A stretch of DNA of 64,000 nucleotides. It comes from Halorubrum trapanicum. Lineage in GTDB: Archaea > Halobacteriota > Halobacteria > Halobacteriales > Haloferacaceae. Positions 1 to 64,000 of this stretch are shown here, in pieces; position 1 is the stretch's first letter, and each line of letters begins with the position of its first letter. The notes beneath the pieces were generated by a model, which was not told the DNA's origin, searched no databases, and saw nothing but the letters and a program-made list of their open reading frames with translations. A program made the position numbers and the translations under genes. The stretch covers positions 1 through 64,000 of the forward strand of contig NZ_JAGGKE010000006.1 of NCBI RefSeq assembly GCF_017873555.1, given 5' to 3'.

Positions 1-63
1 TTCCGTGAGATCATCCTCTCGTTCGCCCTCAACAACCTCAAGAAGCTCACCAAAACACTATGA
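1..63 (+). CDS. IS transposase, 3' end only (partial)
   Basis: The first frame reads about 20 residues with the end FREIILSFALNNLKKL, then a TGA at 61-63. This resembles the C-terminus of haloarchaeal IS4/IS5-type DDE transposases, which cut and rejoin element ends. The catalytic residues lie upstream of the window, so family and activity cannot be judged. The element's right end appears to follow at about 82-95, where TTTCAATAGAGC is a near match to the ends of the neighbouring element at 104-635. That match suggests the two belong to the same transposition system. Confidence 0.6.
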   Translation, partial: FREIILSFALNNLKKLTKTL

Positions 64-95
64 TCCCGCTCCCGTACCGCATTTTCAATAGAGCA
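64..95 (+). mobile_element. Right terminal inverted repeat of the upstream IS
   Basis: After the transposase stop, TTTCAATAGAGC at about 83-94 closely matches TTTCAACAGAGCC, the right end of the element at 104-635. It is followed directly by the octamer CAATCGTC (96-103). This is read as the right terminus of the IS whose transposase tail begins the window. The exact last base, 94 or 95, is uncertain. Confidence 0.55.
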
Positions 96-103
96 CAATC
101 GTC
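96..103. repeat. Target-site duplication, left copy (CAATCGTC)
   Basis: The octamer CAATCGTC here is repeated exactly at 636-643, directly outside both ends of the 104-635 element. This is the expected 8-bp target duplication. It also directly abuts the right end of the upstream IS. Confidence 0.75.
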
Positions 104-635
104 GGCTCTGTTGAAACCCTCAGCAGCTGATATATTTTGGTCCTTCGTGGTCAGTACAGGAGAAGCACGTATCATTCAGTACAGGCGGCATATTTACGTC
201 GGTATTGTTCGATTAGACGACTAATGACTGATTGGGAGCGAGTAAGACAAGAACTCAAAGAGGCGGAGTATTCTGGATTTGAGTTCGATAGCGGCGATAC
301 GGCCGTGCCGGGATTATCCGGTGAGTGGGTATCTGGTAATATCCCACGCGAGGGAGGATTGAAACACGAGAACCAACCACTTTGGATACGGATTCTCGAC
401 GCGCTACCCGGGGGTGATACTGTGGAAGCCGACCCGGAAAATGCCCCGGAAAGCATACGCAACATCGCCACTGAACACGGGTTGGAAGTCGTGATATTCA
501 GCGTCTCTGCTGACGAGGCACGTATCGCACTTTGTGACCCCTCAAAACATGATTTGTAACGGTGTGTTCGCAGCTCTCATCGACCGGCTGTTTCAGGCGA
601 AAATATGTCTCAAGAATAGGATTTCAACAGAGCCC
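104..635. mobile_element. 532-bp non-autonomous IS-like element with a passenger ORF
   Basis: The left end GGCTCTGTTGAAACCCT (104-120) is matched by the inverted right end at 619-635, with 16 of the outer 17 positions identical and scattered identity to about 35 bp. An exact 8-bp direct repeat (96-103 and 636-643) flanks it. Inside there is no transposase motif, only one ORF (224-559). The ends resemble the terminus of the IS at the left edge, so that IS's transposase could mobilise it in trans. This fits a MITE carrying a passenger gene (a transporter IS). An alternative is an internally deleted IS that acquired unrelated DNA. Confidence 0.75.
224..559 (+). CDS. Passenger ORF of the 532-bp element, function unknown
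   Basis: This encodes 111 residues from ATG 224 (MTDWERVRQELKEAEY). The frame is open upstream to an ATG at 137, but that start would lie only 33 bases inside the terminal repeat and adds a basic, unusual leader, so 224 is preferred. The protein is acidic and soluble, with an amphipathic N-terminal helix and no signal peptide, membrane segment or zinc motif. I recognise no family. It is the only substantial ORF in the element and fills most of it, which suggests retained cargo rather than chance. It could be a small regulator or defence or toxin-related product, but nothing in the sequence shows this. Confidence 0.5.
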   Translation: MTDWERVRQELKEAEYSGFEFDSGDTAVPGLSGEWVSGNIPREGGLKHENQPLWIRILDALPGGDTVEADPENAPESIRNIATEHGLEVVIFSVSADEARIALCDPSKHDL

Positions 636-643
636 AATCGTCT
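636..643. repeat. Target-site duplication, right copy (CAATCGTC)
   Basis: This octamer is identical to 96-103 and sits immediately after the right terminal inverted repeat of the 104-635 element. The IS200/IS605-derived end TTGACATCC begins at 644. Confidence 0.75.
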
Positions 644-1025
644 TGACATCCTCCTCCGCCTTCAGGCGGAGGAATCCCGAGCGGTGGGAGTTTCAGGTTT
701 GCAACCATGTTTCTGCCACTTTGCGGGAACCCGTTTAACCCAGTCGTCGTAGTCAGTGGCTGTCTGGCGGTGCCAAACCGCCGATACTCCTATCCTCAGT
801 ATCGGTGACTCCCATCTGTTGTTTTTGCCAGCAGGGAGTCGCTGACACGTCGGCGGACTCAGAGTTATCGTGAGGCTTGCTCAACCAACAGGCACGAGAC
901 GAACGCGTCTAGCATTCGTGTTCACCGTGTTGGCGTTTCGGATATTGTCTCATTAGTGGCGGGGAGACCGCCTCCAAAGGTCGTTCGGAATCGCTCCGTT
1001 CCGACCTGACCCTACCGGTATGGAC
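644..1025 (-). mobile_element. IS200/IS605 (IS1341-type) remnant, minus orientation
   Basis: Read on the minus strand, this stretch ends in a palindrome (CCTCCGCC, loop, GGCGGAGG at about 650-673) followed by GGATGTCAA. This is the typical right end of haloarchaeal IS200/IS605 elements. The adjacent GAAACTCCCACCGCTCGGGA block and an internal block around 976-1010 (GGTCGGAACGGAGCG) recur in the plus-strand copy at 39256-39833. No intact tnpA or tnpB reading frame remains. It looks like a small non-autonomous derivative or decayed copy. It was present when, or was the target into which, the CAATCGTC-flanked element inserted nearby. Confidence 0.65.
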
Positions 1026-1258
1026 GATGCACTAGTGAGTAAAAGTACGGATTGGAAACTCCGAACTGTCGTCAAACGGAGGCTGTTGAACGTACTGTCG
1101 GATTCATCCTGCGCCTAAACGCGCAGGTATTCTCCTTGATTTTCTATAATCTCACCGTCCCCTGTCGGCGTGTTCTCACTGGTGTGAGTGGTTCATCGTG
1201 TCTCGGAAGTGTCGCCGCCTGCTTGACTGTCTCCGACTCTCCCGTATCAGATCCCGGG
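1026..1258. other. Intergenic DNA with a small palindrome
   Basis: No convincing ORF is seen. A short imperfect palindrome, CCTGCGCCTAAACGCGCAGG, lies near 1109-1128. It resembles the hairpins at IS200/IS605 ends and could be another relic or a transcription terminator for the minus-strand gene ending at 1259. Confidence 0.4.
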
Positions 1259-2488
1259 TCAGTCCCTGCTACGTGTGCGAGAGAGCAGTCCGATCGCCAG
1301 AAGGGCGGCGAGGAACTGCGGAACCCCGGTCAGCGGTGCCTGCTCCTCGCTCACGACATCGTCAGTATCGTTGGGCTCGATCGAACCGTTGCCGTCAGAT
1401 GTGGACTCGCTCGAATCTGACGATTCGTCGTCAGTCCCGTCGTTCGATGACCCGGAGTTCGACGACCCGTCCGTGTCCGTGTCGTTCCCGTCGGTTTCGT
1501 TTCCGCCGATGGAGTCCGTGCTATTTTCGTCAGTCTCGTTTCCATCGAGTGTATCCGTGCCGTTCTCGTTGGATTCTGTCTCATTCGCGCCTGTACTCCC
1601 CTCGCCGTTATCGGATCCATCAGAGGTATTGTCACCGCTTCCACCGGTACTCGCTCCGTTGTCGCTCGAATCGCTAGTGTTCTCCGTGTCGCTGTCGGAG
1701 TCACCGTCCCCATCGCCGCCGTCAGCGGAACCCCTATCTGAGCCACCGTCGGTGGTGGCCTCGCTCACTTCGATGCTCGTTTCGGTGATCTCTAGCACCT
1801 CCTGTTCGGTGGTATCGGCGATTGACCCCTCCCCGAACACGCTTGAGAACACCTCATACTCACCCTCTTCGTCAGGGACGGTTAGCCCGGTCTCGTACAC
1901 GAACGTGTCTCCAGACGTGTCGGTCGCGTCCGCCTCGATCTGTTCCGGTTCGCTGCCGTCCATCACCACGAGTTCCACCGAATCGATCGCCGGTTCGTCG
2001 TCGGTTATCGAGTCGAGTTCGACGGTTGCGTTGACCGTTTCCCCCGGTTTCGCCTCATCTGGGACCGTCAGCTCAGCGTCGTAGCCCGCGACGACGACCG
2101 GTTGAGTTGCGCGTCCGCCATCTCCGTCCAACACGAGGAGATACGTTCCCGCGTCGATCTCGTCAGTCGAAAACGTGGTCGAACCGTTGCCGACCATCGG
2201 TGCGAAGTCAACCATGCTTCCGCTACTGTTGTAGTGGAGGAGCAGATAGTTCTCGTTTTCCGGCGCCGTCGTCGACGCTTCGATGCCCTCGCCGGGCTCC
2301 ACGCGCGCAATGGACGTGATACTCAGCTCTTGCCCCCCGGCTTCGACGACGCGGTCAGGGACGTCGATCGGGTCAGGAACCGACACCTCGTACGTGGTGG
2401 AGGCCGCTCCGACCGCTGATAGACCCGTAGCTGTAAATAGGAGGACGAGCGTCGCGATGAGTACCAATCGCGATGCTGAAAGTTTCAT
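1259..2488 (-). CDS. Secreted, C-terminally anchored surface glycoprotein
   Basis: This is a 409-residue exported protein. Residues 1-29 form a Sec signal peptide (MKLSASRLVLIATLVLLFTA) ending near AVGAAS. Residues 30-240 form beta-rich extracellular domains with CARDB-like phrases such as PGETVNATVEL. Residues 245-380 are a low-complexity Ser/Asn/Gly/Asp/Glu linker dense in Asn-X-Ser/Thr sequons, so heavy N-glycosylation is likely. Residues 385-409 contain a short hydrophobic helix (GVPQFLAALLAIGLLS) and a basic RTRSRD tail. This tripartite tail resembles the PGF-CTERM signal processed by archaeosortase A, but the PGF triplet is absent, so the anchoring route is uncertain. The gene is divergent from the giant surface protein at 2731 and shares its upstream region. 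Confidence 0.8.
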   Translation of the reverse strand: MKLSASRLVLIATLVLLFTATGLSAVGAASTTYEVSVPDPIDVPDRVVEAGGQELSITSIARVEPGEGIEASTTAPENENYLLLHYNSSGSMVDFAPMVGNGSTTFSTDEIDAGTYLLVLDGDGGRATQPVVVAGYDAELTVPDEAKPGETVNATVELDSITDDEPAIDSVELVVMDGSEPEQIEADATDTSGDTFVYETGLTVPDEEGEYEVFSSVFGEGSIADTTEQEVLEITETSIEVSEATTDGGSDRGSADGGDGDGDSDSDTENTSDSSDNGASTGGSGDNTSDGSDNGEGSTGANETESNENGTDTLDGNETDENSTDSIGGNETDGNDTDTDGSSNSGSSNDGTDDESSDSSESTSDGNGSIEPNDTDDVVSEEQAPLTGVPQFLAALLAIGLLSRTRSRD

Positions 2489-2730
2489 TTACCGGTTCTT
2501 GGAAACTGTCATTGATAAATCTATCTTCATTTCACCCGAAACGGTCCATCTGAGGTGGTAAAAGTCCGAGTCGCTTGCCGCTCGATACGCGCTACTTTCT
2601 CGACACACATCTCCAGAGCGACCTCCGAGTGGTAAATAACGCTCCCGAGCCGACCACAGCGACAAGTTACAAACTTTGGATACAATAGACAGATCGTATC
2701 AGATAAACCAAACTATTATGTCACTCGATT
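2489..2730. promoter_or_regulatory. Divergent promoter region for two surface-protein genes
   Basis: This 242-bp AT-richer spacer separates the minus-strand glycoprotein from the giant plus-strand gene. A TATA-like ATTTATCA lies at about 2512-2520 on the minus strand, the right distance for a start near 2490. On the plus strand AAACTATTATG near 2707-2717 is a weak TATA-like box, which would favour an ATG at 2746 or a short leader before it. Boxes were judged by eye. Confidence 0.4.
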
Positions 2731-5700
2731 ATGTTATCGACCAGTATGCATCTGCCTAGCCGGCACCAATTTTTTGCGGTCACCTTTGCGTTCATCATGG
2801 TCGTTTCCATGATGGCGCCCGGCGTGGTCGCATCTGGGGGGCCAACAGCGAGCAACGGACCGATTGAGCAAACCGGTGACCAGATCGACGGCCAGTCGTC
2901 GAACACGACGACGAACCAAACGAGCGACCAGATCGACGGCCAGTCGTCGAACACGACAACGAACGAAACTAGTGACCAAACCGACGGCCAGTCGTCAACC
3001 GTAACTAGTGATCAGACCAGCGTCCAGTCGCCGGACGTAACCACGAACAGTGCGACCAACGTCGGCAGATATCTCGCGACACTCAACGGTAATCTCAGCG
3101 CTCTCGGTTCTCATGAGGAAGTCGAAGTCTACTTCGAATACGGCGAAGCGAACTCCGGTCTCACCCGACAGACTGAACCGGTGGTAGTGAACGAAACCGG
3201 GAGCTTCGAAACGCGTCTTGAGTTCCTTGACCCTAATACTAATTTCGAGTTCCGAGCCGTCGTCGAAGCCAATGAGACGGTTAGAGGAGAGACTCGATCC
3301 TTCAGTACGGAATCCGGAGATGTCTCGATTCCGTTTATCGAGGCGGGCGGCGTCGATAACCTGACAGTTTGGGCAGGAGCGGTCGCCCATCCGCGGGTCG
3401 ACCCGCTCGGAACCCCATCCGACTCCGGAATGACCACTGCGATCCCGCCAACGTTTCTTTCTACCGGAGGCGTGAATGGTCAATTGGACAAAAACAGGGT
3501 TTCGGTGTATGACCGCGATCAAAATATTTCTATCCAGTACAACCAGAGACAGGGTGCGGTAATTGACGCCGGGGACTTCCAGGACTCTTCTGTCGACCTC
3601 GTCGCTGTGAGGACTGAAACCGGACAGGACGGCGTGCCGGACGTGACGGATATCGACTCGCTCTTACAGAGTGAGGAAAACACCGCGCAGTTCGTCGAAC
3701 GCGACGCCACTCTCAATAACGGCAGCGCGAGTTTCGTCTTTGAGCCATCGACGCGTGGCAACTACGTATTCTTGGTGATGAACAGTGATTCAGTGGAAAT
3801 TAGTGAAGGAAATATCACCGAGCGTGACAACGCACGCGTACTCGGTATTGATGTCGCCGTCGTTCAAGACCGAAGCTCCGTCGTCACGCCGACGCGGTCC
3901 GACGGGTATCCGGACGCCGAGTACCGACCGGGCGAAAACGTCACGGTGGATGTCGAAACCGAGATCGACAATTCGACCGGAACCATCACGCACGCCGTCG
4001 TCCTCTACAATGAGACGAAGCTTAGTGGTGAGAGCATTACTGTCGAGGCCGGGAGTCTCAGCGATGTTAGCTTAGACAACATCTCGTCCAGTACGACGAT
4101 TAAGCGATTCGACGGGGTTCGCGAGACCGACGGCGATGCCGAGCTCATGGGCCAAGATCTCGGGGATCAATCGGAAATCGGGCCGCTCTTCTCGATCTCC
4201 GATCTGGTCGATTTCATCGGGAGCGGCATCGGTGAGAATCTCGCGCCCTCGGAAGGCGAGTCCGTGATCAACGCCTCGATGGTCGCCGTGTCCGGAACGA
4301 ATGCGGACGCGACTCTCGAGGTCGGCACGCTCGAGAACTTCTCGACCGGTAGCGACGGGCAGCAAGAGTACACGATCGTTCACATCGCCGAGAACAACGA
4401 GACCGGTGAACTCGAGACGAACAGGGAAACCGTCACTCTACGGGATCAGCTAGACCCGTACGCAACCGTCGATATCGACGAAGAGGATTCTAGGCTCAAC
4501 GTGCTGGACGGCGAGGAGATCGTCGTCAATGCGACGGTGACCAACGTCGGTAATGGGACGGTTGACGATGAAGCAAGTCTGTATCTTAACGGTACTCAAG
4601 CGGAGAAGTTGACCGGTTTTGAGGAGTCTGACTTTGGTCGGATACCCCAAACAGAAGACATTACTACGAGAATTACGTTAAATGCTGGCGAATCACAACG
4701 TCTCTCATTCGCGTATAATACATCTAATGATACAGCTACATCTGATGTCATTGATGAGGTTCCAACCGATCTACCAGTTGAGATTCGAACTAGCAATGGA
4801 ACCGCCACAACAATTGCCCAAGTCGGCGATCAGGGAGAAAACTTCTCGGTTGATGTCGACCAGGGTGCCTCCGACAACGAGGTCGTCCAAGGCGAGAACC
4901 TGACGATCGTCACCAACATCACGAATGACGGAGACATCTCCGGCACCCAAACTATCAGTGCGACGTTGGAAAATACTTCAGTCGAGTATACTACCGAATC
5001 GGCCGAAGTCTCGGTCGATCCGGGCGTGACGAAACCGGTCGAGCTCACCTTCGAGAAGGTTGACCTCCCACAGGGTAACTACACCGTCAACGTCAGCTCC
5101 GAGAACGACTTCGACGAAGTCGGTGTCGAGGTCCTCCCCGGGCCGGACTTCGATGTCGAACTCACCGCCGTCGACGATTCGGTCGTGGCCGGTAACGCCG
5201 TCGACGTGACCGCCACCGTCTCGAACGTGGGCGGGGCCGCGGGCACGGAAGACGTCGAATTCCTGTTCAACGGGACGGCGATCACCACGAACGAGAGCGT
5301 CACGCTCAACGCCTCGGAGTCCGCCACGTTCGACTTCTCCGCTGAGACCAGCACAGCCGATATCGGCGAGCGGGACGTCACGGTGCGCGCCGGCGACGCC
5401 TCGAACTCGACCACCGTGACGGTACAGTCCCCGGCGGAGTTCGACATCGTCCAAGCCGAATCCGTCGAGGATGTCGCTCCGGGTTCGAACGCCACGATCG
5501 AAGCCGAAATCGAGAACGTCGGAGATGTCACCGGCACGCAGAACGTCACGCTGGTGGATCCGCCGGAAGACGACGAACTCGGAGGCAGCAACGAAACCGT
5601 CGGTGTGGAAGAAGACGTCACGATCGGATCCGGCGACACGGAGACGGTCGAGTTCGTCGTCGAGACCGAGGAGGAGGACGCCGGCGAAACGCTCTCGTAC

Positions 5701-8700
5701 GCGGTCGCGACCGAGGACGATTACGAGCCGGTCAACGTGAGTCTCCTCTCCGATGCGCAGTTCGACGTCACCATCGATGAGGACGCCACGGACGGGAGCG
5801 TTACTGAAGGTGAGAACCTGACTGTCGTTGCCGATATTGAAAACACCGGTGGAAGCAGAGACGAGCAGACCGTCTCGTTCGATCTCCTCGACGAGCTCCC
5901 CGACGGTACGGAGACCGCTATCGACGGACCGGAGAGACCTATCGAACTCGGAGCTGGCGAGAACGAAACCGTCGAAGTCACTCTCGAAACCGATGAAACC
6001 CCGCCGGGCGCTTACAATGTGTCGGTCCTTTCCGAAGACGACGAGGCCAACCTCGGTGTCGATATTCTCGAAGCAGCCGACATCGGCGTCGGGATAACCG
6101 AAACCAATGAGCCGATCGTCGCCGGCGAGCAGCTCAACGTCACGGCGAACGTTTCGAACGCCGGGGAGGCGAACGCGACTCGGGACGTCGAGTTCCTGTT
6201 CGACGGTGCGCTCGTCGAAGGCGAGACCGAAGCGGACGTCACAATTGAAGGCGGGGAGACCCGACAGTTCGACTTCACCGTCACGACCGAGACGGACGAC
6301 TTCGGCGAACCCAACGTCACGGTTCGTGCTGGCGCCGTTGAAGAAACGCGGGCGGTGACGGTCAGCAGACCGGCGGAAGTCGAGTACTCGAACCTCACGT
6401 CCTCGGATACAGCCGTCACAGTTGACCAGAACGTCACCGTGACCGCGGACGTCGAGAACGTCGGCGACGTCCAGACGACTGTCAACGCCACGCTCGCGGT
6501 CGCACTGGACGGCGAGCAACGAGCCACGCTGAACGATTCGGTCACCCTCAACGGCTCCGAACGGAAGCAAGTCCGGTTCGAGTACGGGTTCGACGACACG
6601 GGCACGTACGAACTGACGATCGTCGACTCAGGGATCGATCCACTGAGTATCGAGGTCAGCAACCGAGTCGTCGAACTCAATCTCAGCGCGAACGAGACGC
6701 AACCGCTGAACGGAAGCAACGTTCGCTTCACCGTGACGAACGCGACGGCCGATGGCAACCCGATCTCGGACGCGACGGTCACGGTGGACGGAGCCGAGGC
6801 GACAACGAACGGCTCCGGGGTGGCGGTCGTTCCGGTGACCGGTGACGATGAGGTCACCGCAACCGCGAGCAAGGAGACGAACGAGACGACGAACACCGCG
6901 TACAACAGCGACTCAGTTGAACTGTACGTCCTCCAGCCGTCTGACCTCGAGTACGGCAACCTCTATGTCTCACCGGACGATCCCGAGACGCGAGAGGAAG
7001 TCACGATCAACGCGACGGTCACTAACACGGACGACGTCCAACGCGCATACAACGCGACCGTCTACGTCGACGGCGAGCCGATCGACACGACCGAAAACGG
7101 TACCCTCAACGCGAGTGAGACCAGGGTACTGATCTTCACCACCGCGTTCGACACTCCCGGAATCCGGGAGATTGCCGTCGGCGATGCCGACATCGACGGT
7201 GAAAACCAGACCACGCCTGTCTCCATAGGCGTTGATACCGCGGAACGACAGCTACGCCTTACCGCCAACGAGACCGAAGTCAACCAGAACGACACCGTTG
7301 AGTTCATCGTTGAAACCGACAGTGAACCGGCGGTGAACGCCACGATTGACGTCGACGGTGAGGATCTACAGACCGGCGACGACGGAGCGGCGACCTACAC
7401 CTTCGACGACTCAGGCGAGTTCACTGCGACGGCGACCAAGCCGTCGAACGATAGCGTGGCCTACCTCGATGATTCGGTCGACATTCAGGTCAACGCTCCC
7501 GCGGATATCCAGGTGACCGACGTCTCGCCGCTGCGAACCCAGATATACACCGACGAGACCCTGACCGTCGAGGTGACGGTCGAGAACGTCGGCGACCTCC
7601 GCGGCTCCGAGGAGGTCAACTTCGCCTTCCAGGAAACTGAGCTCAGCGAGACGACCGCCGAACTGAACGGGAGCGAGAGTCAGACGCTCGTGTTCGAGCC
7701 GACCGCGAACGAAACGGCGGGCCAATACCCCGTCACCGTCGAAGACCAGACGTACCAGACGATAACAGTCGATCCCGCTCTCGAAACGACCAAATTCACG
7801 GCTCCGCGGACCGTCACGATCGGTGAGGAGCTCGTCGTGACCGCTACCGTGGAGAATCGCGGGTCGGTTCCGGCTGACAAGACGGTCCGGCTGAACGTCA
7901 ACGGGACTGAGGTGGCTACCGAGACAATTGAGAACGTCCCCGCCGGTGGCGAAGAGACGGTGGAGCTGACGTGGGACACGACCGGAACCGACGTCGGGCC
8001 GAAGACGGTCTCTGTCGACGGTCTCACCACGAGAACGGTGACGGTCGAACGCCGGAGTGTCGGCCTCACGATCGCTTCGAACGCGACGGCTTCGACGACG
8101 CCCGGAGATCCGGTTCGGTTCACGGTCAGGGCCGACGGCAAGCGGATCGACGGTGCGACAATTCGCGTGGCCGGAAAGACGCTCACGACCGGACCGGACG
8201 GCACCAATACGACCACGTTCGAGACGCCGGTCAGGAGTTTCGCACGCGCTCAAAAAAGTAGCACTGATACCAAGCGATTCCGCACCGATTCGACGTTCGT
8301 CGAGGTCCGCGAACCGGCGCAACTCTTCGTTGACGAGGCCTTCCTCCCGACTGACGAGACCTACGTCGGCGACGATGTCGAGGTCTTAGCGACCGTCTTC
8401 AACGTCGGCGGCGTCGAGGGCACCATCGAACTCAACGTCACGAACGCCTCGGACGAGACGGTCGAGACGCGTAACGTGACGCTTGGAAGGGGTGAGTCGA
8501 CGACCGTCACGCTGACGCCGCAGCTCAACACGACCGCCGAGACGGAGACCCTCACTGTCAACGGCGTCGAAGCCGGAGACGTCGAGGTTCTTCGGCAGTC
8601 GGTCATAACTGACGTCTCGGTCAACTCGACGGCGATCACCACCGAAGACGCCGTTCTCGTCAACGCCACGGTCACGAACCGCGGAACCACCGCGGACGAG

Positions 8701-11700
8701 GACGGGGTCACGGTCAATATCACCGCTGGCGGCGAAACGAGTAATCTGACTACCGGAACAATTTCCGATGGTGAATCGGAGACGGTCTCCGAGACGTTCG
8801 CACCCGACGATGACGTCATCATCTCGGTCGAAGGACCGGCGAATTCGTTCACCCGGTCGGTTACGGTCGACAACGTGGTCGAGGATCTTCAGGTGGAGGC
8901 GAACCCCTCGACGGTGACTGAAGGGGAAGATCTGAATATCACCGTTAGGGCCAACGGAGGCCTCGTCGACGCGACGCTTGAGATCGACGGCGATACCTTC
9001 GACGTTACCGACGGGACGGCGAACATCAGCACGCCCGACGAGCTCGCCCCCAGCGACTACACCGTAGTCGCCACGAAAGAATCCGATGCCGAAACGAGCT
9101 ACAACAGCGACTCGGTGGACGTAATCGTTCAGGAACAGGCAGACATCGAAGTCGACGACGCATACAGACTGGTCACGCAAGCGTTCACCGGTGACAACGT
9201 GACCGTTGAGGCCGACGTCGTCAACAACGGTGACCTGTCCGGGACCGAGACCATCAACCTCACCGACGGCTCGGGTGAGATTCTCGCCAACCAAACGGTC
9301 GACCTCGGTGGCGGTAACGAGACCACGATCACGCTGAACGCGACGTTCGACACCAGCGGAACGCGAACCCTCTCCGTGGGCGACGAAGTGGCCGGTCCGG
9401 TCGAGATCGACCCGCAGACGGTCGTGACCGACTACACGGTTTCGAACACGACCGTGACCGTCGGCGAGCAGGAGACGACGCTCAACGCGACGGTTCGTAA
9501 CCGTGGATCGACACTCGACGAGAGCTTCGCGGTGAACCTCAGCGTCGGCGGCGAGGGAGACGTCGACAACGTCACCGTCACCGACCTCGGAGCGGGCGAG
9601 GTCGACCACGTCGAATTCAACCGGACGTTCGACACCGTCGGTCGAACCAACCTCACAGTCAATCAGGAGCAGCCGACGAGCGTCCTCGTCACCGAGCGCA
9701 TCGAGGACCTTGACATCGACGTCGAAACTCCGAACCCGACTACGGGTGACGAGGTCCGCTTCAACGTCACGAACGGCACTGGCGGTGCCGTCGACGACGC
9801 GACGATCGTCGCAAGCGGTCGGGTCCTCGAGACGAACGCCAGCGGACTGGCGAACGCGACCTTCGCCTCCGGTACGATCACTGCGTCAGTGACGAAAGAC
9901 GGCGATCAGACCACGTACAACCCCGACAGCGAGACGTTCACGGTCAACCGCCCGGCGGACGTGCGGCTGCTCGGCGCCGACGTGGATTCGGACACGGTGT
10001 ACGCGGGGGAGAACGTCTCCGTCGAGGTCGATCTGCTGAACACCGGCGGGATCGCCGCCGACCGGAACGTCACCCTCGACGTCGACGGGGAGACGGTGAA
10101 CGCCTCCGTCGAGACGATACCCGCCGGCGACGCGCCGACGGTGACGCTCTCGACGCAACTCAACGAGACCGGCGAACGGACGCTCTCCGTTTCGCACAAC
10201 GGGACGGACGCGACCCGGCAGTCGACCGTTACCGTCGATCCCGCGACGAGCGTCGCGAACTACACCGTGTACGACACCGCCATCTCGGTGGACGGATCGG
10301 TCCGCGTCCAGGCGAACCTGGTGAACGACGGTGGGATCGACGACAACGTCACCGTGGACTTCTCCGTCGACGGTAATCAGGAAGATAGCCGGACCGTCGA
10401 CGTCGCGGCCGGCGCGACCGACTCGACGAACTTCACGTTCATTCCCGAAACGAACGGAACGAGCACGGTCGCCATCAACGACTTCGAGCAGACCGAGATC
10501 TCCGTCGCGCGCGACCAGATTCAGCTCACCCTGACGACGTCGACGCCGACCGTCGCTTCCGGTGAGGACGTTGCGTTCACCGTCACCGACGAGAACGGTG
10601 ACGACGTCCAGGATGCGACGATCGCGGTTGCGGACCAGCGGGTCTCCACTAACGTCATCGGTGAAGCCGAGACGACAGTTCGGGCAAGTGGGAACTACAC
10701 CGCCGTGGTGACGAAGACCGGTACCGACGAAGTAGCGTATGAACACGACACCGTCGAAATCAACGTCACGGACCCGATCACAGTTGCGGCGACGGACGAC
10801 GGAGACTTCGGTGAAGTCGGCGCCGCTCCGGCGGGCGGAACCGAAGAGACCGTCACCGTCGATATCACCAACGACGGCGGCCGTCCGATCTCGCTCGGCC
10901 GCGCCAGCATCAGCGGCGAGGACGCGAGCCAGTTCGAGGTCGAAGACGCTCCCGATTCCATCTCCGCGGACAGTACGAGGGAAATAACCGTCGCGTACGC
11001 GCCGACCGAGCGCGGTGATGCCTCGGCGACGCTCCGCTTCCGCGCCGATACTCCGAGCGACCCCGTCCGAGAAGTCGGTCTCGCTGGCACCGGCGTCGCC
11101 CCCGGGATTTCCGTCAACGCGTCCTCGATCGCGTTCGGCGACACCGACGTGGGTGCGCCGACGGAAACCGTCGAGATCACCAACACCGGTAACAGCGAAC
11201 TCCGGTTCGAGACGGAGCTGACGGGCGGCTTCGACGGCACGGCGGCAGCGACCAGCCTCGGTCCGGGGAACAGCACCACGGTCGACGTGACGTTCACCGC
11301 GCAAGAGCCCGGGACGTACGGCAGTCAACTGCGCTTGGCATCGAACGATCCGTTCAACGGAACCGTGACGGTCGGCGCGAGCGGAACCAGGCTCGGCGGC
11401 GAGCTCCTGACCGACCCGAGCGGCGAGTACTCGTTCGGCGAAGTCACGGAGGGCTCCACCGCGAGCGCGAGCGTCCTCCTCGAGAACACCGGGACGGCCG
11501 GTCTGACCGTGACGCCTTCGGTCGATGACGAATCGAACGGCACCTTCACGGTCAGCGACGGAGGCGGCGACATCGCTCTCGGACCCGGTGAGTCCGAATT
11601 CGTCACCGTGGAAGTGACGCCGGAGGGCACCTCACCCACGGCGAACGTCACCTTCGACACGAACGATCCGAACGTCACGGGCACGCTGAACCTCTCCGCG

Positions 11701-14700
11701 ACGACGCTCACCGCGACGGCAACCATCACGACGCCGGCCGACGACGCTAACCTCACGTTCGGTGGCGTCGCCGTGGGCGGGTCGGCCACCAACGCGACCG
11801 TCATCGAGAACACCGGCGACGCCGAACTCGAAATCGAGACGGCCAACGCGCTCTCGAATTCGGACTTCGAGGTCGTCGGCTCGCTCGGCACGGTCACGAT
11901 TCAGCCGGGAGCGGCCCGCGAGATCCCGGTCAGGTTCACGCCGACGAACCCCGGAGATCGGACTACGAACCTGACGCTCGGAACGAACGATCCGAACAAC
12001 GACCCGATCAACGTCACGCTTGAGGGCTCCGGTGAGACGACGAACCTCGTCGGAGACACCGGCACCATCGAGTACGAGACGATCGGTGAGGGCGATTCGG
12101 TCACGCGCACAGTCACGCTCGAAAACGACGGCACCGAGGAGCTCACCGGGCTCCGCGTCGACTCGAAGACCGGCAGCGGCGCCGGTCAGTTCGCGGTTGA
12201 CGCCGACACCCTTCCGGACTCGCTTTCGGCCGGCGAGACGACAGATGTCACGGTCGCGTTCGAACCGACCGCGGACGGGAGTCACTCGGCGACCGTGATC
12301 TTCGCCGCGAGCGGTGACGTCGCCGGCTCCAGTCAGTACGCGGTCTCGCTCTCCGGTGAGGCGACACCGCCCGACGTCGCGGTCAACGATACCGACCTCC
12401 AGTTCGGGTACGTGAACACCGTCGAAGACGAAGACGCGACGGGCACGATCCAGATCACCAACGACGGTCGGTCGGGGACGAACCTCACCGTCGAGGGCGT
12501 GTCTATCACTGACAACGACACCGACGCCTTCACCGTCACCAATGCACCGACTGCCGGGACCGATATCTCGAGCGACGGCTCGGAGAGCGTCACCGTCGGC
12601 TTCGACCCCGACACCACCGGCGACAAAACGGCCACCCTGGCGATCGAGACGAACGATCCCGACGAAGACACGGTCGAAGTCTCGCTGACCGGTGTCGGCT
12701 CGGCCCCGAGCGCGGCGGTCGATCGAAACTCGACCCAGTTCGGTCAAGTCCAGACAAACACGACGAGCGCGTCGGCGGCGATCGAACTCACGAACGACGG
12801 CGGCGAAGCGCTCACCGTCACGGACGTCACGACGACCACGGATCAGTTCCGCGTGACGGACGGCGTCGAAGACGACGCGTCGACCGTCGTTCCCGGTGCG
12901 ACTCGCACCATCGTGGTCGTGGCCGAACCGACTCGGACCGGTGAGCGGACGGCGAACCTCACGATCCAGTCGGACGACCCGGCCGGCGACACGAACGTGA
13001 CCCTTGCCACGGAGGGTATCGAGCCGGTCCTCAGCAACACCACCCTGAACGGGAGCTTCGGTGATGTCCGCACGGGAAGCTCTGAACGGCGCTCCCTCAC
13101 CGTCACTAACGACGGGAACGCGACGCTGGAGATCGACGCGTCGAGCATCAGCGGCTCCGACGTCGACGCCTTCACGATCGTGAGCGGCGAACCGACGTCG
13201 CTCGCTCCCGGCGAGGCTGAGACGTACTCCGTCGCGTTCGGGCCGGACGAAGAAGCCGAAGAGTACGGCGCGACGTTCGAGCTCACCTCGAACGACCGCG
13301 ACCTCTCGGTCCCGCTCACTGGTGACGGCATCGCGGGCAACGCCTCGCTCTCCCCGTCTACCAGGGACTTCGGTTCGGTCCAGCTGGGCAGTAGCCGCGA
13401 ACAGACGTTCACCTTCGCAAATGACGGGACCGCGCAGCTCGAAATCACGAGCATCTCCGTGACCGGCGACGACGCCTCCGCCTTCTCGGTGAGCGGCCTG
13501 TCGACCGGGACGATCGACGCCGACGAGTCGAGAACCTTCATCGTCGAATCCTCGCCGAGCGTGACCGGGAGCGCGACTGCGACGCTCGAGATCGATACGG
13601 CCCAGTCGGGAACCACCACGGCCAGCCTCGGCGTGACCGGGGTCGAACAGGATATCGAACTCGACGCCGAGAGTCTCACGTTCGACCGGACACGGCTCGG
13701 AACGACCACCACGACGACACTCACGATCTCCAATCCCGGCAACGCACCGCTGAACGTGTCCGATCTGGCGCTCGCTGGGACCAGCTCGGACCAGTTCAAC
13801 GTGACCGAGCCGTCCGTCACCGACGGCTCGCCGCTGACGGTCGAGCCCGGGAGCAGCCGCGAAGTCGAGGTGGCCTTCTCGCCGCCGGTCGACGATGTCG
13901 AGGAGGCGAAAAACGGCACCGCCCAGACCGCGCGGCTCCTCGTGAGAAGCGACGATCCCGACGACGACGAGAGCACCCTCGAAGTCGCACTCGCCGGTAC
14001 GGGCAAGACGCCCGAACTCCGGGTGAGCAGTGACGCGATCCGGTTCGGGTCCACGTCGCTCGGCGACACGTCCACGCGCGAGCTGACGGTCACGAACGAC
14101 GTCAGCGCGACTGCGAACGTGACCATCCGGACCGTGGCCGCTTCGGGGGGTATCGGCAACGAATTCACCGTGACCGACGCCGGCAGGGACGCCCTCGAAC
14201 CGGGCGAATCGACGACTGTCACCGTCGAGTTGACGCCGCAGGTCCCGGGCGCGAAGTACGGGTCCCTGAACGTCATCACGACCGACCCGCGCCAACCCGG
14301 CAAGTCGGTGTTCCTCTCGAACAGCGAGACGATCGTGACCGTCACGTACGGTAGCGTCATCGCCTCCTACCAGAACGTCCAACCGGGACTCCAGCCCGAG
14401 CGGTCGTTCCGCCCGTACCCGGACGACGACGCCGAAGTGATCGGGACGCAGCCGTTCGTCCAGACCAGCAGCGACTTCAACATCACTATCGACGGCTCGC
14501 CGACCCCGTTCGGTCAGGCGGTTAACGAGACCGAATACACCGATATCCGGTACCTCTCGGCGACTAAGTCGAACCTCTCGGCCAGTTCGCTCGAGAACAA
14601 CACCTTCACGTTCCGCGTGAGCAAGTCCAGACTCTCCGAGCTGGATGCTGATCCGTCTAACGTCACGCTCCTCCGGTACGACGGAAGCGAGTACACCACC

Positions 14701-15876
14701 GTCGAGACCAGCTACCTAGCGGGCAGTACCAGTAGTATCGCTGGAAGCAATTACATCTACGAGGCGACGACCGACAGTCTCTCGCAGTTCGCCATCGCAG
14801 TGCCTGTAGAAGATCAAACGGATGACGACCCCGGCGACGACCCCGGCGACGACCCCGGTGACGACCCCGGCGACGACCCCGGTGACGACCCCGGCGATGA
14901 CCCCGGCGACGACCCCGGTGACGACACCGGAGACGATCCCGGCGACGACACCGGAGACGGTACCGTCCCGACGCCGCCCGACATCGACGGTCCCGTCGAC
15001 GTCGAACCGCCGGAACCGCCGGCGGACGTCGACGTCTCGGTCGACGAGACCGCCGACATCGAGGTCGATGCCGATACCGGCCAGTCGAGAGCAACCTTCG
15101 GCGAGAACAACACGGTCGAGTCGGTCGCGTTCGACTTCGAGGTGGAGGGCTCCGTCAACGCCCGCACGCTCGACAGCGAACCCGACGAGACCGGGCCCGC
15201 ACCCGGTTCCTCCGTGGCCGTCACGCAGATTTCGGTCGGGGACCAGCTCGAGAACTCCTCGGCCACGATCCAGATGCGCGTCTCCAACGAGCGGCTCAAC
15301 GAGACCGACGCTGACGCTGAGGACCTGCGGATCAACCGCTTCGCGGACGGCGAATGGCAGGGACTCGAGACGGCGATCGTCAACGAGACCGACACCCACG
15401 TTCGGATCGAGGCCCAGACGCCCGGGTTCTCCTACTTCGCGGCGTCCGCCGTGAGCGAACCCGAAGCGGTCGCTCAGGTGACGCCCGAGACGGTCGAACC
15501 CGGTGAGGAGGTCGAACTCTCGGGTGCCGAGTCCACGGACCAGTACGGCGACATCGCGGCGTACGACTGGAACGTCGCCGGCGAGACGCTCACCGGCGAG
15601 ACGGTTACGACGACCGTCGACGAGACCGGAACGATCGAAGCCGAGCTGACGGTGACGAACGACGCGGGCGAGACGGACACCGCAACCGTCTCGTTCGCCG
15701 TCGAGGAACCGGCCGGTGACGGGACCGGCGATGGAACGGGTGACGGGACCGGCGACGGAACAGGCGACGAACCGGCCGAGGAGCCGGGCGGATTCCCCGT
15801 GGTCGCGCTCATCCTCGTGGTCTTCGTCCTCGCCGCGGTGGCGGTCGTCGCGCTGTACGCCCGCCAAGAGGAGTAG
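2731..15876 (+). CDS. Giant modular surface protein (CARDB, Ig-like and HYDIN-like repeats)
   Basis: This is a 4381-residue, very acidic, sequon-rich extracellular protein. Order seen: signal peptide (residues 1-35; ATG 2746 is an equally good start); three imperfect SDQIDGQSSNTTTN repeats (about 48-100); an Fn3-like domain (108-196); a BGTF-like surface region (200-570); CARDB domains in tandem with six Ig-like modules (DATVTVDG type, starting near nt 6670, 7240, 8050, 8890, 9710 and 10520); eleven HYDIN/choice-of-anchor-D-like repeats of about 105 residues (nt 10780-14340); a PGF-pre-PGF-like domain (nt 14345-14815); a DDPG linker; a second such domain (nt 15055-15460); a PKD-like domain; a TGDG linker; and one transmembrane helix (PVVALILVVFVLAAVAVV) with a short ARQEE tail. 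It is probably a cell-surface stalk or adhesin. The ligand is unknown, and no canonical PGF-CTERM signal is visible. Confidence 0.85.
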   Translation: MLSTSMHLPSRHQFFAVTFAFIMVVSMMAPGVVASGGPTASNGPIEQTGDQIDGQSSNTTTNQTSDQIDGQSSNTTTNETSDQTDGQSSTVTSDQTSVQSPDVTTNSATNVGRYLATLNGNLSALGSHEEVEVYFEYGEANSGLTRQTEPVVVNETGSFETRLEFLDPNTNFEFRAVVEANETVRGETRSFSTESGDVSIPFIEAGGVDNLTVWAGAVAHPRVDPLGTPSDSGMTTAIPPTFLSTGGVNGQLDKNRVSVYDRDQNISIQYNQRQGAVIDAGDFQDSSVDLVAVRTETGQDGVPDVTDIDSLLQSEENTAQFVERDATLNNGSASFVFEPSTRGNYVFLVMNSDSVEISEGNITERDNARVLGIDVAVVQDRSSVVTPTRSDGYPDAEYRPGENVTVDVETEIDNSTGTITHAVVLYNETKLSGESITVEAGSLSDVSLDNISSSTTIKRFDGVRETDGDAELMGQDLGDQSEIGPLFSISDLVDFIGSGIGENLAPSEGESVINASMVAVSGTNADATLEVGTLENFSTGSDGQQEYTIVHIAENNETGELETNRETVTLRDQLDPYATVDIDEEDSRLNVLDGEEIVVNATVTNVGNGTVDDEASLYLNGTQAEKLTGFEESDFGRIPQTEDITTRITLNAGESQRLSFAYNTSNDTATSDVIDEVPTDLPVEIRTSNGTATTIAQVGDQGENFSVDVDQGASDNEVVQGENLTIVTNITNDGDISGTQTISATLENTSVEYTTESAEVSVDPGVTKPVELTFEKVDLPQGNYTVNVSSENDFDEVGVEVLPGPDFDVELTAVDDSVVAGNAVDVTATVSNVGGAAGTEDVEFLFNGTAITTNESVTLNASESATFDFSAETSTADIGERDVTVRAGDASNSTTVTVQSPAEFDIVQAESVEDVAPGSNATIEAEIENVGDVTGTQNVTLVDPPEDDELGGSNETVGVEEDVTIGSGDTETVEFVVETEEEDAGETLSYAVATEDDYEPVNVSLLSDAQFDVTIDEDATDGSVTEGENLTVVADIENTGGSRDEQTVSFDLLDELPDGTETAIDGPERPIELGAGENETVEVTLETDETPPGAYNVSVLSEDDEANLGVDILEAADIGVGITETNEPIVAGEQLNVTANVSNAGEANATRDVEFLFDGALVEGETEADVTIEGGETRQFDFTVTTETDDFGEPNVTVRAGAVEETRAVTVSRPAEVEYSNLTSSDTAVTVDQNVTVTADVENVGDVQTTVNATLAVALDGEQRATLNDSVTLNGSERKQVRFEYGFDDTGTYELTIVDSGIDPLSIEVSNRVVELNLSANETQPLNGSNVRFTVTNATADGNPISDATVTVDGAEATTNGSGVAVVPVTGDDEVTATASKETNETTNTAYNSDSVELYVLQPSDLEYGNLYVSPDDPETREEVTINATVTNTDDVQRAYNATVYVDGEPIDTTENGTLNASETRVLIFTTAFDTPGIREIAVGDADIDGENQTTPVSIGVDTAERQLRLTANETEVNQNDTVEFIVETDSEPAVNATIDVDGEDLQTGDDGAATYTFDDSGEFTATATKPSNDSVAYLDDSVDIQVNAPADIQVTDVSPLRTQIYTDETLTVEVTVENVGDLRGSEEVNFAFQETELSETTAELNGSESQTLVFEPTANETAGQYPVTVEDQTYQTITVDPALETTKFTAPRTVTIGEELVVTATVENRGSVPADKTVRLNVNGTEVATETIENVPAGGEETVELTWDTTGTDVGPKTVSVDGLTTRTVTVERRSVGLTIASNATASTTPGDPVRFTVRADGKRIDGATIRVAGKTLTTGPDGTNTTTFETPVRSFARAQKSSTDTKRFRTDSTFVEVREPAQLFVDEAFLPTDETYVGDDVEVLATVFNVGGVEGTIELNVTNASDETVETRNVTLGRGESTTVTLTPQLNTTAETETLTVNGVEAGDVEVLRQSVITDVSVNSTAITTEDAVLVNATVTNRGTTADEDGVTVNITAGGETSNLTTGTISDGESETVSETFAPDDDVIISVEGPANSFTRSVTVDNVVEDLQVEANPSTVTEGEDLNITVRANGGLVDATLEIDGDTFDVTDGTANISTPDELAPSDYTVVATKESDAETSYNSDSVDVIVQEQADIEVDDAYRLVTQAFTGDNVTVEADVVNNGDLSGTETINLTDGSGEILANQTVDLGGGNETTITLNATFDTSGTRTLSVGDEVAGPVEIDPQTVVTDYTVSNTTVTVGEQETTLNATVRNRGSTLDESFAVNLSVGGEGDVDNVTVTDLGAGEVDHVEFNRTFDTVGRTNLTVNQEQPTSVLVTERIEDLDIDVETPNPTTGDEVRFNVTNGTGGAVDDATIVASGRVLETNASGLANATFASGTITASVTKDGDQTTYNPDSETFTVNRPADVRLLGADVDSDTVYAGENVSVEVDLLNTGGIAADRNVTLDVDGETVNASVETIPAGDAPTVTLSTQLNETGERTLSVSHNGTDATRQSTVTVDPATSVANYTVYDTAISVDGSVRVQANLVNDGGIDDNVTVDFSVDGNQEDSRTVDVAAGATDSTNFTFIPETNGTSTVAINDFEQTEISVARDQIQLTLTTSTPTVASGEDVAFTVTDENGDDVQDATIAVADQRVSTNVIGEAETTVRASGNYTAVVTKTGTDEVAYEHDTVEINVTDPITVAATDDGDFGEVGAAPAGGTEETVTVDITNDGGRPISLGRASISGEDASQFEVEDAPDSISADSTREITVAYAPTERGDASATLRFRADTPSDPVREVGLAGTGVAPGISVNASSIAFGDTDVGAPTETVEITNTGNSELRFETELTGGFDGTAAATSLGPGNSTTVDVTFTAQEPGTYGSQLRLASNDPFNGTVTVGASGTRLGGELLTDPSGEYSFGEVTEGSTASASVLLENTGTAGLTVTPSVDDESNGTFTVSDGGGDIALGPGESEFVTVEVTPEGTSPTANVTFDTNDPNVTGTLNLSATTLTATATITTPADDANLTFGGVAVGGSATNATVIENTGDAELEIETANALSNSDFEVVGSLGTVTIQPGAAREIPVRFTPTNPGDRTTNLTLGTNDPNNDPINVTLEGSGETTNLVGDTGTIEYETIGEGDSVTRTVTLENDGTEELTGLRVDSKTGSGAGQFAVDADTLPDSLSAGETTDVTVAFEPTADGSHSATVIFAASGDVAGSSQYAVSLSGEATPPDVAVNDTDLQFGYVNTVEDEDATGTIQITNDGRSGTNLTVEGVSITDNDTDAFTVTNAPTAGTDISSDGSESVTVGFDPDTTGDKTATLAIETNDPDEDTVEVSLTGVGSAPSAAVDRNSTQFGQVQTNTTSASAAIELTNDGGEALTVTDVTTTTDQFRVTDGVEDDASTVVPGATRTIVVVAEPTRTGERTANLTIQSDDPAGDTNVTLATEGIEPVLSNTTLNGSFGDVRTGSSERRSLTVTNDGNATLEIDASSISGSDVDAFTIVSGEPTSLAPGEAETYSVAFGPDEEAEEYGATFELTSNDRDLSVPLTGDGIAGNASLSPSTRDFGSVQLGSSREQTFTFANDGTAQLEITSISVTGDDASAFSVSGLSTGTIDADESRTFIVESSPSVTGSATATLEIDTAQSGTTTASLGVTGVEQDIELDAESLTFDRTRLGTTTTTTLTISNPGNAPLNVSDLALAGTSSDQFNVTEPSVTDGSPLTVEPGSSREVEVAFSPPVDDVEEAKNGTAQTARLLVRSDDPDDDESTLEVALAGTGKTPELRVSSDAIRFGSTSLGDTSTRELTVTNDVSATANVTIRTVAASGGIGNEFTVTDAGRDALEPGESTTVTVELTPQVPGAKYGSLNVITTDPRQPGKSVFLSNSETIVTVTYGSVIASYQNVQPGLQPERSFRPYPDDDAEVIGTQPFVQTSSDFNITIDGSPTPFGQAVNETEYTDIRYLSATKSNLSASSLENNTFTFRVSKSRLSELDADPSNVTLLRYDGSEYTTVETSYLAGSTSSIAGSNYIYEATTDSLSQFAIAVPVEDQTDDDPGDDPGDDPGDDPGDDPGDDPGDDPGDDPGDDTGDDPGDDTGDGTVPTPPDIDGPVDVEPPEPPADVDVSVDETADIEVDADTGQSRATFGENNTVESVAFDFEVEGSVNARTLDSEPDETGPAPGSSVAVTQISVGDQLENSSATIQMRVSNERLNETDADAEDLRINRFADGEWQGLETAIVNETDTHVRIEAQTPGFSYFAASAVSEPEAVAQVTPETVEPGEEVELSGAESTDQYGDIAAYDWNVAGETLTGETVTTTVDETGTIEAELTVTNDAGETDTATVSFAVEEPAGDGTGDGTGDGTGDGTGDEPAEEPGGFPVVALILVVFVLAAVAVVALYARQEE
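14819..14960 (+). repeat. 12-bp coding repeat (Asp-Asp-Pro-Gly linker)
   Basis: About ten tandem copies of a GACGACCCCGGC-like 12-mer encode a (DDPG)n run between the two PGF-pre-PGF-like domains of the giant protein. Copies differ mainly at third positions (GGC or GGT), and two contain ACC (Thr) in place of CCC. The tract is likely to vary in copy number by slippage, altering stalk length without breaking the frame. Confidence 0.8.
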
Positions 15877-15877
15877 C

Positions 15878-16750
15878 TCACGACGAACCTGGTCGGCCGG
15901 CGTCGACCCGTTTTTTGACGCGATTCTCGAAGAACTCCCACTCGTGCGCGAGGTACGCGGTCATGAAGCCGAGAGCGTATCCGACGAAGTGGACGTACAC
16001 GTTCGTGACGCTCCCGCCGGCGGCGACGGTCTGTGGGAACGCCGTCGCCAACAGGAGAATCCACGTCCCGGTCCCGACGATGACCACCGGATCGGACGCC
16101 GATGCCCGCCAGCGGTCGTGGGAGTTCGCCAGCCGCCGTTCGTGACGAACAAAGGACCCGCCGAACAGGACACTCAGCGCCACTCCGGCCGTTCCGACGG
16201 CGAACGTGAGCGCCGACTGCGGCACCGCGAGTATCGCGATACCGCTTATCGAGAGGAAGAACGCCGTGAGCAGCAGCGTCGTGTCGATCGGTTCCCCGCG
16301 GTTCGCCTCGATGTACCGCCCAATCGCGACCGGGAGGAACCCCACGAGCGCCATATTCACCCCCGAGAATCCGTACGTGACCGCGTCCCGAGGGACGGCG
16401 AGGTTGAGCAGCGATAGCGTCACGGGAAATATCGATAGCGCGGCCACGAGGGCACTGAGAAACAGCCACGGGGTCCGCGCGTGGCGAGAGAGCGCGTAGA
16501 ACGCGCCCGACACGAGCAGAAATACGGCGACGTTCCCGGCGAGATGCTCCGCGGAGAAATGAACGAACGGGGCGGTGTACGCGGTCCAGAGCGACGGGTC
16601 AGCATACGCGAACGACAGCGTGCGGCGAGTCGACTCAGCCAGGCCGAACACACCAATGATAATTGTCATAATGACCCCAACTGGAATGAGAGCGAACAGC
16701 CTCTCAGGATTCGCAAAATTATCAAGACCAATTGACAATTTCGTATTCAT
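15878..16750 (-). CDS. Rhomboid-family intramembrane serine protease
   Basis: This encodes 290 residues with about seven hydrophobic helices. It carries the rhomboid signatures: HFSAEHLAGN (residues 64-73), GFSG with the nucleophile at Ser129, and a C-terminal VHFVGYALG with the catalytic His at about 254. Rhomboids cleave substrates within or beside transmembrane helices. The gene is convergent with the giant surface-protein gene, with a single base between the two stop codons. This raises the possibility that it releases or trims that protein's C-terminal helix, by analogy with rhombosortases. That link is inferred only from position. A cytoplasmic charged tail (ENRVKKR) ends the protein. 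AT-rich DNA upstream provides its promoter. Confidence 0.85.
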   Translation of the reverse strand: MNTKLSIGLDNFANPERLFALIPVGVIMTIIIGVFGLAESTRRTLSFAYADPSLWTAYTAPFVHFSAEHLAGNVAVFLLVSGAFYALSRHARTPWLFLSALVAALSIFPVTLSLLNLAVPRDAVTYGFSGVNMALVGFLPVAIGRYIEANRGEPIDTTLLLTAFFLSISGIAILAVPQSALTFAVGTAGVALSVLFGGSFVRHERRLANSHDRWRASASDPVVIVGTGTWILLLATAFPQTVAAGGSVTNVYVHFVGYALGFMTAYLAHEWEFFENRVKKRVDAGRPGSS

Positions 16751-16986
16751 ATGAAATCTCGACGATGAGGGCTATAAACTTCTCCTGTAAAATTATCAAA
16801 TATGGTTTTAAACGTCGTTTATTGGATGTGAAAACGAAGTAAGTCGTCGTAATTCTCACATATATCTATAAATTTTCTTTTACTATTCGGGATGAGATTC
16901 GGAAGCGCCGACGACTCGACCGCGTTCAGCGGAATCGCTCTCCGAGACGGCCGGTTTTTTGTTTATTCGAGACGGAAGGTCACTCC
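16751..16986. promoter_or_regulatory. AT-rich divergent promoter region
   Basis: This is 236 bp of markedly AT-rich DNA between the minus-strand rhomboid gene and the plus-strand exporter operon. Several TATA-like strings occur (CTATAAACTT near 16780, ATATATCTATAAATTT near 16860). A TTTATT near 16961 sits about 26 bases before the GTG at 16987, the right distance for a nearly leaderless transcript of the ABC ATPase gene. Confidence 0.4.
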
Positions 16987-17691
16987 GTGACGGGTCCCTC
17001 CTCACCGCGACCGCTCGTCGTCTGTACGGAGGTAACACGGCGGTACGGTTCCGACGGCGGCCCGTTTACGGCCGACGGACGGACCGTGACGGCCCTGGAT
17101 TCGGTTTCGCTCGACGTCGCCGGCGGCGAGGTGGTCGGCGTGGCCGGTCCGAGCGGGAGCGGGAAGTCGACGTTGCTCCACCTGCTCGCCGGACTCGACA
17201 CGCCGACGAGGGGGGAGATCGAGGTCTGCGGCACGACCGTCGGCGCGCTGTCCCGCCGCCGACGAACGGCCTTCCGGCGGGAGAACGTCGGGATGGTGTT
17301 TCAACGGTTCCATCTGCTCCCCGCGCTCACCGCCCGCGAGAACGTCGCGCTCCCGCTGGTCCAAGCGGGCGTCGCTCGCTCGGACAGGCGGTCTCGCGCG
17401 AGCGAACTCCTCGCTGCCGTCGGGCTCGACGATCGGGGGTCGCATTACCCGAGCGCGCTCAGCGGCGGCGAGCAACAGCGCGTCGCCATCGCCCGGGCGC
17501 TGGCCGCCGACCCGGCCGTCGTCATCGCCGACGAGCCGACGGGCGAACTCGACAGGGAGACCGGCGAGCGCGTTCTCGACCTCCTCACCGACGTGAGCGA
17601 CGGCCGTGCCATCGTCGTCGCCTCTCACGACGAGTACACGCTCGGCCGTACCGATCGCGTCGTCCGACTGCGCGACGGTGCCCGGCAATGA
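16987..17691 (+). CDS. ABC exporter ATPase, MacB/LolD type
   Basis: This encodes 234 residues from a GTG start; no in-frame ATG is available nearby. Walker [10 protein letters not shown] is at 54-62. A MacB/LolD-type Q-loop ([19 protein letters not shown]), the signature LSGGEQQR (about 158), Walker [13 protein letters not shown] (about 174) and the switch His (VVASHDE) follow. This family powers FtsX-type permeases that export peptides or lipoproteins or act as mechanotransmission complexes. The stop overlaps the ATG of the first permease by four bases (ATGA at 17688-17691), so the genes are translationally coupled. The substrate is unknown. Its position before a SipW-type secretion locus suggests a role at the cell surface. 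Confidence 0.85.
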
Positions 17692-18917
17692 GCGCGCGAC
17701 TCCGACGAACCGCGGCGGTGATCGGACTTGGGGTGCGGCGCGTGTTCGGCCGGCTTCGCGGTGTCGCACCCGGACGCATGGGTGTCTGTATCGCGGGCGT
17801 CGCCGTCGCGGTCGCGCTGTTGTTCGTCGTCGCGAGCGTGTCGATCGGCCTCGCGGGCAGTACGACCGTCGAGAGCGAGGACATCGACTACTGGATCGTC
17901 CCGGACGACGGCGGCACCGGGAGCGTCCCGCTGGAATCGGAAGGCGCCCGCCTCAGCCAGGTTCACACCATCACCGCGGACCTCACTGCCGACGACCGGA
18001 TCGAGTACGCGTCCCCTGTCGCGTTACAGCCGCTTCGCTTGGAGAACCCGTCGACCGGCGACCGAGAGTACGTGATCGCGCTTGGGGTTTTACCGCCCGA
18101 TAGCCAGCGGCGCGTCGCCGACATGCGGCTCGGACCGCTGAGCGAGGCGTACCCGTACTACGCCGACGGCGAGTACGACGGCACGTGGACCGGTGAGTTC
18201 GTCGCGTCGCCGGCGGTCGCAGATCGGCTGGCGCTCGACGTCAACGACACCGCCGCGGTCGGCGGCGCGAACCGATCGCTCACGCTCGTCGGCGTCAACG
18301 ATCGCGAAATGGCCGCCGGGTTCGGTGAAGTGCCCGCGATCGCGATGCCGCTCGCGGAGCTACAGTCGCTGACGGGCCTCGCCGAGGCGGACGAGGCGGA
18401 CCAGATCCTCGTCAGCACGACCGACCCGAGCGTGGAGTCGGTGCTCGACGCGATCTATCCGCGCACGGAGGTCGTCTCGCGCGCCGGCCTCACCAGCTTT
18501 CAGACCACGTCAACGAGTCTGCCGCTGGCGATGGCGCTCGCCGCCACCGTCGTGGCCGGCGGGATCGGCGTCGCGTTCGTCGCGACGATGATGGGGCTGG
18601 AGCTGACCGCCGGTCGACGCGAACTGGCGGTGCTCAGCGCCGTGGGGTTTTCCAGACGCACCCAAGCGCTGGTCGTCGTCTCCGAGACCGTCACCGTCGC
18701 CGTGATCGGTGGGGTTCTCGGCGTCGGTCTCGGCGTATTCGCCACGTTCGCGGTGAACGCGGGGGTGGCCGCCGCGATCGGCGTCCCGTCGTTGGCGACG
18801 ATGACGCCGGCGGTCGCCGGCTACGCGTTCGTCGTCGCGGTCCTCGTGGGACTGTGTGCCGCCCCGTATCCGCTGTATCTGACGGTCCGAACGGACACGC
18901 TGGAGGAGCTCGGATGA
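17688..18917 (+). CDS. FtsX-like ABC transporter permease 1
   Basis: This encodes 409 residues from ATG 17688, which overlaps the ATPase stop. The frame is open much further upstream, but that part only shadows the ATPase gene. The topology is the MacB/LolC type: an N-terminal helix (GVCIAGVAVAVALLFVVASV, about 29-48), a large extracellular domain (about 55-275) and three C-terminal helices (about 285-400) with the FtsX-domain phrase GRRELAVLSAVGFSRR. It probably pairs with the second permease at 18914 as a heterodimer around the ATPase dimer. The stop overlaps the next start by four bases. Confidence 0.82.
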   Translation: MSARLRRTAAVIGLGVRRVFGRLRGVAPGRMGVCIAGVAVAVALLFVVASVSIGLAGSTTVESEDIDYWIVPDDGGTGSVPLESEGARLSQVHTITADLTADDRIEYASPVALQPLRLENPSTGDREYVIALGVLPPDSQRRVADMRLGPLSEAYPYYADGEYDGTWTGEFVASPAVADRLALDVNDTAAVGGANRSLTLVGVNDREMAAGFGEVPAIAMPLAELQSLTGLAEADEADQILVSTTDPSVESVLDAIYPRTEVVSRAGLTSFQTTSTSLPLAMALAATVVAGGIGVAFVATMMGLELTAGRRELAVLSAVGFSRRTQALVVVSETVTVAVIGGVLGVGLGVFATFAVNAGVAAAIGVPSLATMTPAVAGYAFVVAVLVGLCAAPYPLYLTVRTDTLEELG

Positions 18918-20152
18918 TGTCGCGAGTCCGCGCGGCGCTCGGTATGACCCGGATCGCGGTTCGACAGCTTCGCTCCGACCGAATGCGGACCGTCTTCGCC
19001 GTGGTCGGGGTGGCGCTCGCCGTGCTCTCCGTCACGCTGCTCGCCGGCGTGGGTGCGGGCGTCGTCTCGACGGGGAACGAGATGTTCGACGAGTCGGGCC
19101 GCGACCTGTGGGTGTCCGGTGGGCCGATCGACATCGCCCCCGGCTCAGTCGGGGGGTTCCGGAACCCGATCCCGAACGCGCATCCGCTCGCGGAGGAGAT
19201 CGCTGCCCACGAGGACGTCGAGACCGCGGTTCCGATGGCGTTTCAGGTCGTCTACGTGAGCACGGACGGCGAGGGGTTCGAGACGACAGTGGGGAGCGGG
19301 GTTCCGGGGGCGGGCGGGAGTTCCGTGTCGATCCGAGAGGGAGAGGGGCTCACCGGTCCGAACACCCACTACGCGGACGGGACCTACGAGGGGGAGATGA
19401 CCCGTCAAGCGATCGTGTCCCCCGAGACCGCGGAGGAGTTCGATCTCTCGGTCGGCGACACGGTTCACGTCGGCGGCACCATCGCGAACGCTCGGCGAAA
19501 CGAGTTCGAAGTGGTCGGGATCTCGCCCACGTTCGAGAACTTCCTCGGCACCGGCACCGTGACGATCCGACTGAGCGAGCTACAGACGCTCACCGGGAAC
19601 GCGTACGACGACCGCGCGACGCTGATCACGATCCAGACGGCTCCCGGGGCGAACCCGGAGGCGGTTCGCGACGAGCTCGCCGCCGAGCACCCGGAGTACA
19701 CGTTCCGCACCAACCAGGAGCAGCTCGTCTCGCTGCTCGAACGGCAGGCCGTCGTCCTCGCGGCGGGCGTGAGTCTGGTCGGTCTCGGCGTTATCGCCGG
19801 CGGGGTCCTCTCGTTGAACGTCCTGTTGTCGATGATCTACATCCAGCGGCGGTCGCTGTCCATCCTTCGCGCAGTCGGCGCTACCCGCCGGAGCGTCGTC
19901 GGCATCGCGCTCGTCGAATCGCTGGCGATCGCCGCCGCGGGCTACCTGCTCGCGATCGCCGTGACTCCCCTCCTCGCCGGGAGTCTCAATCGAATCGCCT
20001 TCGCCGTCACGGGATTCGAGGGACTCGTCCGAGTTCCGACGTACGCCTACCTCGCGGGCGCGGGCGTCGCGTGCGGATTCGCACTCCTCGGCGGCACGCT
20101 CGGCGCGTGGCGGGTCGGCCGTGTCGCGTCCGTGAGCGCCCTCGAACGGTGA
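18914..20152 (+). CDS. FtsX-like ABC transporter permease 2
   Basis: This encodes 412 residues, starting at the ATG overlapping the previous stop (18914; a second ATG follows at 18917). An N-terminal helix (RTVFAVVGVALAVLSVTLL) is followed by a MacB-like periplasmic-type domain with the typical GSGVPG and LTGPNTHYADG stretches. Three helices follow, with the FtsX motif RRSLSILRAVGATRRSV near residue 315. It is the closer of the two permeases to canonical MacB. It probably forms the exporter with the genes at 16987 and 17688. Only 86 bases separate its stop from the SipW-type signal peptidase start, so co-transcription with the secretion locus is possible. Confidence 0.83.
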   Translation: MMSRVRAALGMTRIAVRQLRSDRMRTVFAVVGVALAVLSVTLLAGVGAGVVSTGNEMFDESGRDLWVSGGPIDIAPGSVGGFRNPIPNAHPLAEEIAAHEDVETAVPMAFQVVYVSTDGEGFETTVGSGVPGAGGSSVSIREGEGLTGPNTHYADGTYEGEMTRQAIVSPETAEEFDLSVGDTVHVGGTIANARRNEFEVVGISPTFENFLGTGTVTIRLSELQTLTGNAYDDRATLITIQTAPGANPEAVRDELAAEHPEYTFRTNQEQLVSLLERQAVVLAAGVSLVGLGVIAGGVLSLNVLLSMIYIQRRSLSILRAVGATRRSVVGIALVESLAIAAAGYLLAIAVTPLLAGSLNRIAFAVTGFEGLVRVPTYAYLAGAGVACGFALLGGTLGAWRVGRVASVSALER

Positions 20153-20238
20153 CCGCGGGACCGAGTAATTCGGCGAACGACATATAGGTGAGAGGGTCCT
20201 ACCGACGCCGTAGCGTCGACATCTCGCACGCGCCATCA

Positions 20239-21423
20239 ATGAACCTCCGATCGCTGGCCGGATCCGGTGTGACGGCCCTTCTCGTCGTCGTGATCGTCGC
20301 CATGCTCGTCGGCCAACAGCTGGGCCAGCCGATCGTTCTCGGGTTCGTGCTCACCGGCAGTATGAACGCCGAGCCCGCGAACATGGCCCCGGGCGACGGC
20401 TTCGTCGCAGTTCCGCCGTCGATCGCCGGGGACATCGAGGAGGGCGACGTCGTCACCTTCGAGGCGCGCGAGCTACAGGGTGGCGGGCTGACGACGCACC
20501 GGGTCGTCGACGAGACCGACGAGGGGTATATCACGCGCGGGGACGCGAACCCCTTCACCGATCAGGACGGTCCCGAGCCGCCGGTTCAGGAGTCGCAGAT
20601 CGTCGCGGTTGCGTTTGAGCTCAATGGTGAGGTGATCGTGATCCCGCGGATCGGACAGGTGACCTTGGCCCTTCAGGCCGGATTCTCCGCCGCCGCGTCG
20701 GCGCTCTCCGGGATCCCCGGGCTGGATGGACTCGCCGAGGGGAACGTCGGCTCGTCGATGGTCCTCGTCGGACTGCTGCTGCTCGCGTACAGTCTCGTCG
20801 CCGAGGGCGTCGGCGGCACGAGCCGCCGGTCCGACCGCGGCGATCGCTCGCGTGACCGGCGCAGCGAGATGAGTTCGGTCCTGGTTCTCGCGGTGATCCT
20901 CCTCCTCATCACCGTCCCGGCGACCGCAAGCATGGTGGTTCCGTCGGGAACGGACGACATCACGATCGTGAGTTCGCAGACGCCGAGTTCGAGCCCCACC
21001 GTCATCGAGCGCGGCGGCTCGGTCGAGTACAGCTACAACTTTACAAACGACGGTATCATACCTCGGATCGCGACTGTCAACGCGGCCAGTACCGGCGTCG
21101 ATGTCGCGAACAGCTCGCTCATCGCGAATCGGGGTGAGACTGCCTCAACGACAGTTACCATCCACGCGCCCGAAGAGACGGGAGCGTACGTTCGGTCGGT
21201 CTCCGAGTGGCAGTACGTCCAGTTCCTCCCGGCGCCGGTCATCCTCTCGCTTCACGCGGTCCACCCGTTCGTCGCTGTCGCCGCCATCAATGCGGTTATC
21301 GTCGCGGTGGTTACTGCGGTGTACGTGTCCGCCGTCGGACTCTCGCCGTTTCGGTTCCGTGACCGGGAACGCGAGCTGTCGTTTTCTGACCGTCTTCGAC
21401 GGATACTCCGGCGGTGGCGGTGA
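20239..21423 (+). CDS. Type I signal peptidase, archaeal SipW type, with C-terminal extension
   Basis: This encodes 394 residues from ATG 20239; an upstream ATG at 20188 adds a basic leader before the first helix and is less likely. After a membrane helix comes TGSM with the nucleophile Ser41. The family boxes GDVVTFE, TTHRVVDE and the region YITRGDANPF follow. Archaeal/SipW enzymes use a His rather than the bacterial Lys as base, and the His of THRV fits. A second helix pair and an extracellular domain (about 230-335, with CARDB-like phrases) extend the protein beyond the usual roughly 200 residues. It probably removes signal peptides from the SipW-type proteins encoded at 22579, 23373, 24183 and 26549. 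Confidence 0.85.
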   Translation: MNLRSLAGSGVTALLVVVIVAMLVGQQLGQPIVLGFVLTGSMNAEPANMAPGDGFVAVPPSIAGDIEEGDVVTFEARELQGGGLTTHRVVDETDEGYITRGDANPFTDQDGPEPPVQESQIVAVAFELNGEVIVIPRIGQVTLALQAGFSAAASALSGIPGLDGLAEGNVGSSMVLVGLLLLAYSLVAEGVGGTSRRSDRGDRSRDRRSEMSSVLVLAVILLLITVPATASMVVPSGTDDITIVSSQTPSSSPTVIERGGSVEYSYNFTNDGIIPRIATVNAASTGVDVANSSLIANRGETASTTVTIHAPEETGAYVRSVSEWQYVQFLPAPVILSLHAVHPFVAVAAINAVIVAVVTAVYVSAVGLSPFRFRDRERELSFSDRLRRILRRWR

Positions 21424-21444
21424 CCGCTCCGCCGCCCGGATCGA

Positions 21445-22401
21445 TCACACGCCGATCGCCAGTCGAACGTTCCAGCCGGTGAGCAACAGCCCGACTCCGG
21501 TCGCGACCACCGGGGGCCAGTAGTACGAGAACCGTTCGCGCCGTCGCGCGCCCTGGACGCTGACCGAGATCAACACGAGTAACACGAGCAGCTTCAACAG
21601 GAGAAATCCGGGGATTCCGCCGGCGCTCAACAACCCGTCGACGACTGGGTTCGCCTCGACGAATCCCGGACCCGCGAGCGTCGCGTACAGCGTGGAGACG
21701 ACGTCGCCGACCCCGTACGTGAGCGCGGCGAGAAACCAGAGGGCGTAGAACTCGCGGGACCGGGTTCGGTACAGCGGTTCGCCTGCGTTGAGGTCCGGTG
21801 AATCGACAGCCGTTGTTCGCGACACGATCTCCGCCTCGCTTCCGCCGTCTCCCTGACCCGCATCCGGGTCGTCGATCGCCGCGAGCAGCGTGTCGATCTG
21901 CCGACGCCGGGCGGCGATCTCGCCGGTCAGCTCTCGGTAGCGCTCGTCGTCTGCCAACTTCGCGTCGTCCCGCCGCCGCTCCATCCCTCTGCGCCGCGCC
22001 ACGAGCGAGAGGTACGTGTCGACCGCGCTCGAAACGGCGCCGCGGTCGGCGAGACGTGCGACCGTCTCGCGGAGTTCGCCACGATCGATCGGTCGCGGTA
22101 CGTACTCGTCGATATCGAGTCGAAACACGTCGTTCCCGACGCGACCCCCCGAGAGAAGCCCGACCTGACAGTCGAGGTTTCGGGCGCGCAGTCGACCGAG
22201 AAGCTCCTCGGCCGGCGGGTCGGTGAGCTCGCCGTCGAGGAGGACGACGTCGACCCCGTCGAGCGCGTCGAGCGCGTCGAGCGCGCACTCGCTGTCGCCC
22301 GCGATACGGACGCTGTGTCCCTCCAGCCAGCCGGCGTACTTCTCGGCCTGCTCGCTGTTTCCTTCGACTATCAGGACCGTCACGTCGGTGTCACGGGGCA
22401 T
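21445..22401 (-). CDS. Receiver-like/HalX protein fused to a DUF5658-like membrane domain
   Basis: This encodes 318 residues. Residues 8-120 form a response-regulator receiver fold (TVLIVEGNSEQA start; VVLLDGEL holds the likely phospho-acceptor Asp at about 55). Residues 125-170 are a charged helical region typical of haloarchaeal HalX domains. Residues 215-318 contain three to four helices with YGVGDVVSTLYA and VEANPVVDGLL, characteristic of the DUF5658 membrane family. A receiver tethered to a membrane domain instead of a DNA-binding domain is unusual. It is convergent with the signal peptidase gene and may tie a two-component signal to this locus. No cognate kinase is visible. Confidence 0.7.
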   Translation of the reverse strand: MPRDTDVTVLIVEGNSEQAEKYAGWLEGHSVRIAGDSECALDALDALDGVDVVLLDGELTDPPAEELLGRLRARNLDCQVGLLSGGRVGNDVFRLDIDEYVPRPIDRGELRETVARLADRGAVSSAVDTYLSLVARRRGMERRRDDAKLADDERYRELTGEIAARRRQIDTLLAAIDDPDAGQGDGGSEAEIVSRTTAVDSPDLNAGEPLYRTRSREFYALWFLAALTYGVGDVVSTLYATLAGPGFVEANPVVDGLLSAGGIPGFLLLKLLVLLVLISVSVQGARRRERFSYYWPPVVATGVGLLLTGWNVRLAIGV

Positions 22402-22578
22402 CCCACTCCTCTCTTACTTGCGTTGCCGGAGCCATAAGACCGCGGGAACCGGTCGGGTAAGGAGCCAACGACACCCCTACGAGGTGTCGGACGATGTGAG
22501 CACCGTGAGGAACAGGTCGCCGTTTTGAGACAGATAATCGATCCTGACGGAGTCAAGAACGACCGAGGGCTATCGAGT

Positions 22579-23157
22579 TCAGCTGTCGGTCGCCTCAGCG
22601 CTGATCGTGAGAGTGAACGTCGCGTCGTCGTTGAAGTCCGAGATGTCTCCGTTGAGCAGGTCGATTTCGGCCCCGAAGTTGACCGCCTCTCCGCTGTCGA
22701 GGCTCGTGTCGTAGTAGTCGTCCGAGAGGATGTTGGTGTCTCCTGTCGCCGCAATCGTCTCACCGTTGGCGACGATGCCGAACGCCTCTTCATGATCTGC
22801 GTTGGCGTCGTCGGACCCCGTACCGGTCACATCGACCGTAAATGTGATCGAGTCGACCGTCTGCGTTCCGTTGTTGGTGACGGCGACCAGTTCTTCGAAC
22901 GTCGTCACGGCATTCTGGTTGAGTCCGTTCCCGTCCGCGTCACCAAGTGTGAGCTGGATCGTGTCGCCCGAATCGTCGACGTACGGGCCGTCCTCGTTGA
23001 CAGGCGTGAGTGCCAGGAGCGCGTCCGCGTCGCCCGTGGTCTCCACGGAGACCGTCCGCTGGGCCTCTACCGTGTCGAACGCGCCGGTACCCAGGATTGC
23101 GCCGCCGCCAGCAACCAATCCGCCCAGTCCGATCAGGACGCTACGTCTGCTTGCCAT
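22579..23157 (-). CDS. SipW-type secreted protein, DUF1102-like (paralogue 1)
   Basis: This encodes 192 residues from ATG 23157; the frame is open further upstream without a plausible start. The N-terminus MASRRSVLIGLGGLVAGGG is a twin-arginine or SipW-type signal leading to TGAFDTVEAQRTVSV, the typical DUF1102 beginning. The remainder is a beta-rich acidic domain containing FEELVAVTNNGTQTVDSI, which aligns by eye with the proteins at 23373 and 24183. These families accompany dedicated SipW-type signal peptidases and recall bacterial TasA/camelysin fibre proteins. It is probably secreted and may polymerise. The gene diverges from 23373 across a 215-bp promoter region. Confidence 0.72.
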   Translation of the reverse strand: MASRRSVLIGLGGLVAGGGAILGTGAFDTVEAQRTVSVETTGDADALLALTPVNEDGPYVDDSGDTIQLTLGDADGNGLNQNAVTTFEELVAVTNNGTQTVDSITFTVDVTGTGSDDANADHEEAFGIVANGETIAATGDTNILSDDYYDTSLDSGEAVNFGAEIDLLNGDISDFNDDATFTLTISAEATDS

Positions 23158-23372
23158 ACCTGTCCTCTGTGGCCTACCCACTTTGTATTGAGTCGCTTGA
23201 ACCGTCGCAAGCCGATCCGAACCGCGGTATCGATGGGCTTGAACCGCGTATCGCGGTGGCTGAACGGCCGGATGATTTCCGGGATTCCGCGGTCGCCGCG
23301 GAAAGCCCGTCAATACAAAGCCGTCGAGCGACGAGGGGCTGACACGGGCGCGTTTCCGCGCCGAACCCCAAG

Positions 23373-23939
23373 ATGCCCACGCGACGACAGACCGCACTCG
23401 GCCTCGGCTCGATGGCGCTCGGCAGCGCCGTCGTCAGCTCCGCGTCCTTTCTCTCGGAAACGACTGCGGCGGCAGACCTCCGGGTCGTCGTCTCCTCGGA
23501 ACTCTCGCTCACGCCCGGCCGTGCCGGCGAGGAATACGTCCGAACCGACGACGACGGCGAGGTCGAGGCGATCGTGATCGAGCACCTGAACCAGCGGGCG
23601 ATCTCGCAGTTCGAGGAGCTGGTCGAGGTGACGAACAACGGCGACGTGCCGTACGACCGGCTCGCCTTCTCGTTTTCCGCGGCGGGCGATGACCCCGACG
23701 CGTCGAGCGTTGCGGTCGCGGAGACGCTCCGGGTGGTCTCCGCCGACGAGCCGACGGGGACGGACGCGCAGGGACGGACGACGGTGCTCGCGGACTCCGG
23801 CGAGACGTTCGATGCCGGCGACGTAGTCACGTTCGGACTGGTCGTGAACCTGATCCCCGACGACGCGCCCGGCAACCTCGAAGAACTCCCCGAGCAGTCG
23901 AGCGTCACGCTGGAGATCGCCGCGATCGACGAGGAGTAA
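23373..23939 (+). CDS. SipW-type secreted protein (paralogue 2)
   Basis: This encodes 188 residues. The signal MPTRRQTALGLGSMALGSAV precedes SSASFLSETTAAADLRV. The mature part starts LRVVVSSELSLTPG, comparable to FQVYTVQELNVTRG in the protein at 24183. It contains FEELVEVTNNGDVPYDRLAF, shared with the 22579 product. A single beta-sandwich of TasA-like size is expected. It lacks Cys residues and membrane segments after the signal. The N-terminal form and the nearby signal peptidase suggest co-export with its paralogues. Whether it forms fibres is inference. Confidence 0.68.
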   Translation: MPTRRQTALGLGSMALGSAVVSSASFLSETTAAADLRVVVSSELSLTPGRAGEEYVRTDDDGEVEAIVIEHLNQRAISQFEELVEVTNNGDVPYDRLAFSFSAAGDDPDASSVAVAETLRVVSADEPTGTDAQGRTTVLADSGETFDAGDVVTFGLVVNLIPDDAPGNLEELPEQSSVTLEIAAIDEE

Positions 23940-24182
23940 CTGCGATCTGATACTTTTGGCGCTGGACGGATCTCTCAATGTTTGGTAGCACGGACCACGA
24001 ATTGACACCATGCGCTATCATACCGTTAGCGTCTGCCGATTTCCTGTGTGGATCTGGTCTCGTCAAGCACCGCTTGAAGCCGCTTCCGAGTCCGGATCTG
24101 GATTCAAGCCCCTCCTTCGATCGTTTCAGGTAAGCTAATACTAAGTGGATACCTCCGTATGAGGTGAGTAGGTGGAAGCTAT

Positions 24183-24917
24183 ATGGTCAAGCGACGCAGC
24201 ATGGTGGTCGGTCTCGGGGCGTTGGCAACAGGAAGCGGCGCGGTCTTCTCGTCGGCGGCACTACAGAGTACGAGTGCGAGCAACGCCTCGTTCCAAGTGT
24301 ACACCGTTCAGGAGCTGAACGTCACGCGCGGTAGTAGCGATTACGACCGGGAAGACAACAATATCTCGAAGGCAAGTGACCTCCCGCAGGCCGATGTCGA
24401 CGGCGACACGCAAGGCGATGATCTCAGTGTTAATGTGGCGACGAAAAACAACGCCTCCAGCCAGTCGTTGGCTCACTTGCTCGACGTGGAAAACAACGGC
24501 ACGGAACCCGTCAACGTGGCCTTCGGATTCAGTACGTTCGGCAGCATCGTCGTCGACGGTGATTCGACAAATCCCGGAGACGGCGAAGTCACAGAGGATC
24601 AGGTTCAGGGAATGTACAGTTTCCAGGTAAACACGAGCGACTCATCTGACGGGATCAACAGTGATAACGGAACGGACATCTCCCCCGGGACCTCAAATGC
24701 GAAGGACGCCCCTCAGAATTATAAAACGATCCCGGCTGGTGAGACGTTGGCGGTCGACCTCGTCGTCGACGCACCAAGTGAGGTCGTCTCGGCTATCAAT
24801 CAGGCGTCGGATCCAAGTGGCAACCCGTTCGACAAGGAAAGCCAGGCCAACACGACACTCGTCAATGAGATCCTCGTCGGAACCGAGAGTGACCTAACGA
24901 GTACGGGTAATCAATAA
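24183..24917 (+). CDS. SipW-type secreted protein (paralogue 3)
   Basis: This encodes 244 residues. The signal MVKRRSMVVGLGALATGSGA runs into VFSSAALQSTSAS. The mature protein is Asn/Asp/Ser/Thr-rich, with several sequons and a beta-sandwich-like pattern including LAHLLDVENNGTEPVNVAFG, homologous by eye to the FEELVxVTNNG segments in 22579 and 23373. It is longer than its paralogues because of an inserted Gly/Asn/Asp-rich loop region (about residues 120-190). Codon and base composition are slightly more AT-rich than in the neighbours. It is a likely substrate of the signal peptidase at 20239. A 243-bp spacer upstream gives it its own promoter. Confidence 0.68.
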   Translation: MVKRRSMVVGLGALATGSGAVFSSAALQSTSASNASFQVYTVQELNVTRGSSDYDREDNNISKASDLPQADVDGDTQGDDLSVNVATKNNASSQSLAHLLDVENNGTEPVNVAFGFSTFGSIVVDGDSTNPGDGEVTEDQVQGMYSFQVNTSDSSDGINSDNGTDISPGTSNAKDAPQNYKTIPAGETLAVDLVVDAPSEVVSAINQASDPSGNPFDKESQANTTLVNEILVGTESDLTSTGNQ

Positions 24918-25020
24918 TCGGCAACCGGCTCATGACATCGTTTCTCGGATTGAACTGTTCGATTTGACTCCTTCACCCTGACGTGTTCCAACACGACGCC
25001 AGACGACGACGATCACGCGC

Positions 25021-25560
25021 ATGATCAGCCGACGACAACATCTTTTCCGAATCGGCGCGACGGCGAGCATTCTCGTCTCGGGATGTCTCGGTGGCGACGA
25101 CAGGGAACTGCCCGGGATGGACTCTGATGGAGATTCACAGCCCCGCGAGGTCGTCATCACGTACGACGAGGCGCTCACCGCTCGCAACGACGCCGTAGCT
25201 GCGCGCGACGAGGGGATCACGGCGTTCAACGAGAACGCGTACGCCGACGCGATCGACGCCATCGAGACCGCGCGCTCCGGCTGCGAAGACGCCGAGGACG
25301 GGTTCGCTGAGGCTGCCGACCTCGCAGCCGAAATCGAAGAAGAGACGGCGGCCGGAATCTGCGAGACCGCCGTCGACGAGACCGCGCTTCAGGCGGACGC
25401 CACCGACGCGGCGCTCTCGGCCGCACAGGCCGCTCGTGACGGCGCCGACGCGGAGACGATCAACGGTCACATCGAGCGGTTCCGGTCGCTCCGCGAGGAC
25501 GCCGCAGCGCTTACGGTCGAGGACACGGACGCCGTCGCGAGCGCCCTCGGACTGGAGTGA
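25021..25560 (+). CDS. Tat-exported helical lipoprotein, function unknown
   Basis: This encodes 179 residues. The twin-arginine motif SRRQHLF and a lipobox LVSGC (Cys22) predict Tat export and lipid anchoring. After an acidic Asp/Gly linker, residues 45-179 are almost wholly alpha-helical, with Ala/Glu/Asp heptad-like repeats (YDEALTARNDAVAARDEGI; YADAIDAIETA) and two Cys at about 81 and 118 that could form a disulfide. The fold resembles helical-hairpin surface lipoproteins. It lies among the SipW-type proteins on the same strand and may be an accessory anchor. I cannot assign a family. Confidence 0.65.
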   Translation: MISRRQHLFRIGATASILVSGCLGGDDRELPGMDSDGDSQPREVVITYDEALTARNDAVAARDEGITAFNENAYADAIDAIETARSGCEDAEDGFAEAADLAAEIEEETAAGICETAVDETALQADATDAALSAAQAARDGADAETINGHIERFRSLREDAAALTVEDTDAVASALGLE

Positions 25561-25785
25561 CTCGCGCACGAGGGCGAGCGGAATACCCGAATAATTATAC
25601 TGGTTCGAACTAGTCACTCCGATAGCATGTGTGGGAGCATGAGCCGACGGCCGGTCTGGAGACTGCGTTCCGTTATCGACCCCGCCGATCCCCGAAGCGT
25701 CCGGACGGAGACGCGCTGATGTCGCACCCGACACCGATCGCTGGAGCGCTCAGCCTGATGCGTTCGTCGCCGGAGGTGCCGTGAC

Positions 25786-26331
25786 GTGTCGCTCGACGAC
25801 CAGCGGAAGTACACGCCGCCCGAGCAAGACGAGATATACGACCTGTTGAGCAACCACCGCCGGCGGTACGTGATCCACTTCTGTAAGCAGGCGGACGGCC
25901 CCGTGTCGCTCTCGGACCTCGCGGAGCGGGTCGCGGCGCGCGAGCAGGACAAGTCCGTCTCGGAGCTCACGTCGAGCGAGCGCAAGCGCGTGTACACCTC
26001 GCTCCAACAGACGCACCTCGATCGGCTGGCGGAGGCGGACATGGTGGAGTACGACGGCCGCGAGGTCGAACTCACCGAGAACGCCACCGAACTCGACGTC
26101 TACCTCGACGTCGTCCCCGAGGGGTCGATCCCGTGGGGGGTCTACTACTTGGGACTCTCGCTCCTCGCCGTCGTCGTCCTCGGCGGCGTCTGGATCGGGT
26201 TCGTCCCCACGGAGCCGGTCCCGGAACTCGGGTGGGCGGCCATCGTCGTCGCGGTGTTCTTGGCCTCCTCTGTCGCACAGGTGATACAGAACCGGCGGTA
26301 CCGCCTCGGCGACATCGACGAACCGCCGTGA
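25786..26331 (+). CDS. Winged-helix membrane protein, DUF7344-like
   Basis: This encodes 181 residues from a GTG at 25786. Residues 12-100 form a haloarchaeal winged-helix domain (YDLLSNHRRRYVIHFC, then VYTSLQQTHLDRLAEADMVE, the recognition and wing region of the DUF7344 type). Two membrane helices follow (about 117-137 and 148-168), ending in a basic QNRRYRLGD tail. It is probably a membrane-bound transcriptional regulator. Related genes are typical companions of SipW/DUF5305-type clusters, so control of this locus is plausible. Confidence 0.7.
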   Translation: MSLDDQRKYTPPEQDEIYDLLSNHRRRYVIHFCKQADGPVSLSDLAERVAAREQDKSVSELTSSERKRVYTSLQQTHLDRLAEADMVEYDGREVELTENATELDVYLDVVPEGSIPWGVYYLGLSLLAVVVLGGVWIGFVPTEPVPELGWAAIVVAVFLASSVAQVIQNRRYRLGDIDEPP

Positions 26332-26548
26332 GCACCGCTGGCTGCGGCACGGGACCTTTCGGAGCCGGAGGCCTGCTCGCCGCCCGTCACCCACGAAAGC
26401 ACAGCAATACTATACGTCCGCAGAACTAACTCTTCGTCCGAGAGACACCTGCTGATCGCAGATCAGCCCACCGACGACGGGGCGATACCGTCCCCGTGTG
26501 GCCGGTGACATCGGGCGAACGGACGCGAAAGACCAAACGGGGGTCAAC

Positions 26549-27595
26549 ATGGGACGAAAACGTCGACGCAGTCGGGGGGGCGAGAGCGGCCGCGTGAGCC
26601 GCCGGGCCGTCCTCGGTGTGCTGGTGGTCGGAGCGGGCGGCGCTGCCGGCGTCCAGAGTACCGGAGCCTTCTCGTCGGTCACCGGCAGCCGCCAGTTCAG
26701 CGTCGGCACCGCCGCCGACGAAAACGCCCTTCTCGGGATCGAGCCGGCCGCTCCCACCGGCGACACGGGCGAGACGGTACGGCTGTTCACGGTCACGAAT
26801 CGGTTCGACGAAGCGCTCGTCCTCGACCGCGTCGGCGTGCGCTCGTCCGGATCGCTCGGGATCGGGCGGAGCGACCTCCAGATCGATCGGCGGACGCTCC
26901 AACCGGGCGGGACGACCGATATCGCCGCCGGACTTTCGTGTTCGTCGGACACCACCGACGACGTCGAGATCGCGATCCGCGCGGCGACGAGCGACCGCGA
27001 TGAGTCGGTGGAACTGGTCCGGTCGACATCCGTCACGTGTGAAGCCGCCGCGTCCTGTCTCACCGGCCCGGAGATCGAACTGGAATCGGAGACGGTGCCC
27101 TGTATCGATGTCCACCTCCGAGGCGGCGGAGAAGTCGATATCGAGGCCGAGGGGAGTACCGTCGACGGCGACGCCGCGGTCACGCTCGGCGGCGGGGGAG
27201 AGGTCGCAGTCGGACTCGAAGGGAGCCGGATCCGCGGCGACCTCCGGATCGAGATCCGCGGCGGCGGGTCGGTCGACCTTTCGCTGGCGGACAGCGAGAT
27301 CGACGGCGCGGTCCGGATCGACACGCCGGGCGGTGCCGAAGTCGAAGTCGAGATGGAGAATTCGACGATCGGCGGCGGCATCTCCATGAACCTCGGTGGC
27401 GGCGGCACGGTCGGTCTCTCGATGGAGGACAGCGAGATCGGCGACGACACCGAGATCACCACGGGCGGCGGCAGCGAAGTCGGCGTCGAGATGGAAGGGA
27501 GTCAGATCCGCGGCGACCTCGCCGTCGACTCCGGCGGCGGCAGCGAGGTCGAGGTCGAAACGGAAGACAGCGTGATCGAAGGTGACCGTCCCTGA
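26549..27595 (+). CDS. SipW-type secreted protein with predicted beta-solenoid repeats
   Basis: This encodes 348 residues from ATG 26549; a GTG at 26498 in the same frame is possible. A basic leader and SRRAVLGVLVVGAGGAA signal lead to STGAFSSVTGSRQFSV, matching the DUF1102-like start of the 22579 product. Residues about 60-185 form a beta domain with four Cys. Residues 195-348 are at least six imperfect repeats of 22-26 residues with the pattern GGGxVxVxxEgSxIxGD and alternating hydrophobic positions. This predicts a right-handed beta-helix, as in polymer-forming or autotransporter-type stalks. A secreted polymeric surface role is likely; the partner is unknown. Confidence 0.72.
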   Translation: MGRKRRRSRGGESGRVSRRAVLGVLVVGAGGAAGVQSTGAFSSVTGSRQFSVGTAADENALLGIEPAAPTGDTGETVRLFTVTNRFDEALVLDRVGVRSSGSLGIGRSDLQIDRRTLQPGGTTDIAAGLSCSSDTTDDVEIAIRAATSDRDESVELVRSTSVTCEAAASCLTGPEIELESETVPCIDVHLRGGGEVDIEAEGSTVDGDAAVTLGGGGEVAVGLEGSRIRGDLRIEIRGGGSVDLSLADSEIDGAVRIDTPGGAEVEVEMENSTIGGGISMNLGGGGTVGLSMEDSEIGDDTEITTGGGSEVGVEMEGSQIRGDLAVDSGGGSEVEVETEDSVIEGDRP

Positions 27596-27641
27596 CGCCC
27601 GAGCCGGCGCGGAACGTGGCCGTCCGTCGGGCGCGGCGTCC

Positions 27642-28760
27642 TCAGAAGTCGAACTCGCGGAACTCGTCCATCGTCATGTCGGCGTAGTTGACGAGCCAGT
27701 CGCTCGCCGGCGAGTCCGGCCGGACGTAGAGGTACGCGAAGTCGCCGTCGAGGACCGTGCTCACTCCGAGCTGCTCGTCTTTGATAACGCGTTTGTTGGT
27801 GTCTATCGCGACATCGACTAACCCCTCCAAGTCGTCGACGAGGATCGTCGCCTCGTAGTCGCGTTCCGACGGGAACGTGCCGCGGGTTATCCACTCGGAG
27901 AACTCCTGTTCCTGCTGGTGGATATCCAGGATCTCGCGCTCCTCCGGCGAGACGGCGGCGTACCCGCTCCGTTGGGCGAAGACCAGTCCGGCAGCGCCGC
28001 CGATCCCGAGGAGGAAAAGCAGGATCGATCCGACCGTCTCGACCGTCCCCGGGTCCACCGCTCGCTCGACCGTCTCCGTCTGCTGGCCCGATTCGTCGAC
28101 GGTGTTCATCTCCAGCACGCGGAACGTCTGTGGGTTGACCGTCATCGGCATCGTGCTCTCGTAGGCTTCGCTCACCGACTGCCCCGCCAGCGTCCCCTCG
28201 ACGGACGACGCCGCGACGATCCGGATCTCTATCGTTCCGGCGGCGCCGAGCTGCCGTTCGATCGTCCGGATCGTCTCGAACACGGACTCGATCTCTACGG
28301 CCGCATCGACGGTGTGATTGTCCTCGTTCGTGACTCCGTCGTTTCGGCCGCTCGCCAGCGGCTCGGCGTACTGCCAGAGCACCGTGTCCCCCTCGACGCC
28401 GCGATACTGAAGCCGGACATCGGTGGTGACGTTCACCGAGCCGGTCTCGGCCGTGTGTTCGTACACGTACGTCACGTCGAGTTCTCTGGAGAGGTTCACG
28501 TAGTACACCGGTCGGTTTCGGACGCGCTCACCCTCTTCGAACACGAGGGAGTCGTTCGTGATCACCGTGCTGTGTTCGTACGCCGTCGACTCGCTCCACT
28601 GTTCGACGACGACCTCCTCGCGCTCGACGTCCTGCGTCGCGTGGACCTGATAGCTCCACCACCCGCCGATCGCGGCGAGGATGAGGAGCACGGCGAGGAA
28701 GACGCCGGACCACTTTTCGAGGAACGCGCGGATCCGAAGTGACTGATCGATGTCGCTCAC
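27642..28760 (-). CDS. DUF5305-like membrane protein
   Basis: This encodes 372 residues. A helix at about 19-39 (FLAVLLILAAIGGWWSY) is followed by an extracytoplasmic beta domain (50-240) with VYYVNLSRELDVTYVY, typical of DUF5305. A second helix lies at about 250-270 (ILLFLLGIGGAAGLVFA). A cytoplasmic domain (280-372) includes an IDTNKRVIKDEQ stretch. DUF5305 proteins commonly sit beside SipW-type signal peptidases in haloarchaea. The exact role is not established, but assembly or quality control of the secreted substrates fits the topology. It is convergent with the beta-solenoid gene (46-bp gap) and follows the DUF7504-like gene on the same strand. Confidence 0.75.
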   Translation of the reverse strand: MSDIDQSLRIRAFLEKWSGVFLAVLLILAAIGGWWSYQVHATQDVEREEVVVEQWSESTAYEHSTVITNDSLVFEEGERVRNRPVYYVNLSRELDVTYVYEHTAETGSVNVTTDVRLQYRGVEGDTVLWQYAEPLASGRNDGVTNEDNHTVDAAVEIESVFETIRTIERQLGAAGTIEIRIVAASSVEGTLAGQSVSEAYESTMPMTVNPQTFRVLEMNTVDESGQQTETVERAVDPGTVETVGSILLFLLGIGGAAGLVFAQRSGYAAVSPEEREILDIHQQEQEFSEWITRGTFPSERDYEATILVDDLEGLVDVAIDTNKRVIKDEQLGVSTVLDGDFAYLYVRPDSPASDWLVNYADMTMDEFREFDF

Positions 28761-28813
28761 GGCGGTGTCTCAGCGGGCGTTTTTCGGGGTGTCTCTGGTC
28801 GTTCTCCCGTCAT

Positions 28814-30001
28814 CTATTCCACGTACGTCCCGGTCGAGTCCATCGAGACGACTTCGTCGAACAGGGGTTTGAGCGTATTGATCGCCTGCGGATCGCCTTC
28901 GAGCGGGTCGGCGTGAAAGTGCGCGACCGCGTCCGTCTTGGTGAACGTGCTGAGAAATACGTGGAGAAACCGGAACGCGTTTTTGACGTCTCTGTAGTTC
29001 AGCAGGACGTTCAGCGAGTCGTAGCAGACACGGATCTCCCGGTCGTCGGTCGACCAGCCCTGCGTAATCCTCGAGACGACGATCCCGAGCCGAGTGATGT
29101 CGTTCGGGTTGTTGATCTGTGTGGACTCGACCGTTCCGTCGGCGGCGGGGGGAACCGACTGCGCGTACCCGACGGAGATCACGTGGGTCCGGTGCCCTTC
29201 CGACGCGATGTCTTCCAGCCGCTCGCCGCCCATCGGCTGGTAGCGGACGAGCAGCACGTACGGGTCGCGGTCGCTCTCCCGCCCGAACAACAGCTCGTGA
29301 CAGCCGTTCCGAGTCCGTTCAGACCGCGATTCGGACTGGACCAGCACGTTCGTTCCGGGATCGAGTCGTCTCCCGTCGAGGGCCGACTCGTCCTCGGCGA
29401 ACCCGGACGCGTCCAGCCCTTCCGAGGTAGCGGTCGGTGAAGGCTCGGCCGACACGCTTCCGTCCGACGGAGATCGAGTCGCCTCGGTCATCGTGGAGGA
29501 CTCCCCCGTCGCCGAGATCTCGTTCCAGATCCGACCGCTGGTCTCGTCCGTCCGGTCGTCCAAGCTCGGTTCCGTCCCCACTCCGGCCGCGTCGGTTCCG
29601 GTTCGCCCCGCGTCGTCCCTCGACGGATCGCCATCAGTTGAAATGTTTCCTACCGACCCGTCGTCCGTCGATTCGTCGTCTTCCGGCCCGTCGTTCCACA
29701 GCCGACCGCCTCCCTTCTGCCGGTCCGTGATGTCGCTCGCGCGCGGCTCAGGCGGGTCTCGCCCGACCGCGTTCCCGGACTCGTCGTTGCCGACCCACTC
29801 CCAGCGGTCCGTGTCGATATCCGGATCACTTGTCCGACCGCTCGCGTCGTCGCCGGTGTCGGGCGACTCGCCGTCACGCCGTCTATCCGGGCCGTTCTCC
29901 GATCGACCGGCGAACTCGTCGCCGAACTCTGAGGCGATGTCGCTGAACCTGCTGGCGCGATCGGACCGACTTCCGGAGCGCTCTCCGTCGGATCCGGTCA
30001 T
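28814..30001 (-). CDS. DUF7504-like RecA/KaiC-fold protein with long disordered N-terminus
   Basis: This encodes 395 residues. The first about 220 residues are low-complexity, rich in Asp/Gly/Arg/Ser/Thr and probably disordered. Residues 225-395 resemble the DUF7504 family: a KaiC/RecA-like core beginning GTNVLVQSE in the notes' reading (TNVLVQSESRSERTRNGC), where a Walker A loop would lie but no GxxxxGK[S/T] is present. It then has the conserved ICYDSL-like element (VCYDSLNVLLNYRD) and FRFLHVFLSTFTKTDAVAH. It is therefore unlikely to bind ATP in the usual way. It lies 53 bases upstream of the DUF5305-like gene on the same strand, so joint expression is likely. Confidence 0.62.
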   Translation of the reverse strand: MTGSDGERSGSRSDRASRFSDIASEFGDEFAGRSENGPDRRRDGESPDTGDDASGRTSDPDIDTDRWEWVGNDESGNAVGRDPPEPRASDITDRQKGGGRLWNDGPEDDESTDDGSVGNISTDGDPSRDDAGRTGTDAAGVGTEPSLDDRTDETSGRIWNEISATGESSTMTEATRSPSDGSVSAEPSPTATSEGLDASGFAEDESALDGRRLDPGTNVLVQSESRSERTRNGCHELLFGRESDRDPYVLLVRYQPMGGERLEDIASEGHRTHVISVGYAQSVPPAADGTVESTQINNPNDITRLGIVVSRITQGWSTDDREIRVCYDSLNVLLNYRDVKNAFRFLHVFLSTFTKTDAVAHFHADPLEGDPQAINTLKPLFDEVVSMDSTGTYVE

Positions 30002-30299
30002 TGTCGGCGGGGCGTCTGGGGGCGAAGCTCGTTGCCCGTCACCGATGTGTGTCGGCGGTCATCCGTAGACGCGGTCCGCTGCCGGGATCGATAAGAGGGT
30101 TGCGGCAGTCGGTCGGACTTGGTTGAGACAGGGAGGCGACCGTGGTGTTCTGCCATCCTGATACTATTTACCAGACTAGTAGTTTCATATTATAAAACTA
30201 TCGTAACCGAACGGGCTCTGGGTCGGATATCCCGGTTTTCTACGAAATCAGACGCTTTCAACCAACTTTTGATGGTACTCGATTCACATTGGTTCCGGG
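30002..30299. other. Intergenic DNA upstream of the DUF7504-like gene
   Basis: This is about 300 bp without a convincing gene. It should hold the minus-strand promoter for the gene starting at 30001. The AT-rich part at 30165-30215 contains several TATA-like strings. A weak 70-residue plus-strand ORF at 30119-30331 has no recognisable features. Confidence 0.35.
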
Positions 30300-30545
30300 A
30301 ACGGAAGACCACGAATTTAGTCGTGGTTTGACATCATCCCCACGCTGAAGTGCCAGGATTCCTCCGTTGGGGGTTCGGCTACCGATCCACGGAGGCAACT
30401 TGCGGGTTCGTGCGCACTTCTTTGGGACTGTCGTGAGGGTGGTTGCCCCGACCACTCGTGGTCGTCTCACTCGAATCGCACGGGCCGTGCCATCCTCCTG
30501 ACACGGTATTGCTTCGCCGCAAGTTGGCGTCAACACCCAACTATT
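30300..30545 (-). mobile_element. IS200/IS605 (TnpB-type) 3'-end remnant
   Basis: The palindrome CCACGA-N6-TCGTGG (30309-30326) lies beside GGATGATGTCAAA on the minus strand, the expected right end of an IS1341-type element. The minus frame through 30330-30545 reads a basic stretch (RAIRVRRPRVVG, then ARTRKLPPWIGS) consistent with the extreme 3' end or read-through of a tnpB, though no zinc-ribbon or RuvC motif remains. It differs in sequence from the remnants at 644 and 39256, so it derives from another subgroup. It sits in the promoter region of the gene at 30577. Confidence 0.55.
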
Positions 30546-30576
30546 AAACGGACAAATACCGTAGCTTATCGGTGTA

Positions 30577-31554
30577 ATGGGCACTCGGGACAGCGAAGGC
30601 GACACCGCGGCCGACGCCGACACCTTCCAGCAGTGGGTGAGACACACCGCGGAGTCCCGAGGGATGACAGAACACGAGCTCTTGAACCAACTCGTTTCCG
30701 CGTTCTGGGCCCTCGACGAGATGGGTGACATCGGTCTCGATTCCGCGTCCGCCCCGGAAAACGCTGAGTCCGGAACCGACCGGAAGTGGAAGCCCCCCCG
30801 AGATAGATCAGATGGCGATACAGCGCCATCCGGCACAGAGACAGTTGGCGGAGACGAGACGACGACGCCGAACTCGCCCGAGTCGGAGACGTCGGAACAG
30901 CTCGATCCGGACGACCTCGACCCTCAAGACGACCTCAGCCCGACGGAGGTCGAACTTACCAGGCGGGTCGCGGAGCTACGGCGACAGATCGCCGACCTCT
31001 CGCTCGACGTCGAACAGCAGCGGTCCAGACAGGAGGAGTTCACCGATCGGCTCTCCGACGACGTGACCCGGATTCACAGCGAGATTCAGTCGCTCGAATC
31101 CCGTGTGGATCAGGAGAACGGCGAGGTGACGGACCGAATTGACGCCGTCGAAGCGAGCCTTGAAGACGTTGAGGAAACTCAGGCCGAGTTCGAGACGTGG
31201 ATAAACGAGGAGTTCGATCAGATTGAGGCCCTCTTCGAGCAGGTCCTCGGCACAGTCCGCGGGTTCGACGACCGGATCGAGGAACTTTCGACCACTGTCA
31301 ACACCGTTTCCGACGCCGAGCAGGACCGCGAGGCCCTCGATACGGTCCGAAGACAGGCGATCCGGAAGGGAATCGACACCGGGCGGTGCGAGAACTGCGG
31401 TATGACCGTCGACCTGTCGATGCTGTCGGAGCCTTTGTGTCCCTCGTGCGATGAGCAGTTCTGGGACGTCGAAGACGCCGCCCTGTGGAACCCGTTTTCG
31501 AAACCGACACTCCGGACCGACGGTCGACCATCCCGGCCGTCCGACCGTGAGTGA
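30577..31554 (+). CDS. Coiled-coil protein with C-terminal zinc ribbon
   Basis: This encodes 325 residues, soluble and acidic. Residues 14-50 (FQQWVRHTAESRGMTEHELL) resemble a short CopG-like or helical domain. Residues 50-125 are disordered. Residues 128-250 form a long coiled coil (ELTRRVAELRRQIADLSLDV and the following heptads). Residues 265-300 form a Cys4 zinc ribbon (GRCENCGM and LCPSCDEQF). The layout suggests a dimeric or oligomeric scaffold or DNA-associated factor, but no function can be named. The gene starts just beyond the IS200/IS605 remnant. A TTAAAC-like box near 30543-30550 could act as its promoter. Confidence 0.62.
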   Translation: MGTRDSEGDTAADADTFQQWVRHTAESRGMTEHELLNQLVSAFWALDEMGDIGLDSASAPENAESGTDRKWKPPRDRSDGDTAPSGTETVGGDETTTPNSPESETSEQLDPDDLDPQDDLSPTEVELTRRVAELRRQIADLSLDVEQQRSRQEEFTDRLSDDVTRIHSEIQSLESRVDQENGEVTDRIDAVEASLEDVEETQAEFETWINEEFDQIEALFEQVLGTVRGFDDRIEELSTTVNTVSDAEQDREALDTVRRQAIRKGIDTGRCENCGMTVDLSMLSEPLCPSCDEQFWDVEDAALWNPFSKPTLRTDGRPSRPSDRE

Positions 31555-31593
31555 ACTTCTGCCGCCGGCGTGAGTTTTCAGCGTAGGAGACCG

Positions 31594-32124
31594 TCAAAAC
31601 AGCGTTGCGGCCTCGATACCGGCCACCAGCTTGGTGACGTTGTACATCGACACGGCCGCGAACAGCGCGGACGGAACTCCGTATCCAACCAGGCGAACTA
31701 CCGATGCGAGGTGGGCGTCCGCTCGGCGCGCACACACGGTGATGGAGGCGACTTCGGTGACCAGTGCGATCACGGCGATGACCGCGAAGGAGGTAACGAG
31801 GAGTCCGGTGGTGACCCCCATTCGGTGGAGCAGGAGCGCTACCATAGTGTTCGCCTCGTAGATCCCGGGAACGTACACGAGTCCGACCGCCGTCGTGGCC
31901 GCGTCAACCGCCTTCGTCGCGGTCAGTAGCGCGATCCCCGACACAGAGAGGAGGCTCCGTCTCGCGTTTCCGAACTGTTGGGAACCGACTGTCGACCGCG
32001 ACCGCTCGGACGGCCTTCCTCCCCGTCTCTCCGCCCGACGCCCTCGGCGTTCACGCTCTTCCCGATCGTGCCAGGGCCTCTGTCCGCTCTGGGACCGATC
32101 CGGTCGATCCGCGCGCCGCGACAT
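31594..32124 (-). CDS. DUF5658-like membrane protein with Arg-rich N-terminus
   Basis: This encodes 176 residues from ATG 32124; a TTG at 32139 is in frame but weaker. Residues 1-52 are extremely Arg-rich and probably cytoplasmic. Three to four helices follow, with AVDAATTAVGL and YEANTMVALLLHRMG, matching the D-x-x-T and E-A-N signature also visible in the C-terminus of the 21445 product. A strong TATA box (TTTATATATTTT on the minus strand at about 32147-32158) lies about 26 bases before the ATG, predicting a leaderless transcript. Function unknown. Its reading frame is convergent with the zinc-ribbon gene, 39 bases apart. Confidence 0.68.
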   Translation of the reverse strand: MSRRADRPDRSQSGQRPWHDREERERRGRRAERRGGRPSERSRSTVGSQQFGNARRSLLSVSGIALLTATKAVDAATTAVGLVYVPGIYEANTMVALLLHRMGVTTGLLVTSFAVIAVIALVTEVASITVCARRADAHLASVVRLVGYGVPSALFAAVSMYNVTKLVAGIEAATLF

Positions 32125-32240
32125 GGTGACGTTCCACAAGTAGTTTCAAAATATATAAACATATGCGACAGTTCAACTCGCACCAGTCGAGAGAACCACT
32201 TCGGAACCTCCGGATACCGGTCTCGGCCGAGCCTGGGGTT

Positions 32241-32830
32241 TCACCCCCGCTCGGCGTCGTCGCGCCACGAGTGCGCCGGCTCCCAGCCGAGCAGCCGCTT
32301 CCCTTCGAGCAGTCGAAGACCGACTCGTCGCCGTCGAGGTCGCACTCGGCGGGGAGTTCGCCGTGGACCGCCTCGATCGTCGCGGCGGTGTCGCGGCGAT
32401 CGAGGCCGTTCTCCGCGCCGACGATCAACACCGCCTTGTGGCCCTCGACCGAGGCGTCGGGATCGATCGCGGCCTCGATCGCCGCGACCACGTCGCGCAC
32501 GTCGACGGACGACCAGCAGTTGCCGCTCGGGTCGGCGGTCGCGGGGTCGAACGTCTCGCGCGCCTCGCGGCGCCGCTCGTCGCCGGGGTACGTGACCCAC
32601 GAGAGGCGCAGTGAGACGGCGGCGACCCCGTGTCGGCGGGCGGCGGCGGCCGCGGTCTCCTCGCCGACCACCTTCGAGAGACCGTAGGAGTCTTCGGTTC
32701 CGTCGGCGTCTCCTCGTCGCTCGGGGGCACGCGGCGGTCGACGGCGACCACCTCGCGGCCCGCGTCGGCGAGCGCGTCGACCGTCCACGCGCCGACGCCG
32801 CCGGCGACGATCCGCGCCTCCGTCCGTGCG
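32241..32830 (-). pseudogene. NAD-dependent epimerase/dehydratase (SDR) pseudogene
   Basis: On the minus strand one frame gives an NAD-binding-like start (RIVAGGVGAWTVDALADAG, then REVVAVDRRVP). After a gap of roughly 60-90 missing residues another frame carries DSYGLSKVVGEETAA, which includes the catalytic YxxxK, and RLSWVTYP and DVRDVVAAIEAA. After SVFDCSK the frame shifts again to GKRLLGWEPAHSWRDD before the stop. The extended SDR/UDP-glucose epimerase-type gene has therefore suffered an internal deletion and at least two frameshifts. The first glycine-rich motif is also eroded. Parts of the Rossmann fold and a coherent active enzyme are missing. Confidence 0.75.
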
Positions 32831-32839
32831 TTTCGATGC

Positions 32840-33034
32840 CTACGCCGAGGCCTCGTAGCCGGCGTCCTCGATGGCGGCCACGACGGCGTCGACGTCCACG
32901 TCGCCCTCGACGGTCGCGGTGCCCGCCTCGTGGTCGGCGCTGGCCGACTCGACGCCCGGAAGCTCCCCGAGCGCGTCGGTCACGTTGTCCTCACAGCCCG
33001 TACACGACATGCCGTCGACGTCTATCGTCGTCAT
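32840..33034 (-). CDS. Heavy-metal-associated (HMA) copper chaperone
   Basis: This encodes 64 residues from ATG 33034. The protein is a single ferredoxin-like HMA domain with the metal-binding GMSCTGC loop (Cys11 and Cys14) and the usual hydrophobic pattern to AIEDAGYEA. It probably binds Cu(I) and delivers it to a P1B-type ATPase, or buffers it; no such ATPase is in the window. It is divergent from an AsnC/TRASH regulator at 33220, a pairing that recurs in haloarchaeal copper response. A 28-bp duplicated unit lies between them. Confidence 0.85.
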   Translation of the reverse strand: MTTIDVDGMSCTGCEDNVTDALGELPGVESASADHEAGTATVEGDVDVDAVVAAIEDAGYEASA

Positions 33035-33097
33035 GCGCGCTCGTTGGCGTCGCGGATACAACTGCCTTTCCGTCGCCCCCGCGGGCGACCGGTTTCT

Positions 33098-33153
33098 GGG
33101 CGCTTCGTGTCCGGCCGCTCTTCACGGGCGCTTCGTGTCCGGCCGCCCTTCTT
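33098..33153. repeat. 28-bp tandem duplication in the copper-gene spacer
   Basis: The 20-mer GGGCGCTTCGTGTCCGGCCG occurs exactly at 33098-33117 and 33126-33145, and the 8 bases after each copy are similar, giving a 28-bp period. It lies between the divergent copper chaperone and the AsnC/TRASH regulator. The copies could be tandem binding sites for that regulator or a simple duplication. Confidence 0.6.
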
Positions 33154-33219
33154 GGATGGCCTCGGTTCGGCCGTCCGCCGCCCGGACGCCTTTTTGCCGC
33201 GCCGACCGAACGCCCGGCC

Positions 33220-33810
33220 ATGCGCACCCTCGACGAGACGGACCGGGAGATCATTCGGCTGCTGTTGGCCGACGCGCGGCGCCCGTACAGCGACATCGCC
33301 GAGCGCGTGGACCTGTCGGCGCCCGCGGTGTCGGACCGGGTCGACCGCCTCCGCGAGGTGGGCGTGATAGAGGGGTTCACGCTCCGGATCGACGGCGACG
33401 CGCTCTCCGACGGGCTGCGGGTCCTCGCGACGCTCGCCGTCGCGCCCGCGGACGCCGAGCGCGTCCACGAGGCGGTCGCGGGCCACGAGCGCGTCGGGCA
33501 CGCGTTCCTCACCGCCGACGGCGAGGTGACGGTCGTCGCGCGCGTCGAGGAGGGGACCGCCCGCGATCTCGTCGACGACGCGGTCGGGCTGGACGCCGTG
33601 CGCGACCTGTCGGTGCGCCCGCTCGACGCCCACGAGTGGTCGCCCGCGGTCGGCGACGCGGACCTCGCTATCGAGTGCGTCGAGTGCGGCAACACCGTCA
33701 CCGCTGAGGGGGAGTCCGCTCGCATCGACGGGACGCTGTACCACTTCTGTTGCGGCTCCTGTCGGGCGAACTTCGAGGAGCGGTTCGACCGGATCGAGGA
33801 AGGGGCATAG
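33220..33810 (+). CDS. Lrp/AsnC-type regulator with C-terminal TRASH metal domain
   Basis: This encodes 196 residues from ATG 33220; the longer open frame upstream is a shadow. Residues 4-62 form an AsnC helix-turn-helix (IRLLLADARRPYSDIAERVD and following). Residues 65-140 resemble an AsnC/RAM-like effector region. Residues 150-190 form a TRASH domain with CVECGNTVT and FCCGSCRANF, a Cys-rich metal sensor. HTH-TRASH proteins are established archaeal copper regulators (CopR/CopT type). The gene is divergent from the copper chaperone, its probable target, with a 185-bp spacer. Confidence 0.85.
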   Translation: MRTLDETDREIIRLLLADARRPYSDIAERVDLSAPAVSDRVDRLREVGVIEGFTLRIDGDALSDGLRVLATLAVAPADAERVHEAVAGHERVGHAFLTADGEVTVVARVEEGTARDLVDDAVGLDAVRDLSVRPLDAHEWSPAVGDADLAIECVECGNTVTAEGESARIDGTLYHFCCGSCRANFEERFDRIEEGA

Positions 33811-33876
33811 CTGGCGGTGCCGGGTCTCGTCGCGGAGAGTAACGTACTTGAGTGCCCGCCGGTTAGCCGAACTCGC

Positions 33877-34027
33877 AGTCCCGTGGTGTAGTGGCCAATC
33901 ATAATGGCCTTTGGAGGGAATCCGTCCGCGTCTGCGGCTCACGCGCGGCTGTCGGTCGTTCCTGCCGGAACGCCCGTCGGATGCCCGAAGTCAGCCATTG
34001 ACGGCGGTTCGAATCCGCCCGGGACTA
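33877..34027 (+). tRNA. tRNA-Gln (TTG) with a 78-nt intron
   Basis: The acceptor 5' strand AGTCCCG (33877-33883) pairs with CGGGACT (34020-34026), with discriminator A at 34027. The anticodon stem ATGGC (33904-33908) pairs with GCCAT (33994-33998). The T arm GGCGG, TTCGAAT, CCGCC lies at 34003-34019. The loop reads C-T-TTG-G, giving anticodon TTG at 33911-33913. An intron of about 78 nt (33915-33992) interrupts the canonical 37/38 position; removing it leaves a 73-nt tRNA. No CCA is encoded. A splicing endonuclease bulge-helix-bulge at the junctions is expected but was not folded. Confidence 0.9.
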
Positions 34028-34101
34028 TTCTCCGAACGAAGTGAGGACGAATAGTCCCGACCACGGATTCGAAGCAGGGAACGGAGCGAAGCGGAGTGAC
34101 C

Positions 34102-34125
34102 GCGGTTCGAATCCGCCCGGGGCTA
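34102..34125 (+). repeat. Partial copy of the tRNA-Gln 3' end
   Basis: The 24 bases match the tRNA-Gln 3' terminus (34004-34027) at 23 of 24 positions, covering most of the T arm and the 3' acceptor strand. It lies 74 bases beyond the tRNA. Such 3' fragments are typical attachment-site remnants left by integrases that target tRNA genes. No integrase or cargo remains in between. Confidence 0.7.
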
Positions 34126-34259
34126 TCCGCTGACCGAACCGACGGCCGCTCGTTCCACGGGTGGTTCCGCGAGCCTCTCCACTCTCCGACAGTCGGCGCC
34201 TCCACCGTCGAGTCCGAACCACCTATGTCATTTTTTACCATGCGGATCGTGGGTGTCTC

Positions 34260-34748
34260 ATGGACATCTCCGAATACCGGGAGTCGGTCGCCGCGAACCG
34301 GCGCAAACACGGCTTCGGGGCGGTCGATGAGGGGACGGACGAGTTCGATCGGCTGTGGGCGATCCGCGAGACGGACGACACCCTCGGCGACGTGGCGGTG
34401 TTGGCGACGCTGGTCGAGGGTGAAGCGGTCGGTCCGGAGACGCTCGCCGAGACCGCGGCCTCGTTCCGCGACGTGCTCGCCGACAGGGTCGACCCCCGAC
34501 CGGGGCGCGCCGACGGCGGCGAGGCGCCGACGCCGATCGGCTACGTGACCTTCGCGGTTCCGGACCCGGACGCGCCCCTGCTCGACGCGATGTCCGGGTT
34601 CACGGTCGCGAAGCGCCGGACGAACGTGTTCCCGCTCGTGTACGACGCCGAGGCGGAGCGCCTCCACCGCCACGAGGTGCCGCGGCTGAAGGGACGGGGG
34701 ATCTACCGCCGACAGGCGGACGACGCCGAACGCCTCTTTGAGGTATAG
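34260..34748 (+). CDS. Conserved-looking haloarchaeal protein, function unknown
   Basis: This encodes 162 residues from ATG 34260. A TTTTTTAC box at about 34231-34238 lies 25 bases upstream, fitting a leaderless transcript. The protein is soluble, begins MDISEYRESVAANRRKHGFG and ends GIYRRQADDAERLFEV, with a central GYVTFAVPDPDAPLLDAMSG. The acidic composition and typical codon use argue for a real gene. I recognise no domain or catalytic motif. The 3' end touches the first degenerate 57-bp unit of the repeat copy that follows. Confidence 0.6.
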   Translation: MDISEYRESVAANRRKHGFGAVDEGTDEFDRLWAIRETDDTLGDVAVLATLVEGEAVGPETLAETAASFRDVLADRVDPRPGRADGGEAPTPIGYVTFAVPDPDAPLLDAMSGFTVAKRRTNVFPLVYDAEAERLHRHEVPRLKGRGIYRRQADDAERLFEV

Positions 34749-35092
34749 GTCGCTAACCGTGGATCGGCGGCAAACGCCTCCAGATCCTCAGCCGATCGCT
34801 TATAAACCGACACCAGATCGACTACGAACACCTCCAAAGCCCCAGTCGCGAGGGTGCCGCACACTCGCTGCGCTCCTCGCTCGTTCGCTCCGCTCACTCA
34901 CTGCGGTGCTTGCGTCGTCTGCGGCACCCTCGCGACTGCCCCTTTGAGTCCCACTCGACCGCGACCGCAGCCTCACGCCTCCCCAGCCTCGCGGTTCGCG
35001 CTCTTCGAGCGCTCACCGCGTCCCTCGCGCGTGCGACTCGCGCCCTGCGGGCGCTCGTCGGCACGCGCCACCGCATTGGTCTGAATAAGCGT
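34743..35092 (-). repeat. Structured dispersed repeat, copy A (minus orientation)
   Basis: Read on the minus strand: the GCGGTGGCGCGTGCC start (35061-35076); hairpin 1 (GAC..GCGCCC / GGGCGC..GTC); the core GCGAGGCTGGGGAGGCGTG; GGGACTCAAAGGGGCAGTC; then hairpin 2, whose arms CAGTCGCGAGGGTGCCGCA and TGCGGCACCCTCGCGACTG are perfectly complementary over 19 bp. GGGGCTTTGGAGGTGT and a TTTATAA box (34800-34806) follow, and a second, degenerate 57-bp unit runs to about 34743. It fills the space between two convergent genes. No coding sense. Confidence 0.85.
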
Positions 35093-35151
35093 AGCGCGGC
35101 TCGGCCGCTGTGTGGTTTAAAGTATTAAAAATCGAACCGCTCGCGCGCCGC

Positions 35152-36204
35152 TCAGACGAGCCGCGCCGCGATGCGCGCCGCGCCGTCCGCGGCCGCGGTC
35201 GCGGGCTCGTCGGGCGAGACGACCTCGACGTCGCGGTCGAGCGCCTCGCTGAGGCGCTTCTCGAACTCCTCGGTCAGCCCGGGGATGCACGCCATGCCGC
35301 CGGTGACGGCGAGGGGGCGCCCGAGCGCCAGCTGGTAGGGCTTCATGTGGTCGTTCGCGAGCTCGGGGAGGAACTCGTTGGCGACGACGTCGACCGCCTC
35401 GTCGATGTAGCGGTCGATCGGCTCCTGAACGCCGCGGTCGACGGTGAACTCGTGGCTCCCGCCGCCCGGCTGCTGGACCACGTCGGTGAACGGCTCGAAG
35501 TCGTACACGTCGCCGTGCTGCTCTTTGTACTCTCGGGCCGTCGTCCGGTCGATGTGGACCCGCCCCTGGGTCTCCTCCTCGACGGCGGCGACGATCCGGC
35601 GGTCGACCTCGTTGCCCGTCACCGAGCCGGTCGAGAACGGCGAGAGCTGCTCGCCGCGCCGGTAGGCGCACGCCTCCATCGTCGTCGAGCCGAGGTTCAC
35701 CGAGACGAACACCTCGTCGATCGCGTCGAGGTCGTCGCCGTAGGCGGGGATCGCCCCGCACAGCGACTCGGGGTAGCTCCGCGTCTCAATCTGACCGATG
35801 GAGGAGCCTTCGATCACCGACTTGAGGTTCTCGACGCCCGCCTCGTTGTCGATGGTCGGCACCGCGTAGACGACCGCGCTGTCCTCGGGCACGTCGTGGG
35901 CGTCCACGACCGCCTCGAAGAAGCGCTCCGCGTCCGCGACGCTGTCGTCGTCCTCGGGGAGTCCCGAGCGCAGCATGAAGCGCACGCGGTCGGGGTACTC
36001 GACCGCGGCCTCCTCGCCGAACAGCACCTTCTCCTCGCCGGTGATGGCGTCCTCGTAGGTCGCCAGGCAGGTCAGCACCGAGTGGCGCTCGCGGCCGCCC
36101 CGTCCGTCGGGGACGTCGAGCACCGTCCGAGTGCTGCCCAGTTTCACGCCGACCGCTGCCGATTCGTCCGATTCGTTGATATCCGTGGATTCGTCGTCGC
36201 TCAT
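35152..36204 (-). CDS. Actin-family protein, salactin-like
   Basis: This encodes 350 residues. Actin/Hsp70-fold landmarks are the phosphate-1 loop GVKLGSTRT (19-27), the phosphate-2 loop NLGSTTMEA (170-178) and the adenosine motif AVTGGMACIPGL (299-310). Length and the acidic N-terminal extension match haloarchaeal salactin, a dynamically unstable actin homologue described in Halobacterium, better than bacterial MreB. It probably forms ATP-dependent filaments at the poles or membrane. The start ATG overlaps the stop of the FlaD/E-domain gene at 36201-36204, so the two are translationally coupled. The gene ends next to repeat copy A. Alternative: another MreB-like or ParM-like actin. Confidence 0.78.
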   Translation of the reverse strand: MSDDESTDINESDESAAVGVKLGSTRTVLDVPDGRGGRERHSVLTCLATYEDAITGEEKVLFGEEAAVEYPDRVRFMLRSGLPEDDDSVADAERFFEAVVDAHDVPEDSAVVYAVPTIDNEAGVENLKSVIEGSSIGQIETRSYPESLCGAIPAYGDDLDAIDEVFVSVNLGSTTMEACAYRRGEQLSPFSTGSVTGNEVDRRIVAAVEEETQGRVHIDRTTAREYKEQHGDVYDFEPFTDVVQQPGGGSHEFTVDRGVQEPIDRYIDEAVDVVANEFLPELANDHMKPYQLALGRPLAVTGGMACIPGLTEEFEKRLSEALDRDVEVVSPDEPATAAADGAARIAARLV

Positions 36205-36686
36205 TGGTCACTCGCACACGAAGCGATCCGGACGATGGAGACGAGGCTGATCCGGTGGTCCGCGGGCGTGAACGGTCGGTCGCGCGTCGGGGCGTCGAAC
36301 CCCTCCAGGCGGCGCGTCAGCGCCGCGACCGCGTCGTCGCCGACCCAGTCGAGTTCGGCGTAGTAGGACAGCGCGTCCCGGCTCCGCAGGTGGCCGCCGA
36401 CGTCGACGAGGTAGCCGAGCCACTCGCCGATCTCGCGTTCCGCCGCGGGCGACGCCGGGATCGCCGTCAGGTACGGCCGATCCCCGCTGTCGCCCCCGTT
36501 CAACCGCTCACCACGCTGACGCTGGAGCAGCTCCGTGAACGCCGCCGAGCGCGCCGCCTGCTCGGCTCGGTTCCGGTTCGGCCGCCGGAGCGCCCGCTCC
36601 CGAGGCGCTCCGTCTCCGTCGGTTCGCGGCGCGTCCGCGATCCGGCGCAGCTCCCGTACGTCGTACCGTCGTGGATTCAGACTCAT
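36201..36686 (-). CDS. FlaD/E (ArlD/E)-domain protein coupled to the actin gene
   Basis: This encodes 161 residues. After a basic, disordered N-terminus, residues 71-130 (PYLTAIPASPAAEREIGEWL and DALSYYAELDWVGDDAV) match the conserved FlaD/E domain of archaellum accessory proteins, which build the cytosolic switch platform and dock chemotaxis adaptors. No other archaellum gene is in the window. The four-base overlap with the salactin-like gene suggests a partner linking filaments to a polar or membrane complex. That role is inferred from position. Confidence 0.72.
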   Translation of the reverse strand: MSLNPRRYDVRELRRIADAPRTDGDGAPRERALRRPNRNRAEQAARSAAFTELLQRQRGERLNGGDSGDRPYLTAIPASPAAEREIGEWLGYLVDVGGHLRSRDALSYYAELDWVGDDAVAALTRRLEGFDAPTRDRPFTPADHRISLVSIVRIASCASDQ

Positions 36687-36793
36687 GTTCCGTCCGTCGT
36701 TCGCGTCCGTACCCGAACCCTCACGGCGGGGTCATATGATAGTTGGCCTTCAGTTATCAGCGGTGAGAAACAACCGACGGGGGACCGTCCGCG

Positions 36794-37312
36794 TTACCGA
36801 TCGTCCGCCTCCGCCCACGGGAGCGGCTCGGTACACCAGTGACAGAAGTCGAGGTCGGCGTCGGTCTCCTTGCCGCAGTTGGGACACGCCACTTCCAGCG
36901 TCTCGCCGTCCTTCCCGCTAATGGCCGCACTCGGGGGAATTTGGTCGCCTCCTGGGGCGTCGTCGCCGTCCGCGCTCGCGACGCGGCGCCGCATCGCCTC
37001 GGCGGCGGCGTCGGCCCGCTCGCGCTCCGCGATGTCCGCCCGCCCGACGAGGAACGCGTCGAGCGCCGACAGCGCGAACAGAAGCGCGACGGGGAGCGCA
37101 ACGTCGGTCGGGATCGCCGCCGACACCGCCGCGGGGTCGGCGAACGGGTCGACCGGCTCGACGTCGTACAGCGCGAACAGCGCGACGCCGCCGCCGACGA
37201 TCGTCAGGTGCCACAGCAGCGCCCGTCCCCACCGGCGCAGCGTGAGGTGGCCCAGCCCCGGGAGCACCAGCGCGAGCACGGCGGCGAGGACGGGACGCAA
37301 CTGGCTTCGCAT
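36794..37312 (-). CDS. Membrane protein with C-terminal zinc ribbon (DUF7575-like)
   Basis: This encodes 172 residues from ATG 37312; the longer upstream frame is a shadow. Two to three hydrophobic helices (VLAAVLALVLPGLGHLTL; HLTIVGGGVALFALYD; VALPVALLFALSALDAFLVG) are followed by a cytoplasmic helical segment and a zinc ribbon (CPNCGKETDADLDFCHWC, about 144-161). Such small membrane/zinc-ribbon proteins are common in haloarchaea and of unknown role. The gene is divergent from pantoate kinase across 171 bp. Confidence 0.7.
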   Translation of the reverse strand: MRSQLRPVLAAVLALVLPGLGHLTLRRWGRALLWHLTIVGGGVALFALYDVEPVDPFADPAAVSAAIPTDVALPVALLFALSALDAFLVGRADIAERERADAAAEAMRRRVASADGDDAPGGDQIPPSAAISGKDGETLEVACPNCGKETDADLDFCHWCTEPLPWAEADDR

Positions 37313-37483
37313 ACGGCCCGAGTTCGGTCGGCCGGTATTTAGGCCTGCGGTGTCGTCCCGAGCGTCCGGCACATCCCGTCGCGCCCGCACCCGCGTCGCG
37401 TCCGCACTCCGCTTCCCGCCCGCACCCGCGTCCGTTCGTCCCGGATAACAACCGTTAATCGCGGCCCGCTCGTCGGCCGCCAC

Positions 37484-38368
37484 ATGAGCAGCCAGCGGGC
37501 GACCGCGTTCGTCCCGGGTCACGTCACCGCCTTCTTCAGCGCACACCCCGCCGACGACCCGGTCGTCGCCGGATCGCGCGGCGCGGGCGTGACCCTCACC
37601 GACGGCGTGACCGTCCGGGTGTCGGCGGGCGACGATCCCGGAAGTCCGGGGACCGGGTCCCGTACGATCGACGGGGAGACCGGATCGATCGGCGCGGTCG
37701 ACGACGTGCTCGACGAACTGGACGCCGCCGCGGCCGGCGTCGCGGTCGAGACCGACCTCCCGATCGGCGCCGGCTTCGGCGTCTCCGGCGCGGCGGCGCT
37801 GGGGACCGCCCTCGCCGCGAACGCGGCGTTCGACCGCCGCCGCTCCGAGAACGAGCTGATTCGGATCGCCCACGCCGCGGAGGTCGCCCGCGGGACCGGT
37901 CTCGGCGACGTCGTCGCGCAGGCTCGCGGCGGGGTCCCCGTCCGACTCGAACCCGGCGCGCCGGGCGTCGGCGAACTCGACGGCGTGCCGGCGACCGCGC
38001 GCGTCGAGTACGTCACGTTCGGCGAACTGTCGACCGAGGTGGTGTTAGGCGGGGACACGGCGGCCCTCTCCGCGGCCGGGGAGGCGGCGCTCGATCGGCT
38101 CCGGGCGGACCCGCGGCTCCCGACGCTGATGGACGCGGCCCGCGAGTTCGCCAGCGAGGCTGACCTCCTCGTCCCCGAGGTCGCGGAGGCGATCACCGCG
38201 GTCGACGAGTCGCCCGAGGAACCCGACGACCCCGGTGCCGCGATGGCGATGCTCGGCCGCACCGTCTTCGCGCTCGGGACCGGGCTCTCCGACGCGGGCT
38301 ACGATCCCGAGGGCTGTCGGATCGACGCCGCCGGCGCGCGGCTCGTCGGCGAGCGCGGCCGGGAGTAA
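37484..38368 (+). CDS. Pantoate kinase (GHMP family)
   Basis: This encodes 294 residues. The archaeal PoK N-terminus FVPGHVTAFFSAHPADDP (9-26) and the GHMP ATP-binding loop LPIGAGFGVSGAAALG (91-106) are clear. Archaea make CoA through pantoate kinase plus phosphopantothenate synthetase in place of the bacterial PanC/PanK route. This enzyme phosphorylates pantoate to 4-phosphopantoate. Length is normal for the family. The DICT-domain gene starts 31 bases beyond its stop and may be co-transcribed. Confidence 0.88.
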   Translation: MSSQRATAFVPGHVTAFFSAHPADDPVVAGSRGAGVTLTDGVTVRVSAGDDPGSPGTGSRTIDGETGSIGAVDDVLDELDAAAAGVAVETDLPIGAGFGVSGAAALGTALAANAAFDRRRSENELIRIAHAAEVARGTGLGDVVAQARGGVPVRLEPGAPGVGELDGVPATARVEYVTFGELSTEVVLGGDTAALSAAGEAALDRLRADPRLPTLMDAAREFASEADLLVPEVAEAITAVDESPEEPDDPGAAMAMLGRTVFALGTGLSDAGYDPEGCRIDAAGARLVGERGRE

Positions 38369-38399
38369 GGACTTTGCGCGTTCGGCCGGAGTAACCTAT

Positions 38400-39167
38400 A
38401 TGCCCGAATCGCTCCGCTCGTTCTTCGACGAGCTCGAGGCGCCGGACCGGCACCTCGTCCTGTTGAACCGGTCGTCGCCGGACCCGGTCCGAAACCTGCT
38501 GGAGTCCTTGCTCGACGGCCAGCCCGTCTCGGTCAGCGAGGCCGAGGCCGACGCCGCGGCGGACGACGATGTGGTCGCCCTCGTCGAGAACGGGTCGGTC
38601 GTCGCGCGCTCTCCCCTCGACGAACTGCTCGAATCGGTGCTGCTCATCAACTCCGACCTGTACAAGACCGGCGGGATCGAACTCGACGAGGTCGCGCTCC
38701 CCGACGTGTTCGAAGGGCTGGACGAGGTCCCGTTTCGGGTCCGCGGCTATCCCGCCTCGAACAAGGAGAAGCTCCTCCTCATCATCATCTCGCGCGTGAT
38801 AGAGCGGATCGCGGTCGAACACGGTACCGGAACGCTGCGCGCCTCCTTCCAGCGGCTCTCGCGGATCGACGACGAGCGCGGCACCCGGTCGGTGTACGAG
38901 CGCGTCGCCGGGACCGGCGTCGACGTCCACGTGTACGGCGTCGGGGACGCGGATTCGCTCTCGGGGCTTCCGGTCACCGTCCACACCGGGACCTCCTACC
39001 CGTATCAGCGGTCGTGGTTCGTCGTGTTCACGCCGCCCGACGGCGGCGACGGCGACCACGTCGCGCTGCTCGCGATCGAAGACGAGCCGAACGTCTGGGA
39101 CGGCTTCTGGACGTTCCGTCCGGAGCTCGTGACGCGGATCGAGCGGTACATCGCCGAGGAGGTCTGA
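38400..39167 (+). CDS. DICT sensory domain protein
   Basis: This encodes 255 residues from ATG 38400. The whole protein resembles haloarchaeal stand-alone DICT-domain proteins: LRSFFDELEAPDRHLVLLNR at the start, FRVRGYPASNKEKLLLIIIS in the middle and YPYQRSWFVVFTPPDG followed by DGFWTFRPELVTRIERYI at the end. DICT domains otherwise accompany diguanylate cyclases and two-component proteins and are thought to sense light or small molecules. No output domain is attached. An adjacent TATA-like TTTGCGC is weak, so expression probably depends on the pantoate kinase promoter. Confidence 0.72.
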   Translation: MPESLRSFFDELEAPDRHLVLLNRSSPDPVRNLLESLLDGQPVSVSEAEADAAADDDVVALVENGSVVARSPLDELLESVLLINSDLYKTGGIELDEVALPDVFEGLDEVPFRVRGYPASNKEKLLLIIISRVIERIAVEHGTGTLRASFQRLSRIDDERGTRSVYERVAGTGVDVHVYGVGDADSLSGLPVTVHTGTSYPYQRSWFVVFTPPDGGDGDHVALLAIEDEPNVWDGFWTFRPELVTRIERYIAEEV

Positions 39168-39255
39168 GGCGAGGACGACTCTAAGAGTTGCCGGGTCGGT
39201 GCTACCGAGAGTGCGGCTGGTCGCCTGGTGAGAGAGTCTGCCAGTCGATACTATT

Positions 39256-39833
39256 TATAGAGACTAGAAGGCGAATACACCCGCCTTCAGGCAGGTGATG
39301 AAGCCGACATGATGGGAAGCAGTCCACTAGTCGAATGTCTCTCCCGAGTTTCACAGACGGAGATTTAACCGACAGGCCGCTCTATACGGAGCTAGGAATC
39401 GGTCGGAACGGAGCGGATTCCGAACCGTCCTTCGGAGGTCGTTCGAGAGAGCGAAACTCTCTCGTGATGACGAAAATCTTCGATTTTCGAACCACGGCCT
39501 GTCCGCCCGCGTAACGAGGCAGTATCTGAAAGGGCAGTTGGTGAACGCTACATCCTCGAAGGGTGTGTCTGTGCCGACTGCTCGAAGCGAGTCAGACGAT
39601 ACCCCCCACTCCGGTGATGCCTGCCAGCGTCCCCGTGGCAAAAACAACACTGGGACGCCGTACACGGTCGAGGATAGGGGTAACGGCCAGTTGGCATGGC
39701 CAGCAGTCCACCAGTCCGACACTATGGGACTACCCGTGCCCGAAAGGTCTGGTAGTCAACTGACTGGACTGTAAACCTGAAACTCCCACCGCTCGGGATT
39801 CCTCCGCGTTTACGCGGAGGAGGATGTCAAATT
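39256..39833 (+). mobile_element. IS200/IS605 (IS1341-type) remnant, plus orientation
   Basis: This is a small decayed element. The left part holds CGCCTTCAGGCAGG-like palindromic DNA near 39290. The right end is the hairpin CCTCCGCGTTTACGCGGAGG (39803-39822) followed by AGGATGTCAA, as in active haloarchaeal IS200/IS605 ends. The block CTGAAACTCCCACCGCTCGG (39778-39797) and the block around 39400-39440 recur in the minus-strand copy at 644-1025. No tnpA or tnpB frame with RuvC or zinc motifs is left; short ORFs at 39538-39774 are fragments. It ends ten bases before the AbrB-family gene. Confidence 0.7.
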
Positions 39834-39842
39834 AGCGGGAGT

Positions 39843-40133
39843 ATGCCTCGCGTCACCGTCGATGGTCGGGTCACTATTCCGGAGTCTATTCGGCGGGAGC
39901 TCGGAATCGAACCCGGAGACAAAGTCGTATTCGAACGGGTCGATTCCGAGTACCGGCTCCGAAAACGGGGTATCGGAACCGAAGCCCCAGAAGATCCCTT
40001 CGAGAAATATCGCGGAAGCGCCCGGAGCGATGACAGGACACCGGATCGGATGCGCCGGCTCCGCGATGAGTATCCGCGTGACGTGGACCGCACTTCCACG
40101 GGTAACGAATTTCCAGACACCGATGGAACGTGA
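39843..40133 (+). CDS. AbrB/SpoVT-type antitoxin (VapB-like), apparently orphan
   Basis: This encodes 96 residues. The N-terminal swapped-hairpin domain reads VDGRVTIPESIRRELGIEPG (6-25), then DKVVFERVDSEYRL. The C-terminal part, DPFEKYRGSARSDDRTPDRM, is typical of toxin-neutralising tails. In VapBC pairs the PIN toxin follows with a short overlap. Here a second frame opens within the stop (ATG at 40124) but ends after ten codons where repeat copy B begins, so the toxin is missing. The gene may still act as a DNA-binding regulator. The IS200/IS605 remnant directly upstream has replaced or become its promoter. Confidence 0.78.
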   Translation: MPRVTVDGRVTIPESIRRELGIEPGDKVVFERVDSEYRLRKRGIGTEAPEDPFEKYRGSARSDDRTPDRMRRLRDEYPRDVDRTSTGNEFPDTDGT

Positions 40134-40140
40134 ATACCGA

Positions 40141-40572
40141 TTTATAACTAGATGAAGCGGTGGCGCGTGCCTGCGAGCGGCCGCCTCCGGCGGCCGCGAG
40201 GAGCACGCGCGAGGTCGTCGGGCGAAGCCCGACTGCCAGAGGGACCTTCGGTCCCTCGCTGGACGCGGCGAACGCGAGCGGCGCAGCCGCGAAGCGTGAG
40301 TCGCGAGGCTGGGGAGACGTGAGGTGCGGTGCTGTGCGGTGCCGTGCGGGGCGGGGCGGGACTCAAAGGGGCAGTCGGGAGGCAGGCACAGGCGACGTAA
40401 GTAGCGTGGCGCTACGCGCCACGGAAAGCCGGCGGCAAAGCCGCCGGCGACACCGCAACGAGGGAGCGAACGCAGTGAGCGACCGAGTGAAGCGCGCAGC
40501 GAGCGTGCGCCTGCCTCCCGACTGGGGCTTTGGCGGTGTTCGCCGACGACTTGGTAACAGCCATTTATAAGC
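40141..40572 (+). repeat. Structured dispersed repeat, copy B
   Basis: It begins with TTTATAA (40141-40147), then GCGGTGGCGCGTGCCTGCGA. Hairpin 1 has a GCGGCCGC stem. The core GCGAGGCTGGGGA and GGGACTCAAAGGGGCAGTC lead into hairpin 2 with perfectly complementary arms CAGTCGGGAGGCAGGC and GCCTGCCTCCCGACTG (16 bp, differing from the other copies on both sides). GGGGCTTTGGCGGTGT follows, and a closing TTTATAA at 40564-40570. It is longer than the others because extra small hairpins fill the loop of hairpin 2. It interrupts the expected toxin position behind the AbrB-family gene. Confidence 0.87.
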
Positions 40573-40678
40573 GAACGGCAAGGGCGAGGAAGACACTCCC
40601 CACCGTCTCCGCACTCGAAACGTATCTGCGGCCGCCGACGAACAAAGCTTTACCGCGTCGCCCGCCTATCTCCGGCAA

Positions 40679-42073
40679 ATGGTACTCGACGACCTCGGCA
40701 CGTCCCTGCGGAGCAGCCTCGACAAGCTCCAGGGGAAGTCCCGACTCTCCGAGAGCGACGTCGAGGAGATCGTCAAGGAGATCCAGCGCTCGCTCCTCTC
40801 CGCCGACGTCGACGTCGCCCTCGTGATGGAGCTGTCGGACTCGATCAAGTCCCGCGCGCTCGAAGAGGAACCGCCGGGCGGCACCACGGCGAAGGACCAC
40901 GTCCTCCGGATCGTCTACGAGGAGATGGTCGAACTGGTCGGCGACTCCACGGAACTCCCCCTCGAAAACCAGACGATCCTGCTCGCCGGGCTTCAGGGGT
41001 CCGGGAAGACCACCTCCGCGGCGAAGATGGCGTGGTGGTTCTCGAAGAAGGGACTCCGCCCCGCCGTCATCCAGACCGACACGTTCCGGCCGGGCGCGTA
41101 CGACCAGGCCAAACAGATGTGCGAGCGCGCCGAGGTCGAGTTCTACGGCAACCCCGACAACGACGACCCGGTCGACATCGCCCGGACGGGGCTGGAAGAG
41201 ACCGAAGACGCCGACGTTCATATCGTCGACACGGCCGGGCGCCACGCGCTCGAAGACGACCTCATCGCCGAGATCGAGGAGATCGAGGGCGTCGTCGACC
41301 CCGACCGTTCGCTGCTCGTGCTCGACGCTGCGATCGGGCAGGGCGCGAAAGAGCAGGCCCGCCAGTTCGAGGAGTCCATCGGTATCGAGGGCGTGATGAT
41401 CACCAAGCTCGACGGGACCGCGAAGGGCGGGGGCGCGCTGACCGCGGTCAACGAGACCGACTCCTCTATCGCCTTCCTCGGCACCGGCGAGACCGTTCAG
41501 GACATCGAGCGGTTCGAGCCGTCGGGGTTCATCTCCCGGCTGCTCGGGATGGGCGACCTGAAACAGCTCTCCGAGCGCGTCGAGCGCGCGATGCAGGAGA
41601 CCCAAGAGGAGGACGACGACTGGGACCCCGAGGACATGCTTCAGGGGGAGTTCACCCTGAAGGATATGAAACGCCAGATGGACGCGATGAACAAGATGGG
41701 ACCGCTCGATCAGGTGATGGACATGATCCCCGGGCTGGGCGGCGGGATGATGGACGAGCTGCCCGACGACGCGATGGACGTCACCCAAGACCGGATGCGC
41801 CGGTTCGAGCGCATCATGGACTCGATGACCGAGGAGGAGCTGGAGAACCCACGCGTCGTCGGCCAGTCCCGAGTCGAGCGCATCGCCCGCGGCTCCGGCA
41901 CCGACGAGGAGACGGTCCAGCAGCTCTTAGAGCAGCACTCGATGATGGAGGAGACGATCGGCCAGTTCCAGGGGATGGGCGAAGGTGACATGCAGCGCAT
42001 GATGAAGAAGATGGGCGGTGAGGGCGGCGGCGGTCTCGGCGACATGATGGGCGGCGGCAAGGGACCGTTCTGA
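40679..42073 (+). CDS. ffh: Signal recognition particle GTPase SRP54 (Ffh)
   Basis: This encodes 464 residues, normal for the family. Domain order is N domain (1-95), G domain with P-loop GLQGSGKTT (104-112), [12 protein letters not shown] (about 136), [12 protein letters not shown] (about 183) and [11 protein letters not shown] (about 242), then the Met-rich M domain (about 300-450, [12 protein letters not shown]). A glycine-rich tail ends GGGKGPF. It binds signal sequences and 7S RNA and delivers ribosomes to FtsY at the membrane. Repeats B and C flank it. A TTGTCCGTTTTTCC tract about 25 bases past the stop may terminate transcription. Confidence 0.95.
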
Positions 42074-42157
42074 ATAGCGTACTGTCCGCGGATTGATTGT
42101 CCGTTTTTCCGTGACCGCGCGGTGCTCGGTGGTACTGGATCTCGAAGCTCTAGCCGC

Positions 42158-42500
42158 TTATTTATAAGTCGTCACCCTCGCGGCGACGGTGAATCCTTCC
42201 AACTCCCCAGCCGCTCACCTATAAATCGGTGACTGTGACTCGGCGGGGAACTCCTTCAAAGCCCCAGCCGCGAGGACTCGCGCGGCTTGCTGCGCTCCTC
42301 GTCACTCGCTGCGCTCGTTCCTGTGGTGCTTGCTGCGCCGTGCTTCGCCCTCGCGACTGCCCCTTTGAGTTCCACCCCGCACAGCAACCGCGCCTCACAC
42401 CTCCCCAGCCTCGCCGCTCGCTCCCTCCGGTCGCTCACGGCGTCCCTCGCGCGTGCTGTCTCGCGGCCTGTCGGCCGCTCGCAGGCACGCGCCACCGCGG
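42158..42500 (-). repeat. Structured dispersed repeat, copy C (minus orientation)
   Basis: Read on the minus strand: GCGGTGGCGCGTGCCTGCGA; hairpin 1 (CGGCC / GGCCG); core GCGAGGCTGGGGAGGTGTG; GGAACTCAAAGGGGCAGTC; hairpin 2 with CAGTCGCGAGG opposite CCTCGCGGCTG (one G-T wobble); GGGGCTTTGAAGGAGT. Two TATAAA boxes follow at about 42220-42225 and 42162-42168, about 57 bp apart, with GGCTGGGG repeated between them. It lies between ffh and the MFS gene. The remaining sequence to 42588 shows nothing else recognisable beyond a CTTTATAC box near 42557 that may drive the transporter. Confidence 0.85.
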
Positions 42501-42588
42501 AAAAGTCAGAGATGACGAGATCGATCCCTACCGGCAGCAGTCGAGCGCTTCAGGTCCTTTATACGGGTGACCGGGCTACGGCTTGGCG

Positions 42589-43851
42589 ATGGACCGCGAC
42601 CGGATCGGCGAGTACGACGCCTTGATCCTCGTCTCGCTGATCTGGTTCCTCGGGAAGTTCGTCCGCTACCTCTTCCCGCCGCTGTTCGAGTCGATCCAGG
42701 GCGCCTACGGCGTGAGCAACGCCACCGTCGGGACCGCCTTCACCGGCTTCATGCTCGTGTACGCGCTCCTCCAGTTCCCGAGCGGGGCGGTCGCGGACCG
42801 GCTCGGTCCGGTGCGGGTAATCGTCGCGGGCGCGCTCGTCGCCGGCGCGGGGTCGCTCGCGGTCGTCTTCGACGCGCCCTTCGCCGCCCTCGTCGCGGCG
42901 ATGCTCGTCGTCGGCGCCGGGACGGGCGTCCACAAGACCGTCTCGGTGCGGCTGATCGCCCGCGTCTACCCCGCTCGAACCGGGCGGATGCTCGGCGCGC
43001 ACGACACCCTCGGCGCGATGGGCGGGGTCGCCGCGCCCGCGGTCGTCGTGGCGGTCCTCTCGGCGCCGCCCGCGCTCGCGGCCGTCCTCGCGTCCCTCCC
43101 CGGCGCCGACTGGCGCGCGCCGTTCCTGCTCACCGGCGTCCTCGCGGTCGGTCTCGCGGTCGCGACCGCGGTCCGGCTCTCCGGGTCGCCCGCGGCGACT
43201 GGGGGAACCGACGCCGACGGCGACGACTCGCCGGGGGCGCGCGAGTACTTCCGCTTGTTCCGGAAGCCGCGCTTTACGGCGTTCGTGCTGGTGACCGTCG
43301 GATTCTCGTTCGCGCACAACGGCCTCGTCGCGTTCCTCCCGCTGTACCTCTCGGAGGCCGCCGAACTCCCGACGTCGACCGCGAACCTGCTGTACTCGCT
43401 CGTCTTCGCGGTGACGTTCGTCCAGCTGGTCACCGGCGACCTCTCCGACCGCGTCGGCCGTTTCCCCGTGATGGTCGCGACGCTCGGGCTGGCGGCGGTG
43501 GCGCTCGTCGCGCTCGTCTCGCTCCCCGGTCTCGGTGGCGGCGCCGTCGCGGCCGCGGTCGTCGTCGCCGCGTTCGGACTCGGCTCGCACGGCTTCCAAC
43601 CCGTGCGCAGCGCCTACCTGATGGAACTGCTCCCGGAGCGGCTCGCCGGCGGAGGGTTGGGCGTCGTCCGCACGCTGCTCATGGGCGCCGGCGCGCTCGC
43701 GCCGAGCGCGGTTGGCGTCGTCGCCGACGCGGTCGGCTTCCGGCCCGCGTTCGCGCTGCTCGCCGGGTCGATGGGACTCGCGGCGGTCGTCGCGGCCGGA
43801 CTCTGGGTGACGGAGCGTTCCGCTCGCGGGGGAAGTTCCCCGTCGACCTAA
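42589..43851 (+). CDS. Major facilitator superfamily transporter
   Basis: This encodes 420 residues from ATG 42589; an in-frame TTG lies six bases earlier. Twelve hydrophobic helices are visible. The loop 2-3 signature GAVADRLGPVRV (about 66-77) and its repeat after helix 8 (GDLSDRVGRFPV, about 285) are present. It is probably a proton- or sodium-coupled carrier or drug efflux protein; the substrate cannot be read from the sequence. A CTTTATAC box near 42557 lies at promoter distance. PolX starts 25 bases downstream on the same strand, so read-through is likely. Confidence 0.85.
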   Translation: MDRDRIGEYDALILVSLIWFLGKFVRYLFPPLFESIQGAYGVSNATVGTAFTGFMLVYALLQFPSGAVADRLGPVRVIVAGALVAGAGSLAVVFDAPFAALVAAMLVVGAGTGVHKTVSVRLIARVYPARTGRMLGAHDTLGAMGGVAAPAVVVAVLSAPPALAAVLASLPGADWRAPFLLTGVLAVGLAVATAVRLSGSPAATGGTDADGDDSPGAREYFRLFRKPRFTAFVLVTVGFSFAHNGLVAFLPLYLSEAAELPTSTANLLYSLVFAVTFVQLVTGDLSDRVGRFPVMVATLGLAAVALVALVSLPGLGGGAVAAAVVVAAFGLGSHGFQPVRSAYLMELLPERLAGGGLGVVRTLLMGAGALAPSAVGVVADAVGFRPAFALLAGSMGLAAVVAAGLWVTERSARGGSSPST

Positions 43852-43876
43852 GTGGGACGCCGACGAACGGCGACCG

Positions 43877-45670
43877 ATGAGCCGGAACGACGAGGTCGCG
43901 ACGCGGCTGGAGGAGTTCGCCGACCTCCTCGAAGCCACGGGCGTCGAGTACAAGCCGACCGCCTACCGACGGGCGGCCGAGAACGTCCGCGAGCACCCCG
44001 CGCCGATCGAGGAGCTCGCGGCCGAGGGCGAGGACGCGGTCGCCGAGATCGACCGCGTCGGCGACGCCATCGCCGCGAAGATAGTCGAGTACGTCGAGAC
44101 CGGCGAGATCGAGGAGCTGACCGACCTCCGCGAGGAGCTACCGGTCGACATGGCGGGGCTGACCGCGGTCGAGGGGGTCGGCCCGAAGACGGTCGGTTCG
44201 CTGTACGACGCGCTCGGCGTCACCGACCTCGACGAGCTGGAGGCCGCCGCGAAGGCGGGGGAGATCCAAGAGGTCTCCGGCTTCGGCGCGGTGACGGAAC
44301 AGAACATCCTCGACAACGTTCCCTTCGCGCGGGAGTCCCGCGAGCGGACCCGCCTCGGCGACGCCCGCCCGGTCGCGGACGACGCGCTCGCGTCCCTCGC
44401 GGACCTCGATTCGGTCCGGTCGGCCGAGGTGTGCGGGTCGATCCGCCGGTGGAAACCGACGATCGGCGACGTCGACCTGCTCGTCGCCAGCGAGGAGCGC
44501 GACCCGATCGTCGAGGCGTTCACCGATTGGGACGCCGCGGACGCGACGATCGAGGCGGGCACCGGGAAGGCGAGCGTGCGCGCGGACGGCACCCGCGTCG
44601 ACCTCCGGATCGTCGACCCCGACGAGTTCGGCGCCGCGCTCCAGTACTTCACCGGGTCGCGCGCGCACAACGTCGCGGTCCGCAACCGGGCGATCGACCG
44701 CGACCTCAAGCTGAACGAGTACGGGCTGTTCGACGTGAGCGACGTGGAGGGCGAAGCCGCCGCCGGAGATGGTGACGAGGCCGACGTCGAGGCCGCGGAA
44801 CCCGACGCCACCCGCGTCGGCGACCGGGTCGCCGGCGAGGACGAGGACGGGGTCTACCGCGCGCTCGACTTGGACCCCATCCCGCCCGAACTGCGCGAGG
44901 ACCGCGGCGAGGTCGAGGCGGCCGCCGAGGGGCGGCTCCCGTTCCTCGTCGAGCCGGGCGACCTCCGGGGGGATCTCCACACGCACACCGACTGGTCCGA
45001 CGGCGCCTTCTCGATCGCGGAGATGGCCACGGCGGCCGACGAGCGCGGGTACGACTACCACGTCGTCACCGACCACGCGACCGGGCCGGGGATGGTCGGC
45101 GGGGTCGGTCTCGACGAGTCCGACATCGAGGAGCAGGCCGCGGCGATCGCGGAGGCGGCCGAGGAGGTGGACATCCCGATCTTCCACGGGATCGAGGCGA
45201 ACATCGACGCCGACGGCGGCCTCTCGACCGACGACGAGACGCTCGCCGCCCTCGACCTGGTCGTCGCGTCGCCCCACGCCGCGCTCGGGCAGGACCGGGA
45301 GGAGGCCACCGAGCGTCTGATCCGGGCGGTCGAACACCCGCACGTCGATGTCCTCGGCCACCCGACCGGCCGCCTCATCAACGAGCGCCCGGGACTCGAC
45401 CCGGACATCGAAGCGATCGCGGCGGCCGCGTCGTCGTCCGGCACCGCCATCGAGGTGAACGCCAATCCCGCCCGGCTCGACGCCGACGGCGAGTTCGTCC
45501 GGGCCGCGGTCGAGGCGGGCGCGCCGATCGCCGTCAACACCGACGCGCACGCGCCCCGCGAACTCGACAACGCCCGGTACGGGGTTCACACCGCGCGGCG
45601 GGGCTGGGCCGAGACGTCGAACGTGCTCAACGCGCGCTCGCTCAACGGGCTTCGGTCGTTCGTCCTGTGA
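43877..45670 (+). CDS. polX: DNA polymerase X with PHP domain (PolX)
   Basis: This encodes 597 residues. The order is a helix-hairpin-helix-rich 8-kDa domain (1-115, LTAVEGVGPKTVGSLYDALG), the polymerase X catalytic core with CGSIRRWKPTIGDVDLLV (about 187-204, the two metal-binding Asp in GDVDLL), an FTGSRAHNVAVRNRA thumb motif (about 258), and a C-terminal PHP phosphoesterase domain (about 360-597: LHTHTDWSDG, VTDHATGPG, GIEANIDADG, NTDAHAPRELDN) with all usual His/Asp ligands. It is a gap-filling repair polymerase with probable 3'-5' exonuclease activity. An acidic linker (about 295-350) joins the halves. Confidence 0.93.
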   Translation: MSRNDEVATRLEEFADLLEATGVEYKPTAYRRAAENVREHPAPIEELAAEGEDAVAEIDRVGDAIAAKIVEYVETGEIEELTDLREELPVDMAGLTAVEGVGPKTVGSLYDALGVTDLDELEAAAKAGEIQEVSGFGAVTEQNILDNVPFARESRERTRLGDARPVADDALASLADLDSVRSAEVCGSIRRWKPTIGDVDLLVASEERDPIVEAFTDWDAADATIEAGTGKASVRADGTRVDLRIVDPDEFGAALQYFTGSRAHNVAVRNRAIDRDLKLNEYGLFDVSDVEGEAAAGDGDEADVEAAEPDATRVGDRVAGEDEDGVYRALDLDPIPPELREDRGEVEAAAEGRLPFLVEPGDLRGDLHTHTDWSDGAFSIAEMATAADERGYDYHVVTDHATGPGMVGGVGLDESDIEEQAAAIAEAAEEVDIPIFHGIEANIDADGGLSTDDETLAALDLVVASPHAALGQDREEATERLIRAVEHPHVDVLGHPTGRLINERPGLDPDIEAIAAAASSSGTAIEVNANPARLDADGEFVRAAVEAGAPIAVNTDAHAPRELDNARYGVHTARRGWAETSNVLNARSLNGLRSFVL

Positions 45671-45741
45671 CGGCGGACCGACCTCGGACGCCGCCCGCCC
45701 GAGCGTAACCGGTTTGCCCGCCCGCCGTCTACTTCCCGTCA

Positions 45742-46386
45742 ATGGAACGCGAACGGGCCGTCGATCGCTTGGAGTCGCTCGTCGACCGCGTCGCGGGCGA
45801 GCCGATGCCGGTGCCCGTCCGCGAGGTGTGGGCGTTCGGCGACGTCGCGCTCGGGCTGGACCCGGTCGACCGGCTCGACGTCTACCTCACGAAGGACGTG
45901 ATCATGGGCGGCGACAGCGAGGCGGCCGCCGCGTTCGAGTCCGAGTACGGCGTGAAAGGCGTGGGGACCACGGTCGACGCCGCGTGGGCCGAGGCTAATC
46001 CGGACCGCGTGCGGACGAGCGACAACGGGTACGCGGCCCCCGAGAAGTGTCTCGCGGCCGAGCTGGTCGATGATGACGAGCCGATCCACCTCGAGGTGTG
46101 TAACGCGGGCTTCGAGGACAACGTCCGCCAGCGCCTGAAGGGGGCGCTCGCCCGCGACGCCTACGAGGAGGTGCTCGACCCCCGCGGGGTCTGTCTGTGG
46201 GTCGACGGCGAGCGCGACGAGGAGGCGTTCGACCGCCTCCGCGAGGCCTCCCTCGCGATGCCGACGCTGCCCGCCGCGCTCGGGATGCTCGGCGCCGACG
46301 AGGACGCCGCGAACGAGGCCGCCGACGTGCTCACACAGCGGCGCGCCGAGCAGGAGGGGGCGTCGGTGCGCGGCGACATGATCTGA
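45742..46386 (+). CDS. Conserved haloarchaeal protein, probably DUF7095 family
   Basis: This encodes 214 residues, soluble and acidic. Conserved-looking phrases are REVWAFGDVALGLDPVDRLD (27-46), VYLTKDVIMGG, ECLAAELVDD-like text (EKCLAAELVDDDEPIHLEVC) and GFEDNVRQRLKGAL. The layout matches a haloarchaeal DUF7095-type family of unknown function. The FGDVAL...LDVYLTKD arrangement faintly recalls a nucleotidyltransferase-like fold, but a full catalytic triad is not seen. Seventy-one bases separate it from polX on the same strand, so co-transcription is possible. It ends beside repeat copy D. Confidence 0.62.
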   Translation: MERERAVDRLESLVDRVAGEPMPVPVREVWAFGDVALGLDPVDRLDVYLTKDVIMGGDSEAAAAFESEYGVKGVGTTVDAAWAEANPDRVRTSDNGYAAPEKCLAAELVDDDEPIHLEVCNAGFEDNVRQRLKGALARDAYEEVLDPRGVCLWVDGERDEEAFDRLREASLAMPTLPAALGMLGADEDAANEAADVLTQRRAEQEGASVRGDMI

Positions 46387-46409
46387 GTCCGGACGCGCTT
46401 CCGCCGCTA

Positions 46410-46825
46410 TTTATAAGTAGAACCCGATGCGGTGGCGCGTGCCTTCGAGCGCCCTCCGGGTGCGAGAAGCACGCGCGAGGGACGCGGTGAGCGACGTGGG
46501 CGACCGGAGGGAGCCCCGAGCGAACCGCGAGGCTGGGGAGGCGTGAGGTGCGGGGCGGTGCTGTGCGGGGCGGGACTCAAAGGGGCAGTCGCGAGGGCGA
46601 AGGCGGCCGAAGTAAGCACCGCAGGAACGAGCGTAGCGAGTGACGAGGAGCGCAGCGAGGCCCCCGAGCCCTCGCGACTGGGGCTTTGGCGGTGTCCGCC
46701 GCCGATCCACCGTCAACTGTTTATAAGCAAGCGGCTGGGGCCTTGGCGGTATTGGCCACCGATCCGTTATCGTCCATTTATAAACTGTCTTGGACGCTGC
46801 CGACGCTACCGCTCGCTATTTATAA
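46410..46825 (+). repeat. Structured dispersed repeat, copy D, with tandem 3' units
   Basis: It begins TTTATAA (46410-46416) and GCGGTGGCGCGTGCC. Hairpin 1 (GCGCGTGC / GCACGCGC), the core GCGAGGCTGGGGAGGCGTG and GGGACTCAAAGGGGCAGTC follow. Hairpin 2 has the arms CAGTCGCGAGGG and CCCTCGCGACTG. Then come GGGGCTTTGGCGGTGT and three TTTATAA boxes at 46720-46726, 46777-46783 and 46819-46825. Between the first two the GGCTGGGG-CTTGGCGGT motif is repeated, giving a 57-bp unit. It occupies the gap between two convergent genes. Short ORFs through it are fortuitous. Confidence 0.87.
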
Positions 46826-46861
46826 CCAACCACGCCGACGCACCGATTCGAATTCACTATC

Positions 46862-47704
46862 TCACTCCACTCGGCCCACGGTCACGTCGAACGGGACGTA
46901 CTCGACGCGCTCGTACTCCTCGGCGCCCATCGCGTCGACGACCTTCCGTCCCATCTCGCGCCAGCGCCCGCGGAGGTCGTCGTAGGCGCCCTCGGAGGTC
47001 GCGGCCACCAGTTCGTCGCGGTGGTCGGCCAGCCCCGCGCCGGAGGCCTTCCGCGCCGCCGAGCGCAGCGCGGCCTCGGCGTACGGCGGCTCGGTCCGCT
47101 TCTCGTGGACGTAGCGCCGCGTCCGCACGTCGACCAGCCCCGCCGCGTCGAACGCCTCGCGCACGCGGTCGCCGAGCGCCACGTCGGTGTCCACCCCGTC
47201 GACGTACGCCTCGCGCGCCTCGCGCTCCAAGCGCTCCTCGGCGCCGACGGTCGAGGCGACTCGCACGTCCGCGTTGTCCGGCTCGACCGCGGCGACGAGG
47301 TCCGAGGAGACCCGGGCGAGTTCACGGACCGCCGCGGGTGGATCGGGGAGGTTGATCAGCAGGGCCTGACAGACGGCGAGGTCGACCGCGCTCCCGCCGA
47401 CCGGGAGCCGGGTCGCGTCGCCCGCGAGGTAGCCGATCCGGCCGTCGGATTCCGATTTCCGTTCCGCTTCGCGGGCGACCGAGAGGAGTTCCGGGTCGGC
47501 GTCGACGCCGATCACTGTCGCTGAGCGCTCGCGGTCCGCTGTCTCCGCTTCGGCGGCCAACACTCTGGTCAGCTCTCCGGTGCCGCAGCCGACGTCGAGG
47601 ACGCGCTCGCGGCTCGACAGCTCGAGGTCCGCGAGCGCGTCGCGGCCGTCGTCCCACATCCCGCGGCGGGTGTGTTCGAGGTACTCGGCGGAGAAGCGTC
47701 GCAC
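46862..47704 (-). CDS. Class I SAM-dependent methyltransferase
   Basis: This encodes 280 residues. Motif I VLDVGCGTGELTRVLA (about 36-51) binds S-adenosylmethionine. IGVDADPELLSVARE (about 64) is motif II, and AVCQALLINLPDP (about 107) is the post-motif region. The protein fits the UbiE/Methyltransf_25 group of small-molecule methyltransferases. The C-terminal 130 residues are helical and acidic, with no clear substrate signature. Transcribed toward repeat copy D. Substrate unknown. Confidence 0.82.
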   Translation of the reverse strand: MRRFSAEYLEHTRRGMWDDGRDALADLELSSRERVLDVGCGTGELTRVLAAEAETADRERSATVIGVDADPELLSVAREAERKSESDGRIGYLAGDATRLPVGGSAVDLAVCQALLINLPDPPAAVRELARVSSDLVAAVEPDNADVRVASTVGAEERLEREAREAYVDGVDTDVALGDRVREAFDAAGLVDVRTRRYVHEKRTEPPYAEAALRSAARKASGAGLADHRDELVAATSEGAYDDLRGRWREMGRKVVDAMGAEEYERVEYVPFDVTVGRVE

Positions 47705-47775
47705 GCCCTCGCTTCGGCGCGGGCGGAAATAAACGTCCGGAGATCGGTCGTCGCGCTCGCGCCGGGTCGCGTTCC

Positions 47776-48282
47776 TCAGTCGCCGTCGTCGATATCCTCG
47801 TCAGCCTCGTCGCCGTCGTCGATGTCCCCGTCCTCATCGCCGGACCCGAACCCGACGAGATCGGCGCCGAGGACGGCGGTCACGCCGGCGCAGTAGCCGA
47901 CGAACGCGCTGCTCACGCCGATCGCGGCGAAGCTCACCGTCACGTCGCCGATCGCCGGACTCCCCCCGTTGACGCCGGGGACGCCGACGACCGTCCCGAG
48001 GAGGACGAACCCGCCGAGGACGACCGCCGGCACGACGCCGACGGCCAGACACGCCGGTCCCCCGCAGCGCGCGTACGCCCCGGCGGCCGCCAACGGCCCG
48101 GGCGCGTAAAACACCAACAGCGGCAGGAGCCGGTCGGTCAGGGCGCTCGCCGTCGTCACGTCCGCCGACTCGGCGGCGAAGGCGGCGACGAGCGCGAGCG
48201 TCACGACCCCGGCGAACCCGACCACCAGCCCGACCGCCCGGTCGCGGCGGCGTCCGAACAGTAACGCCTTCGTGGTGGGCAT
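47776..48282 (-). CDS. Small integral membrane protein with acidic tail
   Basis: This encodes 168 residues. A short basic start (MPTTKALLFGRRRDR) precedes four to five hydrophobic helices (about 17-35, 48-65, 72-97, 113-142). A C-terminal tail consists almost only of Asp/Glu/Gly (GDEDGDIDDGDEADED). No transporter or enzyme motif is present, and I recognise no family with confidence. It lies between the methyltransferase and endonuclease IV genes on the same strand but is separated from each by 70-90 bases. A TTACTTAAAT-like box near 48303-48312 could be its promoter. Confidence 0.6.
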   Translation of the reverse strand: MPTTKALLFGRRRDRAVGLVVGFAGVVTLALVAAFAAESADVTTASALTDRLLPLLVFYAPGPLAAAGAYARCGGPACLAVGVVPAVVLGGFVLLGTVVGVPGVNGGSPAIGDVTVSFAAIGVSSAFVGYCAGVTAVLGADLVGFGSGDEDGDIDDGDEADEDIDDGD

Positions 48283-48374
48283 ATCCGTGGATCGATCACG
48301 GGGTTACTTAAATCCGCGTCGGACGGGTGGCGTCCTCGGGGAGAACAGAGACGGCGCCGCGGAGACGAGGGCGC

Positions 48375-49211
48375 TCAGTCGCGGCGGAGTTCGCGAACCC
48401 GATCGATGTTCCACGCGAAGCTCTTCCCGTCCTCGGTCGGCGTCTCCAGGGCGAGCGGCACGTCGGTCAGGTCGGGGTGGTTGAGGAACCGCTCCATCCC
48501 CGCCTCGCCGATGTGCCCCTCGCCGATGTGGGCGTGTTCGTCCTTGTTGGTGCCGCACTCGTGTTTCGAGTCGTTGAGGTGGACGTACTTCAGGTGCTCT
48601 AAGCCGACCACGTCGTCGAACTCCGCGATCGTCCGATCGACCGCTTCGGGCGTCGAGAGGTCGTAGCCCGCCGCGAACGCGTGGGCGGTGTCGACGCAGA
48701 CGTCGATGTCGGTCTCCGTGCGGTCGATGACTCCCGCGAGGTGTTCGAACTCGCCGCCGAGCTTCGTCCCCGCGCCCGCGTCGCTCTCGATCAGGATCGT
48801 CACGCCGTCGGGCACGTCGAGGTCGTCGATCACGGAGGCGGCGTTGTCGAGGCCGCCCTCGACGCCGGCGCCCGTGTGCGCGCCGAGATGGACGTTCACG
48901 TACGGGATTCCGAGCTTGTCGGCCGCGTCGACCTCCGTTTGCATCGAGTCGAGCGACTTCTCGCGCAGTCCGTCCTTCGGCGTACAGAGGTTCACGAGGT
49001 AGGAGGTGTGGATCACCCACGGTCCCTCCAGGTCGCGTGCGGTCCCCTCGCGGAACCGCTCGGCCTCGTCGTCGTCGATGTTCGGGTCCTGCCACACCTG
49101 CGGCGAGTGGGTGAAGATCTGTCCGCAGTTGCCGCCGACCTCGACCTGATTTCCCACGGCGTTGTCCACGCCGCCGGCGATGGAGACGTGCGCGCCGACC
49201 TTGAGACTCAT
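48375..49211 (-). CDS. nfo: Deoxyribonuclease IV (endonuclease IV family AP endonuclease)
   Basis: This encodes 278 residues from ATG 49211, chosen because [19 protein letters not shown] is the canonical family start; an upstream ATG at 49220 adds three residues. The TIM-barrel zinc ligands are recognisable in order: [57 protein letters not shown] and LALETP. The enzyme cleaves DNA 5' to abasic sites and damaged 3' ends in base excision repair. Length and motifs are normal. It is a solitary gene on the minus strand. Confidence 0.93.
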
Positions 49212-49286
49212 ACCGGACACTGGGGGGCGGCCGAAAAAGCCCCTTCGGAACCGGGCGAACTCCCGCTCGCGCTTCCCGAAGTCCCC

Positions 49287-50159
49287 CTACGCCCCGTCGC
49301 GCCCCGGCCGCGTCCGGATCCATTCCTCGTCCCGGTACTTCTCCTCGACGAGCTCCGCGGCGCGCTCAAGCTCCGCGTCCGTCCACGACCCGTCCGCCTC
49401 GACGGTCGCTTCGGGAGCCTCGCTCGCCCAGTCGGCAAGCGCCGACTCGACGGCCCCGACCGCCTCCGCGCGGTCGACGTCGACCAACTCGTCCATCCCG
49501 ACGACGCGCTCGCGGAACGCCTCGGGCGTCACCGGCGGGTCGGCGAAGACGCCGAGGTGCCGCGCCGCGTCGACCGCGTACGACAGCGACCCGTGCTGGA
49601 TCACCGCCTCGCGCTTCCGGTACTGCGCGTTGCCGGCGATCTTCCGACGTCGGTCCTCGTCGGGTCCGGCGGCGGATCCGCTCGCGTCGCCCGCCACCAC
49701 GTCGTGCGCCGGGTGAAGCTCGCGGAGATAGCAGGCGGGGCGGTACAGCTCCGGGACCGACTCCTCGACGTAGTCGGCGTCGACCCCGAGACGGTCGAAC
49801 GCGTCGAGGACGGGTTCACAGAGGAGGTGGTAGCAGTCGAGCAGTTCGCCCGGCACCGTCTCCGCGGGGACCGCGATCGAGTAGGCGATGTCGCCGCGCG
49901 CGTCGTGGTAGATCCCGCCGCCGCCGGTTTGGCGACGCGTCACGTCGATCCCCTCGCGCTCGCAGAACGCCCAGTCGACCGTCTCGGGGTCCTGATGGCG
50001 GCCGAGCGTGAGACAGCTCGGCTCCCAGCGGTACGCCCGGAGCGTGGCGGGACCGCCCGCCGCGGCGGTCTCGGCGGCGACCTCGTCGAGCGCCATCTGT
50101 AACGGACCGGGGCGGGCCTCCTCGCGGATCAGCCGCCAGTCGACGGCGGGCGCGGTCAT
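49287..50159 (-). CDS. Lipoate-protein ligase A family protein
   Basis: This encodes 290 residues. Family signatures are LRAYRWEPSCLTLGRHQ (40-56), VTRRQTGGGGIYHD (about 73-86, the substrate-binding glycine loop) and RKIAGNAQYRKREAVIQHGS (about 172-191, with the conserved Lys of the catalytic site). It would attach lipoate or octanoate to E2/H proteins of 2-oxoacid dehydrogenase or glycine cleavage systems. The archaeal two-part enzyme may need a separate C-terminal subunit; here the C-terminal 90 residues could serve that part. Its start lies 15 bases after the kinase stop (50175), so the two may be co-transcribed. Confidence 0.85.
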   Translation of the reverse strand: MTAPAVDWRLIREEARPGPLQMALDEVAAETAAAGGPATLRAYRWEPSCLTLGRHQDPETVDWAFCEREGIDVTRRQTGGGGIYHDARGDIAYSIAVPAETVPGELLDCYHLLCEPVLDAFDRLGVDADYVEESVPELYRPACYLRELHPAHDVVAGDASGSAAGPDEDRRRKIAGNAQYRKREAVIQHGSLSYAVDAARHLGVFADPPVTPEAFRERVVGMDELVDVDRAEAVGAVESALADWASEAPEATVEADGSWTDAELERAAELVEEKYRDEEWIRTRPGRDGA

Positions 50160-50174
50160 ACCGTCACCCTCGGC

Positions 50175-51131
50175 TCATCGGTTTATCCCGCCCTCGCCCT
50201 CGATGACGCTCCGGACCTCCTCGCGGGTCGTCACCGCGAGGTCGCCGTCGGTGGTGCGTTTCAGCGCCGCCGTCGCCGACCCCCACCGGAGGGCTGCCGG
50301 GAGGTCGCCGCCGCGCAGCCGTTCCGCGATGAACCCGGCGACGAACGCGTCGCCGGTGCCGATCGCGTCGAACGTCTCCGCCTCGAAGACCGCCTGCTCG
50401 TACACCGACCCGTCGTGGAGCGCGACCGACCCGTCGAGTCCGCGGGTGACGACCACCGTGTCGAACCCGAACTCCGTGGCCAGCCCGTGCGCGATCTCGA
50501 CGGCGCCGCCCTCGCGGCCGAGCACCTCGCGCGCGTCGCGCCGGGGGACGAACAGCGTGTCGACGTGCTCGAACAGGTCCTCGTACGCCGCCCGCGCCGT
50601 CTCCGGGTCCCAGAGCTTCGACCGGTAGTTCAGGTCGAACGAGCGGGTGGTCCCCGCGTCGCCGGCGGTTCGCAACAGCGAGGTCGTCGTCTCCGCGGCC
50701 GCCTCCGAGAGGGCGGGCGTGATCCCCGTCGTGTGGAACCACTCCGCCTCCTCGACCGCCCCCGCCGGGAGTTCCTCCGGCTCGACCGTCGTGATCGCCG
50801 CGTCGGCGCGGTCGTAGATCACGTTCGTCCCCCGCGGCGAGCCGCCGTGTTCGAGGTAGTAGGTCCCGACCCGGCTCGCGTCCGGGTCGGCCCACGCGAC
50901 GCCCGGTCGAACGCCGTGGCTCCGCAGCTCGTTCACGATCCGGCGCCCGGGCGGCGAGTCGGGGAGCTTCGAGAGCCAGCGGGCGTCGGCGCCGAGCCGC
51001 GCGGCCCCGACGGCGACGTTGCTCTCCGCGCCCCCGGCCTGAACGGTCAGGTCGCGGGTCGTCTCCAGCCGCTCGCCCCGCGGCGGCGACAGCCGGAGCA
51101 TCGTCTCGCCGAACGTGACGAGGTCTGTCAT
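50175..51131 (-). CDS. PfkB-family sugar kinase, probably 2-keto-3-deoxygluconate kinase
   Basis: This encodes 318 residues from ATG 51131 ([20 protein letters not shown]). The PfkB signatures are [15 protein letters not shown] (34-48) and the catalytic loop [18 protein letters not shown] (about 258-275). [11 protein letters not shown] (about 163) is typical of KDG kinases. It would phosphorylate 2-keto-3-deoxy sugar acids in the semi-phosphorylative Entner-Doudoroff pathway. Directly upstream on the same strand is a broken C-terminus of an enolase-superfamily sugar-acid dehydratase (51388-51510), the enzyme that would supply its substrate. Substrate identity (gluconate or galactonate type) is not proven. 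Confidence 0.78.
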
Positions 51132-51387
51132 CGGGACCACCCCGCGGCGCGCGGGTCGAAGGGATTCATACCGGGTGCTACGCTCGGCCGACTATAAGAG
51201 GGGGTGATCCGGCGCCGAGCCTCACTCGCGGGCGAGCGAGAACGTCACCGTCTCCGGCTACTCCGCGTCCTCGCGCTCCCGGTAATCCGGGAGCACGTCG
51301 TCTTGCATCACCGCGCCCTCGGTCGGCGACTCTGGCCGGCGGGTCATCGGTTTGCCCCACGTCGTCCGGTGTGGCTCGGCATCCGGG
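51132..51387. other. Intergenic DNA upstream of the sugar kinase
   Basis: This holds the kinase promoter: CTTATAGTCGG at about 51190 on the minus strand reads as a TATA-like box. A 29-codon minus-strand ORF lies at 51258-51347 (MTRRPESPTEGAVMQ...), too short to judge. The rest resembles decayed coding DNA. Confidence 0.35.
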
Positions 51388-51510
51388 TCACCACTCCGCG
51401 ACGGAGCCGTCGTCGTGGCGCCAGACGGGGTTGTGCCAGTCGACGTTGCCGCGCTGTTGCGGACGTGCTCCTCGTCGATCTCGATTCCCAGCCCGTCGCC
51501 GTTCAGAGTA
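51388..51510 (-). pseudogene. C-terminal fragment of a sugar-acid dehydratase (enolase superfamily)
   Basis: On the minus strand one frame reads GLGIEIDEEHVRNSAA, and after a one-base shift near 51440 another reads NVDWHNPVWRHDDGSVAEW followed by TGA at 51388. These phrases match the C-termini of mandelate-racemase-type gluconate/galactonate dehydratases of haloarchaea. Everything upstream, including the catalytic barrel, is missing. It is a relic next to a KDG-type kinase, which suggests a once-intact sugar-acid operon. An origin as a recombination fragment is an alternative. Confidence 0.65.
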
Positions 51511-51641
51511 CGGTAGATCCGACCCCGACCGCTCCTCCGAGACCGTCGACTGCAGAGTCAATTTGTTATCGCGATATACACTATATTTGATCCTCCGCCG
51601 AACGCACGTCCCTTTTAGGAATCGCCGGAGTAGGGGCGCGT

Positions 51642-52556
51642 ATGGTGCGAAACGTCGCCGGCGACATGGCGGAACTCGATCCCGAGGACTTCTATCTCCT
51701 CTCGGGCGTCGAGCAGGGGATGCGCTTCTCGGAGTGGGTCCGCCGCGACAAGCTCCCGGACTACGCCGACCTGACTCGCGAGGAGGTCGACTATCGGATC
51801 GACCGCTGCCTCGACCGCGAGCTGATCGAGCGGAAGACGATCCAGTACGAGGGGTACCAGCTCACCTTCGAGGGGTACGACGCCCTGGCGCTCCGGACGT
51901 TCGCGGAGCGCGAGACGATAGACGGCGTGGGGTCGCCGCTCGGACTCGGCAAGGAGGGCGACGTGTACGAGGCGCAGTCGTTCCGCCCGCTCGCCTTGAA
52001 GTACCACCGCGAGGGGTACACCAACTTCCGCGAGGTCAACCGCGACCGCGAGTACACCGCCGACCGCGACCACGTCTCGTGGCTGTACACCGCGCGCAAG
52101 GCCGCCGAACGCGAGTACGAGGCGATGGAGGAGCTGTACCCCGACGTGAGCGTGCCGCGACCGGTGGATCACAACCGCCACGCCATCGTGATGGAGAAGT
52201 TCGCGGGCGTCGAACTGTCGCGCGCGACGCTCGACCCCGAGCAGGCGGTCGGCGTTCTCGATCTGATTCTCCGCGAGCTCGCCATCGCCCACGAGATGGG
52301 CTGGGTCCATGCCGACGCCTCCGAACACAACGTCGCGGTCGCCGAGAGCGGGATCACGATCTTCGACTGGCCGCAGGCGGTGTCGGTCGACCACGAGAAC
52401 GCCGGGGAGTTCCTCGAACGCGACGTCGAGAACCTCATGCGGTACTTCGCCCGGAAATACCCCCACGAGGTGCCCCGAGACGCCGATACCGACGGAATCG
52501 CGGCTGCTATCGCCGACGGCTCGTTCGAGAGCGTTCGGGCGTTCGGTGAGGAGTAA
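51642..52556 (+). CDS. rio2: Rio2-type atypical serine protein kinase
   Basis: This encodes 304 residues. The N-terminal winged helix (1-90, PEDFYLLSGVEQGMRFSEWV) is diagnostic of Rio2. The kinase domain follows with the nucleotide loop GLGKEGDVYEA (about 103-113), LALKYHREG (invariant Lys), the catalytic HADASEHN (about 226-233) and the metal-binding IFDWPQAV (about 243). Rio2 acts late in small-subunit maturation. A TATAATTTGATCC-free spacer precedes it; a TTTAGG tract near 51613 is close to the start. Length is normal. Confidence 0.92.
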   Translation: MVRNVAGDMAELDPEDFYLLSGVEQGMRFSEWVRRDKLPDYADLTREEVDYRIDRCLDRELIERKTIQYEGYQLTFEGYDALALRTFAERETIDGVGSPLGLGKEGDVYEAQSFRPLALKYHREGYTNFREVNRDREYTADRDHVSWLYTARKAAEREYEAMEELYPDVSVPRPVDHNRHAIVMEKFAGVELSRATLDPEQAVGVLDLILRELAIAHEMGWVHADASEHNVAVAESGITIFDWPQAVSVDHENAGEFLERDVENLMRYFARKYPHEVPRDADTDGIAAAIADGSFESVRAFGEE

Positions 52557-52825
52557 ACCGCATAGCGCAATATAAAATACGTTCCCTCCGATCGGGTAGC
52601 AGCGGCGCATTACTACTGACGAGCTACCAGCGAGAACCGAGCGGACGGACGAAGCGGTGTTCGCTGCGGTTTCCGCGACCACCGGACTGGCGGCGTTCCG
52701 CATCTGGGCCGAACGCGGAGGCGGTAGCCCTCCCCCCGACGTCGAAGCCGTCGTCGACGGCACCGACCCGCGGCCGGGCACAGCGGACAGGGCCGAATCG
52801 GAATCGGTCGTCCGCGGTCCGGGGA
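52557..52825. other. Intergenic DNA between convergent genes
   Basis: A GC-rich stretch of 269 bases follows the Rio2 gene. AATATAAAATACG near 52571 is AT-rich and may terminate transcription. Plus- and minus-strand ORFs enter it but show no recognisable product. Nothing else is supported. Confidence 0.35.
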
Positions 52826-53845
52826 TCAGACGTCGATGTTCTCAGCGCGGATCGCCGTTCTCGCGGCGATGTCGGCCATGTGTCGACCGCACTCGGCCGC
52901 CCGCCGGACGCGGGAGAGCACGTCGGACAGCGCGACCGCTTCGGGCACCGATTCCGGGCCGGACCCGTCGTACAGACGGCGTTCGACCGGCTCGATACGT
53001 GCCACGGCGTCGTCGCACCGTTCCCTCACCGCTCGTACCTTCGTCATGTCCCCGTCGAGGACGGCCGTTACCGCGTCGTCGATCGCACATACGACGTCGT
53101 CGGTCGCGGAACGCGCGTCCGCGGCCACTTCGTCTCCGAGCGGCTCGGACAGCCCCTCTCCGGTGCTCGCGATTCCGATGGCCTGCTCGGTGACCGTTTC
53201 GAGCCGACGAGCGATCGAGTAGTAGGCGAACAGCTCGGGCCGGGAGACGCCCAACGCGTCGAGTTCGGCGTGCGAGACGAGCGACCGCGAGAAGTGTCGC
53301 GTCACCATCTCCGCGGAGCGACGCGTTTCGTCGGCGCGGTCGCGGATCCCCGCATGCGTGTCGGCGGCGTCGACGAACCGCTCGGTCGCGTCGCGGAGGA
53401 GCGAGGTGACCACGTACTGGAGCTGAACGATCGACTGGCGGACCGAGGCGGAAGCGGTGTCCAGGAGGTGTCTGATCGTGATCTCCGCGTCCGACTCGTT
53501 CAGGATGTTCGTCCCGACCAAGTCCCGGACCGTCGACCGAACGGCCTTCCGTTCCGCCGCCGAGAACGCGCCCGTCCGGTGGAGGGTTATCGTCTCGAAC
53601 CCGACCGCGTGCGCCGTGCGAACGGCGCGCCGGACGGCTTCTTCGCCGCCGTCGCCGACGTCGATCGTCGCGGCGTCCAGCGAGTCGACGTCCGCCTCCG
53701 AGGACCGGACGAGGATCGAGCCGTCGCGGTGGGTGTACAGCTGTAGCTCCATCCCGGCCTCGAAGCCGTGGCTCGTGGCCCACTCCTTCGGAATCGAGAC
53801 GGTGAAGGTGCCGCCGCCGACCTCCTGTAGTTTCCTCGTCTCCAT
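52826..53845 (-). CDS. AbrB-type DNA-binding domain fused to PhoU domain
   Basis: This encodes 339 residues from ATG 53845; the open frame upstream overlaps phoU and is a shadow. Residues 1-50 (METRKLQEVGGGTFTVSIPK, then EWATSHGFEAGMEL) form a SpoVT/AbrB DNA-binding hairpin. Residues about 75-339 contain two PhoU-like helical bundles (SRPELFAYYSIARRLETVTE; RAAECGRHMADIAARTAI). It is the last gene of the pst operon, two bases after phoU. Such fusions are the usual candidate transcriptional regulators of haloarchaeal phosphate uptake, sensing through the PhoU part. Direct target unknown. Confidence 0.83.
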   Translation of the reverse strand: METRKLQEVGGGTFTVSIPKEWATSHGFEAGMELQLYTHRDGSILVRSSEADVDSLDAATIDVGDGGEEAVRRAVRTAHAVGFETITLHRTGAFSAAERKAVRSTVRDLVGTNILNESDAEITIRHLLDTASASVRQSIVQLQYVVTSLLRDATERFVDAADTHAGIRDRADETRRSAEMVTRHFSRSLVSHAELDALGVSRPELFAYYSIARRLETVTEQAIGIASTGEGLSEPLGDEVAADARSATDDVVCAIDDAVTAVLDGDMTKVRAVRERCDDAVARIEPVERRLYDGSGPESVPEAVALSDVLSRVRRAAECGRHMADIAARTAIRAENIDV

Positions 53846-53847
53846 GG

Positions 53848-54525
53848 TCAGTAGATCAGTTTCGGGTCGCCGTCGTCCATGTACAGCGTCCGCGCGGCGA
53901 TGTTGACGGCGTGATCGCCGATCCGCTCCAGATCGCGGATCGTGAGCAGCAGCCGCGACACGTCGTCGAGCAGCCGCTCGATCTCCCAGCGGTCGGACTC
54001 GCCGGCGATCAGTTCGCGAACGACGGCCTCGCTGGCGTTCTGACACGAGGCGTCGAGCTCGTCGTCGCGCTCGGCGATCGCTCGACACGCCGCGGAGTCG
54101 GCGTCGACGTAGGCGTCGAGCGCCGCCCGGACCTGTCCGCGGGCCGTCTCGCCGATCGTCTGAATCTGGACCTCCGCGATTTCGTCCGAGCGACCGGCGA
54201 GCGCGTACCGGGCGAGGTTCGTCGCGAGGTCGCCGATCCGCTCTAAGTCCGTGAGGATCTTGAACGACGCGGCGACGAATCGGAGGTCGGACGCGACGGG
54301 CTGTTGGAGCGCGATCAGGTCGATACAGTCGCTTTCGAGGTCGAGGTACCGCTGGTTGATCCGTTCGTCGCCGTCGATCACCTCGCGGGCCAGTTTCTGG
54401 TCGTCGCGTTCGAGCGCGTCGAGCGCCCGGGAGAGCTGATCGAGCACCGCCGTCCCCATCGACTCGACCTCGGACCGCAGCGCGGCCAGCGACTCGCGGT
54501 ACTCTTTGCGGGGCACGGCGATCAC
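53848..54525 (-). CDS. phoU: Phosphate signalling protein PhoU
   Basis: This encodes 225 residues from a GTG at 54525 that overlaps the pstB stop (GTGA); a second GTG at 54516 is also possible. Two three-helix bundles carry the PhoU metal-binding signatures [17 protein letters not shown] (about 93-109) and [18 protein letters not shown] (about 199-216). PhoU restrains the PstSCAB transporter and links it to regulators. It sits between pstB and the AbrB-PhoU gene, an arrangement that points to shared phosphate control. Confidence 0.92.
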
Positions 54526-55445
54526 CCGAACTTCCCGCTGATGTAATCCTCGACGCGCTCGCTGTTCGGGTCCTCGAACACCTGATCAGTTTCGCCGTAC
54601 TCGACGAGTTCGCCGCCGGTGAGGAAGACCGCGGTCTGGTCGGAGATGCGCGCAGCCTGTTGCATGTTGTGCGTGACGATGACGACCGTGTACTCCTCGG
54701 AGAGGTCCTCTATCAGGTCCTCGATCTTCGCGGTGGCGATCGGGTCGAGCGCCGACGCGGGCTCGTCCATGAGGATGATCTCCGGGTCGACGGAGAGGCA
54801 CCGAGCGATGCAGAGCCGCTGCTGTTGCCCCCCGGAGAGACCGAGCGCGTTGTCGTCGAGTCGGTCGTTCACCTCGTCCCAAAGCGCCGCGTCGCGGAGA
54901 CAGCGTTCGACGAGCCGATCGCGTTCCTCCTCGTCGCTCCGGTTCAACAGCCGAGCGAGCAGGCCCGTGTCGAGGTCCCCGTGTTTCTCCGGGCCGTACG
55001 CGATGTTCTGTCGGATCGACTTGGGGAAGGGGTTCGGCGACTGGAACACCATGCCGACCCGCTTCCGGAGTTCGACGAGGTTGACGCCGTCCTGGTAGAT
55101 GTCCTGGCCGTCGAAGCGGACCGTGCCGTCGATCCTCGCGGAGCTGATCCGGTCGTTCATCCGGTTGAGACACCGGAGGTACGTCGACTTCCCGCAGCCG
55201 GAGGGACCGATCAGCGCGGTGACGCTCTGTTCGGGGATCTCCATCGAGACGTCTTTCAGGGCGTGGTCGTCGCCGTAGTAGACGTCGAGGTTCTCGACGG
55301 TCATCTTGGATTCCCCCTCGAACTCGTACTCTCGCCACTCGTCTCGCGTCTGCTCGACGCTTTCGCCGGTGGTCGTCGTGAGCGGCTGGTCGGTGCCTGT
55401 CGTCGCGGTGTCCGTCTGGGTCTGTGGGTTCTGGTTCTCGCTCAT
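54522..55445 (-). CDS. pstB: Phosphate ABC transporter ATPase PstB
   Basis: This encodes 307 residues. A polar 45-residue N-terminal extension (rich in Thr/Gln) precedes the ABC core. Walker [10 protein letters not shown] (about 80-88), the Q-loop [14 protein letters not shown], the signature [15 protein letters not shown] (about 198) and Walker [14 protein letters not shown] (about 222) are all intact. [13 protein letters not shown] is diagnostic of PstB. It drives uptake of inorganic phosphate through PstC/PstA. It lies six bases after pstA and overlaps phoU by four. Confidence 0.95.
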
Positions 55446-55451
55446 TTTTGA

Positions 55452-57080
55452 TCAGGTGTGGCGGAGCCGGCGGCGGAAGTAGTAGCGCGTTGCGATCCCG
55501 ATCGCGTAAAACGACAGGACGATGATCAGGAGGATCAGTGCGGTCGCCCACCGGAACGCGTCCGCGTCGCCGACGTTGCTGCTGGCGCCCACGCCGGCCG
55601 AAATGAGGGCGTACAGTTGGTAGGGCAGCGCCGACGTCGCCTCCAGGAGCGCCGGGTTCGCGACGAACGGCGGCGCCGACGTGAACTGGAAGCTGCCGAG
55701 GACGTCGACCGTCTGCGAGCCGGGGACGAACGTCCCGCCGGCCATCGTCAGCAGGATCGGGGCCGTCTCGCCCGCGATGCGGCCCACGCCGAGGATGACG
55801 CCGGTGACGACGCCCGGGAGCGCCGCCGGCAGGACGACGCTCCGGATCGTCTGCCACTTCGAGACGCCCAGCGCGGCGCTGGCGTCGCGGTACTCGTCCG
55901 GGACCGAGAGCATCGCCTCTCGGGACGTGATCACCACGAGCGGCAGCAGCATGAAGCCGAGCGTGATCATCCCGGAGAGCAGCGACTTCCCGTTGCCGAA
56001 CCGCGGGATGAGGAAGGCGAACCCGAACAGCCCGAAGACGATACTCGGGGTGCTCCACAGCCCGTTGGTGGCGACCTCGACGACCTGCGTGAACCGGCCG
56101 CGCTCGGCGTACTCGGTGAGGAAGACCGCCGCGCCGACCCCGAGCGGAACCGCCAGCAGGACGGCCCCGATCACGAGCCAGATCGTGCCGACGATGGCGG
56201 GCAGCACGCCCTGGAAGTCGTTGAAGAGGGCGACCCCGTTCATCACGAACGGAACGGAGACCGGGAGCGTGACCGACACGCCGAGGATCGTCGTCTGCGG
56301 TCCGGTGCCGAAGCCGAACTCGGCGCCGTTGAGCAGGCCGGGGACCCCCTGAACGACCACGTATGCGACGAGGACGAAGAGGAAGGCGATGATAGAGAGC
56401 GCGTTCAGGTAGACGAGCACGTACGCGCCCATGTGACGGCCGCGGGCGCCGAAGCCGCCGTACGCCTTCGCCGACGCCCACCCGCCGTACAGCGCGCTGA
56501 ACAGCGTCGCCGTCGGGACGAGGAACCCGGCGGTGATCGAGGCCTGCTGTGCCCAGTCGAGCTCCCACACCCACTCCGGGCCGATGACGCCGGTCAGGAA
56601 GACCAGTCCTATCAGCGCGAGGAGGCTCCCGAGGGGAAGCGTCGATCCGACGTCTTCGCGCGGGAGGACGGTGACCGCGAAGGCGGTGCCGCCGGCGACG
56701 ACGGCGCCGATCACGCCGATCGTCGGGCCGAGGCCGAGCGTCTCGCTCACCACGCCGCCGCCGATCACGACCCACGGGACCGCAGCGCCGAACCCGGCGA
56801 CGAGACCGGCGCTCGGGTCGGGGTCCGTCCGGACGTAGCCGAACCGCGACCCGACGCCGAAGGCGACCACCGCGACGCCCAGCGCGGTCAGCAGGCCGCC
56901 GAGCAGCGTCACGGTCCGCACCCCGGCGATCGCTCCGGTGAGGCTGATCCGTTCGAACAGCGCCGCGACGGCGAGCGCGAACAGGACCGCCGAGAGCCCG
57001 ACAGCGCCCGCGGCGACGGCGTCCGTCTCGGTCGTCTCCTCCTCGATCAGCTCTCCGCCCGTCTGGGTCGCACCGGCCAT
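55452..57080 (-). CDS. pstA: Phosphate ABC transporter permease PstA, long form
   Basis: This encodes 542 residues, much longer than the usual about 300. The extra N-terminal part (1-235) contributes about six hydrophobic helices not needed for transport. The C-terminal half is a typical binding-protein-dependent permease with GVGAAVFLTEYAERGRFTQV (about 313) and the ATPase-docking loop REAMLSVPDEYRDASAALGVSKWQTI (quoted in parts; about 404-430). It pairs with PstC. The start ATG shares its first base with the pstC stop. Long PstA variants of this type are known in haloarchaea. Confidence 0.92.
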   Translation of the reverse strand: MAGATQTGGELIEEETTETDAVAAGAVGLSAVLFALAVAALFERISLTGAIAGVRTVTLLGGLLTALGVAVVAFGVGSRFGYVRTDPDPSAGLVAGFGAAVPWVVIGGGVVSETLGLGPTIGVIGAVVAGGTAFAVTVLPREDVGSTLPLGSLLALIGLVFLTGVIGPEWVWELDWAQQASITAGFLVPTATLFSALYGGWASAKAYGGFGARGRHMGAYVLVYLNALSIIAFLFVLVAYVVVQGVPGLLNGAEFGFGTGPQTTILGVSVTLPVSVPFVMNGVALFNDFQGVLPAIVGTIWLVIGAVLLAVPLGVGAAVFLTEYAERGRFTQVVEVATNGLWSTPSIVFGLFGFAFLIPRFGNGKSLLSGMITLGFMLLPLVVITSREAMLSVPDEYRDASAALGVSKWQTIRSVVLPAALPGVVTGVILGVGRIAGETAPILLTMAGGTFVPGSQTVDVLGSFQFTSAPPFVANPALLEATSALPYQLYALISAGVGASSNVGDADAFRWATALILLIIVLSFYAIGIATRYYFRRRLRHT

Positions 57081-58213
57081 CAGATCTCACCTCCGAGCCG
57101 CTTGTGCATCCGCCACTCGATGTACTGCGCGCCCACGGAGATGGCGAGGACGGTGACGAACAGGATCACGCCGGCGACGAACAGCGCGTCCATCTGGAGA
57201 CCGTCGGCCTCGCCGTAGTTCCGAGCGATGATCGAGGTCAGCGTCTCCATTCCGTAGAAGACGTTGACCAGCGGCTCCGTGAGACGAGGCACGCCGCGGA
57301 GCATCACCGTGGCCGCCATCGTCTCGCCGATGGCCCGCCCGACGCCGAGCAGGACCGCCGCCGAAACGCCGGAGAACGCCGCCGGGAGGGTGATCGAGGT
57401 CATCGTCTGCCAGTCGGTCGTCCCCAGCGCCAGCGACCCGCTCTTCATCGACTCGGGGATGCTGCTCAGCGCGTCCTCGGCGACGGAGACGACGGTCGGG
57501 AGCGCCATCAGTCCGACGACGATCCCGACGAACAGGTACGAACCCTGTCCGGTCGTCTGGAACTGGTCGGAGGCCCAGGGACTCAACACGGTGAACCCGA
57601 TGAACCCGTAGACGATCGAGGGGATGCCGGCGAGGACCTCGACGCCCGGCTTGACGACCTCGCGAACGGGGGCGGGGGCGATCTCCGAGAGGAACAGGGC
57701 CGCCGAGACTCCCAGGGGCGCGGCGACGGCGGACGCGATGAGCGTCACCATCACCGTTCCGTGGATCATCGGCACCATCGAGTACCGGATGGGCGGGGAG
57801 ACGGCGTCCCAGTTGGGCTGGATGAACATCCTGAGTCCGGGAACCGTGAACCCGTACACCGTCGCGCTCTCGTACCGGATCACCGGGATCGACTCCCGGA
57901 AGATGAAGACGACGATCAGCCCGAGGATGAGGATCGTCGACACCGTCATCATCAGCGAGATGACGTACGCGGTCTCCTCTTGGTAGCGGAACCAGCCGAC
58001 CGCCGACGAGGCGAGGAAGGCGACGAAGGGGAGGATCGTCCAGTCCGACACGGCCAGGAACCCGACGAGCGCGCCGAAAAGCGACAGCGCCATCACCGAG
58101 ACGATCGCGAGCGCGGCCGGATCGGTCTGGTCGACGAACTCTCGCGTCTTGCGGATCCGGGCGCTGATAGCCCTGCGTATTCGTTCGCTCTGGGTGTCCG
58201 TTACTGGTGCCAT
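57080..58213 (-). CDS. pstC: Phosphate ABC transporter permease PstC
   Basis: This encodes 377 residues. Eight or so helices are visible. The family stretch PLGVSAALFLSEIAPAPV (about 165) precedes VLAGIPSIVYGFIGF and the EAA docking loop SSIPESMKSGSLALGTTDWQ (about 263). It forms the transmembrane pore with PstA. The gene follows pstS by 153 bases and overlaps pstA by one base. The N-terminal 40 residues are charged and cytoplasmic. Confidence 0.93.
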   Translation of the reverse strand: MAPVTDTQSERIRRAISARIRKTREFVDQTDPAALAIVSVMALSLFGALVGFLAVSDWTILPFVAFLASSAVGWFRYQEETAYVISLMMTVSTILILGLIVVFIFRESIPVIRYESATVYGFTVPGLRMFIQPNWDAVSPPIRYSMVPMIHGTVMVTLIASAVAAPLGVSAALFLSEIAPAPVREVVKPGVEVLAGIPSIVYGFIGFTVLSPWASDQFQTTGQGSYLFVGIVVGLMALPTVVSVAEDALSSIPESMKSGSLALGTTDWQTMTSITLPAAFSGVSAAVLLGVGRAIGETMAATVMLRGVPRLTEPLVNVFYGMETLTSIIARNYGEADGLQMDALFVAGVILFVTVLAISVGAQYIEWRMHKRLGGEI

Positions 58214-58366
58214 GGCTTTGGGATGAGTGGCATTTGCGTTTTGGGTGTCTCGTAGAAATTGGCGTTTCAGAGTGCCCGGGGACGCGGTCGATTGCTGGGC
58301 GGTAGTCTGCGCGCACCGCGACGGATCGTGTCGCGGTGCGCGACCGGAGATCGGGACCGGGCCGAT

Positions 58367-59620
58367 CTACGGCGTGAGGAGGTCTTCCGTGGCGACGGAC
58401 GAGACCTGATCTTTCATCGCCTCCAGGTCGCTCGTCGGGAGCGGGATGTAGTTGTTCCCCTCGACGAAGACGGTCTGTCCGAACTCGTTGAGGAACATGT
58501 TGACGAACGCCGCCTCCCGCCGGTCGTACCCGCCGCCGTCGGGGTTGTTCTCCTCGATGAGCGTGTACATGTGGAGGTCGCGGTTGAGCGGGTAGCTGCT
58601 GTCGAAGATCGTGTTCTCCGCGTCCCGGCTGGTCTCGTACAGCGTGCCGTCGAAGTTGATCGCGATGGGCGTGACCTGGTCGCTCGTGAACGCCAGCGCC
58701 ATGTACGCGATGGCGCCCTCGTTCTGGGCGACCGCCTGCGCGACCTGTTGGTTCTGCCCGAAGCGGGTGTCGACGCCCGGCATGGCGGCGTCGGCGCCGC
58801 CGAGCATGTTCAGCCGGAACGAGGTGTCGGTGCCGGACCCCTCGGCGCGGCCGATGGCGTAGATCTCCTGGTCGTAGTCGATGCCGTCGATCTCGTTCCA
58901 GTTCGTGATCTCGTCCTGGTAGATCTGACGGATCTGCTCGCCGGTCAGCTGGCTGACGCCGGCGTCCGAGACGTCGGAACTGACGACGACCGGCTGGCCG
59001 TCACGACCGACGACGTTGTCGACGACCCTGTTTTGCGCCTCCTCCTCGCTCCAGCCGAGCTCGGCCGTGATCGGGCCGGAGGAGTTGCCGATGTCGACGA
59101 GTCCCTCGGTGACGGCCTCACAGCCGGTCCCCGAGTGGCTCAGTCCGACCGTCGTCGGGAACGGCGGTTCGGAGCGCTGCTCCGTCGGCTCGAAGCCGAA
59201 CTTCGAGGCGAAGTAGTCGGCGATGAGCATGCCGTCGGCGCCGTCCGACGCGAGTTCGTCCCAGCCGGGGACCGACCCCTCGTCGTTCGCGCCCCAGTAC
59301 TCGCCGTCGCTCGACGGGGCGTTGGAGTTCCAGTACGAGCTGCCGGTGTTCGAGATCGGGTACACCGTCGACGAACCCTCGGCGTTGAGCAGCGAGCTGT
59401 CACCGCTGGAGCTGCTGTCCTCGTCGTCGCCGTCGCCGTCGCCGCCGTCGCCGCCGTCGCCGCCCCCGCCGTCGCTGCTATTGCCGCCGCCGCTACTACC
59501 GTCGCCACCGTCGTTGCTCTGTCCGCTACAGCCGGCCAGGCCGGCCGCTCCGAGCGCTCCCGAGGTGATGAGGACTTTCCGCCGCGATACACTACCGTCG
59601 GCCCAGTTCCGGTCGGACAT
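58367..59620 (-). CDS. pstS: Phosphate-binding lipoprotein PstS
   Basis: This encodes 417 residues from ATG 59620. The Tat motif SRRKVL (12-17) and lipobox GLAGC (Cys31) predict export and lipid anchoring. A Gly/Ser/Asp linker (about 33-75) follows. The binding domain starts LNAEGSSTVYPIS (about 80), the first phosphate-contact segment of PstS, and contains DIGNSSGPI and AIGRAEGSGTDTSF (about 250). It captures phosphate outside the membrane. It is the first gene of the operon, so the promoter upstream (59621-59827) probably responds to phosphate starvation. Confidence 0.93.
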   Translation of the reverse strand: MSDRNWADGSVSRRKVLITSGALGAAGLAGCSGQSNDGGDGSSGGGNSSDGGGGDGGDGGDGDGDDEDSSSSGDSSLLNAEGSSTVYPISNTGSSYWNSNAPSSDGEYWGANDEGSVPGWDELASDGADGMLIADYFASKFGFEPTEQRSEPPFPTTVGLSHSGTGCEAVTEGLVDIGNSSGPITAELGWSEEEAQNRVVDNVVGRDGQPVVVSSDVSDAGVSQLTGEQIRQIYQDEITNWNEIDGIDYDQEIYAIGRAEGSGTDTSFRLNMLGGADAAMPGVDTRFGQNQQVAQAVAQNEGAIAYMALAFTSDQVTPIAINFDGTLYETSRDAENTIFDSSYPLNRDLHMYTLIEENNPDGGGYDRREAAFVNMFLNEFGQTVFVEGNNYIPLPTSDLEAMKDQVSSVATEDLLTP

Positions 59621-59827
59621 CACCTGAAGAGTCTGGAGTATCTAATAAGGTGGTTTATATTTCTGGTATACTGAGGTACGTATAAATCACAGAAACGCAG
59701 TACCGGACCGGTCTGGTATGTACAATCGTTACTCCTACATATCTCTCCGTACCGTTCCGTTGGGTACCGGCCGCAAACGATCCGTTCTGACGGAAGGTAT
59801 ACACCAGCCTGTGAAAAACGGCGATGT
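59621..59827. promoter_or_regulatory. Divergent promoter region of the pst operon
   Basis: On the minus strand the TATA-like GAAATATAAACC lies at about 59656-59667, about 40-45 bases before the pstS ATG. The spacer has several short repeated motifs (GGTACCGG/CCGGTA, GGTATACC-like), candidate operators. The plus-strand gene at 59828 starts from the other side; GGTATACACC near 59797 could be its promoter element. Confidence 0.45.
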
Positions 59828-60763
59828 ATGACCGAATCCGCGCCGGTAGCGACCCCTCTCGACGAACTGGTCGAGACCGCCGTCGACCAGACGGGCGAGG
59901 ACCCGGAATCGATTCGCACGTGGCTCGAGCCGTTCACCGACGACGAGGCGGTTACGCCCGCGGCGATCGAGGCGACCGTCACCGACGTCTCCCAGGTACT
60001 CGCCACCGCCGAGACGCGCGTGGACCTCGCGACGCGCGCCCACGAGAGCGCGAGCGACGCCGCCGCCGACGTCCCGGACCTCGATATCGTCGACGTCCGA
60101 CGACGCGCGTTCGCGGAGCGGCTCGCCGACCTCCGGGCGGACGTCGAGGCGCTCGGCGGAGAGCTCGGATCGGCGGCGGACGAACTCGACTCGCCCGCGG
60201 ACGTCTACGAGGCCGCGGTCGACCTCCACGAGATCACGACCGGCGCACAGGAGGTCGTCCGCGTCGCTCACGACCTCGAAACCGAGCTCGAAGCGTTCGA
60301 AGCGTGGCTCACCTCGGCCAACAGACGGCACGACGCGCTCGTCGACGAAGTCGAGAGCGCCGAGGAGTCCGCCGCGGCCGTCGCCGAGACCGTCGAGTCG
60401 CTTCGGGCCGCAGACGCCCCCGAGCAGGAGCGCTGGTTCGACGCGACCGTCCAGACGCGCGTGCTCGAGGTCGCCGTCGCCGACCTCCGGGCGGAAGCGG
60501 CCGACCTCCGCACGTGGGCGGAGGGCGAAGGGGTCTCGTTCCCGGACGATATCGAGGCCCGGATCGACGAGGTCGAGCGCGAGGCGGCGGCGAACGCCGA
60601 GGCGCTCGCGGACCGACCGAGCTTAGACGCCCGGTTCGCCGACCGGCTCGAAGCGCTCGAAACGGAGCTGGCGGCCGTCAGTCCCCCCGTCGCGTGGGCG
60701 CGCGTCGACGAGGTAATCGCAGAGGCGCGCGCGGGAATTTCGGGCGAGACGAGCGGGGACTGA
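59828..60763 (+). CDS. Coiled-coil soluble protein (halo-transducer-like)
   Basis: This encodes 311 residues, almost entirely alpha-helical and very acidic. There is no signal peptide, membrane segment, HAMP or conserved methyl-accepting signalling tip. Residues 1-60 form a small helical domain (LDELVETAVDQTGEDPES). Residues 60-300 form long coiled coils (VESAEESAAAVAETVESL). Similar proteins are often labelled halo transducer in haloarchaea, but a receptor function is not supported by the sequence. Its divergent position next to pstS may be coincidental. Confidence 0.62.
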   Translation: MTESAPVATPLDELVETAVDQTGEDPESIRTWLEPFTDDEAVTPAAIEATVTDVSQVLATAETRVDLATRAHESASDAAADVPDLDIVDVRRRAFAERLADLRADVEALGGELGSAADELDSPADVYEAAVDLHEITTGAQEVVRVAHDLETELEAFEAWLTSANRRHDALVDEVESAEESAAAVAETVESLRAADAPEQERWFDATVQTRVLEVAVADLRAEAADLRTWAEGEGVSFPDDIEARIDEVEREAAANAEALADRPSLDARFADRLEALETELAAVSPPVAWARVDEVIAEARAGISGETSGD

Positions 60764-60838
60764 CGCTCGGTCGACGAACGGATCGAGCTGACCGATCCCG
60801 TCGGTTCGAGCGGTGTGGCTTCCCCCCGCGACGAGTAT

Positions 60839-60852
60839 TTAGGTTCGCCTAA
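60839..60852. promoter_or_regulatory. DtxR-family-like operator, box 1
   Basis: TTAGGTTCGCCTAA is an inverted repeat of the DtxR/IdeR type (TTAGG...CCTAA half-sites). It lies about 42-55 bases before the ATG of the iron-uptake binding protein and next to a TATA-like TTTAAT (about 60866-60871). Binding by an iron-dependent repressor (Idr/SirR type) would block initiation under iron sufficiency. Confidence 0.65.
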
Positions 60853-60873
60853 CATTCGAAACGGCTTTAATCC

Positions 60874-60889
60874 TTTAGGGAAGCCTAAA
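60874..60889. promoter_or_regulatory. DtxR-family-like operator, box 2
   Basis: TTTAGGGAAGCCTAAA is a second palindrome of the same type, with half-sites TTTAGG and CCTAAA. It lies between the TATA-like box and the ATG at 60894, over the likely transcription start. Two boxes around the promoter suggest cooperative iron-dependent repression. Confidence 0.68.
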
Positions 60890-60893
60890 TCAT

Positions 60894-62165
60894 ATGGAAC
60901 GAGACGCGGACCGACCCGCCGGCACGCGGCGCGACGCGATCAGGTACTGCGGCGCCGTCGCCGGTGCGGGACTGCTCGCCGGGTGTAGCGGGACCGAGTC
61001 GACGCCGAGCGGGTCCGGATCGGGTGACGGAAACGGCTCGGCGGACGGCGGCGCCGGCGGGGACGACTCGTCGAGCGAGTCCGAAGGAGGGGGCGCGGAC
61101 TCGTACGCGGCCGAGATGGCGCCGGTCGGCGAGGTGACGTTCGACGCGGTCCCAGAAAGCGTCATGGCTTACAGCCTGTTGTACGCCGACCTCGCGGTGG
61201 CGCTCGGCCACGGCGACGCGGTCAACTCGCTCGGCTTCGACGCCGACGCGGGCGGCAACACGCTCGACGCCTACTACGCCGACCTCGACGGCGTCTCCTT
61301 CGACCGCGAGGGACTCGAACAGCTCAACACGGGGTCGGGCGGCGGCATCTCCGTCGACCGCGAGCTCCTCTACGAACTCGACTCCGACCTCCACCTCGCC
61401 GACCCGGCGCTTTTCGTCTCCTTCGACGGCTGGGACCGGGACGACGTAGACGAGATCCGCGACAACGTCGGGCCGTGGTTCGGGAACATCTACAGCCGGC
61501 GGCACTCCGAGCCGCCCGAGTCGTACCGCGCAGACTACGAGTACTACACCCTCCCCGAGATCGGCGAGCGCGTCGCCGCCGCGTTCCGAGAGGAGGAGCG
61601 CTTCGCCGCGCTCGATTCGGTCCGGGAGGACCTGGTCGAGACGATCCGGAGCGACCTCCCGCCCGCCGAGGAGCGCCCGACGGTCGCGACGCTCCTCTAC
61701 ATGGACGGGACCTACTACCCGTCTCGGACCGACCAGCCTGGCTTCGCGAACGCGCACGTGCGCCCGTTCGACGTCCCCGACGCGTTCGCCGCCGAGGAGG
61801 TCACCTACGAGACGGCCTACGACCACGAGCAGCTGCTGGAGGTCGACCCCGACGTCATCCTCCACCAGTACGGGATCGCCTCCTACTACGACGTGGGCGC
61901 GACCCGCGAGGAGCTGTCGGAGCACCCGGTCGCCGGCGAGCTGTCCGCGGTCGCGAACGACCGCTTCTACCCCTCCGGCGACCCGGTCCAGGGACCGATC
62001 ATGAACCTGTTCCAGCTCGAGATGACCGCGAAACAGCTGTTCCCGGAGCGGTTCGGGGAGTGGCCGAACTACGAACACGGCGACGACTACCCCGATATCC
62101 CCGCCGACGAGCGGCTGTTCGACCGCGACGAGGTGGCCTCGATCGTCGCCGGAGGGGCGGAATGA
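60894..62165 (+). CDS. Iron/siderophore ABC transporter substrate-binding lipoprotein
   Basis: This encodes 423 residues. The N-terminus has GTRRDAIRYCG (a Tat-like RR) and lipobox LLAGC (Cys31), then a Gly/Ser/Asp linker to about residue 70. The body is a cluster A-II (FepB/BtuF type) binding protein: FDAVPESVMAYSLLYADLAV (about 84-103), a long central helix region, and VDPDVILHQYG and GPIMNLFQLEMTAKQLFPE toward the end. It captures ferric siderophore or a similar chelate. Its stop overlaps the oxidoreductase start (ATGA, 62162-62165), and a FecCD permease follows. DtxR-like boxes precede it. Confidence 0.85.
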   Translation: MERDADRPAGTRRDAIRYCGAVAGAGLLAGCSGTESTPSGSGSGDGNGSADGGAGGDDSSSESEGGGADSYAAEMAPVGEVTFDAVPESVMAYSLLYADLAVALGHGDAVNSLGFDADAGGNTLDAYYADLDGVSFDREGLEQLNTGSGGGISVDRELLYELDSDLHLADPALFVSFDGWDRDDVDEIRDNVGPWFGNIYSRRHSEPPESYRADYEYYTLPEIGERVAAAFREEERFAALDSVREDLVETIRSDLPPAEERPTVATLLYMDGTYYPSRTDQPGFANAHVRPFDVPDAFAAEEVTYETAYDHEQLLEVDPDVILHQYGIASYYDVGATREELSEHPVAGELSAVANDRFYPSGDPVQGPIMNLFQLEMTAKQLFPERFGEWPNYEHGDDYPDIPADERLFDRDEVASIVAGGAE

Positions 62166-63202
62166 GCGACGCCGTCGACCGCGACGTCACCGACCGCGCT
62201 GCCGCCGACCGCGACGTCGTCGTGGTGGGGGGCGGCCCGGCCGGCTGCGCCGCCGCGGTGTTCGCGGCGCGCGCCGGTCTCGACGTCGTCGTCTTCGACC
62301 GCGGGCGGTCGTCGCTCGTGCGCTGCGCGCACCTGGAGAACTACCCCGGATTCCCGGCCGGGATCGACGTCGGAACGCTCTCGGACCTCATGCGCGCGCA
62401 GGCAGAGCGGGCCGGCTGTGCGGTCGTCGAGGACCTCGTCGAGTCCGTCGAGCGCTCGGAGGCCGACGCGGACGAGCCTGAAACCGAGCGGTTCATCGTC
62501 GGCCTACAGGAGGGCGAGTCGGTCACCGCTCGTCGGGTGATCGCGGCGACGCGCTACGACGGCGAGTACCTCCGCGGACTCGACGACGACGACGCGATGT
62601 TCGAGGTCCACGACCACGGCGGCGAGACGCACGAGCACTTCGACCGCGAGTACGCGGACCGCGACGGGACGACCCCCGTCGAGGGGCTGTACGTCGCGTC
62701 CCCCTCGGAGGCCGACCGGCAGGCGATCACGGCCGCGGGCCGCGGCGCTCGGGTCGGAAAGAAGGTCGTCGCCGACGCCCGGATCGAGGACGGCTGGTGG
62801 CCGGCGGCCGCTGAGGGCGTCGACTGGGTCCGTCGCGAGGCGGAACTCGACGACGAGTGGACCGACCGAGACCGGTGGGTCGAGTGGTTCGACGCGGAGC
62901 ACGCCGACGGCCCGGTCGACCCCGACTCGGAGCGGTTCGCCCGCGTCCGCGAGGCCGCGATCGACGAGGCGCTGTCGTCGTACGTCGACGCGGACGAGGA
63001 GGCGGCCCGCGCCGCGGCCGGCCACCGCGCGCTCGCCGAGCGCCTCGATCCCGAGGCGGTCGTCGACGCCCACGGGACCGACGCGCTGCTCGACGCGATG
63101 GACGACGAGGTGATCGCCGCGTACGCGGCCGGTGACGGGTCGAACGCCGGAGGCGACACCGACGACACCGACGCCGAGCCGGTGGACGGAGGGCGGCGAT
63201 GA
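62162..63202 (+). CDS. FAD-dependent thioredoxin-reductase-like oxidoreductase
   Basis: This encodes 346 residues from an ATG overlapping the previous stop. The FAD-binding Rossmann motif is VVVVGGGPAGCAAAVFAARA (19-38), and LENYPGFPAGIDV recalls thioredoxin reductases. GLYVASPSEADRQAITAAGRGA is the second FAD-contact region. The CxxC redox pair and the separate NAD(P)H domain are absent. Instead there is a helical acidic C-terminal extension (about 230-346). The operon position between an iron-binding protein and a permease suggests a role in reductive release of iron from imported chelates. Substrate and electron donor are unknown. Confidence 0.75.
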   Translation: MSDAVDRDVTDRAAADRDVVVVGGGPAGCAAAVFAARAGLDVVVFDRGRSSLVRCAHLENYPGFPAGIDVGTLSDLMRAQAERAGCAVVEDLVESVERSEADADEPETERFIVGLQEGESVTARRVIAATRYDGEYLRGLDDDDAMFEVHDHGGETHEHFDREYADRDGTTPVEGLYVASPSEADRQAITAAGRGARVGKKVVADARIEDGWWPAAAEGVDWVRREAELDDEWTDRDRWVEWFDAEHADGPVDPDSERFARVREAAIDEALSSYVDADEEAARAAAGHRALAERLDPEAVVDAHGTDALLDAMDDEVIAAYAAGDGSNAGGDTDDTDAEPVDGGRR

Positions 63203-64000
63203 GCGGCGGGGAATCGACGACCGGCGGGGAGGGGCGGACCGTCGGCGGCGGCTCTCCGGCTCGGCGCCCGGCCGAAGGCGGTCGGCTCGGGTGGCTGTTC
63301 GACCCCCGGCTCGTAACGGTCGCGGCGGGAAGCCTCGTCCTGGTCGCCGTCGCGGGACTCGTCCAGGTGAGCTTCGGGGCGTACTCGATGACGGTCGGAC
63401 AGGCGTGGCGGGCCGTCCTCGACCCCGCCGTCCTGTTCGACCCGCGGTGGTTCCTCAACTTCCTCCTCGGCGAGGAGCTGATGCGGACGGTCACGGGGTT
63501 CCAGGGCGAGCTGCCGCAGCTCGCGCGCGAGACGCTCATCGTCTGGAACATCCGGCTGCCGCGGGTGCTCGTCGGCGTCGTCGTCGGGATGAACCTCGCC
63601 GTCTCGGGCGCCATCTTCCAGGCGGTGACGCGGAACGAGCTCGCCAGCCCGTTCATCCTCGGCGTCTCCTCCGGCGCGGGGCTGATGATCCTGCTCACGC
63701 TCGTGGTGTTCGGGAGTCTCTCGGCGTTCCTCCCGATCATCGCGGCGCTCGGCGGGGCGGTGGCGTTCCTGATCGTGTACGCCATCGCGTGGAAGAACGG
63801 GACCAGCCCCGTCCGGCTCGTGCTCGCGGGCGTCATCGTCGGGACCGTCTTCACAAGCCTCCAGACGGGGCTGTTCTTCTTCGCGGACGACATCAGCGTC
63901 GTCCAGTCGGCGATCCAGTGGACCACCGGCTCGCTGACGGGGACCGACTGGGAGCAGGTCCGGATGGCGCTCCCGTGGACGGTCGTGGCGGTGGTGCTCT
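63199..64000 (+). CDS. FecCD-family iron ABC transporter permease (5' part, runs off the window)
   Basis: The ATG at 63199 overlaps the previous stop by four bases. The 267 codons visible show a polar 35-residue start, then helices. The FecCD signatures are NIRLPRVLVGVVVGMNLAVS (about 120-139), GAIFQAVTRNELASPFILGV (about 140-159) and APVRLVLAGV-like text (SPVRLVLAGVIVGTVF, about 208). This is the BtuC/FepD group that imports siderophores, haem or cobalamin. A loop insertion (LLGEELMRTVTGFQGELPQL, about 92-111) between the first helices is not seen in typical members. The rest, and the cognate ATPase, lie beyond the window. Confidence 0.9.
   Translation, partial: MSGGESTTGGEGRTVGGGSPARRPAEGGRLGWLFDPRLVTVAAGSLVLVAVAGLVQVSFGAYSMTVGQAWRAVLDPAVLFDPRWFLNFLLGEELMRTVTGFQGELPQLARETLIVWNIRLPRVLVGVVVGMNLAVSGAIFQAVTRNELASPFILGVSSGAGLMILLTLVVFGSLSAFLPIIAALGGAVAFLIVYAIAWKNGTSPVRLVLAGVIVGTVFTSLQTGLFFFADDISVVQSAIQWTTGSLTGTDWEQVRMALPWTVVAVVL

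Follow-up and report, generated by a model that had tools for sequence, protein, structure and literature searches.

A likely SipW-dependent fimbria locus of Halorubrum and a DNA element that precedes its pilin genes

Introduction

SipW-dependent fimbriae belong to the most recent additions to the surface filaments of archaea. Here we describe a locus of the genus Halorubrum (positions 20239-31554 of the window, that is, of the whole 64,000-nt stretch of DNA analysed), which in all likelihood builds and regulates such a surface fimbria, belonging to the superfamily of TasA, the archaeal bundling pilus and the haloarchaeal Taf fimbriae. Its products are a SipW-like signal peptidase, four pilin-like proteins that are exported (T1 to T4), members of DUF5305, DUF7344 and DUF7504 and a coiled-coil/Zn-ribbon protein, and its pilin genes are preceded by a DNA element newly described here, TTCAAGC-N4-CAATACAAAGTGGGTAGG. 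An earlier note on this DNA had proposed a SipW peptidase with several paralogous beta-rich subunits and likened the locus to SipW/TasA; the former was upheld by co-occurrence and co-localisation, while the haloarchaeal Taf fimbriae turned out to be closer relatives than TasA. In the open literature searched, we found no paper on DUF5305, DUF7344 or DUF7504, and no dedicated paper on the Taf gene names, haloarchaeal fimbriae or the structure 9P0A, the NCBIfam Taf names nevertheless implying published work.

Results

Extent and gene content of the locus

All genes named in the earlier note were present, and its right edge at 28760 was too short, because the conserved module also includes the genes for DUF7504 (28814-30001, reverse strand; Pfam E 6e-39) and for a coiled-coil protein with a C-terminal Zn-ribbon (30577-31554, forward strand), the latter recognised as an accessory gene by locus conservation. 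DUF7504, a conserved accessory gene of this variant, occurs neither in canonical Taf loci nor in those common in Halorubrum, and is retained in other genera, which keep DUF7504, the coiled-coil gene, DUF5305, DUF7344, T2, T3, T1 and SipW together; its profile gave no match in a search against the PDB.

The companions previously called DUF5305-like and DUF7344-like are true members of these Pfam families. The DUF5305 protein (27642-28760, reverse strand; E 4e-50) is a membrane-anchored, conserved partner of SipW, present in 51 of 52 genomes of the genus. DUF7344 (25786-26331, forward strand; E 7e-28), a winged-helix protein with C-terminal hydrophobic segments and a candidate regulator, was found in 42/46 SipW loci, with only two copies in this genome. 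The protein claimed to be a helical lipoprotein (25021-25560, forward strand) is one, with the lipobox SGCL, and occurs in part of the window-type loci. The receiver-HalX-DUF5658 membrane protein assigned with Pfam (21445-22401, reverse strand) is a lineage-specific member, with strong matches, among the fetched loci, in window-type loci only. The ABC transporter at 16987-20152 was considered as a part of the system and set aside, as the only genomes in which it adjoins SipW are this one and those of two relatives.

The signal peptidase and its co-conservation with pilin-type genes

In its C-terminal part, the peptidase (20239-21423, forward strand; 394 aa) has an extracytoplasmic beta domain with membrane helices on either side. 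Residues S41 (in TGS41M), H87, D102 and D108 are invariant across 43 homologues, and the enzyme is therefore of the Ser/His (SipW/ER-like, S26B) rather than the Ser/Lys type, with a Ser-His dyad and a downstream Asp replacing Ser-Lys, in agreement with its first identification as SipW-type. It scored slightly below the cut-off for archaeal signal peptidase I (50.0 vs 51.85 bits) and is the sole full-length SipW match in this genome.

Co-conservation with the peptidase, on which the earlier proposal hung, was evident at two levels. Across genomes, the peptidase and TafE-like genes were both present in 46 cases and both absent in 10, with 3 discordant (Fisher 1e-8); within genomes, 37 of 51 TafE-like genes lay within 20 kb of the peptidase gene against 1.2 expected, the other 14 (about a quarter, in near-complete genomes) having no SipW nearby. 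It should be added that the idea of a 3-residue insertion beside the active site matching the unusual cut sites of T2 and T3 was rejected, since locus L065 has T2 and T3 without it.

Signals and homology of the pilin-like proteins

The four exported proteins are T1 (22579-23157, reverse strand), a TafE-like pilin that may serve as adaptor or subunit; T2 (23373-23939, forward strand), a slowly evolving pilin-type protein; T3 (24183-24917, forward strand), a probable shaft subunit, the most variable and sometimes duplicated; and T4 (26549-27595, forward strand), a TafC-like, probable tip protein. As noted earlier, all carry SRR/KRR-type signals (MASRRSVL, MPTRRQTA, MVKRRSMV and VSRRAVL, respectively). 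The Tat pattern R-R-x-phi-phi before a weakly hydrophobic stretch is seen in T1, T3 and T4, not in T2, and a Tat-type pattern was found at 96/142 signal sites of the family in the fetched loci.

The shared VTNNG/ENNG phrase reported for T1, T2 and T3 withstood scrutiny: each contains a single V[TE]NNG, no shuffle out of 20000 placed it in two or more of the three, and the NNG columns face each other in the profile alignment; T4 has VTNRF at the matching place. The mature domains of T1, T2 and T3 are mutually homologous, hhalign of their profiles giving 99.1% for T1-T2, 97.2% for T2-T3 and 89% for T1-T3, with unrelated neighbours at most 0.5 and column shuffles at most 1.8. Conservation within mature T1 is highest at the N-terminus, where 9 of the first 13 residues are invariant, as would be expected for a strand having to fit other subunits. 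T2 is 44-84% identical to the orthologues of relatives; for T3 the identity to most orthologues is 34-43%, and its signal is conserved.

None of the four proteins matched a Pfam family at E ≤ 1, nor was a camelysin-type sequence match obtained. The mature profile of T1 matched the PDB pilin 9p0a (E 4.6e-18); the similarity of T1 to this pilin takes in the signal and about 120 N-terminal residues of the mature part, whereas the C-terminal half is not alignable; the label of 9p0a as haloarchaeal rests on its sequence. T3 gave no match in a sequence search against the PDB. The fold comparison suggested earlier gave a divided answer. The AlphaFold model of T3 (mean pLDDT 73) had as its top Foldseek match the bundling pilus 7ueg (prob 0.97, E 9.8e-4, TM only 0.33/0.39, 8% identity), a TasA-related, donor-strand complemented filament (PMC9674648), whose gene neighbourhood is presumably different, and the same list contained the archaeal thread 7pnb and the TasA fibre 8aur. 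This nearest solved fold, with its low TM-scores, gives some indication against mature domains unrelated to the TasA type, the outcome that the earlier note would have taken as refuting it; the N-terminal domain of T4 was found to be Ig/PapD-like.

The solenoid protein T4

The start of T4 at 26549 is backed by conservation of MGRKRRRSRG in relatives. Its claimed beta-solenoid was confirmed: seven 23-residue repeats give an autocorrelation of 0.38 at lag 23 (maximum of 1000 shuffles, 0.21), and they are modelled as a regular beta-coil with pLDDT of about 93-98 (88 for the whole model). Since its N-terminal domain is related to TafC and has an Ig/PapD-like fold instead of a TasA sandwich, T4 is better read as a tip adhesin than as the further fibre subunit initially supposed.

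Relation to known systems

The locus resembles those of the haloarchaeal Taf fimbriae (NCBIfam TafA/TafC/TafE/TafF) in its SipW-type peptidase, DUF7344 neighbour, TafE- and TafC-like proteins and similar signals. Homology of mature domains was found by hhalign for T1 (TafE, 98.6), T4 (TafC, 97.3) and T2 (TafF N-terminal domain, 90.4), the value for T3-TafA being only 0.3. It differs in that TafA and TafF are lacking (no locus protein matched the NCBIfam TafF model), that T2, T3, DUF7504 and the coiled-coil gene are unique to it, and that T4 has a solenoid where examined TafC has a LamG domain. The curated Taf cut-offs, which true Taf members pass in loci L023 and L030, were missed by all four proteins, with T1 at 76.7 vs 155 bits, T4 at 75.8 vs 410 and T3 at 21.1 vs 190, and T2 and T3, restricted to window-type loci, were never found in canonical Taf or common Halorubrum loci; we therefore regard the locus as a divergent, patchily distributed variant. 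The TasA/TapA/SipW system of Bacillus likewise combines a dedicated SipW-type peptidase with beta-sandwich substrates, but differs from the present locus in the twin-arginine signals, more numerous subunit types, solenoid tip protein and archaeal DUF5305 and DUF7344 found here, with no match at the sequence level.

A DNA element before pilin genes

The copy of the element before T1, TTCAAGCGACTCAATACAAAGTGGGTAGG (23173-23201, reverse strand), agrees with the consensus at 25/25 positions with conserved spacing, its core lying 32-33 nt before the ATG. If T1 were leaderless, this core, at -33 to -25, would occupy the position of a TATA box. The copy before T2, AAGCCCGTCAATACAAAG (23303-23320, forward strand), forms with it the core pair of the genome: AAGC-N5-AATACAAAG with at most one mismatch has two sites in 3.08 Mb, both at this locus. 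A variant before T3, TTCAGGTAAGCTAATACTAAGTGGATACC (24125-24153, forward strand), matches at 18/25 positions (maximum of 60 shuffles, 15) and recurs in five relatives. Four other exact AATACAAAG sites exist in the genome, two of them apparently inside TnpB-like coding sequence, and thus the short core lacks specificity by itself.

Among 392 genomes of haloarchaea, the element was detected in 58, from 24 genera, and the reversed pattern had zero matches in all 392. It was present in 72/211 regions upstream of pilin-type genes vs 2/363 upstream of machinery genes. In a blind test of 30 new regions chosen by the element alone, a pilin-type gene was present in 29 and directly downstream in 26. Common-type loci of Halorubrum have a dialect of their own, TTCTGG-N5-TCATAACGATATGGGATAGG. 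No Rfam match was obtained on 20000-32000, hence the element does not belong to any known family of RNAs. A scan with bacterial-type promoter and terminator models, uninformative for an archaeon, gave counts at chance level and was discarded.

Discussion

Under the preferred reading, pilin precursors with twin-arginine, Gly-rich signals would cross the membrane, probably via Tat, and be cut by the dedicated peptidase just before a conserved GAF-type site, the predicted cut in T1 and T3 being GA|F. The freed N-terminal strand of each subunit would then complete the beta-sandwich of the next; TasA fibres are assembled through such an N-terminal donor strand (PMC9674648). T3 would likely form the shaft, T1 and T2 the adaptor and the nucleator or base, and T4 the tip with its beta-solenoid, whereas DUF5305 may act as a membrane-anchored partner in assembly or anchoring. 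The promoter-proximal element, common to pilin and not to machinery genes, has its probable reader in the DUF7344 protein encoded nearby, judging by proximity.

Three other explanations were weighed. T1-T4 might be non-polymerising beta proteins (adhesins or matrix proteins), separately processed by SipW and either secreted or associated with the S-layer, as the low TM-score of the T3 match and the Ig-like domain of T4 with its solenoid at the end would allow; we consider this quite unlikely, given that T1 has homology both to a pilin of solved structure and to TafE, a named fimbrial adaptor, and that several paralogues with a common conserved mature N-terminus fit strand exchange. Somewhat less improbable, though still unlikely, is the overlap of two fibre systems, one of T2 and T3 with SipW, DUF7504 and the coiled-coil gene, the other a Taf-type module of T1 and T4 that arrived later. 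T2 and T3 indeed share one type of mature N-terminus and T1 and T4 another, the former pair is confined to window-type loci, and a minimal T3-SipW-T3-DUF7504-coiled-coil form without T1, T2 and T4 exists (L101, L102); however, there is a single SipW, T1, T2 and T3 have the DNA element in common, and several genera keep T1-T2-T3 together.

Assembly of the type IV pilus or chaperone-usher kind appears very improbable. Type IV pili may be encoded elsewhere in the genome and the domain of T4 resembles PapD-like folds, but in T1-T4 the predicted cut follows the hydrophobic stretch and leaves beta-rich mature parts, unlike in type IV pilins, which have a class III signal and retain a hydrophobic helix after cleavage, and among the conserved neighbours there is neither an assembly ATPase nor a prepilin peptidase or an usher.

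Starting again from the single SipW-dependent fimbria, we tentatively put forward, as a possibility more doubtful than not, that such fimbriae form a dedicated regulon, in which a non-canonical core promoter or operator (the element and its dialects), placed before pilin genes only, would be read by the co-conserved, membrane-anchored winged-helix DUF7344 protein or a dedicated TFB/TBP, and the pilins would be exported pre-folded by Tat, yet assembled by donor-strand exchange. Should the twin-arginine signals prove to be genuine Tat signals, it would be mechanistically surprising for pilins that exchange strands to be exported in folded form.

Haloarchaea thus carry several divergent versions of the fimbria, one of them distinguished by a shaft family of its own, a tip with a beta-solenoid and two genes that are conserved and unexplained. 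The DNA element offers a first handle on how the fimbria is switched on, as well as a sequence tag by which fimbria loci can be located without a protein search, and DUF5305, DUF7344 and DUF7504 become testable parts of one system.

Organisation of the locus

In this 3.08-Mb Halorubrum genome, a SipW-like peptidase gene (20239-21423, +) is followed by a receiver-HalX-DUF5658 gene (21445-22401, -), the pilin-like T1 (22579-23157, -), T2 (23373-23939, +) and T3 (24183-24917, +), a lipoprotein gene (25021-25560, +), a DUF7344 gene (25786-26331, +), the pilin-like T4 (26549-27595, +) and a DUF5305 gene (27642-28760, -). Gene calls and domain matches bore out the description in the earlier note, which had closed the locus at 28760; it reaches about 2.8 kb further, across a DUF7504 gene (28814-30001, -) and a coiled-coil/Zn-ribbon gene (30577-31554, +).

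The peptidase residues Ser41, His87, Asp102 and Asp108 were invariant in 43 homologues from the fetched loci, and by sequence the enzyme belongs to the Ser/His class that characterises SipW and the signal peptidases of the ER and of archaea. No second full-length match to it was found elsewhere in the genome. In two relatives, L044 and L076, SipW is broken into two frames (in L076 within a run of at least 9 G), and T4 is also split in L044 (split genes at about 12158-13664 and 4332-5095 in L044, and about 5624-6840 in L076); sequencing error, decay and phase variation are alternative explanations.

Directly before the peptidase gene lie a LolD-like ABC ATPase and two FtsX/MacB-type permeases (16987-20152, +), which adjoin the peptidase elsewhere only in two relatives. 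A rhomboid protease with intact GxSG and His is encoded at 15878-16651 (-); a same-strand rhomboid occurs <2.5 kb from SipW in 22 of 46 SipW loci, mostly next to a CARDB protein carrying a membrane helix at its C-terminus, and may process a fimbria-associated membrane protein. Fragments related to a giant protein of 4080 residues with CARDB, ASPM-SPD-2-Hydin-like Ig and PKD domains (3634-15876, +) adjoin SipW in relatives L019 and L020.

Pilin-like proteins

Pfam search returned no match for any of T1-T4. NCBIfam matches to Taf fimbrial families were all below the curated cut-offs (T1 to TafE, 76.7 bits; T2 to TafE, 29.8; T3 to TafA/TafE, about 21; T4 to TafC, 75.8). Since the signals of these proteins are alike, hhalign was limited to mature parts, giving 99.1 for T1-T2, 97.2 for T2-T3 and 89.0 for T1-T3, and, against Taf families, 98.6 for T1-TafE, 90.4 for T2-TafF and 97.3 for T4-TafC; unrelated neighbours gave at most 0.5 and column-shuffled profiles at most 1.8. 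The V[TE]NNG phrase previously noticed in T1-T3 aligned across families, and its presence is not due to chance.

Searched against the PDB, the T1 mature profile hit a solved pilin, 9p0a, over about 120 residues (E 4.6e-18). For T3, no sequence match was found there. The AlphaFold model of T3 (pLDDT 73) had its best PDB match in 7ueg, a bundling pilus (E 9.8e-4, prob 0.97, TM 0.33/0.39); thread 7pnb ranked 9th and TasA 8aur 24th. These matches are suggestive rather than conclusive. The beta-solenoid expected in one subunit was located in T4, where an N-terminal Ig/PapD-like domain precedes seven 23-residue repeats of predicted beta-solenoid fold; one relative has one repeat fewer (288 vs 311 residues, a difference of exactly 23).

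Conservation and distribution

TafE-like genes and SipW were both present in 46 genomes, both absent in 10 and discordant in three (46/1/2/10; Fisher 1e-8). Of the 51 TafE-like genes from near-complete genomes, 37 lay <20 kb from a SipW (1.2 expected). Canonical Taf loci of the same genus comprise SipW, TafC with a LamG domain, DUF7344, TafA, TafE and TafF, whereas T2, T3, DUF7504 and the coiled-coil gene were, in the first set of loci, confined to window-type loci. Among 392 genomes covering 95 genera of the order, T3 was present in 21, from 6 genera, and DUF7504, coiled-coil, DUF5305, DUF7344, T2, T3, T1 and SipW stay together in other genera. Among 52 genomes of the genus, 51 encode DUF5305, 12 of them with a form like that of the window (60-100% identity) and nearly all the remainder with a second form (about 28-35%); no genome of the 52 had both.

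Orthologue identity to the window was 64-83% for the peptidase, 63-90% for DUF5305, 70-88% for DUF7344, 43-91% for T1, 44-84% for T2, 34-79% for T3 and 42-85% for T4. T3 is the most variable of these, although its signal hardly changes, and two relatives carry it in duplicate; an exposed shaft protein would be expected to show this pattern.

Loci L101 and L102 carry a minimal cluster, T3-SipW-T3-DUF7504-coiled-coil, lacking T1, T2, T4, DUF5305 and DUF7344. Other relatives hold, between T1 and the receiver gene, an extra T1-like gene or second TafC-like solenoid protein (L033 9231-10250, L019 8673-9716 and L058 2893-3804; L044 9511-11067 and L020 12101-13657), which the window either lost or never had. 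In L025 (G017:C16 1-20000), about ten TafE/T1-like genes form an array with three DUF7344 genes, with no SipW within the 20 kb fetched.

Upstream DNA element

Two outward-facing copies of CAATACAAAG occupy the T1-T2 intergenic region, and T3 carries a variant. The core of the element, AATACAAAG, occurred 35 times in the fetched loci against an expectation of 1.8, a 20-fold enrichment, and 31 of these sites lie no more than 150 nt ahead of the start of a pilin-type gene. In front of T1 in window-type loci, the first base of the core stands 33 nt upstream of the ATG, or 32 nt in the window itself; if T1 is leaderless, this would be the place of a TATA/BRE. Even with one mismatch permitted, AAGC-N5-AATACAAAG has exactly two sites in the genome, both at this locus. 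At least 18 of 25 element positions were matched in 38 of 171 pilin-type upstream regions vs 0 of 274 for machinery genes and 0 of 445 shuffles. With a weight matrix, 72 of 211 upstream regions of pilin-type genes scored above 12 bits, against 2 of 363 for machinery genes (null maximum 8.4); the matrix also revealed a dialect of the element in the common Halorubrum locus form.

A search of 392 genomes for the longer pattern gave 65 sites, distributed over 58 genomes from 24 genera; the reversed pattern gave none. In a blind test of 30 new regions chosen by the element alone, a T/Taf-type gene was present in 29, SipW in 25 and a DUF7344 gene in 26, and the element stood directly upstream of a pilin-type ORF in 26. 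DUF7344, with only two copies in this genome, is by its proximity a tentative candidate for the reader of the element. No prior description of the element was found in the open-access literature searched.

Proposed assembly and implications

RR-x-phi-phi signals in T1, T3 and T4, and at 96 of 142 family sites in the fetched loci, suggest Tat export of the pilin precursors. Subunits would be cleaved just ahead of a GAF-type site, and, by analogy with the donor-strand model from work on TasA, threads and bundling pili (PMC9674648, PMC9715654), the N-terminal strand of each would then complete the neighbouring subunit; this model fits the extreme conservation of the T1 mature N-terminus, where 9 of the first 13 residues are invariant. 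T3 would be the likely shaft, T4 the tip, and T1 and T2 the adaptor and nucleator.

The locus probably encodes a surface fimbria. We regard it as a divergent member of a known filament-system type, with a new shaft family and new accessory genes, and the element in front of its pilin genes as specific, widely conserved and regulatory.
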